A stretch of 64,000 nucleotides of DNA from Eledone cirrhosa (lineage: Eukaryota > Mollusca > Cephalopoda > Octopoda > Eledonidae): positions 65,382,547 through 65,446,546 of the forward strand of contig OZ024744.1 of NCBI GenBank assembly GCA_964016885.1. Direction: 5' to 3'. Shown here piece by piece: positions 1 to 64,000 of this stretch; position 1 is the first letter of the stretch; each line of letters opens with the position of its first letter. The position numbers were made by a program, and so were the translations under genes. The notes beneath the pieces were generated by a model, which saw only the letters and a program-made list of their open reading frames with translations, was not told the DNA's origin and did not search any database.

Positions 1-400
1 AATAAAATAAAGTATCAGTCAAGTACTTGGGTCACCTAACCCCCAAATTAGCTGTCCATATGCCTAAATTAGAAATCAATAATCAGTTCTATTTTGTTCA
101 GTCACTTTAAGTAGGTAAACGCACTAAACTAATACTGATACTCTTTTGTGTGTCATGATTGTTATATTTCAAGTATTATGGAGTAATGCTGAGTCTGCAA
201 TATAGATTGAATTACTAGTGGAACAATTTCACTTGTAATTTCCAGGTATATTTGGAGGAATGGTCTGCTAGAATAACATGTCCGCAATACATGAAATGAC
301 AACATTTGCATGCTGATCCTATACCTTATTGGGAGTTATACAACATTTTATATTAAATTTAGAGAATTATTCAAATTCTTATTCTAATTGAGTTCATCAT
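1..400. other. AT-rich sequence, nothing recognised
   Basis: No exon, repeat copy or RNA gene could be identified. It lies downstream of the last confident MRCK exon, so it is either the distal part of the last intron or intergenic. Confidence 0.4.
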
Positions 401-641
401 TTAACCCTTTAGTATTTACATTACTCTATATATACTTTTATATTTTCACAGTAACCACTTTATTTCACATAATATCGAATCTATGAGATTTTGATTATTT
501 ATTTTAAGAACAATAACTTTTTTAAGAATAACTATTTTAATAACTATTTTAAGAACAATAACAATATGAGCAGCTGGTTTGAACAGAAAGAGGTGAGAGA
601 ATTCTGGCCGGATACAGCCGGTTTAAATGCTAAAGGGTTAA
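401..641 (+). mobile_element. TTAA-flanked MITE, family A, copy 1
   Basis: The copy begins TTAACCCTTTAG and ends GCTAAAGGGTTAA, which are inverted repeats of each other. The TTAA at each end looks like a target duplication. TTAA targets and termini beginning CCC are the hallmark of piggyBac transposons, so this is probably a non-autonomous piggyBac-like element. The interior, with 'gagagaattctggccggata' near the right end, recurs in seven other copies in the window. It encodes no transposase; the short open frame at 491-673 is only MITE sequence. Confidence 0.8.
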
Positions 642-1856
642 AGTCCATTTCTATGCAGGCATGGGTTGGATGATTGTGACAGCCCAAGACAAATGGTATT
701 CAGTTAATGGTCTCCTAACTGGGTGAGAGGACCATGTTTAAAGGTGCATGCCATTCCTAACACAAACCACGTTACAGAGTTTATCATCAGCTCTAGAAAC
801 AATGTCATATCCTCAACAAAACTAAAGAGTCGTCTTAACCTTATACTATCCCTGATTACCAACTGTCTTATAAAATGGACTAGATATATTTATAGTTTAG
901 AAGAAAAAAAAAAAATGATGTATAACAAATTACCATTTTTTTTTCAGCTCTTAGTTGTGTTTTGTTAAAAATATTAAATGTTTAAATTCTATCTAATTAC
1001 TAAAATTTTTGAATTGTAATTATTAATTATATACAAAATTTAGTATCAAAATTACAACTAATGAAAGAAATATTAGAAATAGAAATAAAATGGTAGAATT
1101 TCTATCATATAGGCATACAATTTTGAACAAAATCATCATGCAAGTAAAAAAAGTTATAAATTTAAAAAATAAAAATCCGATCCATTAGAAGGTGAATATA
1201 ATGAAAAACCTTGAATATGAACATGCAAAAATAAGAACCAAGTTTGATTTTAACTTGATAGCTTATAAATCCTTGGCCATTAAGGTTAGAAGTGAGTAAG
1301 ACATTAATGAAAGAGTAGAACTGTTCTCCAAACACATTTTATAGTCTTGTTAGAAAAGATATGAAATAGATTAATATAAATGATCCAAAGAAAACTGGAC
1401 AATAACAGTTGAAAATACACTACTGAACTTTAAATGAACTAAGGGAATTTATGAAACAAAATATTAAACAAACTTAAAGTAACCAATAATATTTCAATTG
1501 ATTTAAAGTTAGACCAATGTCTTAATGAAATTTGTTAGAAAGTGCAGAAGCCCATCATATATGAGCATATGTATGCATATATGTGTGCACACATATTTAT
1601 GTCTGTGTTTATGGCCCATATCTGAATGGTGTGACAAGAAAAAAAAAAAGGATCGATAAAATATATACTGAAATAGATATGATCTACTAAATCTCCGATG
1701 CTCTAACAATTCTGTCAAACTCCACCCACCCAGGATGGATAGTTTACCAAACCCAAAAGGATGAAAAGCAAAGTTGTCCATGACACTATTTTCAGTCTAT
1801 TAATAAGAAATAACTGCAGTACATCACTAAAATTTATTTCATTGCATCAAGATTAT
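642..1856. other. AT-rich sequence without recognised features
   Basis: Low-complexity A/T runs and no coding exon that I can support on either strand. Around 1700-1770 is a short SINE-like stretch on the minus strand, too degraded to bound. Confidence 0.35.
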
Positions 1857-2255
1857 TAACCCTTTTTTGACACCAATCAGCTCCAAACTGCTTTTGGTTC
1901 CATGAAACAAAGTCACCCATTTTAAAGGGTTCCTATTTAAATTAAAATCTTCCAACATAATTTTATATAAAAACTATATAATATAAAATTTTTATTTTAG
2001 TAAGTAGGATCGATCGACTTTCGTCAAATCGGACCGAGGAAACAATGTTTCCATCGGTCTTTCCAGTTGCTAGTACTATCTATCGGTTGCAACTCCAGGT
2101 AGAAGGAGCAACGTGAAATAAAGTGTCTTGCTAGTTCAGGAATCAAACTCACAACCTCACGGTTGTGAATCCAATTCTCTAACCACTCAGCCACACACCT
2201 TCCCACCAAATTTTTCATTAATTAATTGAAATATGGTAACAATAGTGTTAATGGT
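1857..2255 (-). mobile_element. TTAA MITE, family B, interrupted by a SINE
   Basis: The left part (1857-2006) starts TTAACCCTTTTTTGACACCA and the right part (2216-2255) contains 'gaaatatggtaaca' followed by 'gtgttaa', the two ends of the family-B element seen complete at 52425-52663. A SINE copy separates them, so the SINE is the younger insertion. Family B has TTAA at its ends and CCCTTTTG-type inverted termini, again like piggyBac. Confidence 0.6.
2007..2215 (-). mobile_element. SINE with tRNA-like head (type 2)
   Basis: Read on the minus strand it starts with a tRNA-like pol III promoter: an A-box-like 'tggctgagtgg' and a B-box-like 'gagtttgattcct'. This is followed by 'caagacactttattt', shared with copies at 29460, 32600, 33150 and 53950. 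It is a SINE rather than a tRNA gene because the acceptor stem cannot form and the element runs on for about 200 bp. Confidence 0.65.
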
Positions 2256-3480
2256 TTTTGAAAGTCTCCTTACTAACAATAAGTAAAGAGCCAATTAGAA
2301 ATTTGTAATATTACTATTAATTAGTGTGTGTACATATAGGTTTCTATACTTACAACCAGAATAGTCTGGATATTCCTGAGTATAAAGCAAACGTTCATAA
2401 GATGACATGATAATCTATAGTATGGATTACGTTTATGAACTGTGAAACTAGACTATGTGAAACTGAGTTATAACTATTATACAATTAGTTAAATAATGCT
2501 TGGGAAGTTTCTGTCATTACATCGCCTTTTCTAATATATTAGCTATTTTGACTAATATATTATGAATTGTCTTAAATAATCAGTATACATATTGATACAG
2601 ATGGAGATAGGGTAAAGAAAGAGAGAGAGAAGAACGTTGATGCCAGAGGGATAGTAACAGCATGTGGCAGAAGAAAGAGAATGCCATTTACATGTGTTGA
2701 TGGCAGTGGGATATGAAGCAAAAAGAAAGAATGTCATTCACTTACAGTATATTACTGATAAATGCACGCGCATACATCCAATGCAGCTAGTGGCAGTGGT
2801 GGTTGTGGTAAGGTTGGGGGAAAGCGAAAACTAGATAATTTTTAAAAACATAAATATCATCATCATTTTACATCCGCTTTTCCCTGCTTGCAAAGGTGGG
2901 ACAAATAATTCATTCTAAATCGCCAATTATTTAATGCATGCGCTTTAGTGCAATTAACTGTTGTCTGCTAAACTGAACAGAACTAAGTTTCCAGCAATTA
3001 ATAAAGCACAGGATGTAACATTCAATTAGGTAAAAATTTACAGTGTTTAGTTAAGGATAGTCCTCTAGAAATTCTCTAGAGGCTACAAAATTTACTGATA
3101 TTTTCGTAAGGGTAGTTAATACCGATAGGCAAGGGAAACAATGAGGAAAAGATATCACTAAACCCATTGAATTTAAAGATCTATTAAATTAATGGTATAA
3201 ATTAGAATAATGATAATTAATGGTATAAAAATTCAAATGATTTAATGAAGAAATCAATATATATCAGAGTAATTAAACTTGCAAATGTCTAAAGAATTTC
3301 CATGGGACCAGCTAGTTATTATTGTAATTAAAAAAAAAAATTGTGATCTGCAAAGGAAAAAAAACAAACACTGCAACAGGAACCAGTGAAGAGTTATGGA
3401 AAGATAAACCTTCAAATAAAAACAAGAAAGTAGAAAGCAATTTAAAAAAGAAAGATTAAAAAACTGAAATTTTTGAAAAT
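2256..3480. other. Unannotated sequence with a short LINE-tail fragment
   Basis: At 2857-2905 is a fragment (minus orientation) of the '(ATC)n-ttttacatccgcttttccc' tail shared by the LINEs and SINEs of this window. Nothing else was recognised. Confidence 0.35.
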
Positions 3481-3536
3481 ATTTCAGAATTAATATTGGA
3501 ATAAGAAAGGAAAAAGAGAGTTAACTGAAAAGCTCC

Positions 3537-3578
3537 TTAAACAGGAGGAAGTGCAGGGTGAAGCTGAGGAAAGAAAGA
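3537..3578 (-). CDS. Possible terminal exon of MRCK (weak candidate)
   Basis: The preceding exon (5906-6054) ends on a codon boundary, so the last exon must start in phase 0 and reach a stop. On the minus strand a pyrimidine-rich tract runs to 'ctttccag', then 14 codons ending PPV and TAA; a second acceptor 'tttcctcag' lies 15 nt further in the same frame. It is the best phase-compatible candidate I found below 5906. It has no homology support and no clear polyadenylation signal close by, so the true end could be elsewhere, even outside the window. Confidence 0.2.
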   Translation of the reverse strand, partial: SFFPQLHPALPPV

Positions 3579-3599
3579 CTGGAAAGTCATAATCCATGC

Positions 3600-5050
3600 A
3601 AATGGAAACAGGAAGGGGGTATAAAAAAAAAAAAGATACATATGTGTAGTCTGACCCTTCACTTGTGCCAGGAGGTTTCATATGTGGAAAGGGATCCAAC
3701 ACTTCTATATGGAGCTCCACTTCCCCTAATATGTGACCCTTGGAATTCTTTTATCTGAAGAATGTTAGAAAAAGCCATTTCAAAAGAAAAAAATAAAGAC
3801 TATGACTAAAGACTAATGTGAAAGAGTTCTTCAAGTGTTAGTTTAGAAATGCCAAGAATATACAAATCCTTTGTACAGCTGAACTGGACTACAATTCCTT
3901 GCAAACAAAACAAAACCTATAAGTATTAAAATAGAAAACTAAAAGGGAGAAAAAAACAAAGAAAAAGAACCAGTTTAATTTAACTGTATATTTTGGATTT
4001 AAAATAAATGCACCAAATCTGTGCCATAAGAAATATCTAAATGGATTGGCATCCAGCAGTAAAGCACTGCCTTAAAAAAGTCCAACCCATATCAACTTGG
4101 AAAAGCAGACATAAGAATGACGAGCAACTATTTCAGTAGCGAATAGAAAAACGTAAAAAAAAAAATAAAACAGATTAAGCTCAGTTGAATGCATTGAATA
4201 CAACTGTTTTTATATTATAAAACTATCCATTAGTTTATTAAATTTAAAAAAAAAAAATGTTAATACCGCTTTTTTTAAACAGCTTTTTAGCAACCAAAAA
4301 TAATTTTTCATTTCCGTAGAAGAAAAAAAAAAATTATTTTCCAGGAGTTTATATACCAAGAAAAAACAGGTGGTTCTACTTGATTTAAAACTAAAATCAC
4401 TATAAATTCGAATTTCTAAATGATTATATTACCAAAAATGTAACAACTTGAAGCACTAAATCCATTTGAAAGATTTTTTTTCCCCCAAAATAGATTACTA
4501 TTATTTTTGAAAACCACAGCTCTAGATATGTTTATTATGAACCAACAAGAACGAAAAAAAAAAATTTTTAATGCAATTTCATTGTCTAACTTAAAACACT
4601 AGCTAATCTGATACACATAAACCAATTGGGAATTAAAAACATTTCAAACTTAAAACAAAATTGAAAATTACACACACATGTACACCAGGTCTGAACACAG
4701 AAGAACCAAACTCCCACTGTCATTGCCTCCGTCCTTCCATTCGAGCGGAACACAAAAGATGTGATGAACACTTACTTTGTTCTTCTCTTAATCTTTTTTT
4801 TTTTTAAGATAATGTGTATAATTTTTTTTTCTCATTTGTCTGATGTATAAAAAATATCATGAGATGAATTCCAATATAAACAAACTACTGAGTGATTGAA
4901 TACATAGAAAACATCCAGAAGAAACAAGTCATTTTGGATAACATAGAATTAATATAACTCAATGTTTCATGTATTTTTTCCTTCACATTTTGTTTTAAGT
5001 ACTCCTTGTACATTCAAAGATGTCTACTAGGAAAACAAGTAATATTTATA
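3600..5050. other. A-rich sequence, no recognised gene
   Basis: Repeated A-runs on the plus strand and short open frames with no family resemblance. No repeat family could be assigned. Confidence 0.35.
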
Positions 5051-5052
5051 TA

Positions 5053-5229
5053 TAGTGAAATCCCATTATAACGAAATTCACGGGCTATTAAAAAAAAAAA
5101 TTCATTGTTAACGAAAAATTCTTTATAATGAGATCAACTGAAACAAATCGAGTGTTTATTATTACCTCGAGGATAGAAAAAAAAAAATTCATTATAATGG
5201 TATTTGTTATAATGGAATTTTACCTGTAT
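5053..5229. mobile_element. Small TIR element (pogo/Tc1-mariner-like MITE)
   Basis: The left end reads TAGTGAAATCCCATTATAAC and the right end, reversed, reads TACAGGTAAAATTCCATTAT, giving imperfect inverted termini of about 25 bp around a 130-bp interior. The motif 'cccattataacgaa' with TA at the borders resembles pogo/Tigger-type Tc1-mariner MITEs. No coding capacity. Confidence 0.55.
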
Positions 5230-5905
5230 TATATATTTTTTTTAAATCAACAACAAAAAGAAGCAAGAATCACTTTTAAAAAATTAAACCAAAAATGTGA
5301 TATACCACCAGCTTTTAAGAGATTTCATACAGAAGTATATTGACATATCAGTCTTTAAAGATCATTTATTTACCAAACATGATGCCAAGAGGTGAAATAG
5401 CTCATAACTACATAGAAAGTGCTTCTTGGTTTATATTGGGTAAGCTAACTTGCTAATTCTATTTAAATTGACAAACACACATTTTTAGAGCTAATCTTTG
5501 ACTATATGTAAACATCTAATTATTATTATTATTTATTTATTTATTTTTGTCAAGAAACTCATTTAAGACAAGAGTATAATTATGTGTGTCATTGAGAGAT
5601 ATATCCACATGAAGTTCCTTTGTCCAGACAGGTATTAACTGCAAAATTAGCAATGTAGAAATAACTTTTTTTTAATGCTATACAAAATAAATTTTTAAAA
5701 ACTATTAAGAATTAACTTTTAAAACAATAGACCATTAATTACTTTGAAGAATATATCACAAAATCATTCATAAATGGTTTTAAATGAAGAAAAAAGAAGA
5801 AAGCATTTTAAAATATTCTCATGATATTTATAATATAAAAAAAATAGGTAGCAATATTAACAAAATGTCAGTCTGGAAATATGTCATAGGAACAAACCAA
5901 CTTAC
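5230..5905. other. Unannotated intron sequence
   Basis: AT-rich, with a short (TTA)n/(TTTA)n stretch at about 5518-5547. No feature recognised. Confidence 0.35.
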
Positions 5906-6054
5906 CTCAAATGATTTATATGCACTAATAGAATCTGAAGGATTTGTCTGCTCTTGGGAAGAATTGGAATTGCTTTCTACAAGTGATACTGATGTAATGG
6001 AAGACAAAGGTCTGGATGTGCTTTGCTGCCAACCTCGATTTCTCACACCAGTTC
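5906..6054 (-). CDS. MRCK: MRCK exon: Ser-rich C-terminal tail
   Basis: 149 nt bounded by 'ttgtag' and 'gtaagt', entered with two codon bases and leaving on a codon boundary. It follows the exon at 7606-7756 in frame. The roughly 49 residues include RPLSSITSVSLVESNSNSSQ and are rich in Ser, Thr, Asn and Gln. MRCK proteins normally end in a long, low-complexity Ser-rich tail after the CRIB motif, which this fits. There is no catalytic or binding motif; the segment is probably disordered and open to phosphorylation. Confidence 0.8.
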
Positions 6055-6166
6055 CTACAATAGTTCAAAATAATAATACACATGCATGACAATGAGTTTG
6101 TGACAACAGAAGGAGTACTAGTCAAATAAATCAGAAGGCTAATATGAGAGGTGTTTAAAAACACAG

Positions 6167-6379
6167 TTAACCCTTTAGCATTTAAATTACTCTATATTTA
6201 CTATTGTATTTTCACACAAAAGGTTTTATCTCACATAATATTAAATCTATGAGATTTTGGTATTGTTTATTTTGTGAATACCTTAACATCGGTATGAGTG
6301 GCCAGTTACAGCCAGTTTGAACACAAAGAGCTGAGAGAATTCTGACCGGTTATGGCCGGTTTAAATGCTAAAGGGTTAA
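6167..6379 (+). mobile_element. TTAA MITE, family A, copy 2
   Basis: Starts TTAACCCTTTAGCATTTAAA and ends with its exact inverse followed by TTAA; 213 bp. The two 20-base termini match perfectly, making this the best-preserved copy for defining the ends. Confidence 0.85.
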
Positions 6380-6499
6380 AATGTTAAATAACAAGGAAAA
6401 CTGGGTACAAAAATTTATTCTACATAAGGTTAGTTTAAAATTACCATGTAGAAAAATGTAATAAACACAATCAATCCAAAATGAATTGTAATAAGATAA

Positions 6500-6720
6500 T
6501 GTAATGTGGTGTGTGCATTTGTTTTGGTGTGAGTACCAGTCAAGTACAGGGGTCGATTCTTCTACTATATCTCACTCTCTCTATCCTACTCTGGTAGAAT
6601 CTGCTGTATTCTAACCTGGAGAGGAGATGGGCTCTGCCTGATTTTTAAAAAAATATCCTAGAAATGCTGTATGTCAATATGGTGCCTCTTCAACTCCATC
6701 AGGAGGTCCATTCATACATT
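6500..6720 (+). repeat. Interspersed repeat with 'actccatcagga' end
   Basis: 'ggagatgggct' ... 'ttttaaaaaaatatcc' ... 'caactccatcaggag' matches 37195-37300 (plus) and the reverse of about 47850-47940. Family unknown; all three copies lie in MRCK introns. Confidence 0.5.
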
Positions 6721-7605
6721 AATGAATACAAATTTAAATAATAAATATCTTTGTGAAAGCATGATTCTTTTGTACTGAATGAAATAGCATGCAATATTAC
6801 TGTTCCGCAAAAAATTTGTTATTAACAAGGAAAGACTTGCAGAAATAAGACTTCAAGAAATATGGAATTGGGTTTTATAATGATTTTGGAACATTCTTAA
6901 CATATTCATAGGATATACCCAACATCTGATGTGCAATGTGAAGAAAGAGAGAGAGAGTTTATGGGCGAGACAATCCAAAACTTGGCCCAAGTCCATTCCA
7001 CAAATTTGTCACAATTTAAGTTGCAATTATTGCAGTACAACTATTCAGTGATTACATAAGTATGGTTTCTATAGAATCTGACCTATCATATGTTACAGAT
7101 GTGCTCTTCTTATGCCGTTGAGAACATTCTACGTCCTCCACCCCATCTGAGGACACTTCTCTCTTTTCTTAGATAGGATGTTTCCCTTGCAGCATGCTGG
7201 TGGGCGTGTGAGACACGGGCGCTCATCAATAAAATATTCTATCAACTTCCATCTGTATGTTTAGGTTTCATTTTTCTTTATAACTTATATTTTTAATCAC
7301 GTGACACATACATTGTCATTATACAGACTTAATCCTAACCCTATAGAAGCTGTGATATCATCCAATACTGGGGACTGATGATGGGGAGTTTCTTGATTCC
7401 TTGTCTCCATTTTTTTTCTGTTCCTTGCACTGTAGATATGCTTATTTTCCTCATTGCTTTTATTTTTGTTTACTGTGTCACCTTTTTGCATTCCACTAAG
7501 TCTCCATCTCCTGAATTGGTGTTGTGGTGTCACCAGTCTTGTGGTGTCACCAGTCTTGTGGTGTTGACAAAAAAAAACTGACAAAATTTGTGTATTTATA
7601 TTTAC
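6720..7605. other. Unannotated intron sequence
   Basis: No exon or complete repeat recognised. A short duplicated 'tcttgtggtgtcaccag' occurs at about 7530-7560. Confidence 0.35.
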
Positions 7606-7756
7606 CATTATAGTGAGAATCTCCACTTGCACTACTGCTACTGGTGCTTGCCGTTGGCTTTCCACTGGCACCACACATCTGTTCTTGCAACTGCTTCATA
7701 TTAGGTTGCATTAGATTGCGGACCTTTTGAATTTGTTCTTCAGACTTGGCACCAGG
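7606..7756 (-). CDS. MRCK: MRCK exon: tail immediately after CRIB
   Basis: 151 nt from 'tactttcag' to 'gtaaat', starting in phase 0 after the CRIB-B exon and leaving one base (AAT G). It encodes a short helical, Gln-rich stretch (EEQIQKVRNLMQPNMKQLQE), then a Ser/Thr/Ala-rich segment ending ASGDSHYN. Known MRCKs have a comparable non-conserved region between CRIB and the C-terminus. The 20-nt G-run on the plus strand lies 43 nt upstream of the acceptor. Confidence 0.85.
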
Positions 7757-7799
7757 CTGAAAGTAGACATTTACACTTTAAAATCCTAGTTATCAAAAC

Positions 7800-7819
7800 G
7801 GGGGGGGGGGGGGGGGGGG
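7800..7819. repeat. Homopolymer (G)20 / (C)20
   Basis: Twenty consecutive G on the plus strand, so a C20 tract in MRCK pre-mRNA just upstream of the 7606-7756 exon. Confidence 0.95.
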
Positions 7820-7949
7820 TGAATAGATTTACATATTAATAAACTGGTACTGTTTATCATGGTCCCACTTCACCTCAGCCCACCATAGTCACACTCTACC
7901 TCAGTCCACCATGGTCCTACTCACAATATCACACACCACCTGTCCTTCA

Positions 7950-8207
7950 TTTGACAGTATTGGTGGAGCGTCGGACACCATGCTTTCGCGCATAGAGTAT
8001 TAGCCCTTGTCATTCTCAGTTCAAATTCCACTGAGGTTAACTTTGCCTTACATCCTTCTGGGATCGATAAAATAAAGCACCAGTAATGCACTGAAGCAAT
8101 TGCTGGCCTTGTGCTTTATTTTATCAACCCAGTACAGGGTCTATTTAATGGGCTTTCCTCTCCCCTTCAAATTGCTGGCCTTGTGCCTAAAGTAGAAACA
8201 ATTATCA
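7950..8207 (+). mobile_element. tRNA-derived SINE (type 1), composite
   Basis: tRNA-like start with a B-box-like 'cagttcaaattcc', then 'gaggttaactttgcctta', 'ggatcgataaaataaagcac' and the end 'ggccttgtgc'. That terminal block occurs twice (about 8100 and 8180), suggesting two fused copies or a template jump. Confidence 0.75.
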
Positions 8208-8420
8208 ACATGAGGCACAATAGCTGTGAGATACACACCCCACTGCACACACACAAAGTTGAGAGTAAGAGAAATAGCCATTCCTTACAATAAAAACAAC
8301 TTCATCTACAAAACTCATGCCCACACCTTGATATAAATAAAATGCATAGGTATGATAGAATTAAAACAACAACAACAACAAAAATAACATATGTAAGAAA
8401 TAAAGATAAAATTGAATTAC

Positions 8421-8535
8421 TTGTCTTGCTCCAGTAGGCAGACCTATCAATGCTTGCATGCCTTGATCTGGGCCCAGATGTGCAATGTGACTGAAGTTGA
8501 TTGGTAATGAAATAATACGGGATCTTCTCTCCATC
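8421..8535 (-). CDS. MRCK: MRCK exon carrying canonical CRIB motif (CRIB-B)
   Basis: 115 nt from 'ctttccag' to a 'gtaatt' donor. It takes one base to finish a codon begun upstream (phase 2) and ends on a codon boundary. The 38 residues contain ISLPINFSHIAHLG, a full match to the CRIB pattern IS-x-P-x2-F-x-H-x2-H-x-G, followed by PDQGMQALIGLP, which resembles the stretch after CRIB in vertebrate MRCK. CRIB motifs bind GTP-loaded Cdc42 or Rac and bring MRCK to membranes. The exon at 11837-11935 is a diverged duplicate with the same entry phase. Confidence 0.92.
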
Positions 8536-8796
8536 CTGGAAAGAAGAACTGGATATGAGATTCTGATTCTCTTTCTTACACACACAAACACAAGCTAATT
8601 TACCTCAGTTACTATTAATTAATGTTACACTATTAGATGGCATTAGGTGGTTAATATTAGATGTTCTGTTAGAATTTGTAAATGTGAAGCAATGTCTTTG
8701 TTATGACAGGAAACATTTTTTTATACTACTAAATAGAGACAACTTTTAGTGAGAATGCTATGCATGGATGAATTTATTTTCTTCCTCTGTACACAT

Positions 8797-8830
<34 letters not shown>

Positions 8831-8894
8831 GTATAACACTGGAGGGTATATCCGTAGTAGTAGAGCACTCAGTCCATGAACGAGTTTGGTAGCA

Positions 8895-9000
8895 GTAGTT
8901 CCACAACAGTTAGTTCACCATACCGAGAATAAACCTTTGAAGATCCGCATAAGGTGAAACAATTGTTCTCGGTATGCTGAACTAACTGTTGAGGAACTAC
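8895..9000. repeat. Foldback: 35-bp inverted repeat, 36-nt loop
   Basis: 8895-8929 and 8966-9000 are reverse complements at 33 of 35 positions. (AT)n tracts flank the structure at about 8802-8827 and 9001-9017. It lies in the intron between the two CRIB exons, about 360 nt upstream of CRIB-B in transcript order. Confidence 0.8.
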
Positions 9001-9015
9001 TATATATATATATAT

Positions 9016-9240
9016 AATCATCATTTAGCGTCTATTTTCCACGCTACCATGGGTTATATATCATCATCATTTTACATCTGCTTTTCCCTGCTTGCAAAGG
9101 TGGGATGGGTCTTATTCAGCACAGCATCTCTCCACTTGTCATATATATATATATATATTAGTTCTGTATGAGCAAGACAACAGGACAACTTGTCTGACAC
9201 ATGTTAGCATGGAAAAAATGTAAAATGATGATGATTATAT
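9016..9240. repeat. Fragments of LINE/SINE 3' tail in both orientations
   Basis: Minus-oriented pieces at 9016-9055 and 9062-9135 ('(atc)n-ttttacatctgcttttccc') and a plus-oriented piece at about 9175-9235 ('gtatgagcaagacaacagga' ... 'gatgatgat'), separated by (TA)n. Confidence 0.55.
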
Positions 9241-9549
9241 ATATATATATTCATACACACACATACACACATTATTCAAGAGTTGTGAGGTCCAATTTTC
9301 TGCAGGTATTTCTGGCCACTTCTATCTTTAAGAGTCTAAGAGTGTATTGCTCAATTTTATAAACTACTACTTAATAATTGACTGTTATTACTTACATTTT
9401 CTATGTGTTTGGGACGCTCATATTTTTAAATTTCAAACTCTCCTAGCACTTCGTAAATCAGTTTTTATATATATGAAATTGACAGCCGTAACAATGAATA
9501 CTTAATACCAGAATAGAGTTTAAATATATTTTATGTCTAACCACAATAA

Positions 9550-10085
9550 GTTACTTAGGCGATTAACTTGGCAGTGGAGGAGAATGCACTGAGAGTGTGT
9601 TACCCAGAATCAGAATAGGCTGGAAGAAGTTTAGAGACTTGATGCCTCAGCTGACAACAAAAGGCTTCTCTCTCAGAGCCAAGGGTAGACTATATGATGC
9701 CTGTATGTGAATTGCAATGGCAGTGGAACATGGGCCTTAACCACAGAAGATCTGCAGAGACTAGAGAGAAATGAAGTGAGTGTGCTCCAAATGGTGTGTA
9801 ATGTTATTGTGTGTTAATGACATAGCATTAGTGAACTGAGAGGAAAACTTAGCGTAAGCGGAATTGGATGTAAAGTGCAAAGGGGAAGACTGCACTGGTA
9901 TGGACATGTGATGCATATGGAGGATAGCAACTGCATAAAAAAATGCAGAGCAATCCTAATGGCTGGGACCCTAGAAAAAGGTAGACCCAGAAAGACATGG
10001 GATGAAGTAGAAACTAAGCCTTACAACTGAGATGACAAAGGTTCAAGAAAGCTGGCGCTATGCTGTGATGATGAAGACCTAGCCA
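9550..10085 (+). pseudogene. LINE remnant (type 1), end of reverse transcriptase ORF
   Basis: Broken frames translate to the conserved end of a non-LTR retrotransposon polyprotein: 'SLRAKGRLYDAC'-like, 'AVEHGP', 'EDLQRLERNEVSVLQMVCN', 'RGRLHWYGHVMHMED' and 'RKTWDEV'. The same region is better preserved at 59422-59673. Frame changes and stops mark it as dead. It lies antisense to MRCK in an intron. Confidence 0.7.
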
Positions 10086-10104
10086 GAAGCATATAATATA
10101 ACCT

Positions 10105-10560
10105 GACCCATCCATGAACCCCTCCCCTTCCTCCCACTAACACCCACCACCATCTATCCTCCCCACTACACCTGGCACCCATGTCCCTTCCAGAACCAGC
10201 CCATAACTAACCCCCTCTAAAGACTTACATATCCCCACCATTGTCACAGCTACTCTACTCCTTCACATGCCACTACCACCCATTACCCCCTCACTATCCC
10301 CATACCTATCTATATAAAGCACATCCCCTATGCCACTAAATACCCTCACCTCACACACTAATCAGTTACCCCTATCCCTTACCACCTATCTCTCCATCAT
10401 GCCCCCACCTCTACTATATTGACCAGATCCCTCACACCACTACATCTCCATACATTAATCTACCACCCCTACCCTTTACTCATTGCCCTGCCAAATCACC
10501 AGACATTAATAACTTCATACCTATCTCCCTCTCCAGAGCTAAGAGGGCTCTATTGTTGGG
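10105..10560 (+). repeat. G-poor, C-rich tract, probable LINE 3' UTR
   Basis: About 450 bp almost without G on the plus strand ('cccctccccttcctcccact' and similar), placed directly after the LINE ORF remnant. A shorter similar tract occurs at 33460-33565 before another LINE tail, which supports a 3' UTR origin. Confidence 0.5.
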
Positions 10561-10975
10561 TTTAAGACCAACAGCCTCTCTAGTGATGATACCATGAAAA
10601 TGCACCTGTTACACTCCATAAGGGAGGTTGGTAACAGGAGGATGCCCTGCTGTAGAGACCATGCCTAAAAGAGTTGAAAGAACCCTTTAGTTGTGTCAGA
10701 AACACAACCTCTCTATATTGTCTTATTGATAATATCCCTAGTGCTGGTGATCTACACTAAAGCACCCAGTACACGCTGTAAAGTGGTTGGTGTTAGGAAG
10801 AACATCCAGCTGTAGAAAGCTTGTCAAACAGAGTTGAAAGGACCCTTTCGTTTGTGTCAAAAGACAACTTCACCCCTGCACACGATATGACCATATGTAA
10901 GTGGGATACAGGCCCCTTGGCCTGTCTGGGAGGTCAGTGGCCCTGCTTCAATACTGGCTTGGTCTATGTAAACCC
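10560..10975 (+). repeat. LINE 3'-UTR-like blocks
   Basis: 'cacgctgtaaagtggttggt' and 'gttaggaagaacatccagct' match the 3' region shared by LINE and SINE copies here, repeated in two degraded blocks (about 10600-10670 and 10760-10870). Confidence 0.55.
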
Positions 10976-10977
10976 AT

Positions 10978-11226
10978 CTAACCGGCTTGTTATATTTCTA
11001 ATGAAAGACACTGCATATAATTTTCAAATAATTTTTTTAATAAACAATTTGGAAGGATTTAGTAAAATAAGAAACTTATTATAAAGCAGGTGTTTGGTAT
11101 AGAATATAAGGTTCTTACATAAGATTATAGTGGTAAATTTTTAGATTGATATAAACAGTTTAAAATAAACTGTTTTATATCATGAATTATGGGTGGTTTC
11201 AAACAGGTTGGTATAAAAAGGTTTAA
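10978..11226 (+). mobile_element. TTAA MITE, family B
   Basis: The interior 'ggaaggatttagtaaaataa' and the right end 'ggttggtataaaaaggtttaa' match family B at 52425-52663. The left end is degraded. Confidence 0.5.
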
Positions 11227-11836
11227 GAAATAATTATCTTTCTTGTTCTTAGCACAAGATCAGTTTAATATCAGCGCTAAATATCATTCAGTAAAATTAA
11301 AGTTTTGCTGATTTGAAATTTTATTGATATATTTTCTAATTAAGGCCATCATTAACTGCCAAATTGTAAATAAAATCTTTATATGTATAAAAAGAAAGAT
11401 ATTTAATTATAAATCTTTACAATTTAGAATTTAGAATAAAAAAAAAAAAAGGGGGATTAGAAAAAAATACCAAAACATGCAAATGGTTATTAAATTATGA
11501 AAATGAATGTAAAACAAAAAAGATGTTAAAGATAATTTGTTGTGCGAAATAATAAAGTGGAAGCATGAGGAAGCTAGAGGAGAGAGAAAAAAGGCTGGAA
11601 TTTACATAAAAAATAAAATAAAATAAAATAAAATAAAATTAATAAAAAGGAGCATGCTGTCTAGAAATGAGAAAAAGAGAGGTGCAAAAGAAAACTTATA
11701 ATAGACGAAATAAAACTAAAGCTTGACTGAATAGCAGCAGAGCCCACCAATATAATAGTAATAATAAAGTATAATAAATTATAAAAACAAATTTTGCTTT
11801 TAAGATTTACTTGCAGCTGAGAGTAACTATGCTTAC
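11227..11836. other. Unannotated intron sequence
   Basis: A-rich, with a short (AAATA)n run at about 11612-11640. No feature recognised up to the CRIB-A exon. Confidence 0.35.
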
Positions 11837-11935
11837 AGATTGGCTACTGCAGGATTGGCTACCTGGTCGGGACGCATATGAGCAACATGGCTGAATGAAA
11901 AGGGTGCTGAAATGTCACGTGAACGTCGTTCGCTC
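11837..11935 (-). CDS. MRCK: MRCK exon carrying second, diverged CRIB motif (CRIB-A)
   Basis: 99 nt between 'attcaaccag' and a good 'gtaagc' donor, phase 2 at both ends, so it can be included or skipped without changing frame. It begins SERRSRDISAPFSFSHVAHM, against MERRSRIISLPINFSHIAHL in CRIB-B: a clear exon duplicate. All CRIB positions are kept except the final Gly, which is Arg (HMRPDQ). It would place two CRIB motifs in tandem about 33 residues apart. If the donor is not used, reading continues one codon to TAA, giving a truncated tail. The coding sense is clear; use of the exon in mRNA is inferred. Confidence 0.85.
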
Positions 11936-11956
11936 CTGGTTGAATTAAAGTTATTG

Positions 11957-11974
11957 ATAGAGAGAGAGGGATAG

Positions 11975-12016
<42 letters not shown>

Positions 12017-12024
12017 AAGAGAGG
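11957..12024 (-). repeat. (GA)n / (CT)n tract abutting CRIB-A acceptor
   Basis: About 68 nt of almost pure GA on the plus strand, hence CU in MRCK pre-mRNA, ending about 22 nt upstream of the CRIB-A 3' splice site. It doubles as an unusually long polypyrimidine tract. Confidence 0.9.
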
Positions 12025-12345
12025 GGGAGAAAAAATAAACAAAAGTATTATTTAGAAAGATGCATGTTAAACAAATGTCTTTATAGTGTCAATTCTGTTG
12101 GGCATTTTCATTAAACTCAGATGTAATAATATCTTGAAGGTGGAATTAGTTACAAAACAGCCATAGTTAAACAAAGTGGCACTTTAGGTTTCAGTTATCT
12201 CAATGATAATATTTTTTAAAATATAGTGGAAACTTAACAGATCAACTAGTGGAAAAGTTTCAAATGTACAAAAAAAAAAAGAAAAAACATTTAATGTAAA
12301 CATCAGTGAAATATTTCATTTTGTTTTATACTAAATGATATCATT

Positions 12346-12547
12346 TTAACCCTTTAGCATTTACATTACTCTGTATTTTTACAGTAAACACTATCTCACA
12401 TAATATCCAATCTACAAGATTTTGATATTATTTATTTTAAGAACAATATCTTAGCATCAGTATGAGCAGCCGATTATAGCTGGTTTGAACAGAGAAAAGC
12501 GAGATAATTCTAGCCAGATATGGCTAGTTTGAATGCTAAAGAGTTAA
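12346..12547 (+). mobile_element. TTAA MITE, family A, copy 3
   Basis: TTAACCCTTTAGCATTTACA at the left, GAATGCTAAAGAGTTAA at the right. The right terminus has one substitution in the GGG. Confidence 0.8.
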
Positions 12548-13065
12548 CGAATACCCCGCTTCCAACACCAAACCTGCTCTTTAAAATATTCAATAGAAGG
12601 CCAAATAGTTTAGCTCAATGAGCAAAAAAAAAAGAAACTATCACATTTATTCATTTAGTATACCTTTAATGGATTACGATTTTTTTTAAAATATTGTAAC
12701 AAGTTTAAAGAATATTAAGATAACAGTTAAAAATGTAAAAACAAAAAAGATTTTTCATGCCAAAGCAGACTGCATTTTTAAGACAACTTTAGTAAGCCTT
12801 TAAAGAGAGAAAAAACAAAGAAAGACTACAATGACAACACTTGATGCACAAACATGGATTATTTAAATTTAGTGCTTTTAATATTTTACTTCTGTAAAAA
12901 AAAAAAATGTTTAAATAACATAGAATGTCTTAATATATAACCCTAAAGAATAACGAAAAAAAAGAAAAAAATCCTCCAAGTACAAGATTTAAAATATAAA
13001 AATAAAAACCTAATGTGAAAATTTAGGTGTATGTGCAGAATTCTACTTATTTGTCTAAGTGCATG
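12548..13065. other. Unannotated A-rich intron sequence
   Basis: A-runs only; no exon or repeat recognised. Confidence 0.35.
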
Positions 13066-13069
13066 CAGC

Positions 13070-13295
13070 ACAGTAGCCAATGATAATAGTCACCTGGGCA
13101 AAACCAACCAGCAGATGACCCAGAGGTAGACCCTGAGCAAGATGGTTGGATAACATCCACAAGCTTGGTTGGTCTTGCTTGGGGATCCAGCCAGATTAAT
13201 TGATACCATTGCTGCTGACAGGACACACGGGAAGCAGTGTTTGAAGACTGCCCCCAGGACCCTCTCAGGATTAAGTGGGTGAAGAAGAAGAATTA
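13070..13295 (+). pseudogene. LINE remnant (type 2), C-terminal fragment
   Basis: 'gagcaagatggttggataac', 'atccacaagcttggttggtc' and 'gaccctctcaggattaagtg' correspond to the 'RWLDNIHEL' and 'LPP' C-terminal block of a non-LTR element preserved at 28288-28485. Confidence 0.55.
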
Positions 13296-13880
13296 TGTAC
13301 TGTGTGTGAAAACAATATATTTAAGTGCCATCCTTTGCATCACAGATAAAAGGCTTCACAATATAAACACCAACTTGAGGCACTAAACATAATGAGATTC
13401 AATCCAATACGTTTGTTTACTGATGCTACTAAAGACGATTTGTCATTCCATTTCCACAAACTAGTGAATATGATTTACTTCTAGTTTAGCACAAATATCT
13501 CAATATCTGTGGTCTTGACCATGGTGTGCAGCTCCAATACTGCAGTGCTCTACGCCTCAAGCCCATCCCTCTCCCCCTTCCCTATTCTTCTGTGACCCTA
13601 AAGCTCTTGCCTTTCTCTTTCTCTTCCATTTTCTGTATCTATCATCTGTGATCCTGCCTCTATTTTTGTACTCCTGAAGAAGAGCTAAAGCCCGACACAG
13701 ACAAATACGAGATTCTGTTAAAATAGCAGAAACGAATGGATACCTATATTGTGCAGATGGAATGGCAGGCTCTCTCTATAGAGATGTTTTCAACCAATAT
13801 GACACCATGGCACATGTACTCTGAATCATCCACATATTTGCCTGTTATGAGTTTTTGCAGCAAGTCAGAAAAGTGCCAGA
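13296..13880. other. Unassigned interspersed sequence
   Basis: 'ctcctgaagaagagctaaag' at about 13670 resembles a widespread invertebrate repeat end, but no family can be named and no gene is supported. Confidence 0.3.
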
Positions 13881-13980
13881 TCATCATCGTCATCACTATC
13901 ATCGTTTTTATGTCTGTTTTTCCACATTTACATAGGCTGGACAGGTCCCTTTTAGCATAGCATCTCTTCAAGATATTTAG
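13880..13980 (-). repeat. LINE 3'-tail fragment
   Basis: 'atcatcgtcatcactatcat' then 'gttttt...ccacatttacataggctggacagg', the reverse of the common LINE/SINE 3' end. Confidence 0.5.
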
Positions 13981-14900
13981 AAAAATTGAGTGCTTTAATG
14001 ATTGTGTATTCTTTTGTAGCAAAGTGCAATGCATGCCACACTAGTTTTAAAAAATTTTAATACTTTTTTGAGAGGGGTTAGAAATAGCTGTTATAGTATA
14101 ATCATTGCTAATGGTAATGAGATCAGCCAGCAAGTGACAGATACGAGGTTGAATTTTTGTCAGTTCTCTTCTCTTTAGTAGAGGCGATACATTATATATA
14201 TATATATCAAAGTGAACAAGATATCATTCAGGGTTACCTTAGCTCTTTACCTGTTATTACTACTCCAAGAACTACTAATCACAGAACTTTTAGGAAAATA
14301 CCCTCTGAAAAACCTAAGTATTTTATATATATATATATATATATATATGCCACTGTTCTTAGTGTAGTATAAAAAAAGCATATTGTTGGCAATTGCTATT
14401 GTTTTAATCATAAATGATACTTAAATGATGAAAGGAATGAGGAACCATATCATCTAAATATGCTAATGTAGACAGGATCTAACTATAGACCACACAACTG
14501 GTTCACAAAACAGTGTTGACTAATGCAAACAAAACATGCAACATACACAAATAATAAAACAGAATGAGCAAGTTGCACAGTAACATGCATTTTATTACAG
14601 CGCAGACTGAACATCTCACACTAAAAATGATGAAAACAGACAAAGATGGTGATGATGAAACAAGATGAAAATGAACACAGTGTATGATACAATAAGGACA
14701 AACATGACAATTATTAACAACAAACATTATTATAATTCTTAAGACAAAACAATATTCAAGAATAAAAAAAAAAAATTAAATAAAATCTATCTGACCAAAC
14801 AACAGTGACAAAGACAAACTAGGTTTTATCTAACTACAACAAGACTGCTCAACTCATCGGTTTTTGCAGCCAATGGACACGGTCATGCATCCATCTTGCA
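13981..14900. other. Unannotated intron sequence
   Basis: Contains (AT)n at 14189-14208 and 14322-14348. No exon recognised. Confidence 0.35.
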
Positions 14901-15237
14901 GTTATATTCTGCCGATCTCCACAGTTTCTCAAAGGGTGCTCTTTACCAAGTGTCTAAGGCAGCCAGTACATTCACTGTGAAAAAATTAGAGTGCTCAAAG
15001 CACGCTGTGCCAGCTCACATGTGAAAAGCATGCAGCCAGCTAAGTGACCACCATAATGTTTTAGTGGTTCGTTATATTCTGCCGATCTCCAGTTTCTCCG
15101 AGAGTGCTCTTTGCCAAAGTTTCTAAGGCAGTAAGTACATTCACTATGAAAACAGAGTGCTCAAAGCAAGCTGTATCGGCTTGCATATGAAAAGCATGCA
15201 GCCAATTAGGTGATCACCATAATGTTTTAGTGGATCA
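14901..15237. repeat. Direct tandem duplication, about 170-bp unit
   Basis: 14901-15070 and 15071-15237 both start 'gttatattctgccgatctcc', share 'aaaagcatgcagcca' and end 'ccataatgttttagtgg'. They differ by scattered substitutions and small indels, so the duplication is not recent. Function unknown; a unit with several short self-complementary stretches. Confidence 0.8.
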
Positions 15238-15379
15238 CATTGACTAGAGCACTCATTTGCGTGATGTTTATTTTACTGATATCTGCCAAATCATTCAATT
15301 GCATTTTTTTTTTTTTTTTACAACATTGGTTTTACATAAACACAGATACAAACATGCACATATATCTAACTATATATAT

Positions 15380-15610
15380 ATATTTATATAATTATTTTAC
15401 ATCCATTTTTGATGCTGGCATGGACTGGACAGCTCATCAAGGTCCAAGTTAGTTTTTATTCAGAGTTATTGTTCTAGAAAGGATGGCAACCACATTTCAC
15501 TCATACATTCTATTTGGGATATGGTTCCTATGACTGGATTCCCTTTCTTACACCAACCACTTTACAGACTGTATAAAGAATATTTTATCATAACACTAGC
15601 AGGTACTAAT
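15380..15610 (-). repeat. LINE/SINE 3'-tail fragment
   Basis: 'acatccatttttgatgctgg' with 'catggactggacagctcatc' and 'cttacaccaaccactttaca' are degraded forms of the shared tail in reverse. Confidence 0.45.
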
Positions 15611-15781
15611 CTATGTTGTCTCTGTCCATTGAAGGTAATATAACCAGAAGAGTGAATAGAAGGGAAAGCAATGTCAGAAGAACCAGACAGAGGGAGCAGA
15701 TGGAGTGAGACTAGAGAGGAAGGAATGGAAGATAGCTGATGATGGTAGGGTGTAATGGGAAGATAGACCGGCAAGGTAGGG

Positions 15782-18700
15782 AGGAATGGGGACGAATGGG
15801 AAGAGAGAAGGTGGTTGTAGGGAGGAATGGAAGAGAGAAGGTGGTTGTAGGGAGGAATGGAAGAGAGGTGGTGGTTGTAGGGAGGAATGGAAGAGAGAAG
15901 GTGGTTGTAGGGAGGAATGGAAGAGAGAAGGTGGTTGTAGGGAGGAATGGAAGAGAGAAGGTGGTTGTAGGGAGGAATGGAAGAGAGGTGGTGGTGGTAG
16001 GGAGGAATGGAAGAGAGGTGGTGGTGGTAGGGAGGAATGGAAGAGAGGTGGTGGTTGTAAGGAGGAATGGAAGAGAGAAGGTGGTTGTAGGGAGGAATGG
16101 AAGAGAGAAGGTGGTTGTAGGGAGGAATGGAAGAGAGAAGGTGGTTGTAGGGAGGAATGGAAGAGAGAAGGTGGTTGTAGGGAGGAATGGAAGAGAGGTG
16201 GTGGTGGTAGGGAGGAATGGAAGAGAGGTGGTGGTGGTAGGGAGGAATGGAAGAGAGGTGGTGGTGGTAGGGAGGAATGGAAGAGAGGTGGTGGTGGTAG
16301 GGAGGAATGGAAGAGAGAAGGTGGTTGTAGGGAGGAATGGAAGAGAGGTGGTGGTTGTAGGGAGGAATGGAAGAGAGGTGGTGGTTGTAGGGAGGAATGG
16401 AAGAGAGGTGGTGGTAAGGAGGAATGGAAGAGAGAAGGTGGTTGTAAGGAGGAATGGAAGAGAGAAGGTGGTTGTAGGGAGGAATGGAAGAGAGAAGGTG
16501 GTTGTAGGGAGGAATGGAAGAGAGGTGGTTGTAGGGAGGAATGGAAGAGAGGTGGTGGTGGTAGGGAGGAATGGAAGAGAGAAGGTGGTTGTAGGGAGGA
16601 ATGGAAGAGAGAAGGTGGTTGTAGGGAGGAATGGAAGAGAGAAGGTGGTTGTAGGGAGGAATGGAAGAGAGAAGGTGGTGGTAGGGAGGAATGGAAGAGA
16701 GAAGGTGGTGGTAGGGAGGAATGGAAGAGAGAAGGTGGTGGTAGGGAGGAATGGAAGAGAGAAGGTGGTTGTAGGGAGGAATGGAAGAGAGGTGGTGGTT
16801 GTAGGGAGGAATGGAAGAGAGAAGGTGGTTGTAGGGAGGAATGGAAGAGAGGTGGTGGTGGTAAGGAGGAATGGAAGAGAGGTGGTGATTGTAGGGAGGA
16901 ATGGAAGAGAGGTGGTGGTAAGGAGGAATGGAAGAGAGAAGGTGGTTGTAGGGAGGAATGGAAGAGAGAAGGTGGTGGTAAGGAGGAATGGAAGGGAGAA
17001 GGTGGTTGTAGGGAGGAATGGAAGAGAGAAGGTGGTGGTAAGGAGGAATGAAAGAGAGGTGGTGATTGTAGGGAGGAATGGAAGAGAGAAGGTGGTGGTA
17101 GGGAGGAATGGAAGAGAGGTGGTGGTGGTAGGGAGGAATGGAAGAGAGAAGGTGGTGGTAAGGAGGAATGGAAGAGAGGTGGTGATTGTAGGGAGGAATG
17201 GAAGAGAGGTGGTGGTAAGGAGGAATGGAAGAGAGAAGGTGGTTGTAGGGAGGAATGGAAGAGAGGTGGTGGTTGTAGGGAGGAATGGAAGAGAGAAGGT
17301 GGTTGTAGGGAGGAATGGAAGAGAGGTGGTGATTGTAGGGAGGAATGGAAGAGAGAAGGTGGTTGTAGGGAGGAATGGAAGAGAGAAGGTGGTTGTAGGG
17401 AGGAATGGAAGAGAGAAGGTGGTTGTAGGGAGGAATGGAAGAGAGGTGGTGGTTGTAGGGAGGAATGGAAGAGAGAAGGTGGTTGTAGGGAGGAATGGAA
17501 GAGAGGTGGTGGTGGTAGGGAGGAATGGAAGAGAGGTGGTGGTTGTAGGGAGGAATGGAAGAGAGAAGGTGGTTGTAGGGAGGAATGGAAGAGAGGTGGT
17601 GGTTGTAGGGAGGAATGGAAGAGAGGTGGTGATTGTAGGGAGGAATGGAAGAGAGAAGGTGGTTGTAGGGAGGAATGGAAGAGAGGTGGTGGTTGTAGGG
17701 AGGAATGGAAGAGAGGTGGTGGTAAGGAGGAATGGAAGAGAGAAGGTGGTTGTAGGGAGGAATGGAAGAGAGGTGGTGGTGGTAGGGAGGAATGGAAGAG
17801 AGGTGGTGGTTGTAGGGAGGAATGGAAGAGAGAAGGTGGTTGTAGGGAGGAATGGAAGAGAGGTGGTGGTTGTAGGGAGGAATGGAAGAGAGGTGGTGAT
17901 TGTAGGGAGGAATGGAAGAGAGAAGGTGGTTGTAGGGAGGAATGGAAGAGAGGTGGTGGTGGTAGGGAGGAATGGAAGAGAGGTGGTGGTTGTAGGGAGG
18001 AATGGAAGAGAGGTGGTGGTTGTAGGGAGGAATGGAAGAGAGGTGGTGGTTGTAGGGAGGAATGGAAGAGAGAAGGTGGTTGTAGGGAGGAATGGAAGAG
18101 AGGTGGTGGTTGTAGGGAGGAATGGAAGAGAGAAGGTGGTTGTAGGGAGGAATGGAAGAGAGAAGGTGGTTGTAGGGAGGAATGGAAGAGAGAAGGTGGT
18201 TGTAGGGAGGAATGGAAGAGAGGTGGTGGTTGTAGGGAGGAATGGAAGAGAGAAGGTGGTTGTAGGGAGGAATGGAAGAGAGGTGGTGGTGGTAGGGAGG
18301 AATGGAAGAGAGGTGGTGGTTGTAGGGAGGAATGGAAGAGAGAAGGTGGTTGTAGGGAGGAATGGAAGAGAGGTGGTGGTTGTAGGGAGGAATGGAAGAG
18401 AGAAGGTGGTTGTAGGGAGGAATGGAAGAGAGAAGGTGGTTGTAGGGAGGAATGGAAGAGAGAAGGTGGTTGTAGGGAGGAATGGAAGAGAGGTGGTGGT
18501 TGTAGGGAGGAATGGAAGAGAGGTGGTGGTGGTAGGGAGGAATGGAAGAGAGGTGGTGGTTGTAGGGAGGAATGGAAGAGAGGTGGTGGTGGTAGGGAGG
18601 AATGGAAGAGAGGTGGTGGTTGTAGGGAGGAATGGAAGAGAGAAGGTGGTTGTAGGGAGGAATGGAAGAGAGGTGGTGGTTGTAGGGAGGAATGGAAGAG

Positions 18701-21700
18701 AGGTGGTGGTTGTAGGGAGGAATGGAAGAGAGAAGGTGGTTGTAGGGAGGAATGGAAGAGAGGTGGTGGTTGTAGGGAGGAATGGAAGAGAGGTGGTGGT
18801 AAGGAGGAATGGAAGAGAGAAGGTGGTTGTAAGGAGGAATGGAAGAGAGAAGGTGGTTGTAGGGAGGAATGGAAGAGAGAAGGTGGTGGTAGGGAGGAAT
18901 GGAAGAGAGGTGGTGGTGGTAGGGAGGAATGGAAGAGAGGTGGTGGTGGTAGGGAGGAATGGAAGAGAGGTGGTGGTTGTAGGGAGGAATGGAAGAGAGG
19001 TGGTGGTGGTAGGGAGGAATGGAAGAGAGGTGGTGGTTGTAGGGAGGAATGGAAGAGAGAAGGTGGTTGTAGGGAGGAATGGAAGAGAGGTGGTGGTTGT
19101 AGGGAGGAATGGAAGAGAGGTGGTGGTTGTAGGGAGGAATGGAAGAGAGAAGGTGGTTGTAGGGAGGAATGGAAGAGAGAAGGTGGTTGTAGGGAGGAAT
19201 GGAAGAGAGAAGGTGGTTGTAGGGAGGAATGGAAGAGAGGTGGTGGTTGTAGGGAGGAATGGAAGAGAGGTGGTGGTGGTAGGGAGGAATGGAAGAGAGG
19301 TGGTGGTTGTAGGGAGGAATGGAAGAGAGGTGGTGGTGGTAGGGAGGAATGGAAGAGAGGTGGTGGTTGTAGGGAGGAATGGAAGAGAGAAGGTGGTTGT
19401 AGGGAGGAATGGAAGAGAGGTGGTGGTGGTAGGGAGGAATGGAAGAGAGAAGGTGGTTGTAGGGAGGAATGGAAGAGAGAAGGTGGTTGTAGGGAGGAAT
19501 GGAAGAGAGGTGGTGGTTGTAGGGAGGAATGGAAGAGAGGTGGTGGTTGTAGGGAGGAATGGAAGAGAGGTGGTGGTGGTAGGGAGGAATGGAAGAGAGA
19601 AGGTGGTTGTAGGGAGGAATGGAAGAGAGAAGGTGGTGGTAGGGAGGAATGGAAGAGAGGTGGTGGTTGTAGGGAGGAATGGAAGAGAGGTGGTGGTTGT
19701 AGGGAGGAATGGAAGAGAGGTGGTGGTGGTAGGGAGGAATGGAAGAGAGGTGGTGGTTGTAGGGAGGAATGGAAGAGAGGTGGTGGTGGTAGGGAGGAAT
19801 GGAAGAGAGGTGGTGGTTGTAGGGAGGAATGGAAGAGAGAAGGTGGTTGTAGGGAGGAATGGAAGAGAGGTGGTGGTGGTAGGGAGGAATGGAAGAGAGA
19901 AGGTGGTTGTAGGGAGGAATGGAAGAGAGAAGGTGGTTGTAGGGAGGAATGGAAGAGAGGTGGTGGTTGTAGGGAGGAATGGAAGAGAGGTGGTGGTTGT
20001 AGGGAGGAATGGAAGAGAGGTGGTGGTGGTAGGGAGGAATGGAAGAGAGAAGGTGGTTGTAGGGAGGAATGGAAGAGAGAAGGTGGTGGTAGGGAGGAAT
20101 GGAAGAGAGGTGGTGGTTGTAGGGAGGAATGGAAGAGAGGTGGTGGTTGTAGGGAGGAATGGAAGAGAGGTGGTGGTGGTAGGGAGGAATGGAAGAGAGG
20201 TGGTGGTTGTAGGGAGGAATGGAAGAGAGGTGGTGGTGGTAGGGAGGAATGGAAGAGAGGTGGTGGTGGTAGGGAGGAATGGAAGAGAGAAGGTGGTTGT
20301 AGGGAGGAATGGAAGAGAGAAGGTGGTTGTAGGGAGGAATGGAAGAGAGGTGGTGGTAAGGAGGAATGGAAGAGAGGTGGTGGTTGTAGGGAGGAATGGA
20401 AGAGAGGTGGTGGTTGTAGGGAGGAATGGAAGAGAGAAGGTGGTTGTAGGGAGGAATGGAAGAGAGGTGGTGGTTGTAGGGAGGAATGGAAGAGAGGTGG
20501 TGGTTGTAGGGAGGAATGGAAGAGAGGTGGTGGTGGTAGGGAGGAATGGAAGAGAGGTGGTGGTTGTAGGGAGGAATGGAAGAGAGGTGGTGGTGGTAGG
20601 GAGGAATGGAAGAGAGGTGGTGGTTGTAGGGAGGAATGGAAGAGAGGTGGTGGTGGTAGGGAGGAATGGAAGAGAGAAGGTGGTTGTAGGGAGGAATGGA
20701 AGAGAGAAGGTGGTTGTAGGGAGGAATGGAAGAGAGACAGTGATGGTTGTAGGGAGGAATGGAAGAGAGACAGTGATGGTTGTAGGGAGGAATGGAAGAG
20801 AGGTGGTGGTTGTAGGGAGGAATGGAAGAGAGAAGGTGGTTGTAGGGAGGAATGGAAGAGAGGTGGTGGTGGTAGGGAGGAATGGAAGAGAGGTGGTGGT
20901 GGTAGGGAGGAATGGAAGAGAGAAGGTGGTTGTAGGGAGGAATGGAACAGAGGTGGTGGTTGTAGGGAGGAATGGAAGAGAGGTGGTGGTTGTAGGGAGG
21001 AATGGAAGAGAGAAGGTGGTTGTAGGGAGGAATGGAAGAGAGGTGGTGGTGGTAGGGAGGAATGGAAGAGAGGTGGTGGTTGTAGGGAGGAATGGAAGAG
21101 AGGTGGTGGTTGTAGGGAGGAATGGAAGAGAGAAGGTGGTTGTAGGGAGGAATGGAAGAGAGAAGGTGGTTGTAGGGAGGAATGGAAGAGAGACAGTGAT
21201 GGTTGTAGGGAGGAATGGAAGAGAGACAGTGGTGGTTTTAGGGAGGAATGGAAGAGAGACAGTGATGGTTGTAGGGAGGAATGGAAGAGAGACAGTGGTG
21301 GTTGTAGGGAGGAATGGAAGAGAGGTGGTGGTTGTAGGGAGGAATGGAAGAGAGGTGGTGGTTGTAGGGAGGAATGGAAGAGAGAAGGTGGTTGTAGGGA
21401 GGAATGGAAGAGAGGTGGTGGTTGTAGGGAGGAATGGAAGAGAGGTGGTGGTTGTAGGGAGGAATGGAAGAGAGAAGGTGGTTGTAGGGAGGAATGGAAG
21501 AGAGGTGGTGGTTGTAGGGAGGAATGGAAGAGAGGTGGTGGTTGTAGGGAGGAATGGAAGAGAGAAGGTGGTTGTAGGGAGGAATGGAAGAGAGAAGGTG
21601 GTTGTAGGGAGGAATGGAAGAGAGGTGGTGGTTGTAGGGAGGAATGGAAGAGAGGTGGTGGTTGTAGGGAGGAATGGAAGAGAGACAGTGATGGTTGTAG

Positions 21701-21880
21701 GGAGGAATGGAAGAGAGGTGGTGGTTGTAGGGAGGAATGGAAGAGAGACAGTGATGGTTGTAGGGAGGAATGGAAGAGAGGTGGTGGTTGTAGGGAGGAA
21801 TGGAAGAGAGACAGTGGTGGTTGTAGGGAGGAATGGAAGAGAGACAGTGATGGTTGTAGGGAGGAATGGAAGAGAGACAG
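15782..21880. repeat. Giant 30-bp purine-rich minisatellite, about 200 units
   Basis: The unit is GGAGGAATGGAAGAGAG followed by AA or GT, then GGTGGT and TGTAG or GGTAG. Most units are 30 bp; some are 27 bp ('ggtggtaagg') and some 33 bp ('agacagtgatgg', mainly after 20728). All lengths are multiples of three and no unit carries a stop in the relevant frames, so both strands stay open for more than 2000 codons: VVVGRNGREK repeats on plus, LFHSSLQPP repeats on minus. Higher-order repeats exist: 19411-19860 is followed by a copy with 14 of 15 units of the same subtype. It sits in the MRCK intron between the CNH/linker exon and CRIB-A; the pre-mRNA would be pyrimidine-rich here. I regard the open frames as non-coding. 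Confidence 0.97.
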
Positions 21881-22320
21881 TAATGATAACAAGTTTGCTA
21901 ATAAGAAAGCAGATGATGAATAGTAATAGAGATGAATGATGGTAAAATAGAGTAACTAATGACCTGGAGTACAGGGTGTTTCAGCTGAGAGCACAGAAAA
22001 TGTGAGGGTAGGGTGTATCAAATACAAGATCTGATGCAATCCCTCATACATAGCTGTTGTGATGGTGGGAAAGAAGTAGAATGATAAGGTAGATGTGGTT
22101 CGAATACAGACAGGTTCAATGCAACCCTTGCTGCATGACTGGCATTGTACAGTAAATGTGTGTGTGTGAAAGATCCAATGCCATCTTGAGTACTGTACAG
22201 TGAAAAGGAGGGTGACTGCTAAGAGGGTATCATAGGGGTGGAGGACAGTGATTGAGAAACTGAATAGGGTCATAGGCAAGAGACTTAACTGTAGATATAT
22301 ACCTCCTAGCCACTATCACT
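21881..22320. other. Unannotated flank of the minisatellite
   Basis: Unique-looking sequence with a short (GT)n at about 22158-22168. No gene or repeat recognised. Confidence 0.35.
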
Positions 22321-22690
22321 ACCCAACATGTTAATATTTCATCATACTTGCACAGGTTGGCAGCACCACTATAAGCCAGTTATTATGATTCTTTGTTACC
22401 TTTGTCAGGTTCAGCCTTCCGTGATCATCTTTACAGGTTCCAAATGTTTTGAGTACTTTGCACTTCTCTATACAGCTGTCACCTTCCATACATACCACAT
22501 GCCTATACCATTTCCAGCTTTTCTCTCAGCTCATTTGTACTCCATTCTTTATGTACATGAACATTATACATCTACCAGAGCGTGTTTGATTCATTCCTTC
22601 GTTTTTGTAAATTCTCTGCATTTGAGACCAACTCTTCACCAGCATGCAACATCACAACACACAAGCACCATATAATCTGCATTTCACTGA
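22320..22690 (-). pseudogene. Possible LINE remnant, antisense
   Basis: 'tacaggttccaaatg' and 'catacataccacatgcctat' resemble the reverse of LINE RT-tail sequences ('YGHVM'-type) elsewhere in the window, but frames are broken and the assignment is weak. Confidence 0.3.
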
Positions 22691-22715
22691 ACTTCTGGCC
22701 CCATGACTATTGTCT

Positions 22716-23515
22716 CATTAAACACCTGTTTTCCCTGCTAGCAAAGGTTGGATGAATTGTCACAAAGCTACTGACCTCTCAGACATGCCAGGGGACACAT
22801 CTCACACTGTAGATGGTACTGGATGCATTTTATCAAGGCACCAGCACTAAAGAGGTTGTCATATCTTTGACTCAACAGAAGAGACCTCTCAACTCTTTTT
22901 GGACATAGTTTCAACAGCTGAATGCCTTTTTTATCACCTTACAGGGTGTACTAGGTGCATAGAGTGGGAGAAGGGTACTGTGATGATGAGACTAGTTACT
23001 AAGGAGTGATTTTATACCAGTAGGTGAGTGTTCTCCAGTACCATATGTTGCCAATTCTTGCAGTCCTAAGTCATCTCTGTCATGAGATTCACCTTTCTGA
23101 GGTTGGGCTTCATTACTTCATCCCAGGTCTTCCTTCGGTTTACCTCTTCCATGAGTCTCACCCATCGAGATTTCTGTCATCTTCCATATGCATCACATGT
23201 CCATACCAATACAGTCTGCATTGGATTCCTCAGAGTTTTATGGCCAGTTCAATATGCTACTTTATTAATGAACACTCCAATTGGAGCATGCATACTTCAT
23301 TTCTTTCTAGCCTTCACAATATTTATGCAGTCAAGGACTATGTCTCAGTGCCATGTTGCATTGCAGTTTGTATGCAGGTATCATCCAGTAAATCCTTCAC
23401 TATCTACTTTGTTGCCAGAAGGAGTACTAACACCCCAAATTTCTTCCAGCCCATTCCTACTATTGCTAATACATTTTCGGAGAATCAGGCTGTGTCTACC
23501 TTGATCAGTAAATAC
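22716..23515 (-). pseudogene. LINE remnant (type 1): RT end plus 3' UTR
   Basis: Read on the minus strand: the end of the RT ORF (about 23515-23085: 'ERNEVCMLQLECS', 'YWYGHVMHMEDD', 'KTWDEV'-like pieces in broken frames), then a 3' UTR to 22716 ending near 'gctagcagggaaaacaggtg'. It parallels the copies at 47268, 58127 and 59270. Confidence 0.6.
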
Positions 23516-23851
23516 TATCTAAAACCATACTGAGCCTTTGAAATATTTTTGTACTGACACAGTAAAGGTTTTTCAAACTAACTCATGTCCACATCATCCA
23601 ACCTTGCTATTAAACATCTTCCTTCAAACTGTTAGAAATAGCAGCAAAAATCTTTCCAAATTACACCCAAATGTTTTAAATATAGAAGGAAGAAGTAGTC
23701 CTAGTTGCATTGACTGAAAAATAAAATTGTTACAGGGAGGACAAATTTGATTATAAGTCTAATCAATCATGTAACTAACTAGGTGTCTAAACAACAGCAT
23801 AAACATGTGTCCATAAGAAAACTATATAGACACGCAGCAATAAAATCTCAC

Positions 23852-23957
23852 CCTTTAGATCCTCTGTCATCATCCCTGGTTTTGAAAGAATAACGTCGCT
23901 TTGTACGGCTGGCTTGCCGGAACGTTGTCAGATCTGGAAGAACAGCTTGCTCTTCAC
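23852..23957 (-). CDS. MRCK: MRCK exon: basic linker between CNH and CRIB
   Basis: 106 nt from 'tgttttag' to a 'gtgaga' donor, leaving GG that is completed by the first G of either CRIB exon. It encodes EEQAVLPDLTTFRQASRTKR then RYSFKTRDDDRGSKG. Vertebrate MRCKs have an equivalent 'RSKRRF-F-KV' basic stretch here; basic residues just before CRIB commonly aid membrane and GTPase binding. The following intron is about 11.9 kb and contains the giant minisatellite. Confidence 0.9.
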
Positions 23958-23986
23958 CTAAAACAGAACACAAAAATATTCTTAGA

Positions 23987-24196
23987 TTAACCCTTTATCA
24001 TTTTTATTACTCTATATATACTATTGTATTTTTGTTGTTAAGGCTTTCTCACATAATCACTGAATCTATGAGATTTTGATATTATTTTGAGAGCAATACC
24101 TTAACATCAGTGTGTGTAGCCGGTTATAGCTAGTTTAAACAGAAAAAGGTGAGAGAATTCTGGACAGATACAGCCAGTTTAAATGCTAAAGGTTAA
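23987..24196 (+). mobile_element. TTAA MITE, family A, copy 4
   Basis: TTAACCCTTTATCATTTTTA at the left and AAATGCTAAAGGTTAA at the right; one G lost from the right terminus. It lies 29 bp from the linker exon acceptor side. Confidence 0.8.
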
Positions 24197-24234
24197 ACAA
24201 CATTTTTGTTGCTTTTGGTTAACCCCTTTCCCCC

Positions 24235-24360
24235 TAACATTTTATGGATGAAAGGCAAAACTGACCTCAGCTGGATTTGAATTCAGAATATAAAGAGCCA
24301 AAAGAAATACTGTTAAACATTTCTCTGACATTCTAAAGATTGCCAATCTCACCACCATTA
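24235..24360 (-). mobile_element. SINE fragment (type 1)
   Basis: Reverse of 'aactttgcctttcatcc' (seen as 'ggatgaaaggcaaaactgac') and of the B box ('ggatttgaattcag'). Confidence 0.6.
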
Positions 24361-24377
24361 TAATATATTATAAATAA

Positions 24378-24577
24378 GGGCGGTGGATTGGCAGTGTCGG
24401 TAGAGGGTCAGACGCCATGCTTTGACGCATAGAGTTACGGCCCTTGCCATTCTGAGTTCAAATCCCGCCGAGGTTAACTTTGCCTTTCATCCTTACGGGG
24501 TCGATAAAATAAAGTACCAATAATGTACTGGGTAATTTTTGGCCTTGTGCCAAAAGTAGAAACAATTATAAATATTT
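24378..24577 (+). mobile_element. tRNA-derived SINE (type 1), near full length
   Basis: tRNA-like head 'ggcggtggattggcagtgtc' with A-box-like 'ggcagtgtcggtagagg' and B-box-like 'gagttcaaatccc', then 'gaggttaactttgcctttca', 'ggggtcgataaaataaagta' and terminal 'ttggccttgtgccaaaagta'. The best reference copy in the window. Confidence 0.85.
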
Positions 24578-24795
24578 GAAGTAACAAACCCATTTTTCGA
24601 TATATTCAGCTAAATTATTAAAGGATGTTATGAGTTAAAATAACCATTATATGAAATGAACTCACAATTGTTGATATTAAAATAGAGAAGTACAATATTC
24701 TATCTATACTACTGAGTAGTTACTAAAGAGGATTATATTTTTCCAGAACAAACTTTAATAACTTGACAGTTCAGGGGGAAAAAAAAATGTGTAAA

Positions 24796-24985
24796 TGTAT
24801 CATCATCATCATCGTTTAACGTCCACTTTCCCCACTATCATGGTTAGACAGGTTGTCCCATTAGAGGAAAGTTGGGCCAGGTGACAATGTCCTGCTCACA
24901 CAAACTGTTTCTGGCCAGATTTCTACAGCTGGATGCCCTTCCTAACGCCAACCACATTTACAGTGGGAAATACAATTTTTTATTT
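24796..24985 (-). repeat. LINE/SINE 3' tail
   Basis: (ATC)n, 'gtttaacgtccactttcccc', 'catggttagacaggttgtcc', 'ctacagctggatgcccttcc', 'taacgccaaccacatttaca': the reverse of the 3' end common to LINE type 1 and type-2 SINEs. Confidence 0.75.
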
Positions 24986-25089
24986 TTTACACATACATTC
25001 ACCCAAAATGTAATTTATCTTTAATTTGTTATTTTATATTTTGTTAATTACTTGTATAAATCTCTTAGAATAAGAAAATAAAAACTTAC

Positions 25090-25177
25090 TAATCTCTGTG
25101 TTCTTCAGATAGACAATGTGTTGTGAATCTAGATTACTGAACAAATTCAAGGAGCCATCTTTGCAAATTGGTTTGGT
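25090..25177 (-). CDS. MRCK: MRCK exon: end of CNH domain
   Basis: 88 nt from 'atatttcag' to 'gtaagt', entered in phase 0 and leaving one base. It encodes TKPICKDGSLNLFSNLDSQH then IVYLKNTEI, aligning with the vertebrate MRCK stretch where a 'PLN-EGTLNLL' strand is followed by 'LIYFKNK'. CNH is a beta-propeller-like domain used for protein interaction. A long (CU)n tract sits about 65 nt upstream of the acceptor. Confidence 0.9.
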
Positions 25178-25242
25178 CTGAAATATGTATATTAAATTAT
25201 TTTATAGGTTTCATTCTGGAATGTTAGAATTTTCAAAAAAAG

Positions 25243-25302
25243 AGTAGAGGGAGAGAGAGAGAGATGGAGAGAGAGAGAGAGATGGAGAGGGAGAGAGAGA
25301 GA

Positions 25303-25374
<72 letters not shown>

Positions 25375-25381
25375 TGGAGAA
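25243..25381 (-). repeat. (GA)n / (CT)n microsatellite
   Basis: About 139 nt of GA with interspersed ATGGA on the plus strand; CU in the MRCK pre-mRNA, close upstream of the 25090-25177 exon. Confidence 0.95.
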
Positions 25382-25495
25382 TAAGTAGATTTGGTGTATG
25401 TATTGTTGAAGGCACAAGATAGATTTCAAGATGTAGTGCTTAAGAGCTTCTGGTAAAGCTGAATGTGACTACAGGTGCAAACCTCAGTAATAATT

Positions 25496-25706
25496 TGTTC
25501 TAACACTGGCACAAGGCCAGCAATCTGGGAGAAAGGGGAAGTTGATATTTACCCCAGTATTTAACTGGTACTTTATTTTATTGACACCTGAAAGATGAAA
25601 GACAATGTTGACCGTAGCAGAATTTGAACTCAGACCGTAGGAAGTAATAAATATTGCAAAGCCTTTTGTCAGACGTTCTACTGATTCTGCCATTCTACTG
25701 CTCTGT
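25496..25706 (-). mobile_element. tRNA-derived SINE (type 1)
   Basis: 'ggcacaaggccagcaatctg', 'actggtactttattttattg', 'gaatttgaactcag' and 'cgttctactgattctgccat' give the full reverse order of the type-1 SINE. Confidence 0.8.
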
Positions 25707-25781
25707 AAACTGCAGTGATAACAGGAATTAGACAGAAGATATAACTGCTGCTATTAATGTATTACATGAAAAAGAAAAAAG

Positions 25782-25931
25782 TTAAGCCTTTTGATACCAA
25801 CCTACCCAAAATTGCCTTTAAAGTTTCTTATTCAAATTAAAGTCTTCCAACAATTTTATTTTTAAAATGTTTTGTTACAAATACCATCTTAGTAACTGAA
25901 TTAATTTTTGTAAATCCCTCCAAATTCCTCA
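25782..25931 (-). mobile_element. TTAA MITE, family B, truncated by a family-A insertion
   Basis: Starts TTAAGCCTTTTGATACCA and runs to 'ccctccaaattcctca', where the family-A MITE at 25932 begins. The remaining family-B end is not found after the family-A copy. Confidence 0.55.
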
Positions 25932-26150
25932 TTAACCCTTTAGCTTTTACATTATTCTATATATATTATTGTATTTTTGTGGTAAAGGCTTTATCTTATA
26001 TAATTGTCTCACATAATATCGAATCTGAGATTTTGATGTTATTTATTTTGAGAACAATACCTTAACATTGGTGTGAGTGGCCAGTTAGGGCTAGTTTGAA
26101 CAGAAAGAGGTGAGAGAATTCTGGCCAGTTACGGCTGGTTTAAATGCTAA
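25932..26150 (+). mobile_element. TTAA MITE, family A, copy 5 (right end lost)
   Basis: TTAACCCTTTAGCTTTTACA at the left; the right side stops at 'taaatgctaa', lacking GGGTTAA. Confidence 0.75.
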
Positions 26151-26312
26151 ATTCAAATACAGTAAAAAGAGTTTAAAAAAAACAACCAAAACTAAAGCTG
26201 CAATAGAATCCTATGGGGTTTGTATCTATTGTAATAAACAAAAAGAGTGAGTTGACCAGTTAATGAAGTAGTGAAAAACTGAGAACTGACAAAAAAGTTA
26301 AGGGTTACTTAC

Positions 26313-26410
26313 TTTTCTCAGACAAATTGTTTGAATCCAAGCAGTGTTTCTCACATCGTATACAAATATTGAGTTTTCAGCATAACATAATAGATATGGG
26401 TGGTTGATGG
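26313..26410 (-). CDS. MRCK: MRCK exon: CNH domain
   Basis: 98 nt from 'attattacag' to 'gtaagt', phase 1 in and phase 0 out. It encodes TINHPYLLCYAENSIFVYDV then RNTAWIQTICLRK. The 'FVYDVRN-AWIQTI-LRK' strand pair matches the 'VDVFDVRTMEWVQTI-LR' segment that I recall for CNH domains of MRCK. Confidence 0.92.
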
Positions 26411-26445
26411 CTGTAATAATAGTAGTAATAATAATGATGATGATT

Positions 26446-26667
26446 TCTGATTTAGGCACAAGGCCAACAATTTGGGGGGACGGAGAAAGTCAATTAAATT
26501 GACCCCAGTGCATTACTGGTACTCTATTTTATCGACCCCTGTAAGGAAGAAAGGCAAAGCTAACCTCAGCAGGATTTGAACTCAGAGTATAAAGGAGCAC
26601 AACTATGCCACAAAGCATATTGTCCAACGCTCTACCGACTCTCCCAATCCACTGCCCAATAATTCTA
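26446..26667 (-). mobile_element. tRNA-derived SINE (type 1)
   Basis: 'ggcacaaggccaacaatttg', 'tattttatcgacccctgtaa', 'ggatttgaactcag' and 'gctctaccgactctcccaat': complete reverse copy with recognisable B box. Confidence 0.85.
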
Positions 26668-26917
26668 ATAATAACAAAAATAATACATTTCTCATGTCTA
26701 ATAATCAACATATAATTCCACGCAGGTATGAGGTGGATGAGACTCGGTTATTTTGAGAGTTATTCTATAGCCAGATGTCATTCCTTACACCAACATTGAC
26801 TTGTCTTTTAAGTAAGATACTGATTTCTCATGTTGAACTGCACCAAACTGAGATACAAACAAATGTCACTGGCTACACAGGCAGTGTCAATGTAAAGTGA
26901 AGAAATACACACATATC

Positions 26918-27260
26918 ATCATCATTAAACATCTGCTTTCCCTGCTAGCAAAGGTTGCACAGGTCTACATAGATCAAATCTACCCTGAAGCAAAGCTACT
27001 GACCTCCAAGACACTCTGAGGGGTCTGCATCCTGCTTATGTACTATTGAGTGCAGAGAAGTTGCCATGTCTTTTAAAACAAACTGAATGGTCCTCCTAAC
27101 CCCTTGTTTGGCAAGCTTTCTACGGCTGGATACCCTTCCTAACACCAACCACTTTGCAGCATATATTGGGTGCTTTTAATATGCACTAAGGATATTGTCA
27201 TGTCTTTGACACAAAGGGTCCTCCCAACCCTTTGTTTGGTGAACTTTTTACAGCTAGATA
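26918..27260 (-). repeat. LINE type-1 3' UTR, reverse
   Basis: (ATC)n start, 'ctgctttccctgctagcaaa', 'tggatacccttcctaacacc' and a second partial block at 27170-27250. Confidence 0.6.
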
Positions 27261-27597
27261 TATTTTTTTTATATGTGATATGCTTCCATCTAGTTTTTGC
27301 CTACCAATCCTACTCACATAGCATTGGTCAGCCTGAGGCTATAGTAGAATACATGTCTAAATTGCCACACAGCAGATAAAACCCCAAAATACATGGTTGT
27401 CAAGCAAAGTTCTTAGCGACACAGCCAGGTTTGTCATTAAGTTTTAAAATATCTAAGTAGTATACTTTCATCGCTTTAACATATACACAGTATTAGGACA
27501 ACAACATCAACAGTGGGTCATAATATCAAAATTTATTGCTACGGTGTTGCGGTACAGCTGGCTTCTAACTCTCAACTTGAAACTTTGTTAACCCTTT

Positions 27598-27816
27598 AGC
27601 ATTTACATTACTCTATATTTACTATTGTATTTTCATGGTAAACACTTTACCTCACGTAATTATCTCACATAATATCAAATCTATGAGATTTTGAAATTAT
27701 TTATTATTTGAACAATACCTTAACATAAGTATGAGCAGCCGGTAATGGTTGGTTTGAATAGAAAGAGATGAGAGAATTCTGGCTGGATACGGCCAGTTTA
27801 AATGCTAATGGGTTAA
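27598..27816 (+). mobile_element. TTAA MITE, family A, copy 6
   Basis: TTAACCCTTTAGCATTTACA and AAATGCTAATGGGTTAA; one extra base in the right terminus. Confidence 0.8.
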
Positions 27817-28264
27817 TATTCTTTATGAAACAGTTGTAAAAGCCTAAGAGGAGTGTCATGACATTTATTCTTCTGATAGTCATTGATAGTACTTAAAAAA
27901 GTTGAATGCACAAATACAAAGAAGCACCATCACTGATCACTATTATAACAACCCCCAAACAAAAATACATTGAAGCCTATTAAATGTTAATAGAAATAGA
28001 GCAGCGCTAAAGGTTTAGGAACTGAAATGAATGGTTATTATAAACAAATCCATAAAATGACTATTCTGTCTGACATTGGTTTTGATATGACTCACTCACA
28101 CTTTTATGACTGCATCATCTTCATTTTGTAACAGGTAGCACTGCTACACAGTCATCAAGAGATAAACACCTTCCTGAGGAGTGCCAATAAATGTATATAC
28201 TTGTCTAGACCCAACATGCTCTTCAATATAAAAACTATATTTATCATCATTGTCGTCGTCGTCT

Positions 28265-28815
28265 TCACCCACTTATTCCTGAAAGGGTCATGGGGGCAGA
28301 GTCCTCAAACACTCCCTAGAACGGGTCCTGTCAGAAGCAACCATCTCCAACTGATCTGGCTGGATCCCCAAGCGTGACCAGACAAGCTCATGGATGTTAT
28401 CCAACCATCTTGCTCGGGGTCTCCTGCCAGTTGGTTTTGGCTGTAAAATCTGTCCAGTGATTCTTTCCAGAGACATTCTAACCACATGCCCATAGTATCA
28501 GAACTGTTATCTCTCAATTCGTAGAAGTAGTGGCTCTACCTGAAGTAACTCTCTGATCTCCGAGTTATGCATTTTATCAAGTAACATTACTCCAAAGACC
28601 TTTCGGAGGAATCCCATTTCGGTCACTTTTATTTGCGATCATATTCCTTTGGTCACTACCCAAGATTCATGACCTTGGTTAAGGGTTCGCACAAAATTCA
28701 TCATCGTCGTCATTTTTCTATGCTGACATGAGTAGATGGGATGTTTTGAGACAATGTTTTAGATGCCTTTCCTGACACCAACCCATTTTTTTTAGTCACC
28801 TCTTACAAGACCCAG
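28265..28815 (-). pseudogene. LINE remnant (type 2): C-terminus, plus a tail fragment
   Basis: The minus frame at 28288-28485 reads RMSLERITGQILQPKPTGRR, then RARWLDNIHELVWSRLGIQP and ends RECLRTLPP. This is the C-terminal end of a second non-LTR retrotransposon lineage, also present at 13070, 38285, 40620 and 50680. Upstream parts (to 28700) are frame-broken. A type-1 LINE tail fragment follows at 28700-28815. Confidence 0.65.
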
Positions 28816-29048
28816 GGATATAGTGTGCCTATTCAAAAAAGTGTGATACATATTGTAAAAAAAATTTAAAAATTCAGCATTAATATCTTAAAATCAATTT
28901 TTACATGCTGGCATGGTTTAGACTCTGACTGTCTAGTTAACTGCGCCGGATCTGTCTCACAGCGGAACCCTAAAGTATATATATATTTTACAACCTAAGC
29001 ATTACTGCCCTACATGAAAATTACAGTCACATCACTTTTAATACTTAC

Positions 29049-29129
29049 TGATAGATTGTGGATGTGATGGCCACATAAGTTCTTGGCATCTACTTCTTTT
29101 TCCACTGTGATCAACATAAACACCCAATG
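29049..29129 (-). CDS. MRCK: MRCK exon: CNH domain
   Basis: 81 nt from 'cttctttcag' to 'gtaagt', leaving one base. It encodes ALGVYVDHSGKRSRCQELMW then PSHPQSI, a close match to the 'GLYVD-QGRRAR-QELMWP' block of the citron-homology domain. Confidence 0.94.
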
Positions 29130-29329
29130 CTGAAAGAAGAGGAGAAAATAAAACCTTGAAGTAAAATGTCAATCAAAATTGTTTGACTATTAACACTATT
29201 TGAGTCCTTCATTTAGTACAGTTTTAGTGTACTTATAGCACAAACCTATAATATGAGTATGCATATATAATTGTAACACTTCTATTTTACCACCAAAATA
29301 TGAATATGAGACATATTTTATTAGAATAC

Positions 29330-29402
29330 AGGGTAGATAAAATAAAGTACCAGTAATGCCCTGGGTATTTGCTGGCCTTGTGCCAAAAGTAGAAACAATT
29401 AT
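29330..29402 (+). mobile_element. SINE fragment (type 1, 3' half)
   Basis: 'gggtagataaaataaagtac', 'gctggccttgtgccaaaagt': the terminal blocks only. Confidence 0.65.
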
Positions 29403-29459
29403 ATTTTATTAGAAACAAAACAATTAAATAGAAATTAAAATCTATGATGTGAGGCATGA

Positions 29460-29815
29460 TGGAAGCACATGGCTTAGTGGTTAGAGCATTGGCCTAGCAA
29501 TCGAAAGGTTGTGAGTTCAATTCTCAGACCGGGTGATGTGTTGTTTCCTTGAGCAAGACACTTTATTTTACATTGCTCCAGTTTACTCAGCTGTAGAAAT
29601 GAGATGATAGGACTGGGGTCCATATCATTCCACTGCAAAGTGGTCGTGGAGGTGCCACAGCAAAAAAGCACCCAGCACTCACTGTAAATGAGGTTGGTGT
29701 TAGGAAGGGCATCCAGCTGTAGAAATCAAGCCAGAATCAGTTCCCGTCCCACCCTTGCAAGCAGGGTAAAAGCGAACGTAAAATGAAATGATGATGATGA
29801 TGATGACCATCTGGC
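29460..29815 (+). mobile_element. Composite SINE: type-2 tRNA head with LINE-type 3' tail
   Basis: Head 'ggcttagtggttagagcatt' (A-box-like) and 'gtgagttcaattctcag' (B-box-like), then 'caagacactttatttt', then 'cactgcaaagtggtcgtgga', 'gttaggaagggcatccagct' and a (GAT)n terminus. The 3' part equals the 3' UTR of LINE type 1, as expected for a SINE mobilised by that LINE. Confidence 0.75.
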
Positions 29816-30281
29816 ACCTTTTACATGCAATATGAGGTCGGCTGAAAAGATCATAGGTTGACTATGAAGGAGTGATGTTAGAGCTGTGAAATCTTGCATG
29901 CATTATTTTCAACTCTTAATAACTGCATTGTTTCTTTCTAGGTAAACTAATATCTGATTGTTCAAAGATAACTTTGAAAGTAACTACTAACAACTTCTTG
30001 AAAATGGACAAAATTTGGCATCACCATGTTATTGAGCAAAAAAAGGGTTAGTAGCCTTAATTTTGGAGATGCAAATGGCATACAAAATCTGACCAGCCTT
30101 GTAGGGCCTACAAAACTAACCAGTTTAGGTGAGTCTGCAAAAAAAGTCATTGATATTGTCCTCCATTTGACTACCTTATAAAATATCCCAGGTTCCCCCA
30201 ACTCCCATTTTATAAGAATACAATTGCTGAGGAAATTGATAATAACAGGGACAATGATGATGCTGCAAATGACATATTTAC

Positions 30282-30389
30282 CATTAAAAACTAATAAGTA
30301 TTCTTTATGTGACATTTCAACAGCAGCTAACGCATCAACAGGTGTTTGGTGAAGAAATTTAAGAGTAGCATCATCAGCATTCACAAGTG
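30282..30389 (-). CDS. MRCK: MRCK exon: CNH domain
   Basis: 108 nt from 'tctctttcag' to 'gtaaat', phase 1 both sides. It encodes LVNADDATLKFLHQTPVDAL then AAVEMSHKEYLLVFN, matching 'LVN-ND-SL-FL-QQ--DAL-AVE---EEYLLCF' of vertebrate MRCK. Confidence 0.94.
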
Positions 30390-30463
30390 CTGAAAGAGAA
30401 ATGTAAATGAAATTATTCACATCATAGAAAACATTCTTATTTCCTTATATCAAACTTATACTC

Positions 30464-30494
<31 letters not shown>

Positions 30495-30600
30495 AATTAT
30501 TGTGTACAGTGCTCAGGTGCACTACAACTCATCAAAGGTGCATGTACATAGAATAATGTACAAATGTCAGGAAAATAAACAGTGTATGAGTCATGATATA
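30495..30600 (+). repeat. Repeat unit inverted relative to 37570-37684
   Basis: 'ttgtgtacagtgctcaggtg', 'cactacaactcatcaaaggt' and 'aacagtgtatgagtcatgat' are near-identical to the reverse of 37570-37684, apart from small indels. Both copies are in MRCK introns. Preceded by (AAT)n at about 30464-30492. Confidence 0.85.
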
Positions 30601-30880
30601 ATAACAATAACAATAATGAAATATTGTGCACATGTAACCACATTAGCAAAACATTCTTGAAAAATTCAAAGCAACACTATGTGTCACATTAAAAAACAAA
30701 GTATGTACTCTAGTTTACTAAAAATGTTCACTAGCCAAGATACTATAGACATTTGAATAAATGAACTTGGTTTTAGATTTTTTTTTTTTGCTTGATCATT
30801 ACAGGATATTAAATGTTAAACAGATATATCCTAAAATTGAAAGTCAATGTCTATTAAAATTGAAATAGAGATCTACTTAC

Positions 30881-31204
30881 TCATTGGTGCCCCATCTCCT
30901 TGTACACTATAAATGGCAAAGCATGAAGGATATCCCACACAAAGCCTTTCATTCATCATCTCTAAAAACTGAACATTTCCTGGCACTTGAATATCTTTCA
31001 TTTTGCGTTGGCGTTGTTTGGTTTTGGTAAGTTCGTAAACTTGAATAGTCCGTTTGATAGCTACACATAAACAAGATGTTGAACCTTGCCTGATTAACCC
31101 AGTACAAAACAAATGACAACCTTTAGTTTCAGTGATCTTGATAGGATCATTTTCAGACCAGCCTAGTGCGGACATTTGTAACAGTTTAACATGCCGTTGT
31201 TTAC
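30881..31204 (-). CDS. MRCK: MRCK exon: core of CNH domain (largest exon here)
   Basis: 324 nt from 'gttcaccag' to 'gtaagt', phase 1 both sides. It opens KQRHVKLLQMSALGW, continues with DPIKITETKGCHLFCTGLIR and CLCVAIKRTIQVYELTKTKQ, and ends ERLCVGYPSCFAIYSVQGDG. The 'KI-ETKGC', 'AIKR-I-VYE' and 'LCVGYPS-F-I-SVQGDG' blocks are diagnostic of CNH domains in the MRCK/citron group. The exon is complete and undamaged. Confidence 0.95.
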
Positions 31205-31364
31205 CTGGTGAACGGTTAGAGAAAGAAAAAAGAAAAACAGTTGTTTAGTTTATTCATATTTTAAAAGTTTAACAAGTCAGGATTTTAGGAATATCTTTAC
31301 ATAAAATGAAAAAATAAAAATTATTAAACTTTTAAAAAAATGAATAAACTAAACTAGTCAGGTT

Positions 31365-31760
31365 TCTAAGGACAGGCTTCACTATTTTGCCCCAATCCTT
31401 TACACATCTGATTCATGAACATCCTTGTTCTCATTTCCTCTGCCATATTTAGCCATGATTTTCTTGGTCTTCTACTTCCTCTACTTCCTTTCACATCCAT
31501 CACTCCTCTCATCCAGTTACTTTCATCCTTCCTCAACACATGACCCAACCATTTCATTCCATTTCTCTTCACAATATTCATTACAGATTATATTTCCATC
31601 ATCATCTGCAATTTATTGGCTTCCTCTCACTCTCCATTCATCAACTGAACCATTTTCGTTTTCACTTTTTCCATTACCAGTTTCCTCTGCTTCTCCATGC
31701 TCATCACCCATGTCTGACACACATAAATCATGGCACATCTCACACACACACACACACAGC
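31365..31760 (-). pseudogene. LINE remnant (type 3)
   Basis: The minus frame at 31366-31581 reads NGMKWLGHVLRKDESNWMRG and RRPRKSWLNMAEEM, the C-terminus of a third non-LTR lineage. The upstream part (to about 31760) is frame-broken. Confidence 0.55.
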
Positions 31761-31794
31761 ATACACGTTTAGTTTCTGTCAATTAATATTGTAG

Positions 31795-31995
31795 GTGCCA
31801 CGGAAAAAAAAGCATCCAGCTCTCACTGTAAATGAGGATGGTGTTAGGAAGGGCATCCAGCTGTAGAAATCAAGTCAGAATCAGTCCCTGTATGAGCAAG
31901 ACATGGTCAGCAGACTGGGCACTGCCCACAACAGGACAACCCGTCTAACTCATGCTAGTGTGGAAGAATGGACGTAAAATGGTGATGATCAATAC
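31795..31995 (+). repeat. LINE type-1 / SINE 3' tail
   Basis: 'ctctcactgtaaatgaggat', 'gttaggaagggcatccagct', 'catgctagtgtggaagaatg' and a terminal 'ggtgatgatc'. Confidence 0.7.
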
Positions 31996-32105
31996 CATAT
32001 AGGAACTGAATTGGGATGAGCCTCCAGATTCAAGACACTAATTTTTATTCATACCATCTGGTAGTAATAACAGATGACAAAAAAAGCATACAAGACTGTA
32101 CTTAC

Positions 32106-32195
32106 CACTGATAAAAACAACTAACTGTTCTTCAGCTATTAATTCCATCTGATACACTGCCTTTTTATCACTTTTGTCACCGATACGAGTAAAAA
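32106..32195 (-). CDS. MRCK: MRCK exon: CNH domain
   Basis: 90 nt from 'aactttatag' to 'gtaagt', phase 1 both sides. It encodes FTRIGDKSDKKAVYQMELIA then EEQLVVFIS, equivalent to 'RVGD-KKVWQVE--P-EQLLVVLSG' of MRCK. A nearly perfect 54-bp inverted repeat starts about 105 nt upstream of its 3' splice site. Confidence 0.92.
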
Positions 32196-32299
32196 CTATA
32201 AAGTTAAAAAAAATTTTTTTTAAATGATCAAATATTAATATTTTAATATAGTATATAGAGACAAAGCAAATTTGTTTTGAAACAGCGACCAAAGTTTGG

Positions 32300-32454
32300 A
32301 ATAAAGTAGAAATATAAGCTTACACCATATTTTGACTAAAGAAATTAGTCTGACAGAATCATCCTTTTCAGTTCAGAAGGTTTTTAAAAAATCCCCATAA
32401 TCAGACTAATTTCTTTAGTCAAAATATGGCGTAAGCTTTTATTTCTACTTTATT
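32300..32454. repeat. Foldback: 54-bp inverted repeat, 47-nt loop
   Basis: 32300-32353 and 32401-32454 are reverse complements at 52 of 54 positions. In MRCK pre-mRNA this would form a long hairpin close to the 32106-32195 exon. The outer bases and A/T-rich loop give no transposon identity. Confidence 0.92.
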
Positions 32455-32523
32455 TAAATATTTTGATTTGAACTCAACTCAGATTTCATGATTTAAATTA
32501 ACAGGATTTTTTTAAAACAGTTA

Positions 32524-32524
<1 letters not shown>

Positions 32525-32557
<33 letters not shown>
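32525..32557. repeat. (A)33 homopolymer
   Basis: Thirty-three consecutive A on the plus strand, 70 bp beyond the foldback; U33 in the MRCK transcript. Confidence 0.9.
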
Positions 32558-32562
<5 letters not shown>

Positions 32563-32599
32563 AAATTAGGAACCAATATTCACACCATCTGTAAAGAGA

Positions 32600-32815
32600 C
32601 ATGACCCAAATATTAGGATGTGTGTCTCACAATCCTCAAGCCATGGATTTGATTCCTGATTGGGCATGTTGTGTTCTTGAGAAAAGTGCTTCATTTCATA
32701 TTGCTCCACTCCGCTCAGCTAAAAAAAATACCAGCAGTTGCTGGGAATTAAGCCTGCGCCAGCCTGGCATCTGTAACAGGAGCGGTTTGGTACTCTCAGT
32801 CACTTAATGCCACAT
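32600..32815 (+). mobile_element. SINE fragment (type 2)
   Basis: 'ggatttgattcctgattggg' (B-box region), 'tgctccactccgctcagcta': the same body as at 29460. Confidence 0.55.
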
Positions 32816-32944
32816 AAAACACGAAATAAGCTCTGGCCTGATGAATCTAGGCTTGAGAAAGACTTTTTTTTTTATTCAGACCATCTATCTGAAAATAGCA
32901 ACAGATCACACAAAAAAAAGAAACCATTAAATTAAAAAAGCATA

Positions 32945-33160
32945 TTGCTCGCTCTGATCTTTCAACAAGATCCCAGACCTCATCAAATCCATTGCTGATA
33001 CTATCTCCTGGTCGCAACTCCTGTCAGAAGGATCAACATGAAATAAAGTGTCTTGCTCAAGGACACAATGCATCACCAGGTCTGAGAATTGAACTCGGAA
33101 CTTTATGATTGTGAATCCAACTCTAACCACTAAACCATGTGCCTTCACAAAAAAAGCATA
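32945..33160 (-). mobile_element. SINE fragment (type 2)
   Basis: Reverse of the type-2 head: 'aataaagtgtcttgctcaag', 'tgagaattgaactcggaact', 'ctctaaccactaaaccatgt'. Confidence 0.6.
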
Positions 33161-33175
33161 TAAGACTATACTTAC

Positions 33176-33238
33176 TGTCTTTTGTTAATTCAGCTATATA
33201 CAGACCATCTTCAGTTCCTATGAGTAATTTGCTGGAAT
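33176..33238 (-). CDS. MRCK: MRCK exon: start of CNH domain
   Basis: 63 nt from 'attacatag' to 'gtaagt'. It encodes SSKLLIGTEDGLYIAELTKD. The 'LIGTEDGLY' strand is the typical N-terminal strand of a CNH domain ('ALGTEEGLF-V-L'). Confidence 0.93.
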
Positions 33239-33589
33239 CTATGTAATAAAATAAATTGATATTTTATTTGCATTATGTCAACAGTAACAATTTTTTTAAT
33301 TTGCTTGTCTGTTAATGAAGTGAGGGGATTATATATAATTATAGAGCTAGAACAGGCATGGGCAACCTTTCATGAGCATAGGATGTGGCTCATCCATATA
33401 TATATCACATACAAAGCCTACTTACTGTCTACCTGTCATATATATAACCTCGGAGGCAACACCTTCCTCAACCTTCTCCCCTCCCATACATCTCCCTTTG
33501 CAGTAACCATCCCTCCCCTATTACCTAGATCTGCAATTTCCCCAAACTTCCTCTCCCCTCCCTAGTTCCAAGAAAAAAGTGCCAATCCC

Positions 33590-33790
33590 CACTGTAAAGT
33601 GGTCGTGTTGGTGACACGACAAAAAGTGCCCAGTCCACACTGTAAATGTTGTTGGTGTTAAGAAGGACACCCAGCTGTAGAAACCAAGCCAAAATCACCC
33701 CGGGTAAGCTAAACATGGTCTTCTGTCCTGATTTTCTCCCTAAGGGTCAACCCGTCCTACCTATGTTAGCGTGAGAAATGGATGTTAAAT
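33590..33790 (+). repeat. LINE/SINE 3' tail
   Basis: 'cactgtaaagtggtcgtgtt', 'ttaagaaggacacccagctg', 'atgttaaatgatgatga'. Preceded by a C/T-rich, G-poor tract at 33460-33565. Confidence 0.65.
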
Positions 33791-35565
33791 GATGATGAAT
33801 AATGCTGTAGATAAAACCATAAAAGCTAAAAAACAGGCATGGAAAGATTGGAAAAGATGGGACAGCAAAGAACAATATCAAATAGCTAGGAGGAACGGTA
33901 GACAACAGGTTTACATAGAAGTGTTGCCAATGTTTGGTGACGAGAAGATCAGTGGCATAAGGTATTCCAAATTGTTGGGGAAAAGTGACAGGAATAACAC
34001 TGGTGCACTAGCTTTACTGATGTCCAGATGAAAAAGGCATGGAAATATTATAAGAGGTTACTAAATGTGGAGAATGTGTAGGAGAAGTAACTACACCCAG
34101 TAGTTCCAACAATTATATGGTTAAAAAGGCCATCAGGGATATGGAGAAAGGGAAAGTCGTTGGGCCATCCAAGATAGTCACAGGGATATTGAAAATATCT
34201 TGAGTTAGTCACTCTCGCATAGACAACTAGGTAATACCTGACAGTGTCATACCCAATGAATGGCATAGCAGTATAGTCAGTAACTAGGAAAAGGTGATGC
34301 GCTAGTAGAATCAGATATAGAGGCTGGTGAATCAAAATAATGGAAAAAATTTTTAGCAATACTAATTAGGGAGAAAATCAGATTAGATAAGATGCTGTTG
34401 CAATTGTGCAAGGATAGAATATAACTGACATCATCATCTTAGTGAAGAAACTGCAAGGGACGTTTCTAGCCACTATACTTAGCATTTGTTGATTTGTAGA
34501 AGGCTTTTGACAGCATACCATGCACTTTAGTTTGGTGGGCTTTAAGAAAACTAGGCGTAGATGAATGACTTGTAAGAGCTGTGAAGAATTTAATTTGCAA
34601 GTGGATGTGCATCAAGGCTGAATCTTCAGCCATCTTCGCTTTATTATAGCTCTCCAAACCATTGCAGAAGAGTTTAAGGCGGGTTGCCCATGGAGACTCT
34701 TGTACGCTGACAACCTAGTTCTCATAGCTGAATCAGTGGAAGGTCTAGAGAAGAAATTCCAGGCATGGAAACAAAATCTAGAATCAAAAGTACATAGTAA
34801 ACTTAGCAAAGATTAGAGTTTTAGTAATAAGGAAAAAAAGACAAGGCTGATACCATTAGGGAAATGTCTGTGCTTGTTATATAGAATAGGAGTAGGTAGG
34901 GAATCTATACAGTGTGCTTAATGTAAAATATGGGCACACAAGTGCAATTGCAGTGCGATTGCAGGCAGGCTAACAGAAGATAAGCTTGGTAAGTGATAGA
35001 TGCATGGAGACAGTTAACAGTAAGAGCACCAGAGAAATATAAACTTTTCCAATCCAAGGAGGGTTCTATAGAAATAGTTGATAACTCTTCTAATGTAGGC
35101 AACCTAATTAACAGTGGAGCAGGCTGCTTTGAAAGAATAATAACTAGAAGGACATGGTGGAAAAAGTTCAAGGAGATACTACCTCTGTTGGCAACAAAAT
35201 GATTTTCTCTCTGAGAAAAGGGTAAATTGTATGATGCCTGCATGAGAAGTACAATAACATTGTATGCAGGGGTATATGTGAAGGCTGGAGAGAAGTGAAT
35301 CTAGCATGCTCAGTTCAATGTGTAATGATAGTGTGCATGAACGAAATAGCATGGATGAAGTGAGAGAAAAATGAACACAAGAAAAATGAGATGCAGTGTG
35401 CAAAAAACACTGAACTTCTAGGGACATGTGATGCATATGTATGCTGATTGTTGAGTGAAATACTGTTAAGAATGTCCAGTGGATAAACATTGCCTTAGAG
35501 GGAGGAATGCATTAAGAGGAAGGAAGCTGTGTTGGAGAAGACCTATCAGGTCATTTAAGCACGAA
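33787..35565 (+). pseudogene. LINE remnant (type 1), longest copy, with RT domain
   Basis: Frame-broken translation in order: 'KKAIRDMEKGKVVGPSKI' (start of RT), 'FVDLxKAFDSIP' (about 34487-34525), 'VHQG' (about 34605), and 'YADNLVLIAESVEGLEKKFQ' (about 34698-34755), where the RT active-site YADD has become YADN. It continues to the 'SVRM-DEVREK' tail near 35360. Order and motifs fit a non-LTR retrotransposon RT. The element is dead: multiple frameshifts and a lost catalytic Asp. It is antisense to MRCK. Confidence 0.75.
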
Positions 35566-35576
35566 AAAGTAGACAT

Positions 35577-35690
35577 TGTCATCACCGTTTTACATCTATT
35601 CTCCCATGCTAGCATGGGTTAGACGAGTTGTCCTGTTGTGGGCAATGCTAGGTCAGGTGACCATGCCTTGCTTATACAGAACTATGATGA
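35577..35690 (-). repeat. LINE/SINE 3' tail
   Basis: 'catcaccgttttacatctat', 'cccatgctagcatgggttag' and 'gagttgtcctgttgtgggca'. Confidence 0.7.
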
Positions 35691-35694
35691 TAAA

Positions 35695-35722
35695 AATGTG
35701 TGTGTGTGTGTGTGTGTGCGCG
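35695..35722. repeat. (GT)n microsatellite
   Basis: Short GT array; a second one lies at about 35851-35873. Confidence 0.85.
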
Positions 35723-36395
35723 CGTGCATATATAGTTCAAGAAATGACAAGACAAACACATACAAAAACACAAATTCATCTTAGTCTCATGCTTAGGAGA
35801 AAGAGCGTATCAGACAAACCCTTCAAGAAATGGAGAGATAGAGACACAAATATGTGTGTGTGTGTGTGTGTGTATGTAAATATACATATACACACAATGC
35901 AAACAATACAGCAATAGAATGCTCTATCCTACTGTCACAAATGTTCACTTTTAAATCTTTTTTTTATTTTATTTTATTTTATTTCTACTTTCACCTATTT
36001 TTGTTTCTTTCATTTTCACTTACAATATTCCATAGTTTTTAACATACTTCCATTTTCATTTTCACAACCCTTGTGATTAGATACCTCTGTGTGTGTGTGA
36101 GTTTTTTTCCTGCATCTGTGTGTTTTTTGTACAAGCATGTTCACCCTATTGCCTCTCTTCTACTTATAGGTGGAAATGATTTCTCTGTAATGATTTATGT
36201 ATCTTTTTCCACTTTGTTTTGAGAGTTCTAGTCTAAGAAATGTGCTGTACGTTATTTGAGGCAAAAGGCCATATGTTTAAAAGCACATTAGTTAACATAT
36301 CTTTAGGGTACAATGGACTGTTTTAACTAACTTCAAGAAGCATACAAAAATAAAAATGTACATGTTCAATTAGTTGAAGAATGTTAAATATTTAC

Positions 36396-36468
36396 CTAGA
36401 ACAACAGCTGAATTCGTATTTTTAACCAGAGACATAGAATTATCGTATAGCTCTTGACTTTGAAAAGG
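36396..36468 (-). CDS. MRCK: MRCK exon: PH-CNH junction
   Basis: 73 nt from 'ttttgcag' to 'gtaaat', entered in phase 0, leaving one base. It encodes PFQSQELYDNSMSLVKNTNS then AVVL, equivalent to 'LFQ-KEV-DN-L-LVRNALSA-I-D' between PH and CNH in MRCK. Confidence 0.9.
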
Positions 36469-36599
36469 CTGCAAAAAGTATAAACAAACAAACAGATTAA
36501 ATACCAGTACAAAATTTTTAAATTCCAAACATTTCTGGGTTTCACTTTGTTACCTAAATAACAGTAACATACACACTATCTTATATTAACTATTACATA

Positions 36600-36720
36600 G
36601 GAGGCAAATTGTCAGAGTCATTGGAACATCACATAGAATGCTTTGCGGCATTAGTTCTGGTTGACTGCACTCAGAGTTCAAATCCCACCAAAGTCAACTT
36701 TGCCTTTCATCCTTTTGAAT
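36600..36720 (+). mobile_element. SINE fragment (type 1, 5' half)
   Basis: 'aatgctttgcggcattagtt', 'cagagttcaaatcccacc' (B box), 'actttgcctttcatcctttt'. Confidence 0.7.
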
Positions 36721-37310
36721 ATACTGTTGATTTGCTGCTACTACCTCAGGTTTTTGTCATTCACCTGATCAACTACTAGACCAACACTGCGTGATATCAC
36801 ACCACCAATTTCTCTCACCACGCAGCGAAGCTGCAAAACTCAAATTTCAACATGTCTCAGACATGGAGAGCTAGCTGGTAACAGACATCTAGCTGGCAAC
36901 TGACCCAACTGAATGTCAACCACAACACAGTCGTAACTGCTTTTGGAAGGAGCAGGGTCTCCCTGAATTGGTTATGCACAGGTGTTAGCTGATTCGATGG
37001 AGCCATGTACCACTGGGTGCTGCATCCATCAGTAGCTTTCCAGTGTGGCTCACCTCACACACTCTAAACTAGTTGCAGTGCCTGGAGGATGTCACATGAT
37101 TGCTATCTCATATGAAAGAAAGAATGATTATTTTGAGATCTATATAAGTAGCAGGCCAATATTGGGATCAATTCTTCCTCTATATTTCTTTCTAACTTTC
37201 CAGAGAGGGGGATGGGCTTCACCAGATTTTAAAAAATGCCCAAGAACAGTGGGTTTAAAATGTCATGACAGTGCCTCTACAACTCCATCAGGAGTTACTA
37301 GTTAAAGAGA
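36721..37310 (+). repeat. Unclassified interspersed repeat
   Basis: Contains 'atgggcttcaccagatttta' and ends 'acaactccatcaggagttac', matching 6600-6710 and the reverse of about 47850-47940. The 5' part ('ccacgcagcgaagctgcaaa') has no match noticed in the window. Confidence 0.45.
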
Positions 37311-37569
37311 GATTTCTATTATGTTCTGTAAAAACAGTTTAAAAACAAAAGAAATATTTCCAAGAAATTAAATAACTTGTGGCAAATATGAAGGAATGGT
37401 ACTCAATGCATGAGTAATTTCAAACATAAAATCTTAATTTGTATTATTGAAATTAAAATAGATTTAGATTGTAAAAAGTATTGCTAATAACATAATTCTA
37501 TAGTAATTAGAGGGTGTTGTTTGCTTTGCCAACACGCACGCATGTGTGTATATCATATATCTGTGTGTA

Positions 37570-37684
37570 TATCATGACTCATACACTGTTCATTTTCCTG
37601 ACATTTGTACATTATTCTATGTACTATACATGCACCTTTGATGAGTTGTAGTGCACCTGAGCACTGTACACAATTTTCATTGTT
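37570..37684 (-). repeat. Repeat unit inverted relative to 30495-30600
   Basis: 'atcatgactcatacactgtt', 'acctttgatgagttgtagtg' and 'cacctgagcactgtacacaa': the reverse complement of the block at 30495-30600, 7 kb away in the same gene. Confidence 0.85.
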
Positions 37685-37939
37685 ATATAAGTGCTGACTT
37701 TAAAAAATGGCAGCATAAAAACAACACAATATATCCTACTATGAATTAGTTTCCTCAATTCTTCTTTTGGTGAAGTGATTTTATCATGAAATATAAGGAC
37801 AGTTAAACAACTCCAAGATAACATCACAATTTTCTATAACTATTGTTGAAATGAATAAATTAAAATTTTTTTTAATTTAAAAAGTGCACAATTATATCAG
37901 AAAAGTCAGCTTTCATTAAAAAAAAAAATATTTACAAAC

Positions 37940-38080
37940 CATTTTATTGCATAATTTACTTTTCTTTAAGTGTTTCTGAAGTTCCAGTAACGACGAAACC
38001 CATCTCTGACGCTCGTTCTCATTTTCAGCAAGTATTAACACAGCATGAGGAAAACCTGGATTCATTCCTCTGGTTGTTAC
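37940..38080 (-). CDS. MRCK: MRCK exon: end of PH domain
   Basis: 141 nt, exactly 47 codons, from 'ttaatag' to a weaker 'gtttgt' donor. That donor was preferred over 'gtaaat' four bases on because only it keeps frame with the next exon. It encodes VTTRGMNPGFPHAVLILAEN, then ENERQRWVSSLLELQKHLKK. The 'ERQRWVSSL-EL' segment is the C-terminal helix of the PH domain, with the invariant Trp. Confidence 0.9.
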
Positions 38081-38284
38081 CTATTAATGAAAATTTAATT
38101 TCAACATAAACATGAAATCCCAAATGTAGTCTTTAAAAAAAAGAAAAATTAATCCTTTTACAAATAACAATAGTACCACTATTAATTTTTTTTTTTTAAA
38201 CAATCCTTTCTATGCCAAGCTGCCTGAATACCCCACTATCTGATTCCACAATACAAAAAGCTGTTTGTTTTAAAAGGTTATATT

Positions 38285-38720
38285 TATCTAAAAACCCATT
38301 GCAACTGACTCCATTTGATTTGGCTGGGTCCCCAAGCGAAACCAGTAGAACTCATGGATGTTATCCAACCATCTTGTTCGGAGCCTACCCTGAGGTCCCC
38401 TACCAGTTGTTTTTGTCCGTAAAATCTGTCCAGTAATTCTTTCTTGAGACAATCTTACTCCATATCCATAATATCGCAACTGTGATCTCTCAATTCGGAT
38501 ATGTAGCAGCTTTACCTGGAGTGACTCTTCTGATCTTCAAACTATACACTATCGAGTAATGTTACTCCAAAGACCCTTCAGAGGAACCCCCATTTCAGCC
38601 GCTTATATTCACAATTATATTCTTTCGGTCATTACTCAAGACTTATGACCATAGACAAAGGTTGGAAAGGATACCAAATTGAAGAGAGCAGGTTTGGCTT
38701 TTACACCTACCTCCCTTCTG
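38285..38720 (-). pseudogene. LINE remnant (type 2)
   Basis: The minus frame at 38288-38479 reads RLSQERITGQILRTKTTGR and TRWLDNIHEFYWFRLGTQPN; the upstream part is broken. Confidence 0.6.
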
Positions 38721-39261
38721 ATTACTGATGCTGAAGCTGGCATACTATTGCACCAGCTTCTGCAATTCTTGCACTTAATTCAGCCTCCAGCCTTCCATCA
38801 CTTGTGAACACTTCCACAAGGTACTTGAACTTCTCCACCTGCTTTAGTGGAACTCCACTCATATGTAGAGTGCACTGCACAGGTATACATGTTCAATATT
38901 AATAACAAGGCCAAAATGATATAATAGAAAATGAAACACCCAAGGGTTCAATTTTCTGTGGTTAAAGCAAATTCATAAAAACATTTTTAATGAAAAATGA
39001 AAAATAAATTCAAATATTTGACATTTCCCTTCATGGTTTACTGAAGAAGGAGCACTGTCTACCTATGGTCTTCATAGTTTAGAGGCCCTCAAGGATAGTT
39101 AAGCAGGAAAATCAGAGGAATGTACACAGTATGTGTAGGAGGTGTGCAACAGACTAGAAAAGCAGATGCTGGTTTAATAGTGGTAGATTAGGGGATAACA
39201 CATATCTGCATATCTAATTATTAAAGGATACCAAATCAATTAAAATCGTGCTTTTACTTAC

Positions 39262-39343
39262 CCTGAATATACAAGGAATATCTTTTTTGTTTGCATGTAT
39301 AACATCTGATGGTAATACAGCACTAACTGAAAAGTCTTCATCC
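39262..39343 (-). CDS. MRCK: MRCK exon: PH domain
   Basis: 82 nt from 'tgtttccag' to 'gtaagt'. It encodes [20 protein letters not shown] then DIPCIFR, almost residue for residue the '[23 protein letters not shown]' segment of vertebrate MRCK PH domains. The strongest single match in the window. Confidence 0.96.
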
Positions 39344-40020
39344 CTGGAAACAATTTGTTGAAGTAAAATATATTAATCTTTCATGTTAATATTACAAAAA
39401 TAGACATCTTGTGGTTAGTATATTTAGTTTTCTATTTTAAAATCTTTTAATTGTAATTTGAAATTCCATTTCTGAGGAAATATTTTTAAAATAAACTTGA
39501 AAACAATGAAGTTAACACATTAAAAATAGAATGGTTATGTTTTAAAAGAATTTCAATAAACAAGATAAGTTTATTACATGATTAATAGTCTAAGAGGAAA
39601 ACCAAACATGCTGGCAAGCAGAAACCTCTCTTTACTACAGTAAAAAAAAAATAAAAAAAAAAAAAAAGCCTGGTATGGAAATGTATTCTGCTACTCCCTG
39701 TCCAAAAGCTGTTCTACAAGATACAGTTGAAGAAGCAATAAACAAATAAAATCCTTGTCTGACTTCAAAGACAGGACAGGTCTTAACTCTGTGACCCTTC
39801 AATGTTTGACAGAGAACAGGGATCAGCAATGATTGCTGACAGTCAGAAAATCTAGAGTGGAATCTCAACTGACTGTGCTAGTCGCAGGAAGATGATCGGG
39901 ATTATAAAAACAGCCTAGCATCTCATAAATCAAAGAACCCCATACCCACCTCCCAATTTCCAGCAAGAGGAATAGAAAATAACATTTACAAACAAAACTT
40001 AGGTCTATAGTGGATATTAG
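39344..40020. other. Unannotated intron sequence
   Basis: A/T-rich with an A-run at about 39642-39667; the segment 39670-39950 has no recognised homology. Confidence 0.35.
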
Positions 40021-40024
40021 TCAG

Positions 40025-40030
40025 GAGTAT

Positions 40031-40061
<31 letters not shown>

Positions 40062-40260
40062 CAATTAACATCTTCCACACTTGCATGGGTTACACAGGTC
40101 CCATTTAGAAGCAAGTTGGGTTGGGTGACTGTGTCTTGCTCATATAGGGGTGTTCCTGGCTGGTTTTCTACGGCTAGATGCCCTTCCTAACACCAACCAC
40201 ATTGACAGTGTGTACTGGGTGTTTTTTTTGTGTCTTTTACACGTCTACTTTACAGTGGAA
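40025..40260 (-). repeat. LINE/SINE 3' tail
   Basis: (ATC)n at 40031-40059, 'cacttgcatgggttacacag', 'tacggctagatgcccttcct', 'aacaccaaccacattgacag'. Confidence 0.7.
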
Positions 40261-40559
40261 AAGAAAATTCATATTACAATATAGTGACTGGTAGAATTGG
40301 TAGAACACCGAAACAAAATACCTTGCACCATTTAGTTATGTCCAATAACTTAACATCCAGTAATGATTTAGCAGAGAATATCTAAAAGCGGGCTTGCTAA
40401 TTCAAGTGTTAATTGTATCTTTACTACTGGACAGATTGTTGTGAAAATTTTCAGTAAATAAAAGTAGATTTTAATATTTAATGTGATGCAGTCAAACTGT
40501 TGTTTTGTACATTTCAAAAGCATTTTGCAGATCTGTACAAGCAAGATGTGGTCACCTGA

Positions 40560-40900
40560 CCTAACTAGTTTCATAAATGACAACCCATCTAACCCATGTT
40601 AAACGGTGATGATATAGATTTTTTTTTCTTTTCGACCTTTCCCCTTCATCGCCCACTTATTCTTGGGAGGGTCGTGGGGGCAAAGTCCGCAAATATGCCT
40701 TCCAATGGTTATTGTCAGAAGCAACCACCATCTCCAATTAATCCGTAAATAAGACCAGCCGAGCTCAAAGATGTGATCCAACCATCTTGCTCAAGGTCTA
40801 CCACTGAGTCTCCTGCCAGCTGGTTTTTGCCTGTAAAATCTGTCCAGTGATTCTTTCCTGAGGTATTTCTGTAACTCAGTTGGGCCTTTCCCCACTGAAC
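40560..40900 (-). pseudogene. LINE tail plus type-2 LINE remnant
   Basis: 40567-40602 is a tail fragment ('catctaacccatgtt') identical to a patch inside the 5' LTR. 40620-40900 carries a type-2 LINE C-terminus on minus ('cacttattcttgggagggtc', 'tgtaaaatctgtccagtgat'). Confidence 0.55.
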
Positions 40901-41164
40901 AAAAATACAGTTTTATCATGTCGTCAATTAGAATAATTTCTACCATTGATAAAAAGGCCAGAAATTGTAGTGGAGGAAACAGTTGGACATATTAGTCCAG
41001 TATTTATTTGCCGGGCACTATAATATGTCCCAGTAGGATAAATGACAAAATTGACAGTGGCTTAATATGAATTCTGAATGTAAAGGACCATAACTAAATG
41101 CTATAAGGCAATCTGTTCCAGTGAATTGATTCTCACAATCTCTCACCAAACCAAGTATTCAATA

Positions 41165-41243
41165 AGGGTTTGTGATTTAGGCACAAGGCCAACAATTTTT
41201 TGGGGGAGGGGAAAATCGATTAAATCGAACCCAGTGTTACTGG
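41165..41243 (-). mobile_element. SINE (type 1), 3' part, split by the LTR element
   Basis: 'gatttaggcacaaggccaac' and 'gaacccagtgttactgg' end at the target duplication ACTGG. The SINE continues after the LTR element at 45391 with 'actggtaccttattttagcc'. Confidence 0.8.
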
Positions 41244-41507
41244 TGTGGGTATGGTGTGACGTGCGGTGGCCGGAAGCAGGGGAGTGCTCGACCGGAAGGG
41301 TGCTTGGCCGGAAGGATGCTCGACCGGAAGGGCCAGCAGATGGGTCTCTTTCTAGTGGTGACCAGCAATGGTGCGGACGCGAGTTTCATAAATGACAACC
41401 CATCTAACCCATGTTAAGGAGTTGGAGGCACGTGGAAGAGGAGAAACCAGATGGGATTTAGCGGCGCCTATGAAAAGTGGTAAGTGAGATAGCTTTTTCT
41501 AACTACA
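41244..41507 (+). mobile_element. 5' long terminal repeat
   Basis: Starts TGTGGGTATGG, ends CTAACTACA, flanked on the left by ACTGG. It matches 45135-45390 apart from about 13 substitutions, nearly all transitions, two small indels and a foreign patch. The patch (41382-41417) replaces 'tggtagctcccggt' of the 3' LTR and is identical to 40567-40602. Confidence 0.92.
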
Positions 41508-41541
41508 AGCTATTTCGGCAATGGAAACTGAGATCTGATTG

Positions 41542-41566
41542 AAAAAAAAAAAAAAAAAAAAAAAAA
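41542..41566 (+). repeat. (A)25 in the retrotransposon leader
   Basis: Twenty-five consecutive A between the 5' LTR and gag. No clear primer-binding site (TGG start) directly follows the LTR. Confidence 0.9.
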
Positions 41567-41632
41567 GCTACTGGAAAAACAGAGAGGAGTCTTGTATTTT
41601 TTCTTATCACGTACCGCAAGACAAATTAGAAG

Positions 41633-42383
41633 ATGGCGACAAGACTACGAACATGCGAAGCTATCAGGGCATTTACCGGGGAAAGTGATGTTGTCGCTTG
41701 GCTGCGAAAAGTCCGGCTGGTCGCAAGCTTGCAGAAGATAGAAGATGTGGATGGCCTCATGGCACTGTACCTCGAGGGGGACGCGATGGTACTCTTCCTT
41801 GAGTTGGACAAACACAGCCAAAGAGATGCGCAAAAGATTAAGAGGCGCATGATGGAAGCGTTCGCAGAGGGATCGTTAGCCGCCTCCGCTAAGCTGGCAA
41901 GAATTAGATGGAACAGTGAACGCGTTGACATTTTCGCAGCGGAAATACGGCGATTGGCCATGTTGGCTGGATATCAGATGGAATGTGAACGCACGGTGCG
42001 GTTGGCGTTCATAAATGGATTTCCAGACGACACAGCGGTGAAACTGCAGCAAGTCCCGGGTTACAAAGAAATGGAAATGCGTGCACTGGTGGAGCAAGCC
42101 CGGATCATAGCAGAAGATGCCAAGAAGAGTGTTGCGGCGATAGCAACTACAGAGGCTCAAGACAGCTGGCAGCGAAATGGTGAAAGGGAGGCAACCACGG
42201 CACGCGGTCGCCTGCGAACGTTTAGAGGTCGCTGTTTTCGGTGCCAGGGCCCGCACCTGCAGAGAATCAAGGTCGGAAATAATATGCTACCGGTGTAAGC
42301 GACCAGGCCACATTGCTATTAACTGCGACCAGGGAAACGATCCAAGGGGAATTGCTGCGCCGGTAGTTGCCCCTTACGAGTAG
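41633..42383 (+). pseudogene. LTR retrotransposon gag with two zinc knuckles, frameshifted
   Basis: The reading frame from the ATG at 41633 encodes about 205 residues of capsid-like helical protein (ESDVVAWLRKVRLVASLQKI near the start), then a basic segment and a first CxxC knuckle at about 42233. The frame then shifts, and the intact second CCHC knuckle CYRCKRPGHIAINC lies in another frame at 42285-42326. Such knuckles bind the element's RNA during packaging. The shift near 42250 breaks the first knuckle. Confidence 0.85.
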
Positions 42384-42700
42384 AGGCGCTGCCCGTGGTG
42401 GAAGTCTTTGTGAGGGGAAAGTCACAGCGAGCCCTCGTGGACACGGACTGTACGATGACACTGGTGACCGCGGGGGTGGCGCAGAGGTGGAGAGGGAAGA
42501 GCAGTGTAAGGGCAGTCAACGGTAGGAAAATTGAATGCCGAGGTCGCAGCGAGGTGGAAATAGCAGTACGGGGAAGGAAAATAAGGCTTTCTGCCATTGT
42601 AGTAGACAGCGTGGTGGATGGGATCGGCATGGTTATGGGCATGGACGCAATTGGCCGTCTAGGAGGCGTCACAGTGAACAACGTCGGTGTGTCGTTTGGC
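42380..42700 (+). pseudogene. Retrotransposon aspartic protease
   Basis: The frame with ALPVVEVFVRGKSQRALVD places the active-site triad at 42440-42448, reading DTD where retropepsins have D-T/S-G. The following hydrophobic strand (TMTLV) and 'GMVMGMDAIGRLGGVTVN' toward the C-terminus fit the retropepsin fold. The Gly-to-Asp change would be expected to kill the enzyme. Confidence 0.8.
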
Positions 42701-42739
42701 ACCGCTGCATCGGTATGCGCTGTGAGTGCGCGACAGGAG

Positions 42740-43700
42740 AACCAGAAGGCCCACGAGGGGAAATACCCTGCTTACACTGTGCAGGACAAAGACTTCAAGG
42801 CCGTGTTCGATGGGCAGCGATGGGTTGTTGAGTGGTACTGGAAGGGAGAACCACCAACACTGAAGACCAAAGTGGGCTGCTATCAACACACATTGAAGGG
42901 AAACATTAGGAGCGAGTTCGAGCGAGAGGTAGAGAGATGGATTGAGGAGGGCATACTGCTTCCCTGGAAGAGTATTGCCATTAATGGCGGTGGCGCAACC
43001 CACAAAGAACAAGGTGAGGCCGGTGCTGGACTTTCGGGAGCTGAACGAGCACGTGTCATGCCACACGGGTGGCGAGGTCACGGATGTCTGTGGGGAAACC
43101 CTGCGTGAGTGGAGACGCATGACGGGGGGTTCAGCAATCGTAGATCTAAAGTCGGCATACTTGCAATTGCATATAGATGAGAAGCTCTGGCAGTATCAGC
43201 TGGTCAGGGATAAGGGCCGGACATATTGCCTGATCAGGCTCGGTTTCGGGCTGAGCTCCGCACCGAAGATCATGGCGGCAGTCCTCAAGACCATTCTGGG
43301 AAAGGCCGACAAGATGAAGAGGGCCACTCCTATATTGACGACATCCTAGTGGACGAGTCTGTGGCGTCGGCGGCGGAGCTCACGAACCATTTACAGGGGT
43401 ATGGACTGGCTGTGAAGCCGTCAGAAGCATTGGAGGGAGGAGCCGCGCTGGGACTTAGGCTACGGCGAGACAGGACGGGCGTCTTGGTATTCCAGAGGGG
43501 AAATGAGGTTCCAGAACTGGGCCCAAGTATGAGTAGGCGGGAGCTTTTCTCGGTGTATGGAAAGTTGGTGGGTCACTACCCAGTTACTGGGTGGCTCCGG
43601 ACGGCATGCAGCTATGTCAAGAGACAAGCGGGAGGAGTGACTTGGAGTGACAGAGTGGGAGAGAGGACGGTGGCCATGATGCAGGAGATCGTGGGGAGGG
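42740..43700 (+). pseudogene. Retrotransposon reverse transcriptase
   Basis: Reading order: 'WIEEGILLPW', 'KVRPVLDFRELNEHV' (about 43010), 'AIVDLKSAYLQLHIDEKLWQ' (about 43135), 'RLGFGLSSAPKIM' (about 43240), then the YIDD active site at 43331-43342. The frame changes at about 42970 and 43325, just before YIDD. The set of motifs fits the Ty3/Gypsy class; I cannot name a clade. Confidence 0.88.
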
Positions 43701-43719
43701 TTAAGGCCGACGACCCAGT

Positions 43720-44120
43720 GCGGGGACGCTGGTATGTTCCCAAATCACAGAGCGGGACCGTATGGTGCGATGCCAGTAGCATAGCGCTGGGTGTCACGTT
43801 GGAGATAGGAGGTGTTGAGGTCGAGGATGCAGCCTGGCTTAAGAAGAAGGACGACTGCAACCACATCAATGTGGCCGAACTGAACACGGTGTTGAGAAGG
43901 GTGAACCTCGCCGTGAGGTGGGGACTGCGCACCATCAAGATACGCACCGACTCGGTTACTGTACTTGGATGGGTAAGATCAGTGCTCACCAGTGAGAAGA
44001 GAGTGCGAACGAGAGGGGCGGCGGAGATGCTGATAAAGTGCCGCCTGGGAACTTTAGGAGAGCTGGCCACCGACCCAAGGCTGAGCGTAGTTTTCGTGCC
44101 CTTAGAGAAAAATAGGGCGG
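43720..44120 (+). pseudogene. Retrotransposon RNase H
   Basis: Same frame as YIDD. Catalytic acidic residues are visible as WCDAS (Asp at 43769), VAELNTV (Glu at 43877) and IRTDSVTV (Asp at 43949); 'NRADVLTRV' near 44115 supplies the last Asp region. All key residues are kept. Confidence 0.85.
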
Positions 44121-44199
44121 ATGTCTTAACTAGGGTGAAGAAAGCCTGGATGGAAGCGCCGGAGGAGGTAGAAGATGAGATAGCTGCCATGTGTCGGCT

Positions 44200-45121
44200 G
44201 ACCGAGTCAGATCTGAAAGGGTTGCATGACATGCACCACATGGGAGTGGATAGGAGCCTGTTCCTAGCCAGGAGAATCGACTCGGACGTTAACAGACACA
44301 GTGTTCAAAGGGTGGTTAGAGGCTGCGTCCGATGTCAGTCCATTGATTCCGCCCCGAGTGTGCATGAAACGGGAAGCCTCCCGGTGGATCATGATTGGAA
44401 GCGATTGGCGGTGGATGTAACGCACTACCGACAGGGAACGTACCTCTCGATGGTCGACTGTGGACCAGGACGGATGGCGATATGGAGGGAGATGAAGACT
44501 GGAACGGCCGAGGAAATCATGCGGACGTTGAGAGGTGTTCTTGGAGCGGGGCCCTGTGGACGAACTGCTGATGGACAACAGCGCAGCGTTCCGCTCGGAG
44601 GTGCTGAGGGAGATGCTCGATGGATGGAAGGTGGACCGTTTCTTCAGGGCAGCGCACAGGCCGAGCGGGAATGGAATTGTGGAGCGAGATCACCGGACGA
44701 TCAAGGCAATGGCGGAGCGGGGCCACATCTCACCAATGGAGGCAGTGTTCTGGTACAACATGTCCCCTCGGGTCGGACAGGTCGAGGAATCGGTGCCACA
44801 CAGAGCAGTATTTAGATACGAGTGGCAGCACCCGTGCACCCCACCACAACGGCCAGTGGGGAGAGAGAGTGCATTCGTGCAGGTGGGCGAAGAAGTCTGG
44901 GTTAAGCCCCCAGATGTACGTTGCATATCTCAATGGGAAAGGGGAACGGAGTACCACGTCATGTCCTGGATGTCCGTAGAATCACTGTGTCAACGGACTC
45001 CGAGGAAGAGGAAACCAAAAGTACCGCCCCAACACTGCGGAGATCGCAAAGAAGTCGTAAACCACCAACCTGGACAGCAGACTTTCATATGCAGAAGGAC
45101 GAGGGGGAAATTGATCCTTGA
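44200..45121 (+). pseudogene. Retrotransposon integrase (DD35E), two frameshifts
   Basis: The HHCC zinc finger (LHDMHHMGVDRS ... CVRCQSID, about 44221-44345) precedes the catalytic core: Asp in AVDVTHY (44414), Asp in LLMDNSAAF (44574) and Glu in NGIVERDHR (44682), the last pair with 35 residues between them. The frame changes near 44540 between the two Asp, and again near 44930. The C-terminal tail ends in a basic 'LRRSQRSRKPP' segment before the stop at about 45121. Gene order PR-RT-RH-INT fits Ty3/Gypsy. Confidence 0.88.
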
Positions 45122-45134
45122 GATCAGGAGGGGG
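45122..45134 (+). other. Polypurine tract of the LTR element
   Basis: 'gatcaggaggggg' directly before the 3' LTR, the usual plus-strand primer position. Confidence 0.75.
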
Positions 45135-45390
45135 TGTGTAGGTATGGTGTGGCGTGCGGTGGCCGGAAGCGGGGGAGTACTCGACCGGAAGGGTGCTTGG
45201 CTGGAAGGATGCTCGACCGGAAGGGCCAGCAGATGGGTCTCTCTCTAGTGGTGACTAGCAACGGTATGGACGCGAGTTTTGGTAGCTCCCGGTGTTAAGG
45301 AGTTGGATGCACATGGAAGAGGAGAAACCAGCAGTGGGATTTAGCGGCGCCTATGAAAAGCGGTAAGTGAGATAGCTTTTTCTAACCACA
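45135..45390 (+). mobile_element. 3' long terminal repeat
   Basis: Starts TGTGTAGGTATGG, ends CTAACCACA, followed by the target duplication ACTGG (45391-45395). The element totals about 4.15 kb, short for an autonomous Ty3/Gypsy element, and is antisense to MRCK. Confidence 0.92.
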
Positions 45391-45450
45391 ACTGGTACCT
45401 TATTTTAGCCACCCTATAAGGTTGAAAAGCAGTATTTGTGTTGAATTATA
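45391..45450 (-). mobile_element. SINE (type 1), remainder after the LTR insertion
   Basis: 'actggtaccttattttagcc' then 'aaggttgaaaagcagtattt', the degraded reverse of the SINE body that begins at 41165. Confidence 0.7.
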
Positions 45451-45607
45451 AGACAAATGAAGAAAATAGGTTAAAGTGACCCATTTTAATTAAAAGTATT
45501 CCCCCATTTAATTTTAATAAAATATAGTTAAATCAATATTTAAATAGTGGCGATGTATTTGTTTTGCAAGGTTTTTTTTATAAGAAATCATGTGTTGAAA
45601 CAGATAT

Positions 45608-45801
45608 TGTTATATTCAGTGAGGGTCATGTTGTTCTAATATTGCCAAAAATAATAATAATACAAAAGAACTTTGAGAAACTATATTTATATAATAAAAA
45701 TATAAAAATATACTGAAGTGAAAACCAAACCAAACCAAACGGTGTGTTTTATTATTATTATTGGCAGTAATAGGACAACATGACCCTCCCCAAATATAAC
45801 A
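45608..45801. repeat. Foldback: about 55-bp inverted repeat, about 85-nt loop
   Basis: 45608-45662 and about 45747-45801 are reverse complements at roughly 86% ('gggtcatgttgt' against 'acaacatgaccc'; both arms carry AAT/ATT triplets). It starts about 150 nt downstream of the donor of the 45953-46080 exon. Confidence 0.8.
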
Positions 45802-45952
45802 ATATTTAAATACTCATAGAAAAAATTTGTAAATATGGGGCTAAAAAGTGGACTGTTGCCTGTGTAGATTCATTGGTAATTAAGTTTAATTAAGTTGGCC
45901 CATTTAAATTCTATAAAATTACATATAAAACGAAAAATTTATTTGAACTTAC

Positions 45953-46080
45953 CGCATATCTAAAACTTGATGTGTTATATGAGATATGTCATGTGTGGCG
46001 TCAAATAAAAATAATTTAAAATCACAGACAACAATAAACTGCCGAATCCAGCCTTTTTTTATTCCACCAGGTCTGGGAAT
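45953..46080 (-). CDS. MRCK: MRCK exon: start of PH domain
   Basis: 128 nt from 'aatctatag' to 'gtaagt', phase 0 in. It encodes IPRPGGIKKGWIRQFIVVCD then FKLFLFDATHDISHITHQVLDMR. The 'PRPGG-KKGW-RQF-VVCDFKLFL-D' block is the conserved first strands of the MRCK PH domain, with the Lys/Arg residues that contact phosphoinositides in this family. Confidence 0.96.
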
Positions 46081-46214
46081 CTATAGAAAAAAATGAAAAA
46101 AAAAATTAAATTTGATTATTCATATATAGAGAGGTGTAGCTTCATAGCCATAGCAAAGACAACTTCATCTGGGTAGCTAGGCAATCAGAACAAATCCAAC
46201 AACTAATGGAAAGG

Positions 46215-46406
46215 AAGACCTGTCAACTCTCCCTGTCTGATGGGGAAATATCTCACCCACTTTGGGGTGGGTGAGAGATGTTTTCTCTTGTAAAAATGGG
46301 GTCATTATGTAAAATCTCTGCCATTTTGCCTCATTTCTCACCATTTTGGGACATTTTTTTTTTTTTCATAGTACTCCCCGTTTGGGTTTTTAGAGGTTGG
46401 CAGGTC
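46215..46406. mobile_element. Small TIR element with 8-bp target duplication (hAT-like)
   Basis: The 192-bp insert is flanked by TGGAAAGG at 46207-46214 and 46407-46414. Its ends read AAGACCTGTCAAC and GTTGGCAGGTC, partial inverted repeats. An 8-bp duplication is typical of hAT elements. Non-coding. Confidence 0.7.
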
Positions 46407-46414
46407 TGGAAAGG

Positions 46415-47265
46415 GTTCTGACATTACAAAGGAGATAGACTGCAAGTCACAGCAAACTGTTCAGAAGAGCAGAAAATATGAACGAAAATACACCCAGCCA
46501 ACTCCAAATACTTGAATGGGACAGTCATGGACTCCATATGCTATAGTGAAGGTAGTGACTGAATTAAAAAAATAAGTGTAAAGATTGCACTTTAGTTCAG
46601 ATGAGCCTCTCTAGTGCAAGTGGTATGATAAAATGCCAAAAAATATGAAATACATAACATACTCCATAAACCCTGTGTATACAGGGTTAACACTAACCAT
46701 ATTTACGCTGCACACGATAATGGGGTGGCTAGTTGGAAACATTTGACCATGTGCAAAGATCCCTTAAACAATCATCAAGCTATCGCACGCTTCCTTTCAG
46801 GTCAGAATACATTCAAATAGACAGAGATGGAGAAGAGCTTCAACCTAACTCCTCACTGGGAAAGAAAACCAGTAGAAACACATCTGGGTAGGTATTGTAG
46901 GTATAATGTGAGCAGAGCCATGAATAAATGGTGCAATCAATGCAGTTAGAATATGTGATAGAATTTTTGAAACTTAGGCTATTTGCAGGCAATACAACAG
47001 CTATCATCTCTGCTTACACACACAATAATTGGGACTGAACAATGAAGCAAAAGGATCACTTCTGAGGACCACCTCAATAATGAATAGCAAGGACCTTATG
47101 GCTGGCAACTTTAATAGATATGTTAGACAGCACAAGATGGCTACTGTAGAATTCACGGTGACTATATGTACAGTTTGATTCAAGACTCCTAGAATTCTGT
47201 GATGCAAATAACCTATCCATCTGCAATGCCAACTTCAGAAAACTAGCCAGTTGATCACTTGCCAA
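46415..47265. other. Unclassified, repeat-like sequence
   Basis: Continues the sequence that the hAT-like insert interrupts (46130-46206). No frame or family could be assigned. Confidence 0.3.
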
Positions 47266-47267
47266 TC

Positions 47268-47720
47268 ATCATCATCACCGTTTTACGTCCGTTCTTCCAT
47301 GCTAGCATGGGTTGTCCTGTTGTGGGCAGTGTCTGGTCGGCTGACCATGCCTTGCTCATACAGGAACTGATTTTGGCTTGATTTCTACAGCTGGATGCCC
47401 TTCCTAACACCAGCCTCATTTATAGTGAGTGCTGGGTGCTTTTTCCGTGGCGCATACACGTCCACTTTACAGTGTGGGCTGGGTGCTTTTTTAGCCGTGG
47501 CACCTCCACAACCACCTTGCAGTGGGAGGGTGTGGGGCATATTGTCTATATGCTTCAGCTTGTACCCAGGGGAGGTCGGGTACTCTGTATTACTGCGTGA
47601 CGCCAGAGGTCACGGTCGTGTGTCATCGCCTTTGAGAGGTGTAATTGGGTAAGGTCGGCTTTTATCACCTCATCCCAGGTCTTCTTGGGTTTCCCCACTC
47701 CGCGGTTTCCATTGTAAATC
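47268..47720 (-). pseudogene. LINE type 1: C-terminus plus 3' UTR
   Basis: On minus the RT end ('TWDEVIKADLTQL'-like, about 47690-47540) is followed by a stop and a 3' UTR ('cactgtaaagtggacgtgta', 'gttaggaagggcatccagct', 'cccatgctagcatggaagaa') ending in (GAT)n at 47268. It shows that the common tail is the LINE 3' UTR. Confidence 0.7.
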
Positions 47721-47839
47721 TCAATGTAAACCAGATGACTTCATCACAGCCCATACATTTTAATGACAAATGGTACCAATAATATTGTAGTTATAATGTA
47801 ATCAATAACAAAACATATTTGAAAGGAATAAAAAACTAT

Positions 47840-48180
47840 GTATATATAGACACCTAACTCCTGATGAGTTGTAGGGGTGTCATAGTAACAGAGTTTCTTG
47901 GGATCTGCCATGTTTTAAAAAAATGTCCATCTCCTTTCCAGGTCTAAAAACAGCTGATTTCTTTCAGAGAAGAAAAGAAAGTGAAAGAGAGAAAGTGCGA
48001 TACAGGAAAAGAGGAAGAATTAACTCTAGTACCAGACTGGTACTTTTTTTATCAACCTCAAATATATGTAAACAAAGTTTACCTCAGTTGGACCTGAACT
48101 CTAGGTGAAAAGAGTACGATTATCATAAAGCATTCTATCTGATGTTCTAATGATTGTCAATGTCACCTCAGAAGACTAAA
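47840..48180 (-). repeat. Unclassified repeat and SINE fragment
   Basis: 47850-47940 is the reverse of the 'actccatcaggag' repeat. 48035-48175 is a degraded reverse type-1 SINE ('gactggtacttttttt', 'cagttggacctgaactctag'). Confidence 0.5.
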
Positions 48181-48281
48181 TAGTTTGATTATCTTTGTTC
48201 ATATTCTAAAAATACTTTTACCAATGTCCATTGTTGACCCAACTAAATAATTGTTTAGAAATAAGTAGAAAAATAACTTAC

Positions 48282-48349
48282 TTTTGCAAAGTATTCAAAC
48301 GCAGTTCCAATGCCTTTGTCGAGACGTATACCAGGGTAAGTATGAGTAG
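48282..48349 (-). CDS. MRCK: MRCK exon: C1-PH linker
   Basis: 68 nt from 'atttttgaag' to 'gtaagt', two bases completing a codon, phase 0 out. It encodes THTYPGIRLDKGIGTAFEYF then AK. 'KGIGTA-E-' is the conserved stretch preceding the PH domain in MRCK. Confidence 0.93.
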
Positions 48350-48579
48350 CTTCAAAAATAGATTTTAGAAAAATAACATTTAATTAATGTAGGGTTAGAG
48401 TAGTGTAAATGTTTATTGGTGGTTAATACAACTAATGTTTTGTTGTTTGAATTTCAATGTTGCCACTTGTTAGTAAAACATTTACAGATAGTGAATTCAT
48501 GATGTATGCAAATTGGGAAACGTTCAACAATGTAAGAACTCTTTACTAAACTAGAACAGATTGCAAGGTATCCTGTCTG

Positions 48580-48740
48580 ACACTAACAATTCTAGTAGGC
48601 CACCACCCTGGACTGGTACTTTATTTACCAGCACCAAAAAGATAAAGAACAAAATTGATCTCAACGAGATATGAACTTAGAGCTCAAACAAATACTGCAA
48701 CACAATCTATTGTGAATCAATTACACTATCTTGTACATAT
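48580..48740 (-). mobile_element. SINE fragment (type 1), degraded
   Basis: 'ggactggtactttatttacc', 'gagatatgaacttagagctc', 'caatctattgtgaatcaatt'. Confidence 0.5.
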
Positions 48741-49231
48741 GGTGTGCAGCTTGCTAGTTTAGAGGATTAGAAGCCATCTAATAGTGGCAGAAAAAGCACA
48801 CATAAGAAGTATGTCTGTTAGCAAGGGTCTAAAATAGTCTATTCATTGAGCAGTAACCATTCATCCCAATAGTTATCTTTGGAGTGTAGTCAGTGCCAGA
48901 TTTACCATTATGCTTAGGTGTGCTTAAGTGCAGGGCCCTGTTGACCAGGGGGACCCATCTTCCTGACAAAGTTGTTAACCTCATGTTCCATCCCTTCTCC
49001 CTTCTGAATACAGGCCCAAAACTAACCTAGCATTTCAAAAGGGGGTGTTCATAACCTTAGCTAGGGGCCCATTTCAAGTAGTGTCAGCTGGAGGCAGCTG
49101 ACAGTACCTGGAACTCAATCAATTCACTATTTTTATAGATAATGTTATGTCCAGTATTGAAATAACATTTCTTTGAATTGTTTCAAAGAGCCAGTGGGTA
49201 ATCATCATTATCATCATCATCACATGTTCAA

Positions 49232-49438
49232 TTAACCCTTTACCATTTACATTACTCTATATACACTATAGTATTTTTGTGGTAAAGCTTTATCTCACAT
49301 AATATCGAATCTATGAAATTCTGATGTTATTTTGAGAACACTACCTTAACATCAGTATGATTGGCCAGTTATGGCCAGTTTGCACAGAGAGTAGAAAATT
49401 CTGGCTGGATATGGCCGGTTTAAATGTTAAAGGATTAA
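49232..49438 (+). mobile_element. TTAA MITE, family A, copy 7
   Basis: TTAACCCTTTACCATTTACA and AAATGTTAAAGGATTAA. Interior as in the other copies. Confidence 0.78.
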
Positions 49439-49819
49439 AGAAAGACTCACAATTAGATGAGATTTAGTGAAACACATACTACATACCATTAATTCAACTG
49501 CCAGATCACAGCTCTATAAACACTAATTTATACATAAAACCAATAAATACACTGGTGAATATTGCCAATGAACATTTATAACAAACTGGTGAACTCACAG
49601 AATAAATAACTTTTTCCCCCCTTTTATGGACTACGATTATGGACCATCCATCGGCTTTGATAATGAGCATTCAGTTGGTCAATCAACTGAATGCCTGGCT
49701 CATTAAATTAATGAATCACTGATTGAGTATTCCTCCCACCAACACCACCCTCTCTCTGTAAAGTTGGTATCACAACATCCAGTCCAAATAAATGAGATAA
49801 TGAGATCGAGATCATGTAG

Positions 49820-50070
49820 GTGTCACGACAAAAAAAAAACACACACTCCACGCTATAATGTGGCCGTGTAGGTAACACGGTAAAAAGTTCCCAGTCCACA
49901 CTGTAAATGTGGTTGGTGTTAGGAAGGGCATCCAGCCTAGAAAACCTGCCAGATAGTCCTATATGAGCAAGACACGGTCACCCGACCAACCTTGCCTCAA
50001 GTGGGACAACTCCCGTCTAACCCATGCTAGCGTGGAAGATGGACGTTAAACAAAGATGATGATGATAGAC
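49820..50070 (+). repeat. LINE/SINE 3' tail
   Basis: 'cactgtaaatgtggttggtg', 'gttaggaagggcatccagcc', 'taacccatgctagcgtggaa', 'gatgatgatg'. Confidence 0.75.
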
Positions 50071-50339
50071 ATGTGTACTCTTAATTATCAGGCAAGGCAG
50101 AATCAGCACGACAGTGTGTGGCATGGATGGGCCTTAGAATTAGTTACAATCCATCAAACTTGTTTTCACACATCTCTGTCACCTAATTTTACTCAAGGAT
50201 TGAGTTTACACTTGCCCAAGTTGCCACACATCATCATCATCGTTTAACGTCCATCTTCCACGCTGTACCATACTGTACTGATAGTATTAAATCAAATGGC
50301 ACACATGTATATATTTATGTACTATCAAGAAGTAACACA

Positions 50340-50515
50340 AATGTAAATAATCATTTTACATCCACTTTTCCCTGCTTGCAAGGCAAAACTGCTTCCTGTG
50401 TTGACAACAAAGGGTTTCTCCCTACAAATGAAAGGTTGGCTGTATGATACTTGTGTGCAATGCCGATGCTGCATGGTAGTGAGATGTGAGCAGCAACGGC
50501 AGAGGATATAATATA
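50340..50515. pseudogene. LINE type-1 fragments
   Basis: A reverse tail piece at 50345-50380 ('tttacatccacttttccctg'), then plus-strand RT-tail sequence ('tgttgacaacaaagggtttc', 'ggctgtatgatacttgtgtg') ending abruptly just before an MRCK exon. Confidence 0.5.
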
Positions 50516-50522
50516 TACTTAC

Positions 50523-50594
50523 TTTGTTCTTCTGGGACCGGGCATATATCTGGTACTTTATCTCTACAATGCATATGGCAGTGATATTTACAGA
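50523..50594 (-). CDS. MRCK: MRCK exon: second half of C1 zinc finger
   Basis: 72 nt from 'attttcag' to 'gtaagt'. It encodes CKYHCHMHCRDKVPDICPVP then EEQ. With the previous exon this completes the C1 pattern: CxxC, then x4-H, x2-C, x7-C. MRCK C1 domains bind diacylglycerol or phorbol ester and help membrane recruitment. All metal ligands are present. Confidence 0.95.
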
Positions 50595-50679
50595 CTGAAA
50601 ATATATGTTTAAATTGTTTTTAGTTAATGAAACCAAATGTAAAGTACATCAAGACAATTTTACAGTTGACTAATTAATT

Positions 50680-51110
50680 AGTCATGAATCTTGGGTAATG
50701 ACCAAAAAATACAATCGCAAATACAAGCGACCGAAATGGGATTCCTCTGAAGGGTCTTTGGAGCAACGTTATTTGATAAAGTGTGTAGCTTGGAGATCAG
50801 AGAGTCACTCCAGGTAGAACCACTACTTCTCTGAATTGAGAGATCACAGCTCCGATACTATGGGCATGTGGTTAGAATGTCTCAGGAAAGAATCACTGGA
50901 CAGATTTTACAGGCAAAACCAACTGGCAAGAGACCCAAGAGTATACCCGAGCAAGATGGTTGGATAACATCCATGAGCTTGGCTTGTCATGCTTAGGGAT
51001 CCAGCTGGATCAATTGGAGATAGTTGCTTCTGACAGGACCCACTGTAAGGAGTGTTTGAGGATTCAGCCCCTATGACCCTCTCAGGAATAAGTGGGAGAA
51101 GAAGAAGCCA
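50680..51110 (+). pseudogene. LINE remnant (type 2), C-terminal 430 bp
   Basis: 'gtcatgaatcttgggtaatg', 'gggattcctctgaagggtct', 'actatgggcatgtggttaga', 'gatggttggataacatccat', 'gaccctctcaggaataagtg'. This gives the order of the type-2 LINE end most fully, but frames are broken. Confidence 0.65.
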
Positions 51111-51262
51111 GATTAATTGTATAGCAACTAAATTATGAGAGGAGTTTGAAAATGATGTTTTTTTTTTATTTAAAAATTGTAACAAATAGTTTTTGTTTTC
51201 GTATTGCACCCCCACTTCTGCTTTGCCATAACATTTTTGCTTCTTGGACTACTGTTTCATTA

Positions 51263-51343
51263 TACAGGGTGCAGCAGAAAACCTCCCATATTTTACACAG
51301 TCAAACCTAAAAAATGAGGGAGGTAGTTTTGCTGCACCCTGTA
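51263..51343. mobile_element. 81-bp TIR element (mariner-type MITE)
   Basis: Ends TACAGGGTGCAGCA and TGCTGCACCCTGTA are exact inverses, and the match continues with 'acctccc'/'gggaggt'. TA at both ends is the Tc1/mariner target. Little more than two termini: about 25-bp arms around about 30 bp. Confidence 0.8.
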
Positions 51344-51349
51344 TTTGTA

Positions 51350-51500
51350 ATGAAATATGCCACCTATGTTTTTCAATTAATTATCTTTATAATCAACAAT
51401 TTGAAAGGATTTAGTAAAATAACTACTTATATTACTAAACTGAAATTTAGTACATAACTTTAAAATATTTTTCCATAACTTTTTAAAATTTAAACAGGAA
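51350..51500 (+). mobile_element. TTAA MITE, family B, fragment
   Basis: 'caatttgaaaggatttagta' and flanks match the family-B interior; neither end is intact. Confidence 0.45.
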
Positions 51501-51734
51501 TACTTTAAAAGTTTGTCATAGTGTTAGCCTCTGATTTTGCTAGGCTTAATCTTTGAATGTGTGCTAGGTACAATTAACATTGAAAAACGAACAAGAAAAT
51601 ATTAAAACCCATGTGCAGAAAACTGCATGTATAATTTATACATGCATTATTAACATAAAAAAAGGGTAAGTCTGAATCTAGTTTAGTACACATCCAGGAA
51701 TATGAAGACACCTTATGATGATCAGGGCTCAATC

Positions 51735-52400
51735 AGATTGAAGCATTATTAACACCATTTTATGTCAATTTTCCACAATTGCATGAGGCTTAAACAGGTT
51801 ATTCTGAGACTAGACAAGTCAGATGACTATGTCTAGTTCATCGATTCTATTTTTAGCTTGGTCTCTATAGTTGGATGCGCTTCTTAATACCAAACTTTTC
51901 ATGGCATGTACCAGGTGCATTTTATCGTGACACCACCACTACCACCTGACAGGGTAGACTGGCTGCTTTTTATTGTGGCACCTGTACTACCACTTTAAAG
52001 AGCGGTCTGAATGTATTTTATCATGACACCAGCACTACCATTTTACTTTATTTGTGTGTTAATTATAAACAAAATTATAGGTTTATCAAAGCCTGGAACT
52101 TGCATTGAATGCACACAAAATAAACAACGACAATGTAGAGGTAAATATTTTTATGTTTCATCTTGAAAATGCGAGTTTAATAGACCCGAAAAATTATAAT
52201 GCTGTTAACATTTAGACAACAAGTGGTAATGCTCATGTCATGATAAATGCACCCACTCTACTCTGTAAAGTGATAATGCTGATACCATGATAAAATGCAC
52301 TTGGTACACCATGTGAAGTAGTTAATATTAGGAAGGCCATATAGTTGTAGAAACTATGCCAGATTGAAACATATGAGCAAGATGTAGTTAGGGCAGTCAT
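51735..52400. repeat. Degraded LINE 3' UTR copies in opposite orientations
   Basis: Reverse copy at about 51740-52050 ('acagggtagactggctgctt') and forward copy at about 52230-52390 ('taatattaggaaggccatat'). They can pair imperfectly. Confidence 0.5.
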
Positions 52401-52424
52401 ATGTAAAAACCTACCTCAGCAATA

Positions 52425-52663
52425 TTAACTCTTTTGTTAACATATTTCTAATGAAACACACGCCCTATGTATTTCAATTTATTTTGAAAATAAAAAAAAT
52501 CAGAAGAATTTAATAAAATAACTAACTTTTTCCATTATCAAGCAAATATTTCAAGTATTATCTAACAAAAATTTCAGAAATAAAATTATGATGGTCAGTT
52601 TTAATATTAAATATACTAATTTGAAATGGACAGTTTCAGACAGTTTGGTATCAAAAGGATTAA
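52425..52663 (+). mobile_element. TTAA MITE, family B, full-length reference copy
   Basis: TTAACTCTTTTGTTAACAT at the left and TTTGGTATCAAAAGGATTAA at the right; 239 bp. TTAA ends and CYCTTTTG termini suggest another piggyBac-like family, distinct from family A in its interior. Confidence 0.65.
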
Positions 52664-53019
52664 AAATGTTCAAATTAGAAAACATAAATGGTAGAAAAAT
52701 ATGTACAAAAAAAATAATCTTTATGAACTAAAACTCACAAACTTCATATAATTATGTGTAATATAGAAACAGTAAAATATTGTAAAGGAACCCAGATGAG
52801 ATCGACTCCATGGTTACATACAGGTAGTTGACCAATTATTTAACTCGGCATTCATTAAAGAGTTTATTAGAGATGATTTGGCAATATTAACCAGGTAAAC
52901 TGATTAATAAGAGTTCCATTAGTGTGACAAATAGATGTAATAAAATGATATATGAAAGACCAAGGTGTAAAAGAGGAAGAACACCTAAATCTATGCAAAG
53001 TATATAAAATAGAACTTAC

Positions 53020-53335
53020 TTTGGCAACAAACTCCTTGTCTCTGGATCCCAAGTAATAAAGAGAAGCATTGAGAGCATTTGGATAGAGTAGGGAACGAAG
53101 TAACAATAAAATGATGGCCTTTTGGTTGATTGGCAGATTTCAGTGATGTGGTCTTATCACCAAACCAAACTTGATCTAATGCAGGTTCTGTATAAAACTT
53201 AGTGCTTTGGTTATCTGAAGCCAAAGAAACATTGCTATCTAGTTCGCTAGGTAAATCAGTGTGTGATGCGGTTCGGGAGTCATTTATAGATGAAGCATCT
53301 TCACTTGATTCTTCTACATCACTTTCATTTGCAGA
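53020..53335 (-). CDS. MRCK: MRCK exon: acidic/Ser linker and first half of C1
   Basis: 316 nt from 'tctttttcag' to 'gtaagt', phase 0 in and one base out. It begins SANESDVEESSEDASSINDS, a Ser/Glu/Asp-rich linker, and ends with the C1 start: GHHFIVTSFPTLSKCSQCFS then LLLGIQRQGVCCQ. This supplies the His and first Cys pair of the zinc finger; 'G-QRQG--C' is the conserved C1 loop. The split inside C1 matches the next exon's phase. Confidence 0.94.
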
Positions 53336-53839
53336 CTGAAAAAGAAGAATTGAAATAAATTTTTTTTTAAAAAGACAAGAAAAATCAAATATATTCTGAA
53401 AAGAATTTAAAACTGAACATCTTTAAATTTAACAATTACCTACACAGGTAACATCAACTGAATACACCTGATTACAAAACAGAACAAAAGTAATTAAACT
53501 TTCATTTATAAATTTTAGTAACATATTACATGTGACAGAAGCATTACTTAAGGGCTAAAAGAATGTGAAGATCATTAATAAATACCCACAGCTCCTGGGC
53601 TGCAACAGGCAAAAGAGCAAATTAATAAATAAGTTTATAGAGGAAGAGGGAGGAGGAGGACGCTCTTTGGTCATGAATGACCATGAGGTTACATCTGGAA
53701 GGTTCCTCTCCAAAGTGCAAGCCCTAGGCAAGATGTTTTGTGGAAGATCAACAGTCACCCAAGCATGCCAGTCTCCACTCTTCATGCCACTGATGTCATC
53801 CAAGGGAAAGGCAAAGGCTGAATCAGCTTGGCACCAGTA

Positions 53840-53960
53840 ACATTGTAACCTTTTTTTCCAGCCGAATAGATTGGATCAATGTAAAATAAAGTGTCTTGCT
53901 CAAGGACACAATCTACCACCCATTCCAGGAATCAAACTCACGACCTTAAGTATTTATATG
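53840..53960 (-). mobile_element. SINE fragment (type 2)
   Basis: 'aataaagtgtcttgctcaag' and 'aggaatcaaactcacgacct' match the reverse type-2 SINE. Confidence 0.55.
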
Positions 53961-54535
53961 ATGGAAGATTTATCCAGCTACCTTGTAGTATTTGTAGTGT
54001 TCAACTAACAATAACCAAACTCGAGCATTTTGGTTAACTACCGTCCCAGTCATCAGATACTAAATAAAATAAGTTGTTTTGTGGAGTTTATATTTTTTGC
54101 AAATTTCATGTAAAGATACGTTCAAGACATTAAAAATCAATATGTCAATTGTTTTTTGACATTGGTAAAATAATTAGCAAATAAAGTTCAGGAACAAATA
54201 AAATGAAGTAAAAATATTTCCTAGAAGACAACTGAATGTCAATTAAAATTTTATAGATCCACATTGTAAACAGTTGAACTAATGAGATGCATGTTGCAAA
54301 CCAACAATGGTCACTGTTTACAAACTGGGATATAAAATAAATAAATTGAAATAACAGTTTCACTTGCCTACTAAACACAAGACCAATTTTTTACTGGTTG
54401 ACCAAGTCCATTATCATTTGTGACATTTCATCACTTTAACAATAATAACCCATGCTAGCGTGGAAGATAGACGTTAAACGATGATGATCATCATCATCAT
54501 CACGATATCATAAATAGCAATATAAGTATGATCTT

Positions 54536-54797
54536 TTAATCCTTTAGCATTTAAACTGGTTATATCTGGCCAGAATTCTCTCACCTCTTTCTGTTTTAAC
54601 CAGCTCTAACCAGCCACTCATACTGATATTAAGGTATTGTTTGCAAAATAAATTATATTAAAATCTCAGATTCGATATTATGTGAGGTAAAGCCTCTGAA
54701 AAAACAATAGTAAATATAGAGAAATCATCATCATTATCATTAAACGTCTATCTTTCATGCTAGCATGGGTTAGACAATTGTAACTGCTAAAGGGTAA
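54536..54797 (-). mobile_element. TTAA MITE, family A, copy 8, with an inserted tail fragment
   Basis: TTAATCCTTTAGCATTTAAA starts the copy, here inverted. The other end is interrupted at about 54725-54779 by a '(atc)n-attaaacgtctatctttcat' LINE/SINE tail piece, after which 'ctgctaaagggtaa' completes the terminus. A second tail fragment in plus orientation lies at 54450-54495. Confidence 0.75.
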
Positions 54798-54904
54798 ATT
54801 TAGGTAAAATTTCATTTTATGGGAGTGGCTCTTCTACTTGAGCCCACCACCACTCATGGATAAATTTCTTTCCACATAATTATGGGGAAAGAAATTTGTT
54901 AGTA

Positions 54905-55130
54905 GTTATTATTAACAGTAATATCAGTAGAGCATCAGACAACATGCTTTGCAGCATAGAGTTACGTCCATTTATGTTCGGAGTTCAAATCCCCTCAAGA
55001 TTAGCTTTGCATATTTCATCCTTACGGGGGTCGATAAAATAAAATACCAGTATCACACTGGGGTCAATTTAATCAAATTTCCCGTCCCCTCAAATTGTTG
55101 GCCTTGTGCCTAAATCAGAAACTTATCCTC
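54905..55130 (+). mobile_element. tRNA-derived SINE (type 1)
   Basis: 'atgctttgcagcatagagtt', 'cggagttcaaatcccctcaa' (B box), 'gggtcgataaaataaaatac', 'ttggccttgtgcctaaatca'. Confidence 0.8.
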
Positions 55131-55394
55131 TAAATTCTTATGAATCATTTTGAACCAGGTCATTTTTTTAAAACGTCCTTTATACTTTGGGTTGTGGGGA
55201 TAGTAAGTTGATTTATATCTCGGGAATACATGTACATTACAGCAACAACAAAAATAACAATAACCAATGAAAACAATAACAGTAACAATGTCCTACACCA
55301 TCTGTTGAACAATTTATCTTACGAGTTAATAGAGTATTTTAAATATTTAAAAAATAAAAATAATTTCACAGGTGTATGTTGTATTTGGTGATAT

Positions 55395-55715
55395 CATCAT
55401 CATCGATTAACGTCTATCTTCCATGCTAGCATAGGTTAGACGGTTTTGTCCCATTTAGAGGCAAGTTGTGTCGGGTGACCATGTCTCACTCGTATAGGAG
55501 TGTTTCTGGTTGGTTTTCTACAGCTAGATGCCCTCCCAATGCCAACCCCATAGACAGTGTGTGCTGGGTGCTTTTTGCCATGTCTTTTACATGTCCAATT
55601 TACAGTGTGGGCTGGTTTTCTATGGCTGGATGCCCTTCCTAACGCCAACCACATTGACAGTGTGTGCTGGGTGCTTTTTGCCATCCACTTTACAGCACTT
55701 AGCCTCAGATACTCA
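55395..55715 (-). repeat. LINE 3' UTR with internal duplication
   Basis: (ATC)n, 'ttccatgctagcataggtta', then 'gacagtgtgtgctgggtgct' occurs twice (about 55551 and 55658), giving a duplicated 3' UTR block. Confidence 0.65.
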
Positions 55716-55734
55716 GAAGAAAGAAGGATAGAAA

Positions 55735-56290
55735 AGTTATGAAAGGTTACTAAATGTGAAGAATGTGTTGGAAGAAGAGATACTGCCTCCAGTAGCCCCA
55801 GAGGGGTCAGCTATTGAGACTGAAAGTTATATGATTAAAGAGACCAGTAAGGATATGAAGAGAGGAAAAACCATTGGGCTGTCTGTGAGCTAGTCACTCA
55901 CATAGTCAACCAGGTAATACAAGACAGAGTAATACCCAATGATGTAGCAACATCATTATTATTAAGAAGGTACCTTAGAAGTAGTTGATATCTTTTGTTA
56001 TCTAGGTGAGCAAGTTAGCAGTAGAAAAGGTTGGTTTGAAAAGGTGAACCAAGTTCAGGGAGTATCTCTGCTGACAACAAAAGGATTCTCTCTTCGAGTG
56101 AAAGCTAGATCATATGATACCTGCATACACAGTGCAATGCTGCATGGTAGTAAGACATGGGCACTAAATGAAAATAATTTGCGAAAGCTAGGATGTGTCA
56201 TGTCAATATGCATGAACAATGAAGCAAAGATGAGTTGAAAGAAAAACTAGGTATAAGAGGAATCATATATAGTGTAAAGGATAGAAGACC
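55735..56290 (+). pseudogene. LINE remnant (type 1)
   Basis: Begins 'gaaaggttactaaatgtgaa', a close parallel of 34045 in the longest copy. Includes 'LTTKGFSLRVKARSYDTCIH' and 'MLHGSKTWALNENNLRKL' (56044-56180). An internal deletion removes most of the RT. Confidence 0.65.
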
Positions 56291-57125
56291 ACTTTGGCAA
56301 GGAATATCAAGTATGTGTCATAATTTATATTAATATCAATGTGAACAAATACAAAATGAAGTTAGTAGTATAAAAATGATTTGTCTAAATGAATAAAGCT
56401 TTGAGAACAAACTCAACAAATTAATTTCAAACCTACAGGATGATTTTAAGAGTCATACCTAATAAAATATAGGATGACTTCAAAAGTCATTATCCTACTT
56501 AGGTTATAAATTGTGACCTATAAATATTTCAAAGGGTTGAAATAATAATAAAAATTATGTAACAAAAATAATATGTAACAAATATTAAAAATGTATAAAT
56601 TTTTTTTTTTTTGTTGCTCATGTGTGTTGAAGGATAATCGTTTCTGATGTGATTCATAGCATCTGATTGTCCTAAAAGATCAAGTTAAGAATAAAATAAA
56701 TGTAAATCAATATGCTACATAATAAAAATAAAATATTTGTCAATTTATTTTTTTTTAAATTGATTGTTTTATATTTATCTGTCTTGAACTGTTCTAGATG
56801 ATCCATAAATGGTTCATAACTAACCTAAACCACTTGCTTAGCCATTTTAGAGGCAAATTATCTTTAGAAATATGTTGCTAAATATCTATTCAAAACCCAC
56901 AATATGCTTGATTAAAAATTCCCATCAACATTTCATTGTGTTCTTAGCAAGATGGCGAGTTCAGTTTGCCTAAATCAACTAAAAAAAAAAATTTTTTTTA
57001 AAGACATCACATTTCACTGCACAACTAATTCTTTAATTTATCCATGCTAGAATGACAAAAAAGGAAGAAAAAAAGTCCCAAAACAGACAAATTTTATAAT
57101 AATTTTAAATACACCAATTATTCTT
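56290..57125. other. Unannotated intron sequence
   Basis: AT-rich. A short direct repeat 'aggatgacttcaaaagtcat' / 'aggatgattttaagagtcat' at about 56438-56490 is the only structure noted. Confidence 0.35.
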
Positions 57126-57129
57126 ACAA

Positions 57130-57345
57130 TATATAGTGGTTGTGTAGGTGTCACATCAAAAAGCTCCCAGCACCACACTGTAAATGTGGTTGGCGTTAGG
57201 AAGGGAATCCAGCTGTAGAAATCTAGCAGAAACAGTTTTGTGTGAGCAAGACATGGTCACCTCACCCAACGTGCCTTGCCTGAAATGGGACAACCTGTCT
57301 AACCCATGCTAGCATGGAAAGTAGACATTAAACAATGATGATGAT
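57130..57345 (+). repeat. LINE/SINE 3' tail
   Basis: 'cactgtaaatgtggttggcg', 'gttaggaagggaatccagct', 'taacccatgctagcatggaa', 'aacaatgatgatgat'. Confidence 0.75.
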
Positions 57346-57865
57346 TATATATTGTAAAAATTACAAGCTAATTTCAAAATTAGCTAGTCCACCTTGAAGT
57401 TGAATGTCATTTTAACGATACTTATTTGTCACCAATTTTCTTTTATATTTGACACATACACTGACAAATCACACTCATACACAATGTTTATACAGCCAGA
57501 CACAGACACCATCACAAACTGTTTGGACCTTCCCACCTATATATACCATGATACACACAAAGAATTGATAACAACACATTCACATGTCCCCTTTATTCTA
57601 TTTTTTTTATTTTTTTAAATCTTTCTACTTATAATCCCCCGACATGTTGAACAAACAGGTGACGATTGGTCACCGGCACAGCATTTGTCTCACAGTGACA
57701 GAAATTGCATTTCCATAAATGAACATTTTCAAGCCCTACCAACTTAGTATAACAGCATCTCGCTGTATATAGACATGTTGCTTATGTCCTTGGCTGCATA
57801 TACATACATGATTGAGTCAGTCATGAGTTATTGCTGTTTATGTGTAGATGTGTTTCTAACCTCTG

Positions 57866-59160
57866 ATGTTTGCGATGCAGGAAAATATCAAACAACACTA
57901 CATGATCAAATTTTGTGTGAAATTCAACAAATCTAACACAGAAACATATAGCTCAAGCTTATGGGGATGTCACTATCAAGAAGTAAGGTTTTCAAAGATT
58001 TCAAAGAGGACCAAGAAAATGTTGAAAATGAACCTCATTCTTGAAGGCCAATACATCAACCAATGAATCAAACAAGGAAGTGGTGCAAGTGGTGATGGCG
58101 AAAGATCACCAATTAAGTGTTAGGATGATTCATCATCACTGTTTTACATCCATTCTTCCATGCTAGCATGGGTTAAACGAGTTGTCCTGTTGTGGACAAT
58201 GCCAAGTCAGGTGACCTTGTCTTGCTCATACAGAACTGATTTGGGCTTGATTTCTACAGTTGGATACCCTTCCTAACATCAACCCCATTTACAGTGAGTA
58301 CTGGGTGTTTTTTACCGTGGCGCCTACACGACCACTTTACAGTGGGAAGGGAGTGGGGCATACTGTCTATATGATTCAGCTTGTACCCATAGGAACTCGG
58401 GTCTTCTGTATTACTGCGTAATGCCAGAGGTCTCGGTCCTGTGTCATCGCCTTTGAGAGGTGCAATTGGGCAAGATCAGTTTTTATCACCTCATTCCAGG
58501 TCTTCTTGGGTCTCTCCACTTTTAGTGTTCTGCATCTTTTTATGGAGCTGTCATCCTTCATACGCATCACAAAATTGAGCCAAATTTCTCAGATAAAGTA
58601 ATCATAGGAGATGAATCATGGGTGTTCAAGTAAGATTCATAAACAAAGGAGCAAAATGAGGAGTGGCACACAATTCTCATCCGAAGAAAGCACACATGAG
58701 CAAGTTCAGGGTGAAAATTATTTTCTCTGATAACCGTGGTATTGTTCACAAAGAATTTTTACTTCATTTAATTACACCTTCTACAAAGATGTCTTGGAAT
58801 GACTTCAAATATGGGTCCAGTAAATTTGAAAGGACATTGTAGGAGATTGGGTACTGCGCCATGATAACACACCTGCTCTCACAGAACTTTCAATCTGCCA
58901 AAGAAAAACAGTCCCACTCTGCCACATCCTCTATACAGCCCAGATCTAGCTCTGTGATTTCTAACTATTTTCTAAGTTGAAGTCAAAGTTGAAGGGTCAC
59001 CATTTTGGGACTGAAAAATGTACAAAAGGTTGTAACCGACAAGCTGACACTCACAGCAAATGACTTCCAGTACTGCTAAGATCAATGGAAAAAACATTGA
59101 AACAACTGTGTGACTTCCTAAGAGTTGTATTTTGAAGGAGATAATTTGTAATTTCATGTA
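57866..59160 (+). pseudogene. Mariner-like transposase remnant, split by a LINE
   Basis: The N-terminal part (57866-58126) reads IKQHYMIKFCVKFNKSNTET and 'RFSKISKRTKKMLKM', resembling the 'IKFCVKLGKSATET' HTH region of mariner transposases of the SETMAR type. After the LINE insertion, broken frames give 'GIVHKEFL', 'CAMITHLLSQNF' (compare 'HDNAPAH') and 'HFGTEKC'. The catalytic triad is not intact. Terminal repeats were not identified. Confidence 0.7.
58127..58570 (-). pseudogene. LINE type 1 inserted in the mariner remnant
   Basis: The minus frame 58376-58570 reads VERPKKTWNEVIKTDLAQLH and 'KAMTQDRDLWHYAVIQKTR', the C-terminus of the type-1 LINE, followed by its 3' UTR and a terminal 'gtgatgatga'. 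It is 5'-truncated as usual for LINEs and younger than the mariner copy. Confidence 0.75.
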
Positions 59161-59269
59161 CATTTAGTATATATTTAAATTAAACATCAATAGCCTAACT
59201 CTTGGGACAACCCTCACACACACAATGTATACAATGTAAATCTTGGGTACACAAGAGATGTAGTAGGAT

Positions 59270-59945
59270 AATGAGTAGACTAACAGGAAAGATCGCCAGT
59301 GATATAAACCTCTTCAAGTCACAGGAAGAGTCCGTAGAGGTGGTTGATAGCTTCTATCTAGCTAACTGAATTAGCAGCGGAGGAGGATGCTCAGAAAGCA
59401 TAATAACTAGAATAAGGATGGATGGAAGTTCAGAGAGCTACTCTCACTGATGACACCAAAAGGTTTCTCCCTACATATAAAAGGACGATATATGACACCT
59501 GTGTGCAAAGTGTGACGCTACATGAAAGTGAAACATGGGCTGTGACTGCAGAAGACATGCGTAAACTGGAGAGAAATGAAGCAGCCATGCTTCATTGGAT
59601 GTGCAATGTAAACGTGAGAGAAAGGCAGAGCTTGGATGAAGTGAGGGAGAAACTGGGTTTAAGAAGAATCTGATGTGGTGTGCAGCAGAGAAGACTGCAT
59701 TGGTATGGACATGTGATGCACATGGAAGATGACCGATGGGTGAAGAAGTACCAGTGGAAGGAAGTCGTAGTAGAAGCAAACCAAGAAAGACCTGAGCAGA
59801 GGTGGTGACAGCTGACCTCAAATCAGTGAGACTCACAGAAGAGATGAAGGAACACGACAAGTGGAGAGATGATGTGCTGGGAAAGACCCATCCAACCCAT
59901 GTAAATGTGGAAAAACGGGCATAAAAACAATCGTAATGATGATGA
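59270..59945 (+). pseudogene. LINE remnant (type 1): best-preserved RT tail
   Basis: The frame 59422-59673 reads TIYDTCVQSVTLHESETWAV, 'EDMRKLERNEAAMLHWMCNV' and 'LDEVREKLGLRRI'. It continues in other frames with 'RLHWYGHVMHMEDD' and ends 'cccatgtaaatgtggaaaaa' plus (GAT)n. The 3' end is the one shared with the type-2 SINEs. Confidence 0.75.
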
Positions 59946-59981
59946 TAATATAACATATAGAATACATAAAGACACACTTAC

Positions 59982-60034
59982 TTCAAACTGCATTGAGTAG
60001 AATATTTGTTGTTGACGTTCTTGAAAATTTGAAA
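59982..60034 (-). CDS. MRCK: MRCK exon: end of coiled-coil region
   Basis: 53 nt from 'atttttag' to 'gtaagt', two bases completing a codon and phase 0 out, which fits the 53020-53335 exon. It encodes SNFQERQQQIFYSMQFE. The short, charged, Gln-rich segment is consistent with the end of the long MRCK coiled coil before the C1 linker. It is supported by splice sites, phase and position rather than by a diagnostic motif. Confidence 0.65.
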
Positions 60035-60104
60035 CTAAAAATATAGAGAAAAAATACAAATTAATCTTTCAATTCAAGAAGGTATCTATGTAAACTTTTT
60101 TTAT

Positions 60105-63100
60105 TGTATATGACTTGGTTTGCAAGGGAAGACCCATGGCCCTACATTCTTTTTAATTATTATATACGGCTTGGTTTGGAAGGGAAGACCAATGTCCATG
60201 GCCCTACATTCTTTTTTATTATTATATATGGATTGGTTTGGAAAGAAAGACCAATGTCCATGGCCCTACATTCTTTTGTATTATTATATGTGGATTGGTT
60301 TAGAAAGAAAGACTAATGTCCATGGCCCAACATTCTTTTATATTATTATATATGGATTGGTTTGGAAGGGAAGACCAATGTCCATGGTCCTACATTCTTT
60401 TATATTATTATATATGGATTGGTTTGGAAAGGAAGACCAATGTCCATGGCCCTACATTCTTTTATATTATTATATATGGATTGGTTTGGAAAGGAAGACC
60501 AATGTCCATGGCCCTACATTCTTTTTTATTATAATATATGCATTGGTTTGGTAGGGAAGACCAATGTCCATGGCCCAACATTCTTTTATATTATTATATA
60601 TGGATTGGTTTGGAAAGGAAGACCAATGTCCATGGTCCTACATTCTTTTATACTATTATATATGGATTGGTTTGGAAGGGAGAGCAATGTCCATGGCCCT
60701 ACATTCTTTTATATTATAATATATGGATTGGTTTGGAAAGGAAGACCAATGTCCATGGCCCTACATTCTTTTTTATTATTATATATGGATTGGTTTGGAA
60801 GGGAAGACCAATGTCCATGGCCCTACATTCTTTTATACTATTATATATGGATTGGTTTGGAAAGGAAGACCAATGTCCATGGCCCTACATTCTTTTATAC
60901 TATTATATATGGATTGGTTTGGAAAGGAAGACCAATGTCCATGGCCCTACATTCTTTTATACTATTATATATGGATTGGTTTGGAAAGGAAGACCAATGT
61001 CCATGGCCCTACATTCTTTTATACTATTATATATGGATTGGTTTGGAAGGGAAGACCAATGTCCATGGCCCTACATTCTTTTATATTATTATATATGGAT
61101 TGGTTTGGAAAGGAAGACCAATGTCCATGGCCCTACATTCTTTTATATTATTATATATGGATTGGTTTGGAAGGGAAGTCCAATGTCCATGGCCCTACAT
61201 TCTATTATATTATTATATATGGATTGGTTTGGAAAGGAAGACCAATGTCCATGGCCCTACATTCTTTTTTATTATAATATATGGATTGGTTTGGAAGGGA
61301 AGACCAATGTCCATGGCCCAACATTCTTTTGTATTATTATATATGGATTGGTTTGGAAAGAAAGACCAATGTCCATGGCCCTACATTCTTTTTTATTATA
61401 ATATATGGATTGGTCTGGTAGGGAAGACCAATGTCCATGGCCCAACATTCTTTTGTATTATTATATATGGATTGGTTTGGAAAGGAAAACCAATGTCCAT
61501 GGCCCTACATTCTTTTATATTATTATATATGGATTGGTTTGGAAAGGAAGACCAATGTCCATGGCCCTACATTATTTTATATTATTATATATGGATTGGT
61601 TTGGAAAGGAAGACCAATGTCCATGGCCCAACATTCTTTTATATTATTATATATGGATTGGTTTGGAAAGGAAGACCAATGTCCATGGCCCTACATTCTT
61701 TTATACTATTATATATGGATTGGTTTGGAAGGGAAGACAAATGTCCATGGCCCTACATTCTTTTATATTATTATATATGGATTGGTCTGGAAAGGAAGAC
61801 CAATGTCCATGGCCCTACATTCTTTTATATTATTATATATGGATTGGTTTGGAAGGGAGAGCAATGTCCATGGCCCTACATTCTTTTATACTATTATATA
61901 TGGATTGGTTTAGAAGGGAGAGCAATGTCCATGGCCCTACATTCTTTTATACTATTATATATGGATTGGTTTGGAAGGGAAGACCAATGTCCATGGCCCT
62001 ACATTCTTTTATATTATTATATATGGATTGGTTTGGAAAGGAAGACCAATGTCCATGGCCCTACATTCTTTTTTATTATAATATATGGATTGGTTTGGTA
62101 GGGAAGACCAATGTCCATGGCCCAACATTCTTTTGTATTATTATATATGGATTGGTTTGGAAGGGAGAGCAATGTCCATGGCCCTACATTCTTTTATACT
62201 ATTATATATATGGATTGGTTTGGAAGGGAAGACCAATGTCCATGGCCCAACTTTCTTTTATATTATTATATATGGATTGGTCTGGAAAGAAAGACCAATG
62301 TCCATGGCCCAACATTCTTTTATATTATTATATATGGATTGGTTTGGAAAGAAGACCAATGTCCATGGCCCTACATTCTTTTATATTATTATATATGGAT
62401 TGGTTTGGAAGGGAAGACCAATGTCCATGGCCCTACATTCTTTTATATTATTATATATGGATTGGTTTGGAAAGGAAGACCAATGTCCATGGCCCTACAT
62501 TCTTTTATATTATTATATATGGATTGGTTTGGAAAGGAAGACCAATGTCCATGGCCCTACATTCTTTTTTATTATAATATATGGATTGGTTTGGTAGGGA
62601 AGACCAATGTCCATGGCCCAACATTCTTTTATATTATTATATATGGATTGGTTTGGAAAGGAAGACCAATGTCCATGGCCCTACATTCTTTTATACTATT
62701 ATATATGGATTGGTTTGGAAGGGAAGACCAATGTCCATGGCCCTACATTCTTTTATACTATTATATATGGATTGGTTTGGAAAGGAAGACCAATGTCCAT
62801 GGCCCTACATTCTTTTATACTATTATATATGGATTGGTTTGGAAAGGAAGACCAATGTCCATGGCCCTACATTCTTTTATACTATTATATATGGATTGGT
62901 TTGGAAGGGAAGACCAATGTCCATGGCCCTACATTCTTTTATACTATTATATATGGATTGGTTTGGAAGGGAAGACCAATGTCCATGGCCCTACATTCTT
63001 TTATACTATTATATATGGATTGGTTTGGAAAGGAAGACCAATGTCCATGGCCCTACATTCTTTTATACTATTATATATGGATTGGTTTGGAAGGGAAGAC

Positions 63101-64000
63101 CAATGTCCATGGCCCTACATTCTTTTATATTATTATATATGGATTGGTTTGGAAGGGAAGGCCAATGTCCATGGCCCTACATTCTATTATATTATTATAT
63201 ATGGATTGGTTTGGAAAAGAAGACCAATGTCCATGGCCCTACATTCTTTTTTATTATAATATATGGATTGGTTTGGAAGGGAAGACCAATGTCCATGGCC
63301 CTACATTCTTTTATATTATTATATATGGATTGGTTTGGAAAGGAAGACCAATGTCCATGGCCCTACATTCTTTTATATTATTATATATTGATTGGTTTGG
63401 AAAGGAAGACCAATGTCCATGGCCCTACATTCTTTTATATTATTATATATGGATTGGTTTGGAAAGGAAGACCAATGTCCATGGCCCAACGTTCTTTTGT
63501 ATTATTATATGTGGATTGGTTTAGAAAGAAAGACTAATGTCCATGGCCCAACATTCTTTTATATTATTATATATGGATTGGTTTGGAAAAGAAGACCAAT
63601 GTCCATGGCCCTACATTCTTTTTTATTATAATATATGGATTGGTTTGGAAGGGAAGACCAATGTCCATGGCCCTACATTCTTTTATATTATTATATATGG
63701 ATTGGTTTGGAAAGGAAGACCAATGTCCATGGCCCTACATTCTTTTATATTATTATATATTGATTGGTTTGGAAAGGAAGACCAATGTCCATGGCCCAAC
63801 GTTCTTTTGTATTATTATATGTGGATTGGTTTAGAAAGGAAGACCAATGTCCATGGTCCTACATTCTTTTATACTATTATATATGGATTGGTTTGGAAGG
63901 GAGAGCAATGTCCATGGCCCTACATTCTTTTATACTATAATATATGGATTGGTTTGGAAAGGAAGACCAATGTCCATGGCCCTACATTCTTTTTTATTAT
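60105..64000. repeat. 62-bp tandem satellite, more than 60 units, runs off the window
   Basis: The unit contains GGATTGGTTTGGAAAGGAAG, ACCAATGTCCATGGCCCTAC and ATTCTTTTATATTATTATATA. The 62-bp period is not a multiple of three, so open frames pass through all three frames and produce a 62-residue cycle (for example WKGRPMSMALHSFILLYMDW); these are by-products. Variants (AAAGGA/AAGGGA, TATACT, TTTTTATTATAAT, TTTAGAAAG) form higher-order patterns: a rare 'tatgtggattggtttagaaa' unit recurs at about 60290, 63508 and 63820. It begins about 70 bp upstream of the acceptor of the 59982-60034 exon. Confidence 0.97.

Follow-up and report, generated by a model that had tools for sequence, protein, structure and literature searches.

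The window, a stretch of 64,000 nucleotides from contig OZ024744.1 of the Eledone cirrhosa assembly, contains the C-terminal half of an MRCK (CDC42BP) gene, encoded on the minus strand. The exons of this gene are spread over about 47 kb of the window. Eighteen of them, running from 53335 to 7606, were joined at ag/gt boundaries and yielded a single open reading frame, whether or not the exon referred to below as A was included. The donor at 37940 had an unusual sequence (GTTTGT). All 17 joined exons other than A aligned in order with the MRCK protein of Octopus vulgaris (P0001), and the C1, PH, CNH, and CRIB exons followed one another as in MRCK (CDC42BP) kinases, collinear with the O. vulgaris protein over its C-terminal half (Table 1). 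A tblastn search with the O. vulgaris protein, confined to the window, detected no exon of the N-terminal AGC kinase domain. In the E. cirrhosa genome (2.98 Gb), the CNH family was found at this MRCK gene and at one other place, and a PF00780 match coincided with exon 31204-30881.

Table 1. Features of the MRCK gene within the window, in the order of transcription
Feature	Position	Strand	Remarks
C1-domain exons	50523..53335	-	53335-53020 and 50594-50523; match P0001
PH-region exons	36396..48349	-	48349-48282, 46080-45953, 39343-39262, 38080-37940, and 36468-36396; match P0001
CNH (citron homology) exons	26313..33238	-	33238-33176, 32195-32106, 31204-30881, 30389-30282, 29129-29049, and 26410-26313; match P0001
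Exon E14, after the CNH exons	25090..25177	-	Joined exon; matches P0001
Exon E15, KRRYSFKTRDDDRG segment, directly upstream of A	23852..23957	-	Out phase 2
Exon A, encoding the additional, upstream CRIB core SERRSRDISAPFSFSHVAHMRPDQVANPAVAN	11837..11935	-	99 nt, phase 2 to 2; P0002 and P0003 have the identical core of 24 residues
Exon B, canonical CRIB and C-terminal GTPase-binding extension MERRSRIISLPINFSHIAHLGPDQGMQALIGLPTGARQ	8421..8535	-	115 nt, phase 2 to 0; PF00786 23.6 bits; matches P0001
Exon downstream of B	7606..7756	-	In phase 0
Next downstream coding exon (GTGVRNRGWQQ...)	5906..6054	-	Also aligns with P0001

Two exons of the gene, A (11935-11837) and B (8535-8421), encode CRIB segments, and their coordinates were confirmed as given in a preliminary description of this DNA. 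Exon A is bounded by ag and gt and contains no stop codon in its reading frame. Since E15 ends in phase 2, A runs from phase 2 to phase 2, and the exon following B begins in phase 0, the combinations E15-B and E15-A-B are both in frame; the phases claimed earlier, and with them an A that can be spliced in or left out, were thus borne out by the joined exons. In the peptide, A adjoins B, with nine residues between the PDQ of A and B. The basic ERRSR lead-in and the contacts IS-P-F-H-H recur in exon A, which lacks the C-terminal extension present in B. As the earlier description had it, the I, S, P, F, H, and H of the core are all kept in A, and an Arg replaces the final Gly: where the CRIB consensus printed in PMC10234108 (I-S-x-P-x(2,4)-F-x-H-x(2)-H-V-G) ends in V-G, A has M-R and B has L-G. 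This replacement may alter the GTPase preference of A.

The core pattern IS.P.{2,4}F.H..H occurred twice in the six reading frames of the window, at A and at B, with no third CRIB found by this pattern, and did not occur in any of 60 first-order Markov windows. A and B have 16 of 24 residues in common. Their codons agree at 35 of 48 first and second positions and at 9 of 24 third positions, corresponding to a pN of 0.24 and a saturated pS of 0.92. Saturated third positions combined with retained residues are the pattern expected of an old duplicate under selection. A repeat family of the exon was ruled out, as the A peptide had two matches in the E. cirrhosa genome (2.98 Gb), A and B. Exon A is real coding sequence of this gene and under constraint.

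The splice sites of A were not telling by themselves, since 18% of the GT and 7.5% of the AG dinucleotides on the strand score equally high. Its donor (1.8 bits) was level with the lowest among the 17 other exons, of which 14 score at least 7.4; a donor this weak is in keeping with regulated splicing but does not prove it. Against the Pfam PBD family (PF00786, cut-off 21.3 bits), B scored 23.6 bits and A 12.5 bits over 14 positions, a contrast that is soft because the single CRIB of O. vulgaris P0001, scored in the full protein, itself reached 21.2 bits, just below the cut-off. A Pfam PBD search of the E. cirrhosa genome listed four places, all of them outside this contig; A and B were both missing. 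The exon pair is therefore easily missed by a domain search, and with its score below the cut-off, A can be hidden from domain annotation.

Two further sequences, P0002 (1774 aa) and P0003 (1759 aa), grouped with O. vulgaris and the window in a 28-row tree (local support, 1.000). Both are intronless, with longest contigs of 6545 and 5474 nt, respectively, and since such long frames were found uninterrupted on contigs of this size, we read them as spliced mRNA. Both contain A and B in series, with A ending at the matching joint, in line with the tandem-CRIB kinase that had been proposed. The A core of the window was identical to that of P0002 and P0003 at 24 of 24 positions, including the Arg, and the B core at 21 of 24; in the stretch preceding A, the window matched P0002 at 476 of 612 aligned residues and P0003 at 468 of 607. 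The O. vulgaris model P0001 is devoid of A, exactly at the exon joint. A is thus absent from the listed model of the closest named relative, and octopods could use it only rarely.

The A-less O. vulgaris model would also suit a decaying relic, an exon A that octopods have ceased to splice or that has ceased to bind, such that one working CRIB is left. The Arg in place of Gly, the weak donor, and the Pfam score below threshold point in the same direction. We nevertheless regard a relic as improbable: its core is the one that is fully identical to P0002 and P0003, whereas B differs at 3 positions, its frame is open and it has splice sites, and its residues have been kept despite saturated third positions. 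Because A and B are tandem duplicates of one exon, they might instead be mutually exclusive and provide two alternative single CRIBs, and an in-exon CAG/GT after 11863 would, in theory, allow A to finish in phase 0, as B does. This inner donor, however, scores -3.2, compared to 1.8 at A's own end, from which the phase misfits the exon after B. With both exons held in series and A ending at the matching joint, P0002 and P0003 contradict strict mutual exclusion, and we consider alternative single CRIBs very improbable.

For comparison, 178 MRCK proteins were gathered with three queries: the spliced window protein (best 120 of 1043 matches), the CRIB region of the chiton protein P0004 (42 matches), and P0053 (best 120 of 3767 matches). 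They represent top-scoring matches and not a random sample, and the clustering at 90% identity hides isoforms. CRIBs were classed by a relaxed CRIB pattern, with a following [DE]LP taken as the mark of the canonical CRIB. The assumption of a single CRIB in the rest of the family was not supported, as two CRIBs were present in 100 of the 178 proteins listed, vertebrate MRCK-alpha isoforms included. The extra CRIB was located upstream of the canonical one in 31 proteins, which, where named, came from molluscs (24), a brachiopod (Lingula), and annelids (two; Owenia and Ridgeia). It was located downstream in 68 proteins, many of them isoforms of one species; 67 were from chordates (amphioxus, tunicates, and vertebrates), and the remaining one was P0087. 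In P0044, neither of two CRIBs carried the [DE]LP mark. A single CRIB was found in 78 of the proteins, and among these the mark was missing in P0001, P0025, P0035, and P0041. P0041 ends after its own upstream unit. Among the matches listed, single-CRIB proteins included 14 from named molluscs (O. vulgaris among them), those of all three hemichordates, and that of the nemertean Lineus. No ecdysozoan or cnidarian MRCK was present among the best 120 of 3767 matches to P0053.

The extra unit of the window lies upstream of the canonical CRIB and is joined in frame, which is the lophotrochozoan arrangement and not the downstream arrangement of chordates. MRCK models of Mytilus, Crassostrea, Haliotis, Liolophura, Lingula, Owenia, and Ridgeia likewise have an extra core directly before the canonical CRIB and after the RRFSFK segment. 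With the same layout in other molluscs, in a brachiopod (Lingula), and in annelids (Owenia and Ridgeia), a cephalopod novelty was ruled out, and the earlier view that a tandem CRIB would be new here did not hold. Chordate MRCK-alpha isoforms (LIS-P-NF-HVYHMT in vertebrates) likewise exhibit an isoform-dependent tandem CRIB; in contrast to the window, their extra CRIB follows the canonical one.

In the 10 species or crosses compared, selected for having models of both kinds among the matches listed, database models had the extra CRIB inserted or missing at one joint. Models with and without an upstream unit were found for Mytilus coruscus and Mya arenaria, and models with and without a downstream unit were found for two amphioxus sets, five amphibians (Rhinophrynus, Eleutherodactylus, Spea, Aquarana, and Xenopus tropicalis), and the gecko Heteronotia. 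Together with the A-less O. vulgaris model, these pairs lend support to the suggested splice switch between one and two CRIBs, in which the inclusion of A would be attested by transcript-like sequences and its skipping by gene models. Many of the A-less forms are such database gene models and may represent annotation misses. If so, A would be constitutive and the enzyme a tandem-CRIB kinase without a switch, as the high conservation of A and its inclusion in both transcript-like octopus-group sequences would also allow. Yet in the A-less models of Mytilus coruscus, Mya arenaria, and O. vulgaris, the join falls exactly on the exon boundary, and few donors in the gene are as weak as that of A. 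We therefore regard a constitutive A as unlikely, though less so than a relic.

The origin of the extra CRIB was addressed with a tree of 58 CRIB units and 24 columns, taken from 31 of the 178 proteins and the window. Deuterostome units were placed apart from lophotrochozoan units (88/88, not decisive); the chordate extra units grouped together (85/98), as did the molluscan extra units (100/54), neither of them decisively. In topology tests, which are weak in view of the 24 columns and an unsettled bootstrap, a single clade of upstream and downstream extra units was weakly rejected (AU p 0.04). One clade of molluscan upstream and downstream units (p 0.275), one ancient duplication after which different copies took on the canonical role (p 0.088), and one clade of all upstream units, which was absent from the best tree (p 0.117), were not rejected. 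Two independent origins are favoured by the position of the extra unit and by the tree, but are not proven. The final Gly was kept in 32 of 32 canonical units. Among the upstream units compared, it was replaced by Arg in all three from cephalopods and kept in the other 15. Downstream, the five vertebrate MRCK-alpha extra units compared were also without it (Thr in 5/5), and it was present in 3/3 units of amphioxus and tunicates. We give even weight to the idea that an optional second CRIB exon was gained twice, upstream in lophotrochozoans and downstream in chordates, that the extra copies, cut down or deprived of the final Gly, were retained for isoform-specific tuning, and that those of coleoid cephalopods and of vertebrates lost this Gly independently while themselves remaining conserved. 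If true, a convergent, splice-controlled one-or-two-CRIB switch would exist across animals.

Taken together, exon A is probably a long-conserved tandem duplicate of B and an optional cassette of 33 residues, which would serve as a weak auxiliary Cdc42/Rac docking site and tune membrane recruitment. With A included, MRCK would end in the CNH domain, a short basic CRIB core (A), and a full GTPase-binding domain (B). A would act as a weak docking site, with the contacts kept and the extension missing. A and B together would then confer greater avidity for membrane-bound Cdc42 or Rac-GTP and bias the kinase to the membrane, and regulated skipping of A in E. cirrhosa would yield a single-CRIB kinase that is more strictly regulated. 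That the site would be weak is suggested by the absence of the extension, the scores of 12.5 versus 23.6 bits, and a precedent from ACK: a peptide that retains the CRIB consensus and lacks the final 17 residues has an affinity of 4.8 uM for Cdc42, tabulated as 238-fold weaker (PMC5500802). A gain in avidity has a precedent in WASp, of which two CRIBs in tandem make a sensor prelocalize to the plasma membrane (PMC10234108). The cause suggested by the authors of the latter work is membrane affinity of the piece itself (PMC10234108), and canal growth in C. elegans was no more than mildly affected when the last 58 residues, including the CRIB, were deleted (PMC11634028); both count against the proposed role of A. 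Moreover, with Arg in place of the consensus Gly, A might not bind at all.

Reviews present MRCK with one C-terminal CRIB, and one of them states that alternative splicing of MRCK has not been systematically characterised (PMC3940853, PMC8489921). Among the matches listed in a literature search, titles and abstract openings contained no description of tandem CRIBs in MRCK; a 2003 paper in Gene on MRCK-alpha alternative splicing may already describe the vertebrate extra exon, and the words tandem CRIB occur in PMC12048676 (2025). The tandem-CRIB MRCK looks like an old, little-described design and not an innovation of cephalopods. MRCK kinase drives actomyosin, and if the predicted isoform-optional second CRIB, from molluscs to vertebrates, is real, binding constants and sensors based on single CRIBs miss a regulatory layer. 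Both laboratory animals and vertebrate MRCK-alpha isoforms would permit a direct test of the layout.

Human and C. elegans MRCK, as described, share the order of C1, PH, CNH, and CRIB with the window, but have one C-terminal CRIB (PMC3940853, PMC11634028). Proteins with two CRIBs are known as such, for example Dictyostelium GnrC (PMC8847673), and CDC42EP1 also has two CRIB segments (CRIB1 and CRIB2; PMC10234108); neither is an MRCK kinase, and the sections of PMC8847673 and PMC10234108 covered here make no mention of an optional exon in GnrC or CDC42EP1. When compared to the GTPase-binding domains of PAK4 and PAK1 (5upk, 2ov2, and 1e0a), B aligned through the CRIB and the -GLP extension, albeit weakly (best E 0.005), whereas A has no -GLP extension.

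In the annelid Owenia (P0033) and in the two-CRIB protein P0044, the first CRIB retained a GMELL- or GMGII-type tail, in contrast to the molluscan upstream CRIBs compared, which were without it. Judged from these sequences, the tail suggests that the upstream copy, the extra CRIB preceding the canonical one, was formerly a full domain. The amphioxus MRCK models P0046, P0055 and P0061 showed three alternatives beyond the DLPV segment: one with a second CRIB, one with an RGKRSFKK segment, and one with nothing after DLPV.

Exon 38080-37940 had an apparent donor, GTTTGT (at 37940), that is atypical for the MRCK gene in the window; despite this, the joint was backed by the Octopus vulgaris protein. 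Within the introns of the PH region, an open reading frame (ORF) with the matches listed in the table likely represents a retroelement.

The intron preceding exon A, which encodes the extra CRIB core, contained a 30-bp tandem repeat, through which several frames were open, giving ORFs of up to ∼2,090 aa. A 62-bp satellite-like array reached the end of the window and lay near a weak upstream coding match (60035-59982).

Repeats and putative retroelement ORF in the window
Feature	Position	Strand	Copies	Matches
30-bp tandem repeat	15789-21876		∼203	
ORF, 533 aa	43214-44815	+		DUF7047; sub-threshold reverse-transcriptase-like match
62-bp satellite-like array	60134-64000		at least 62
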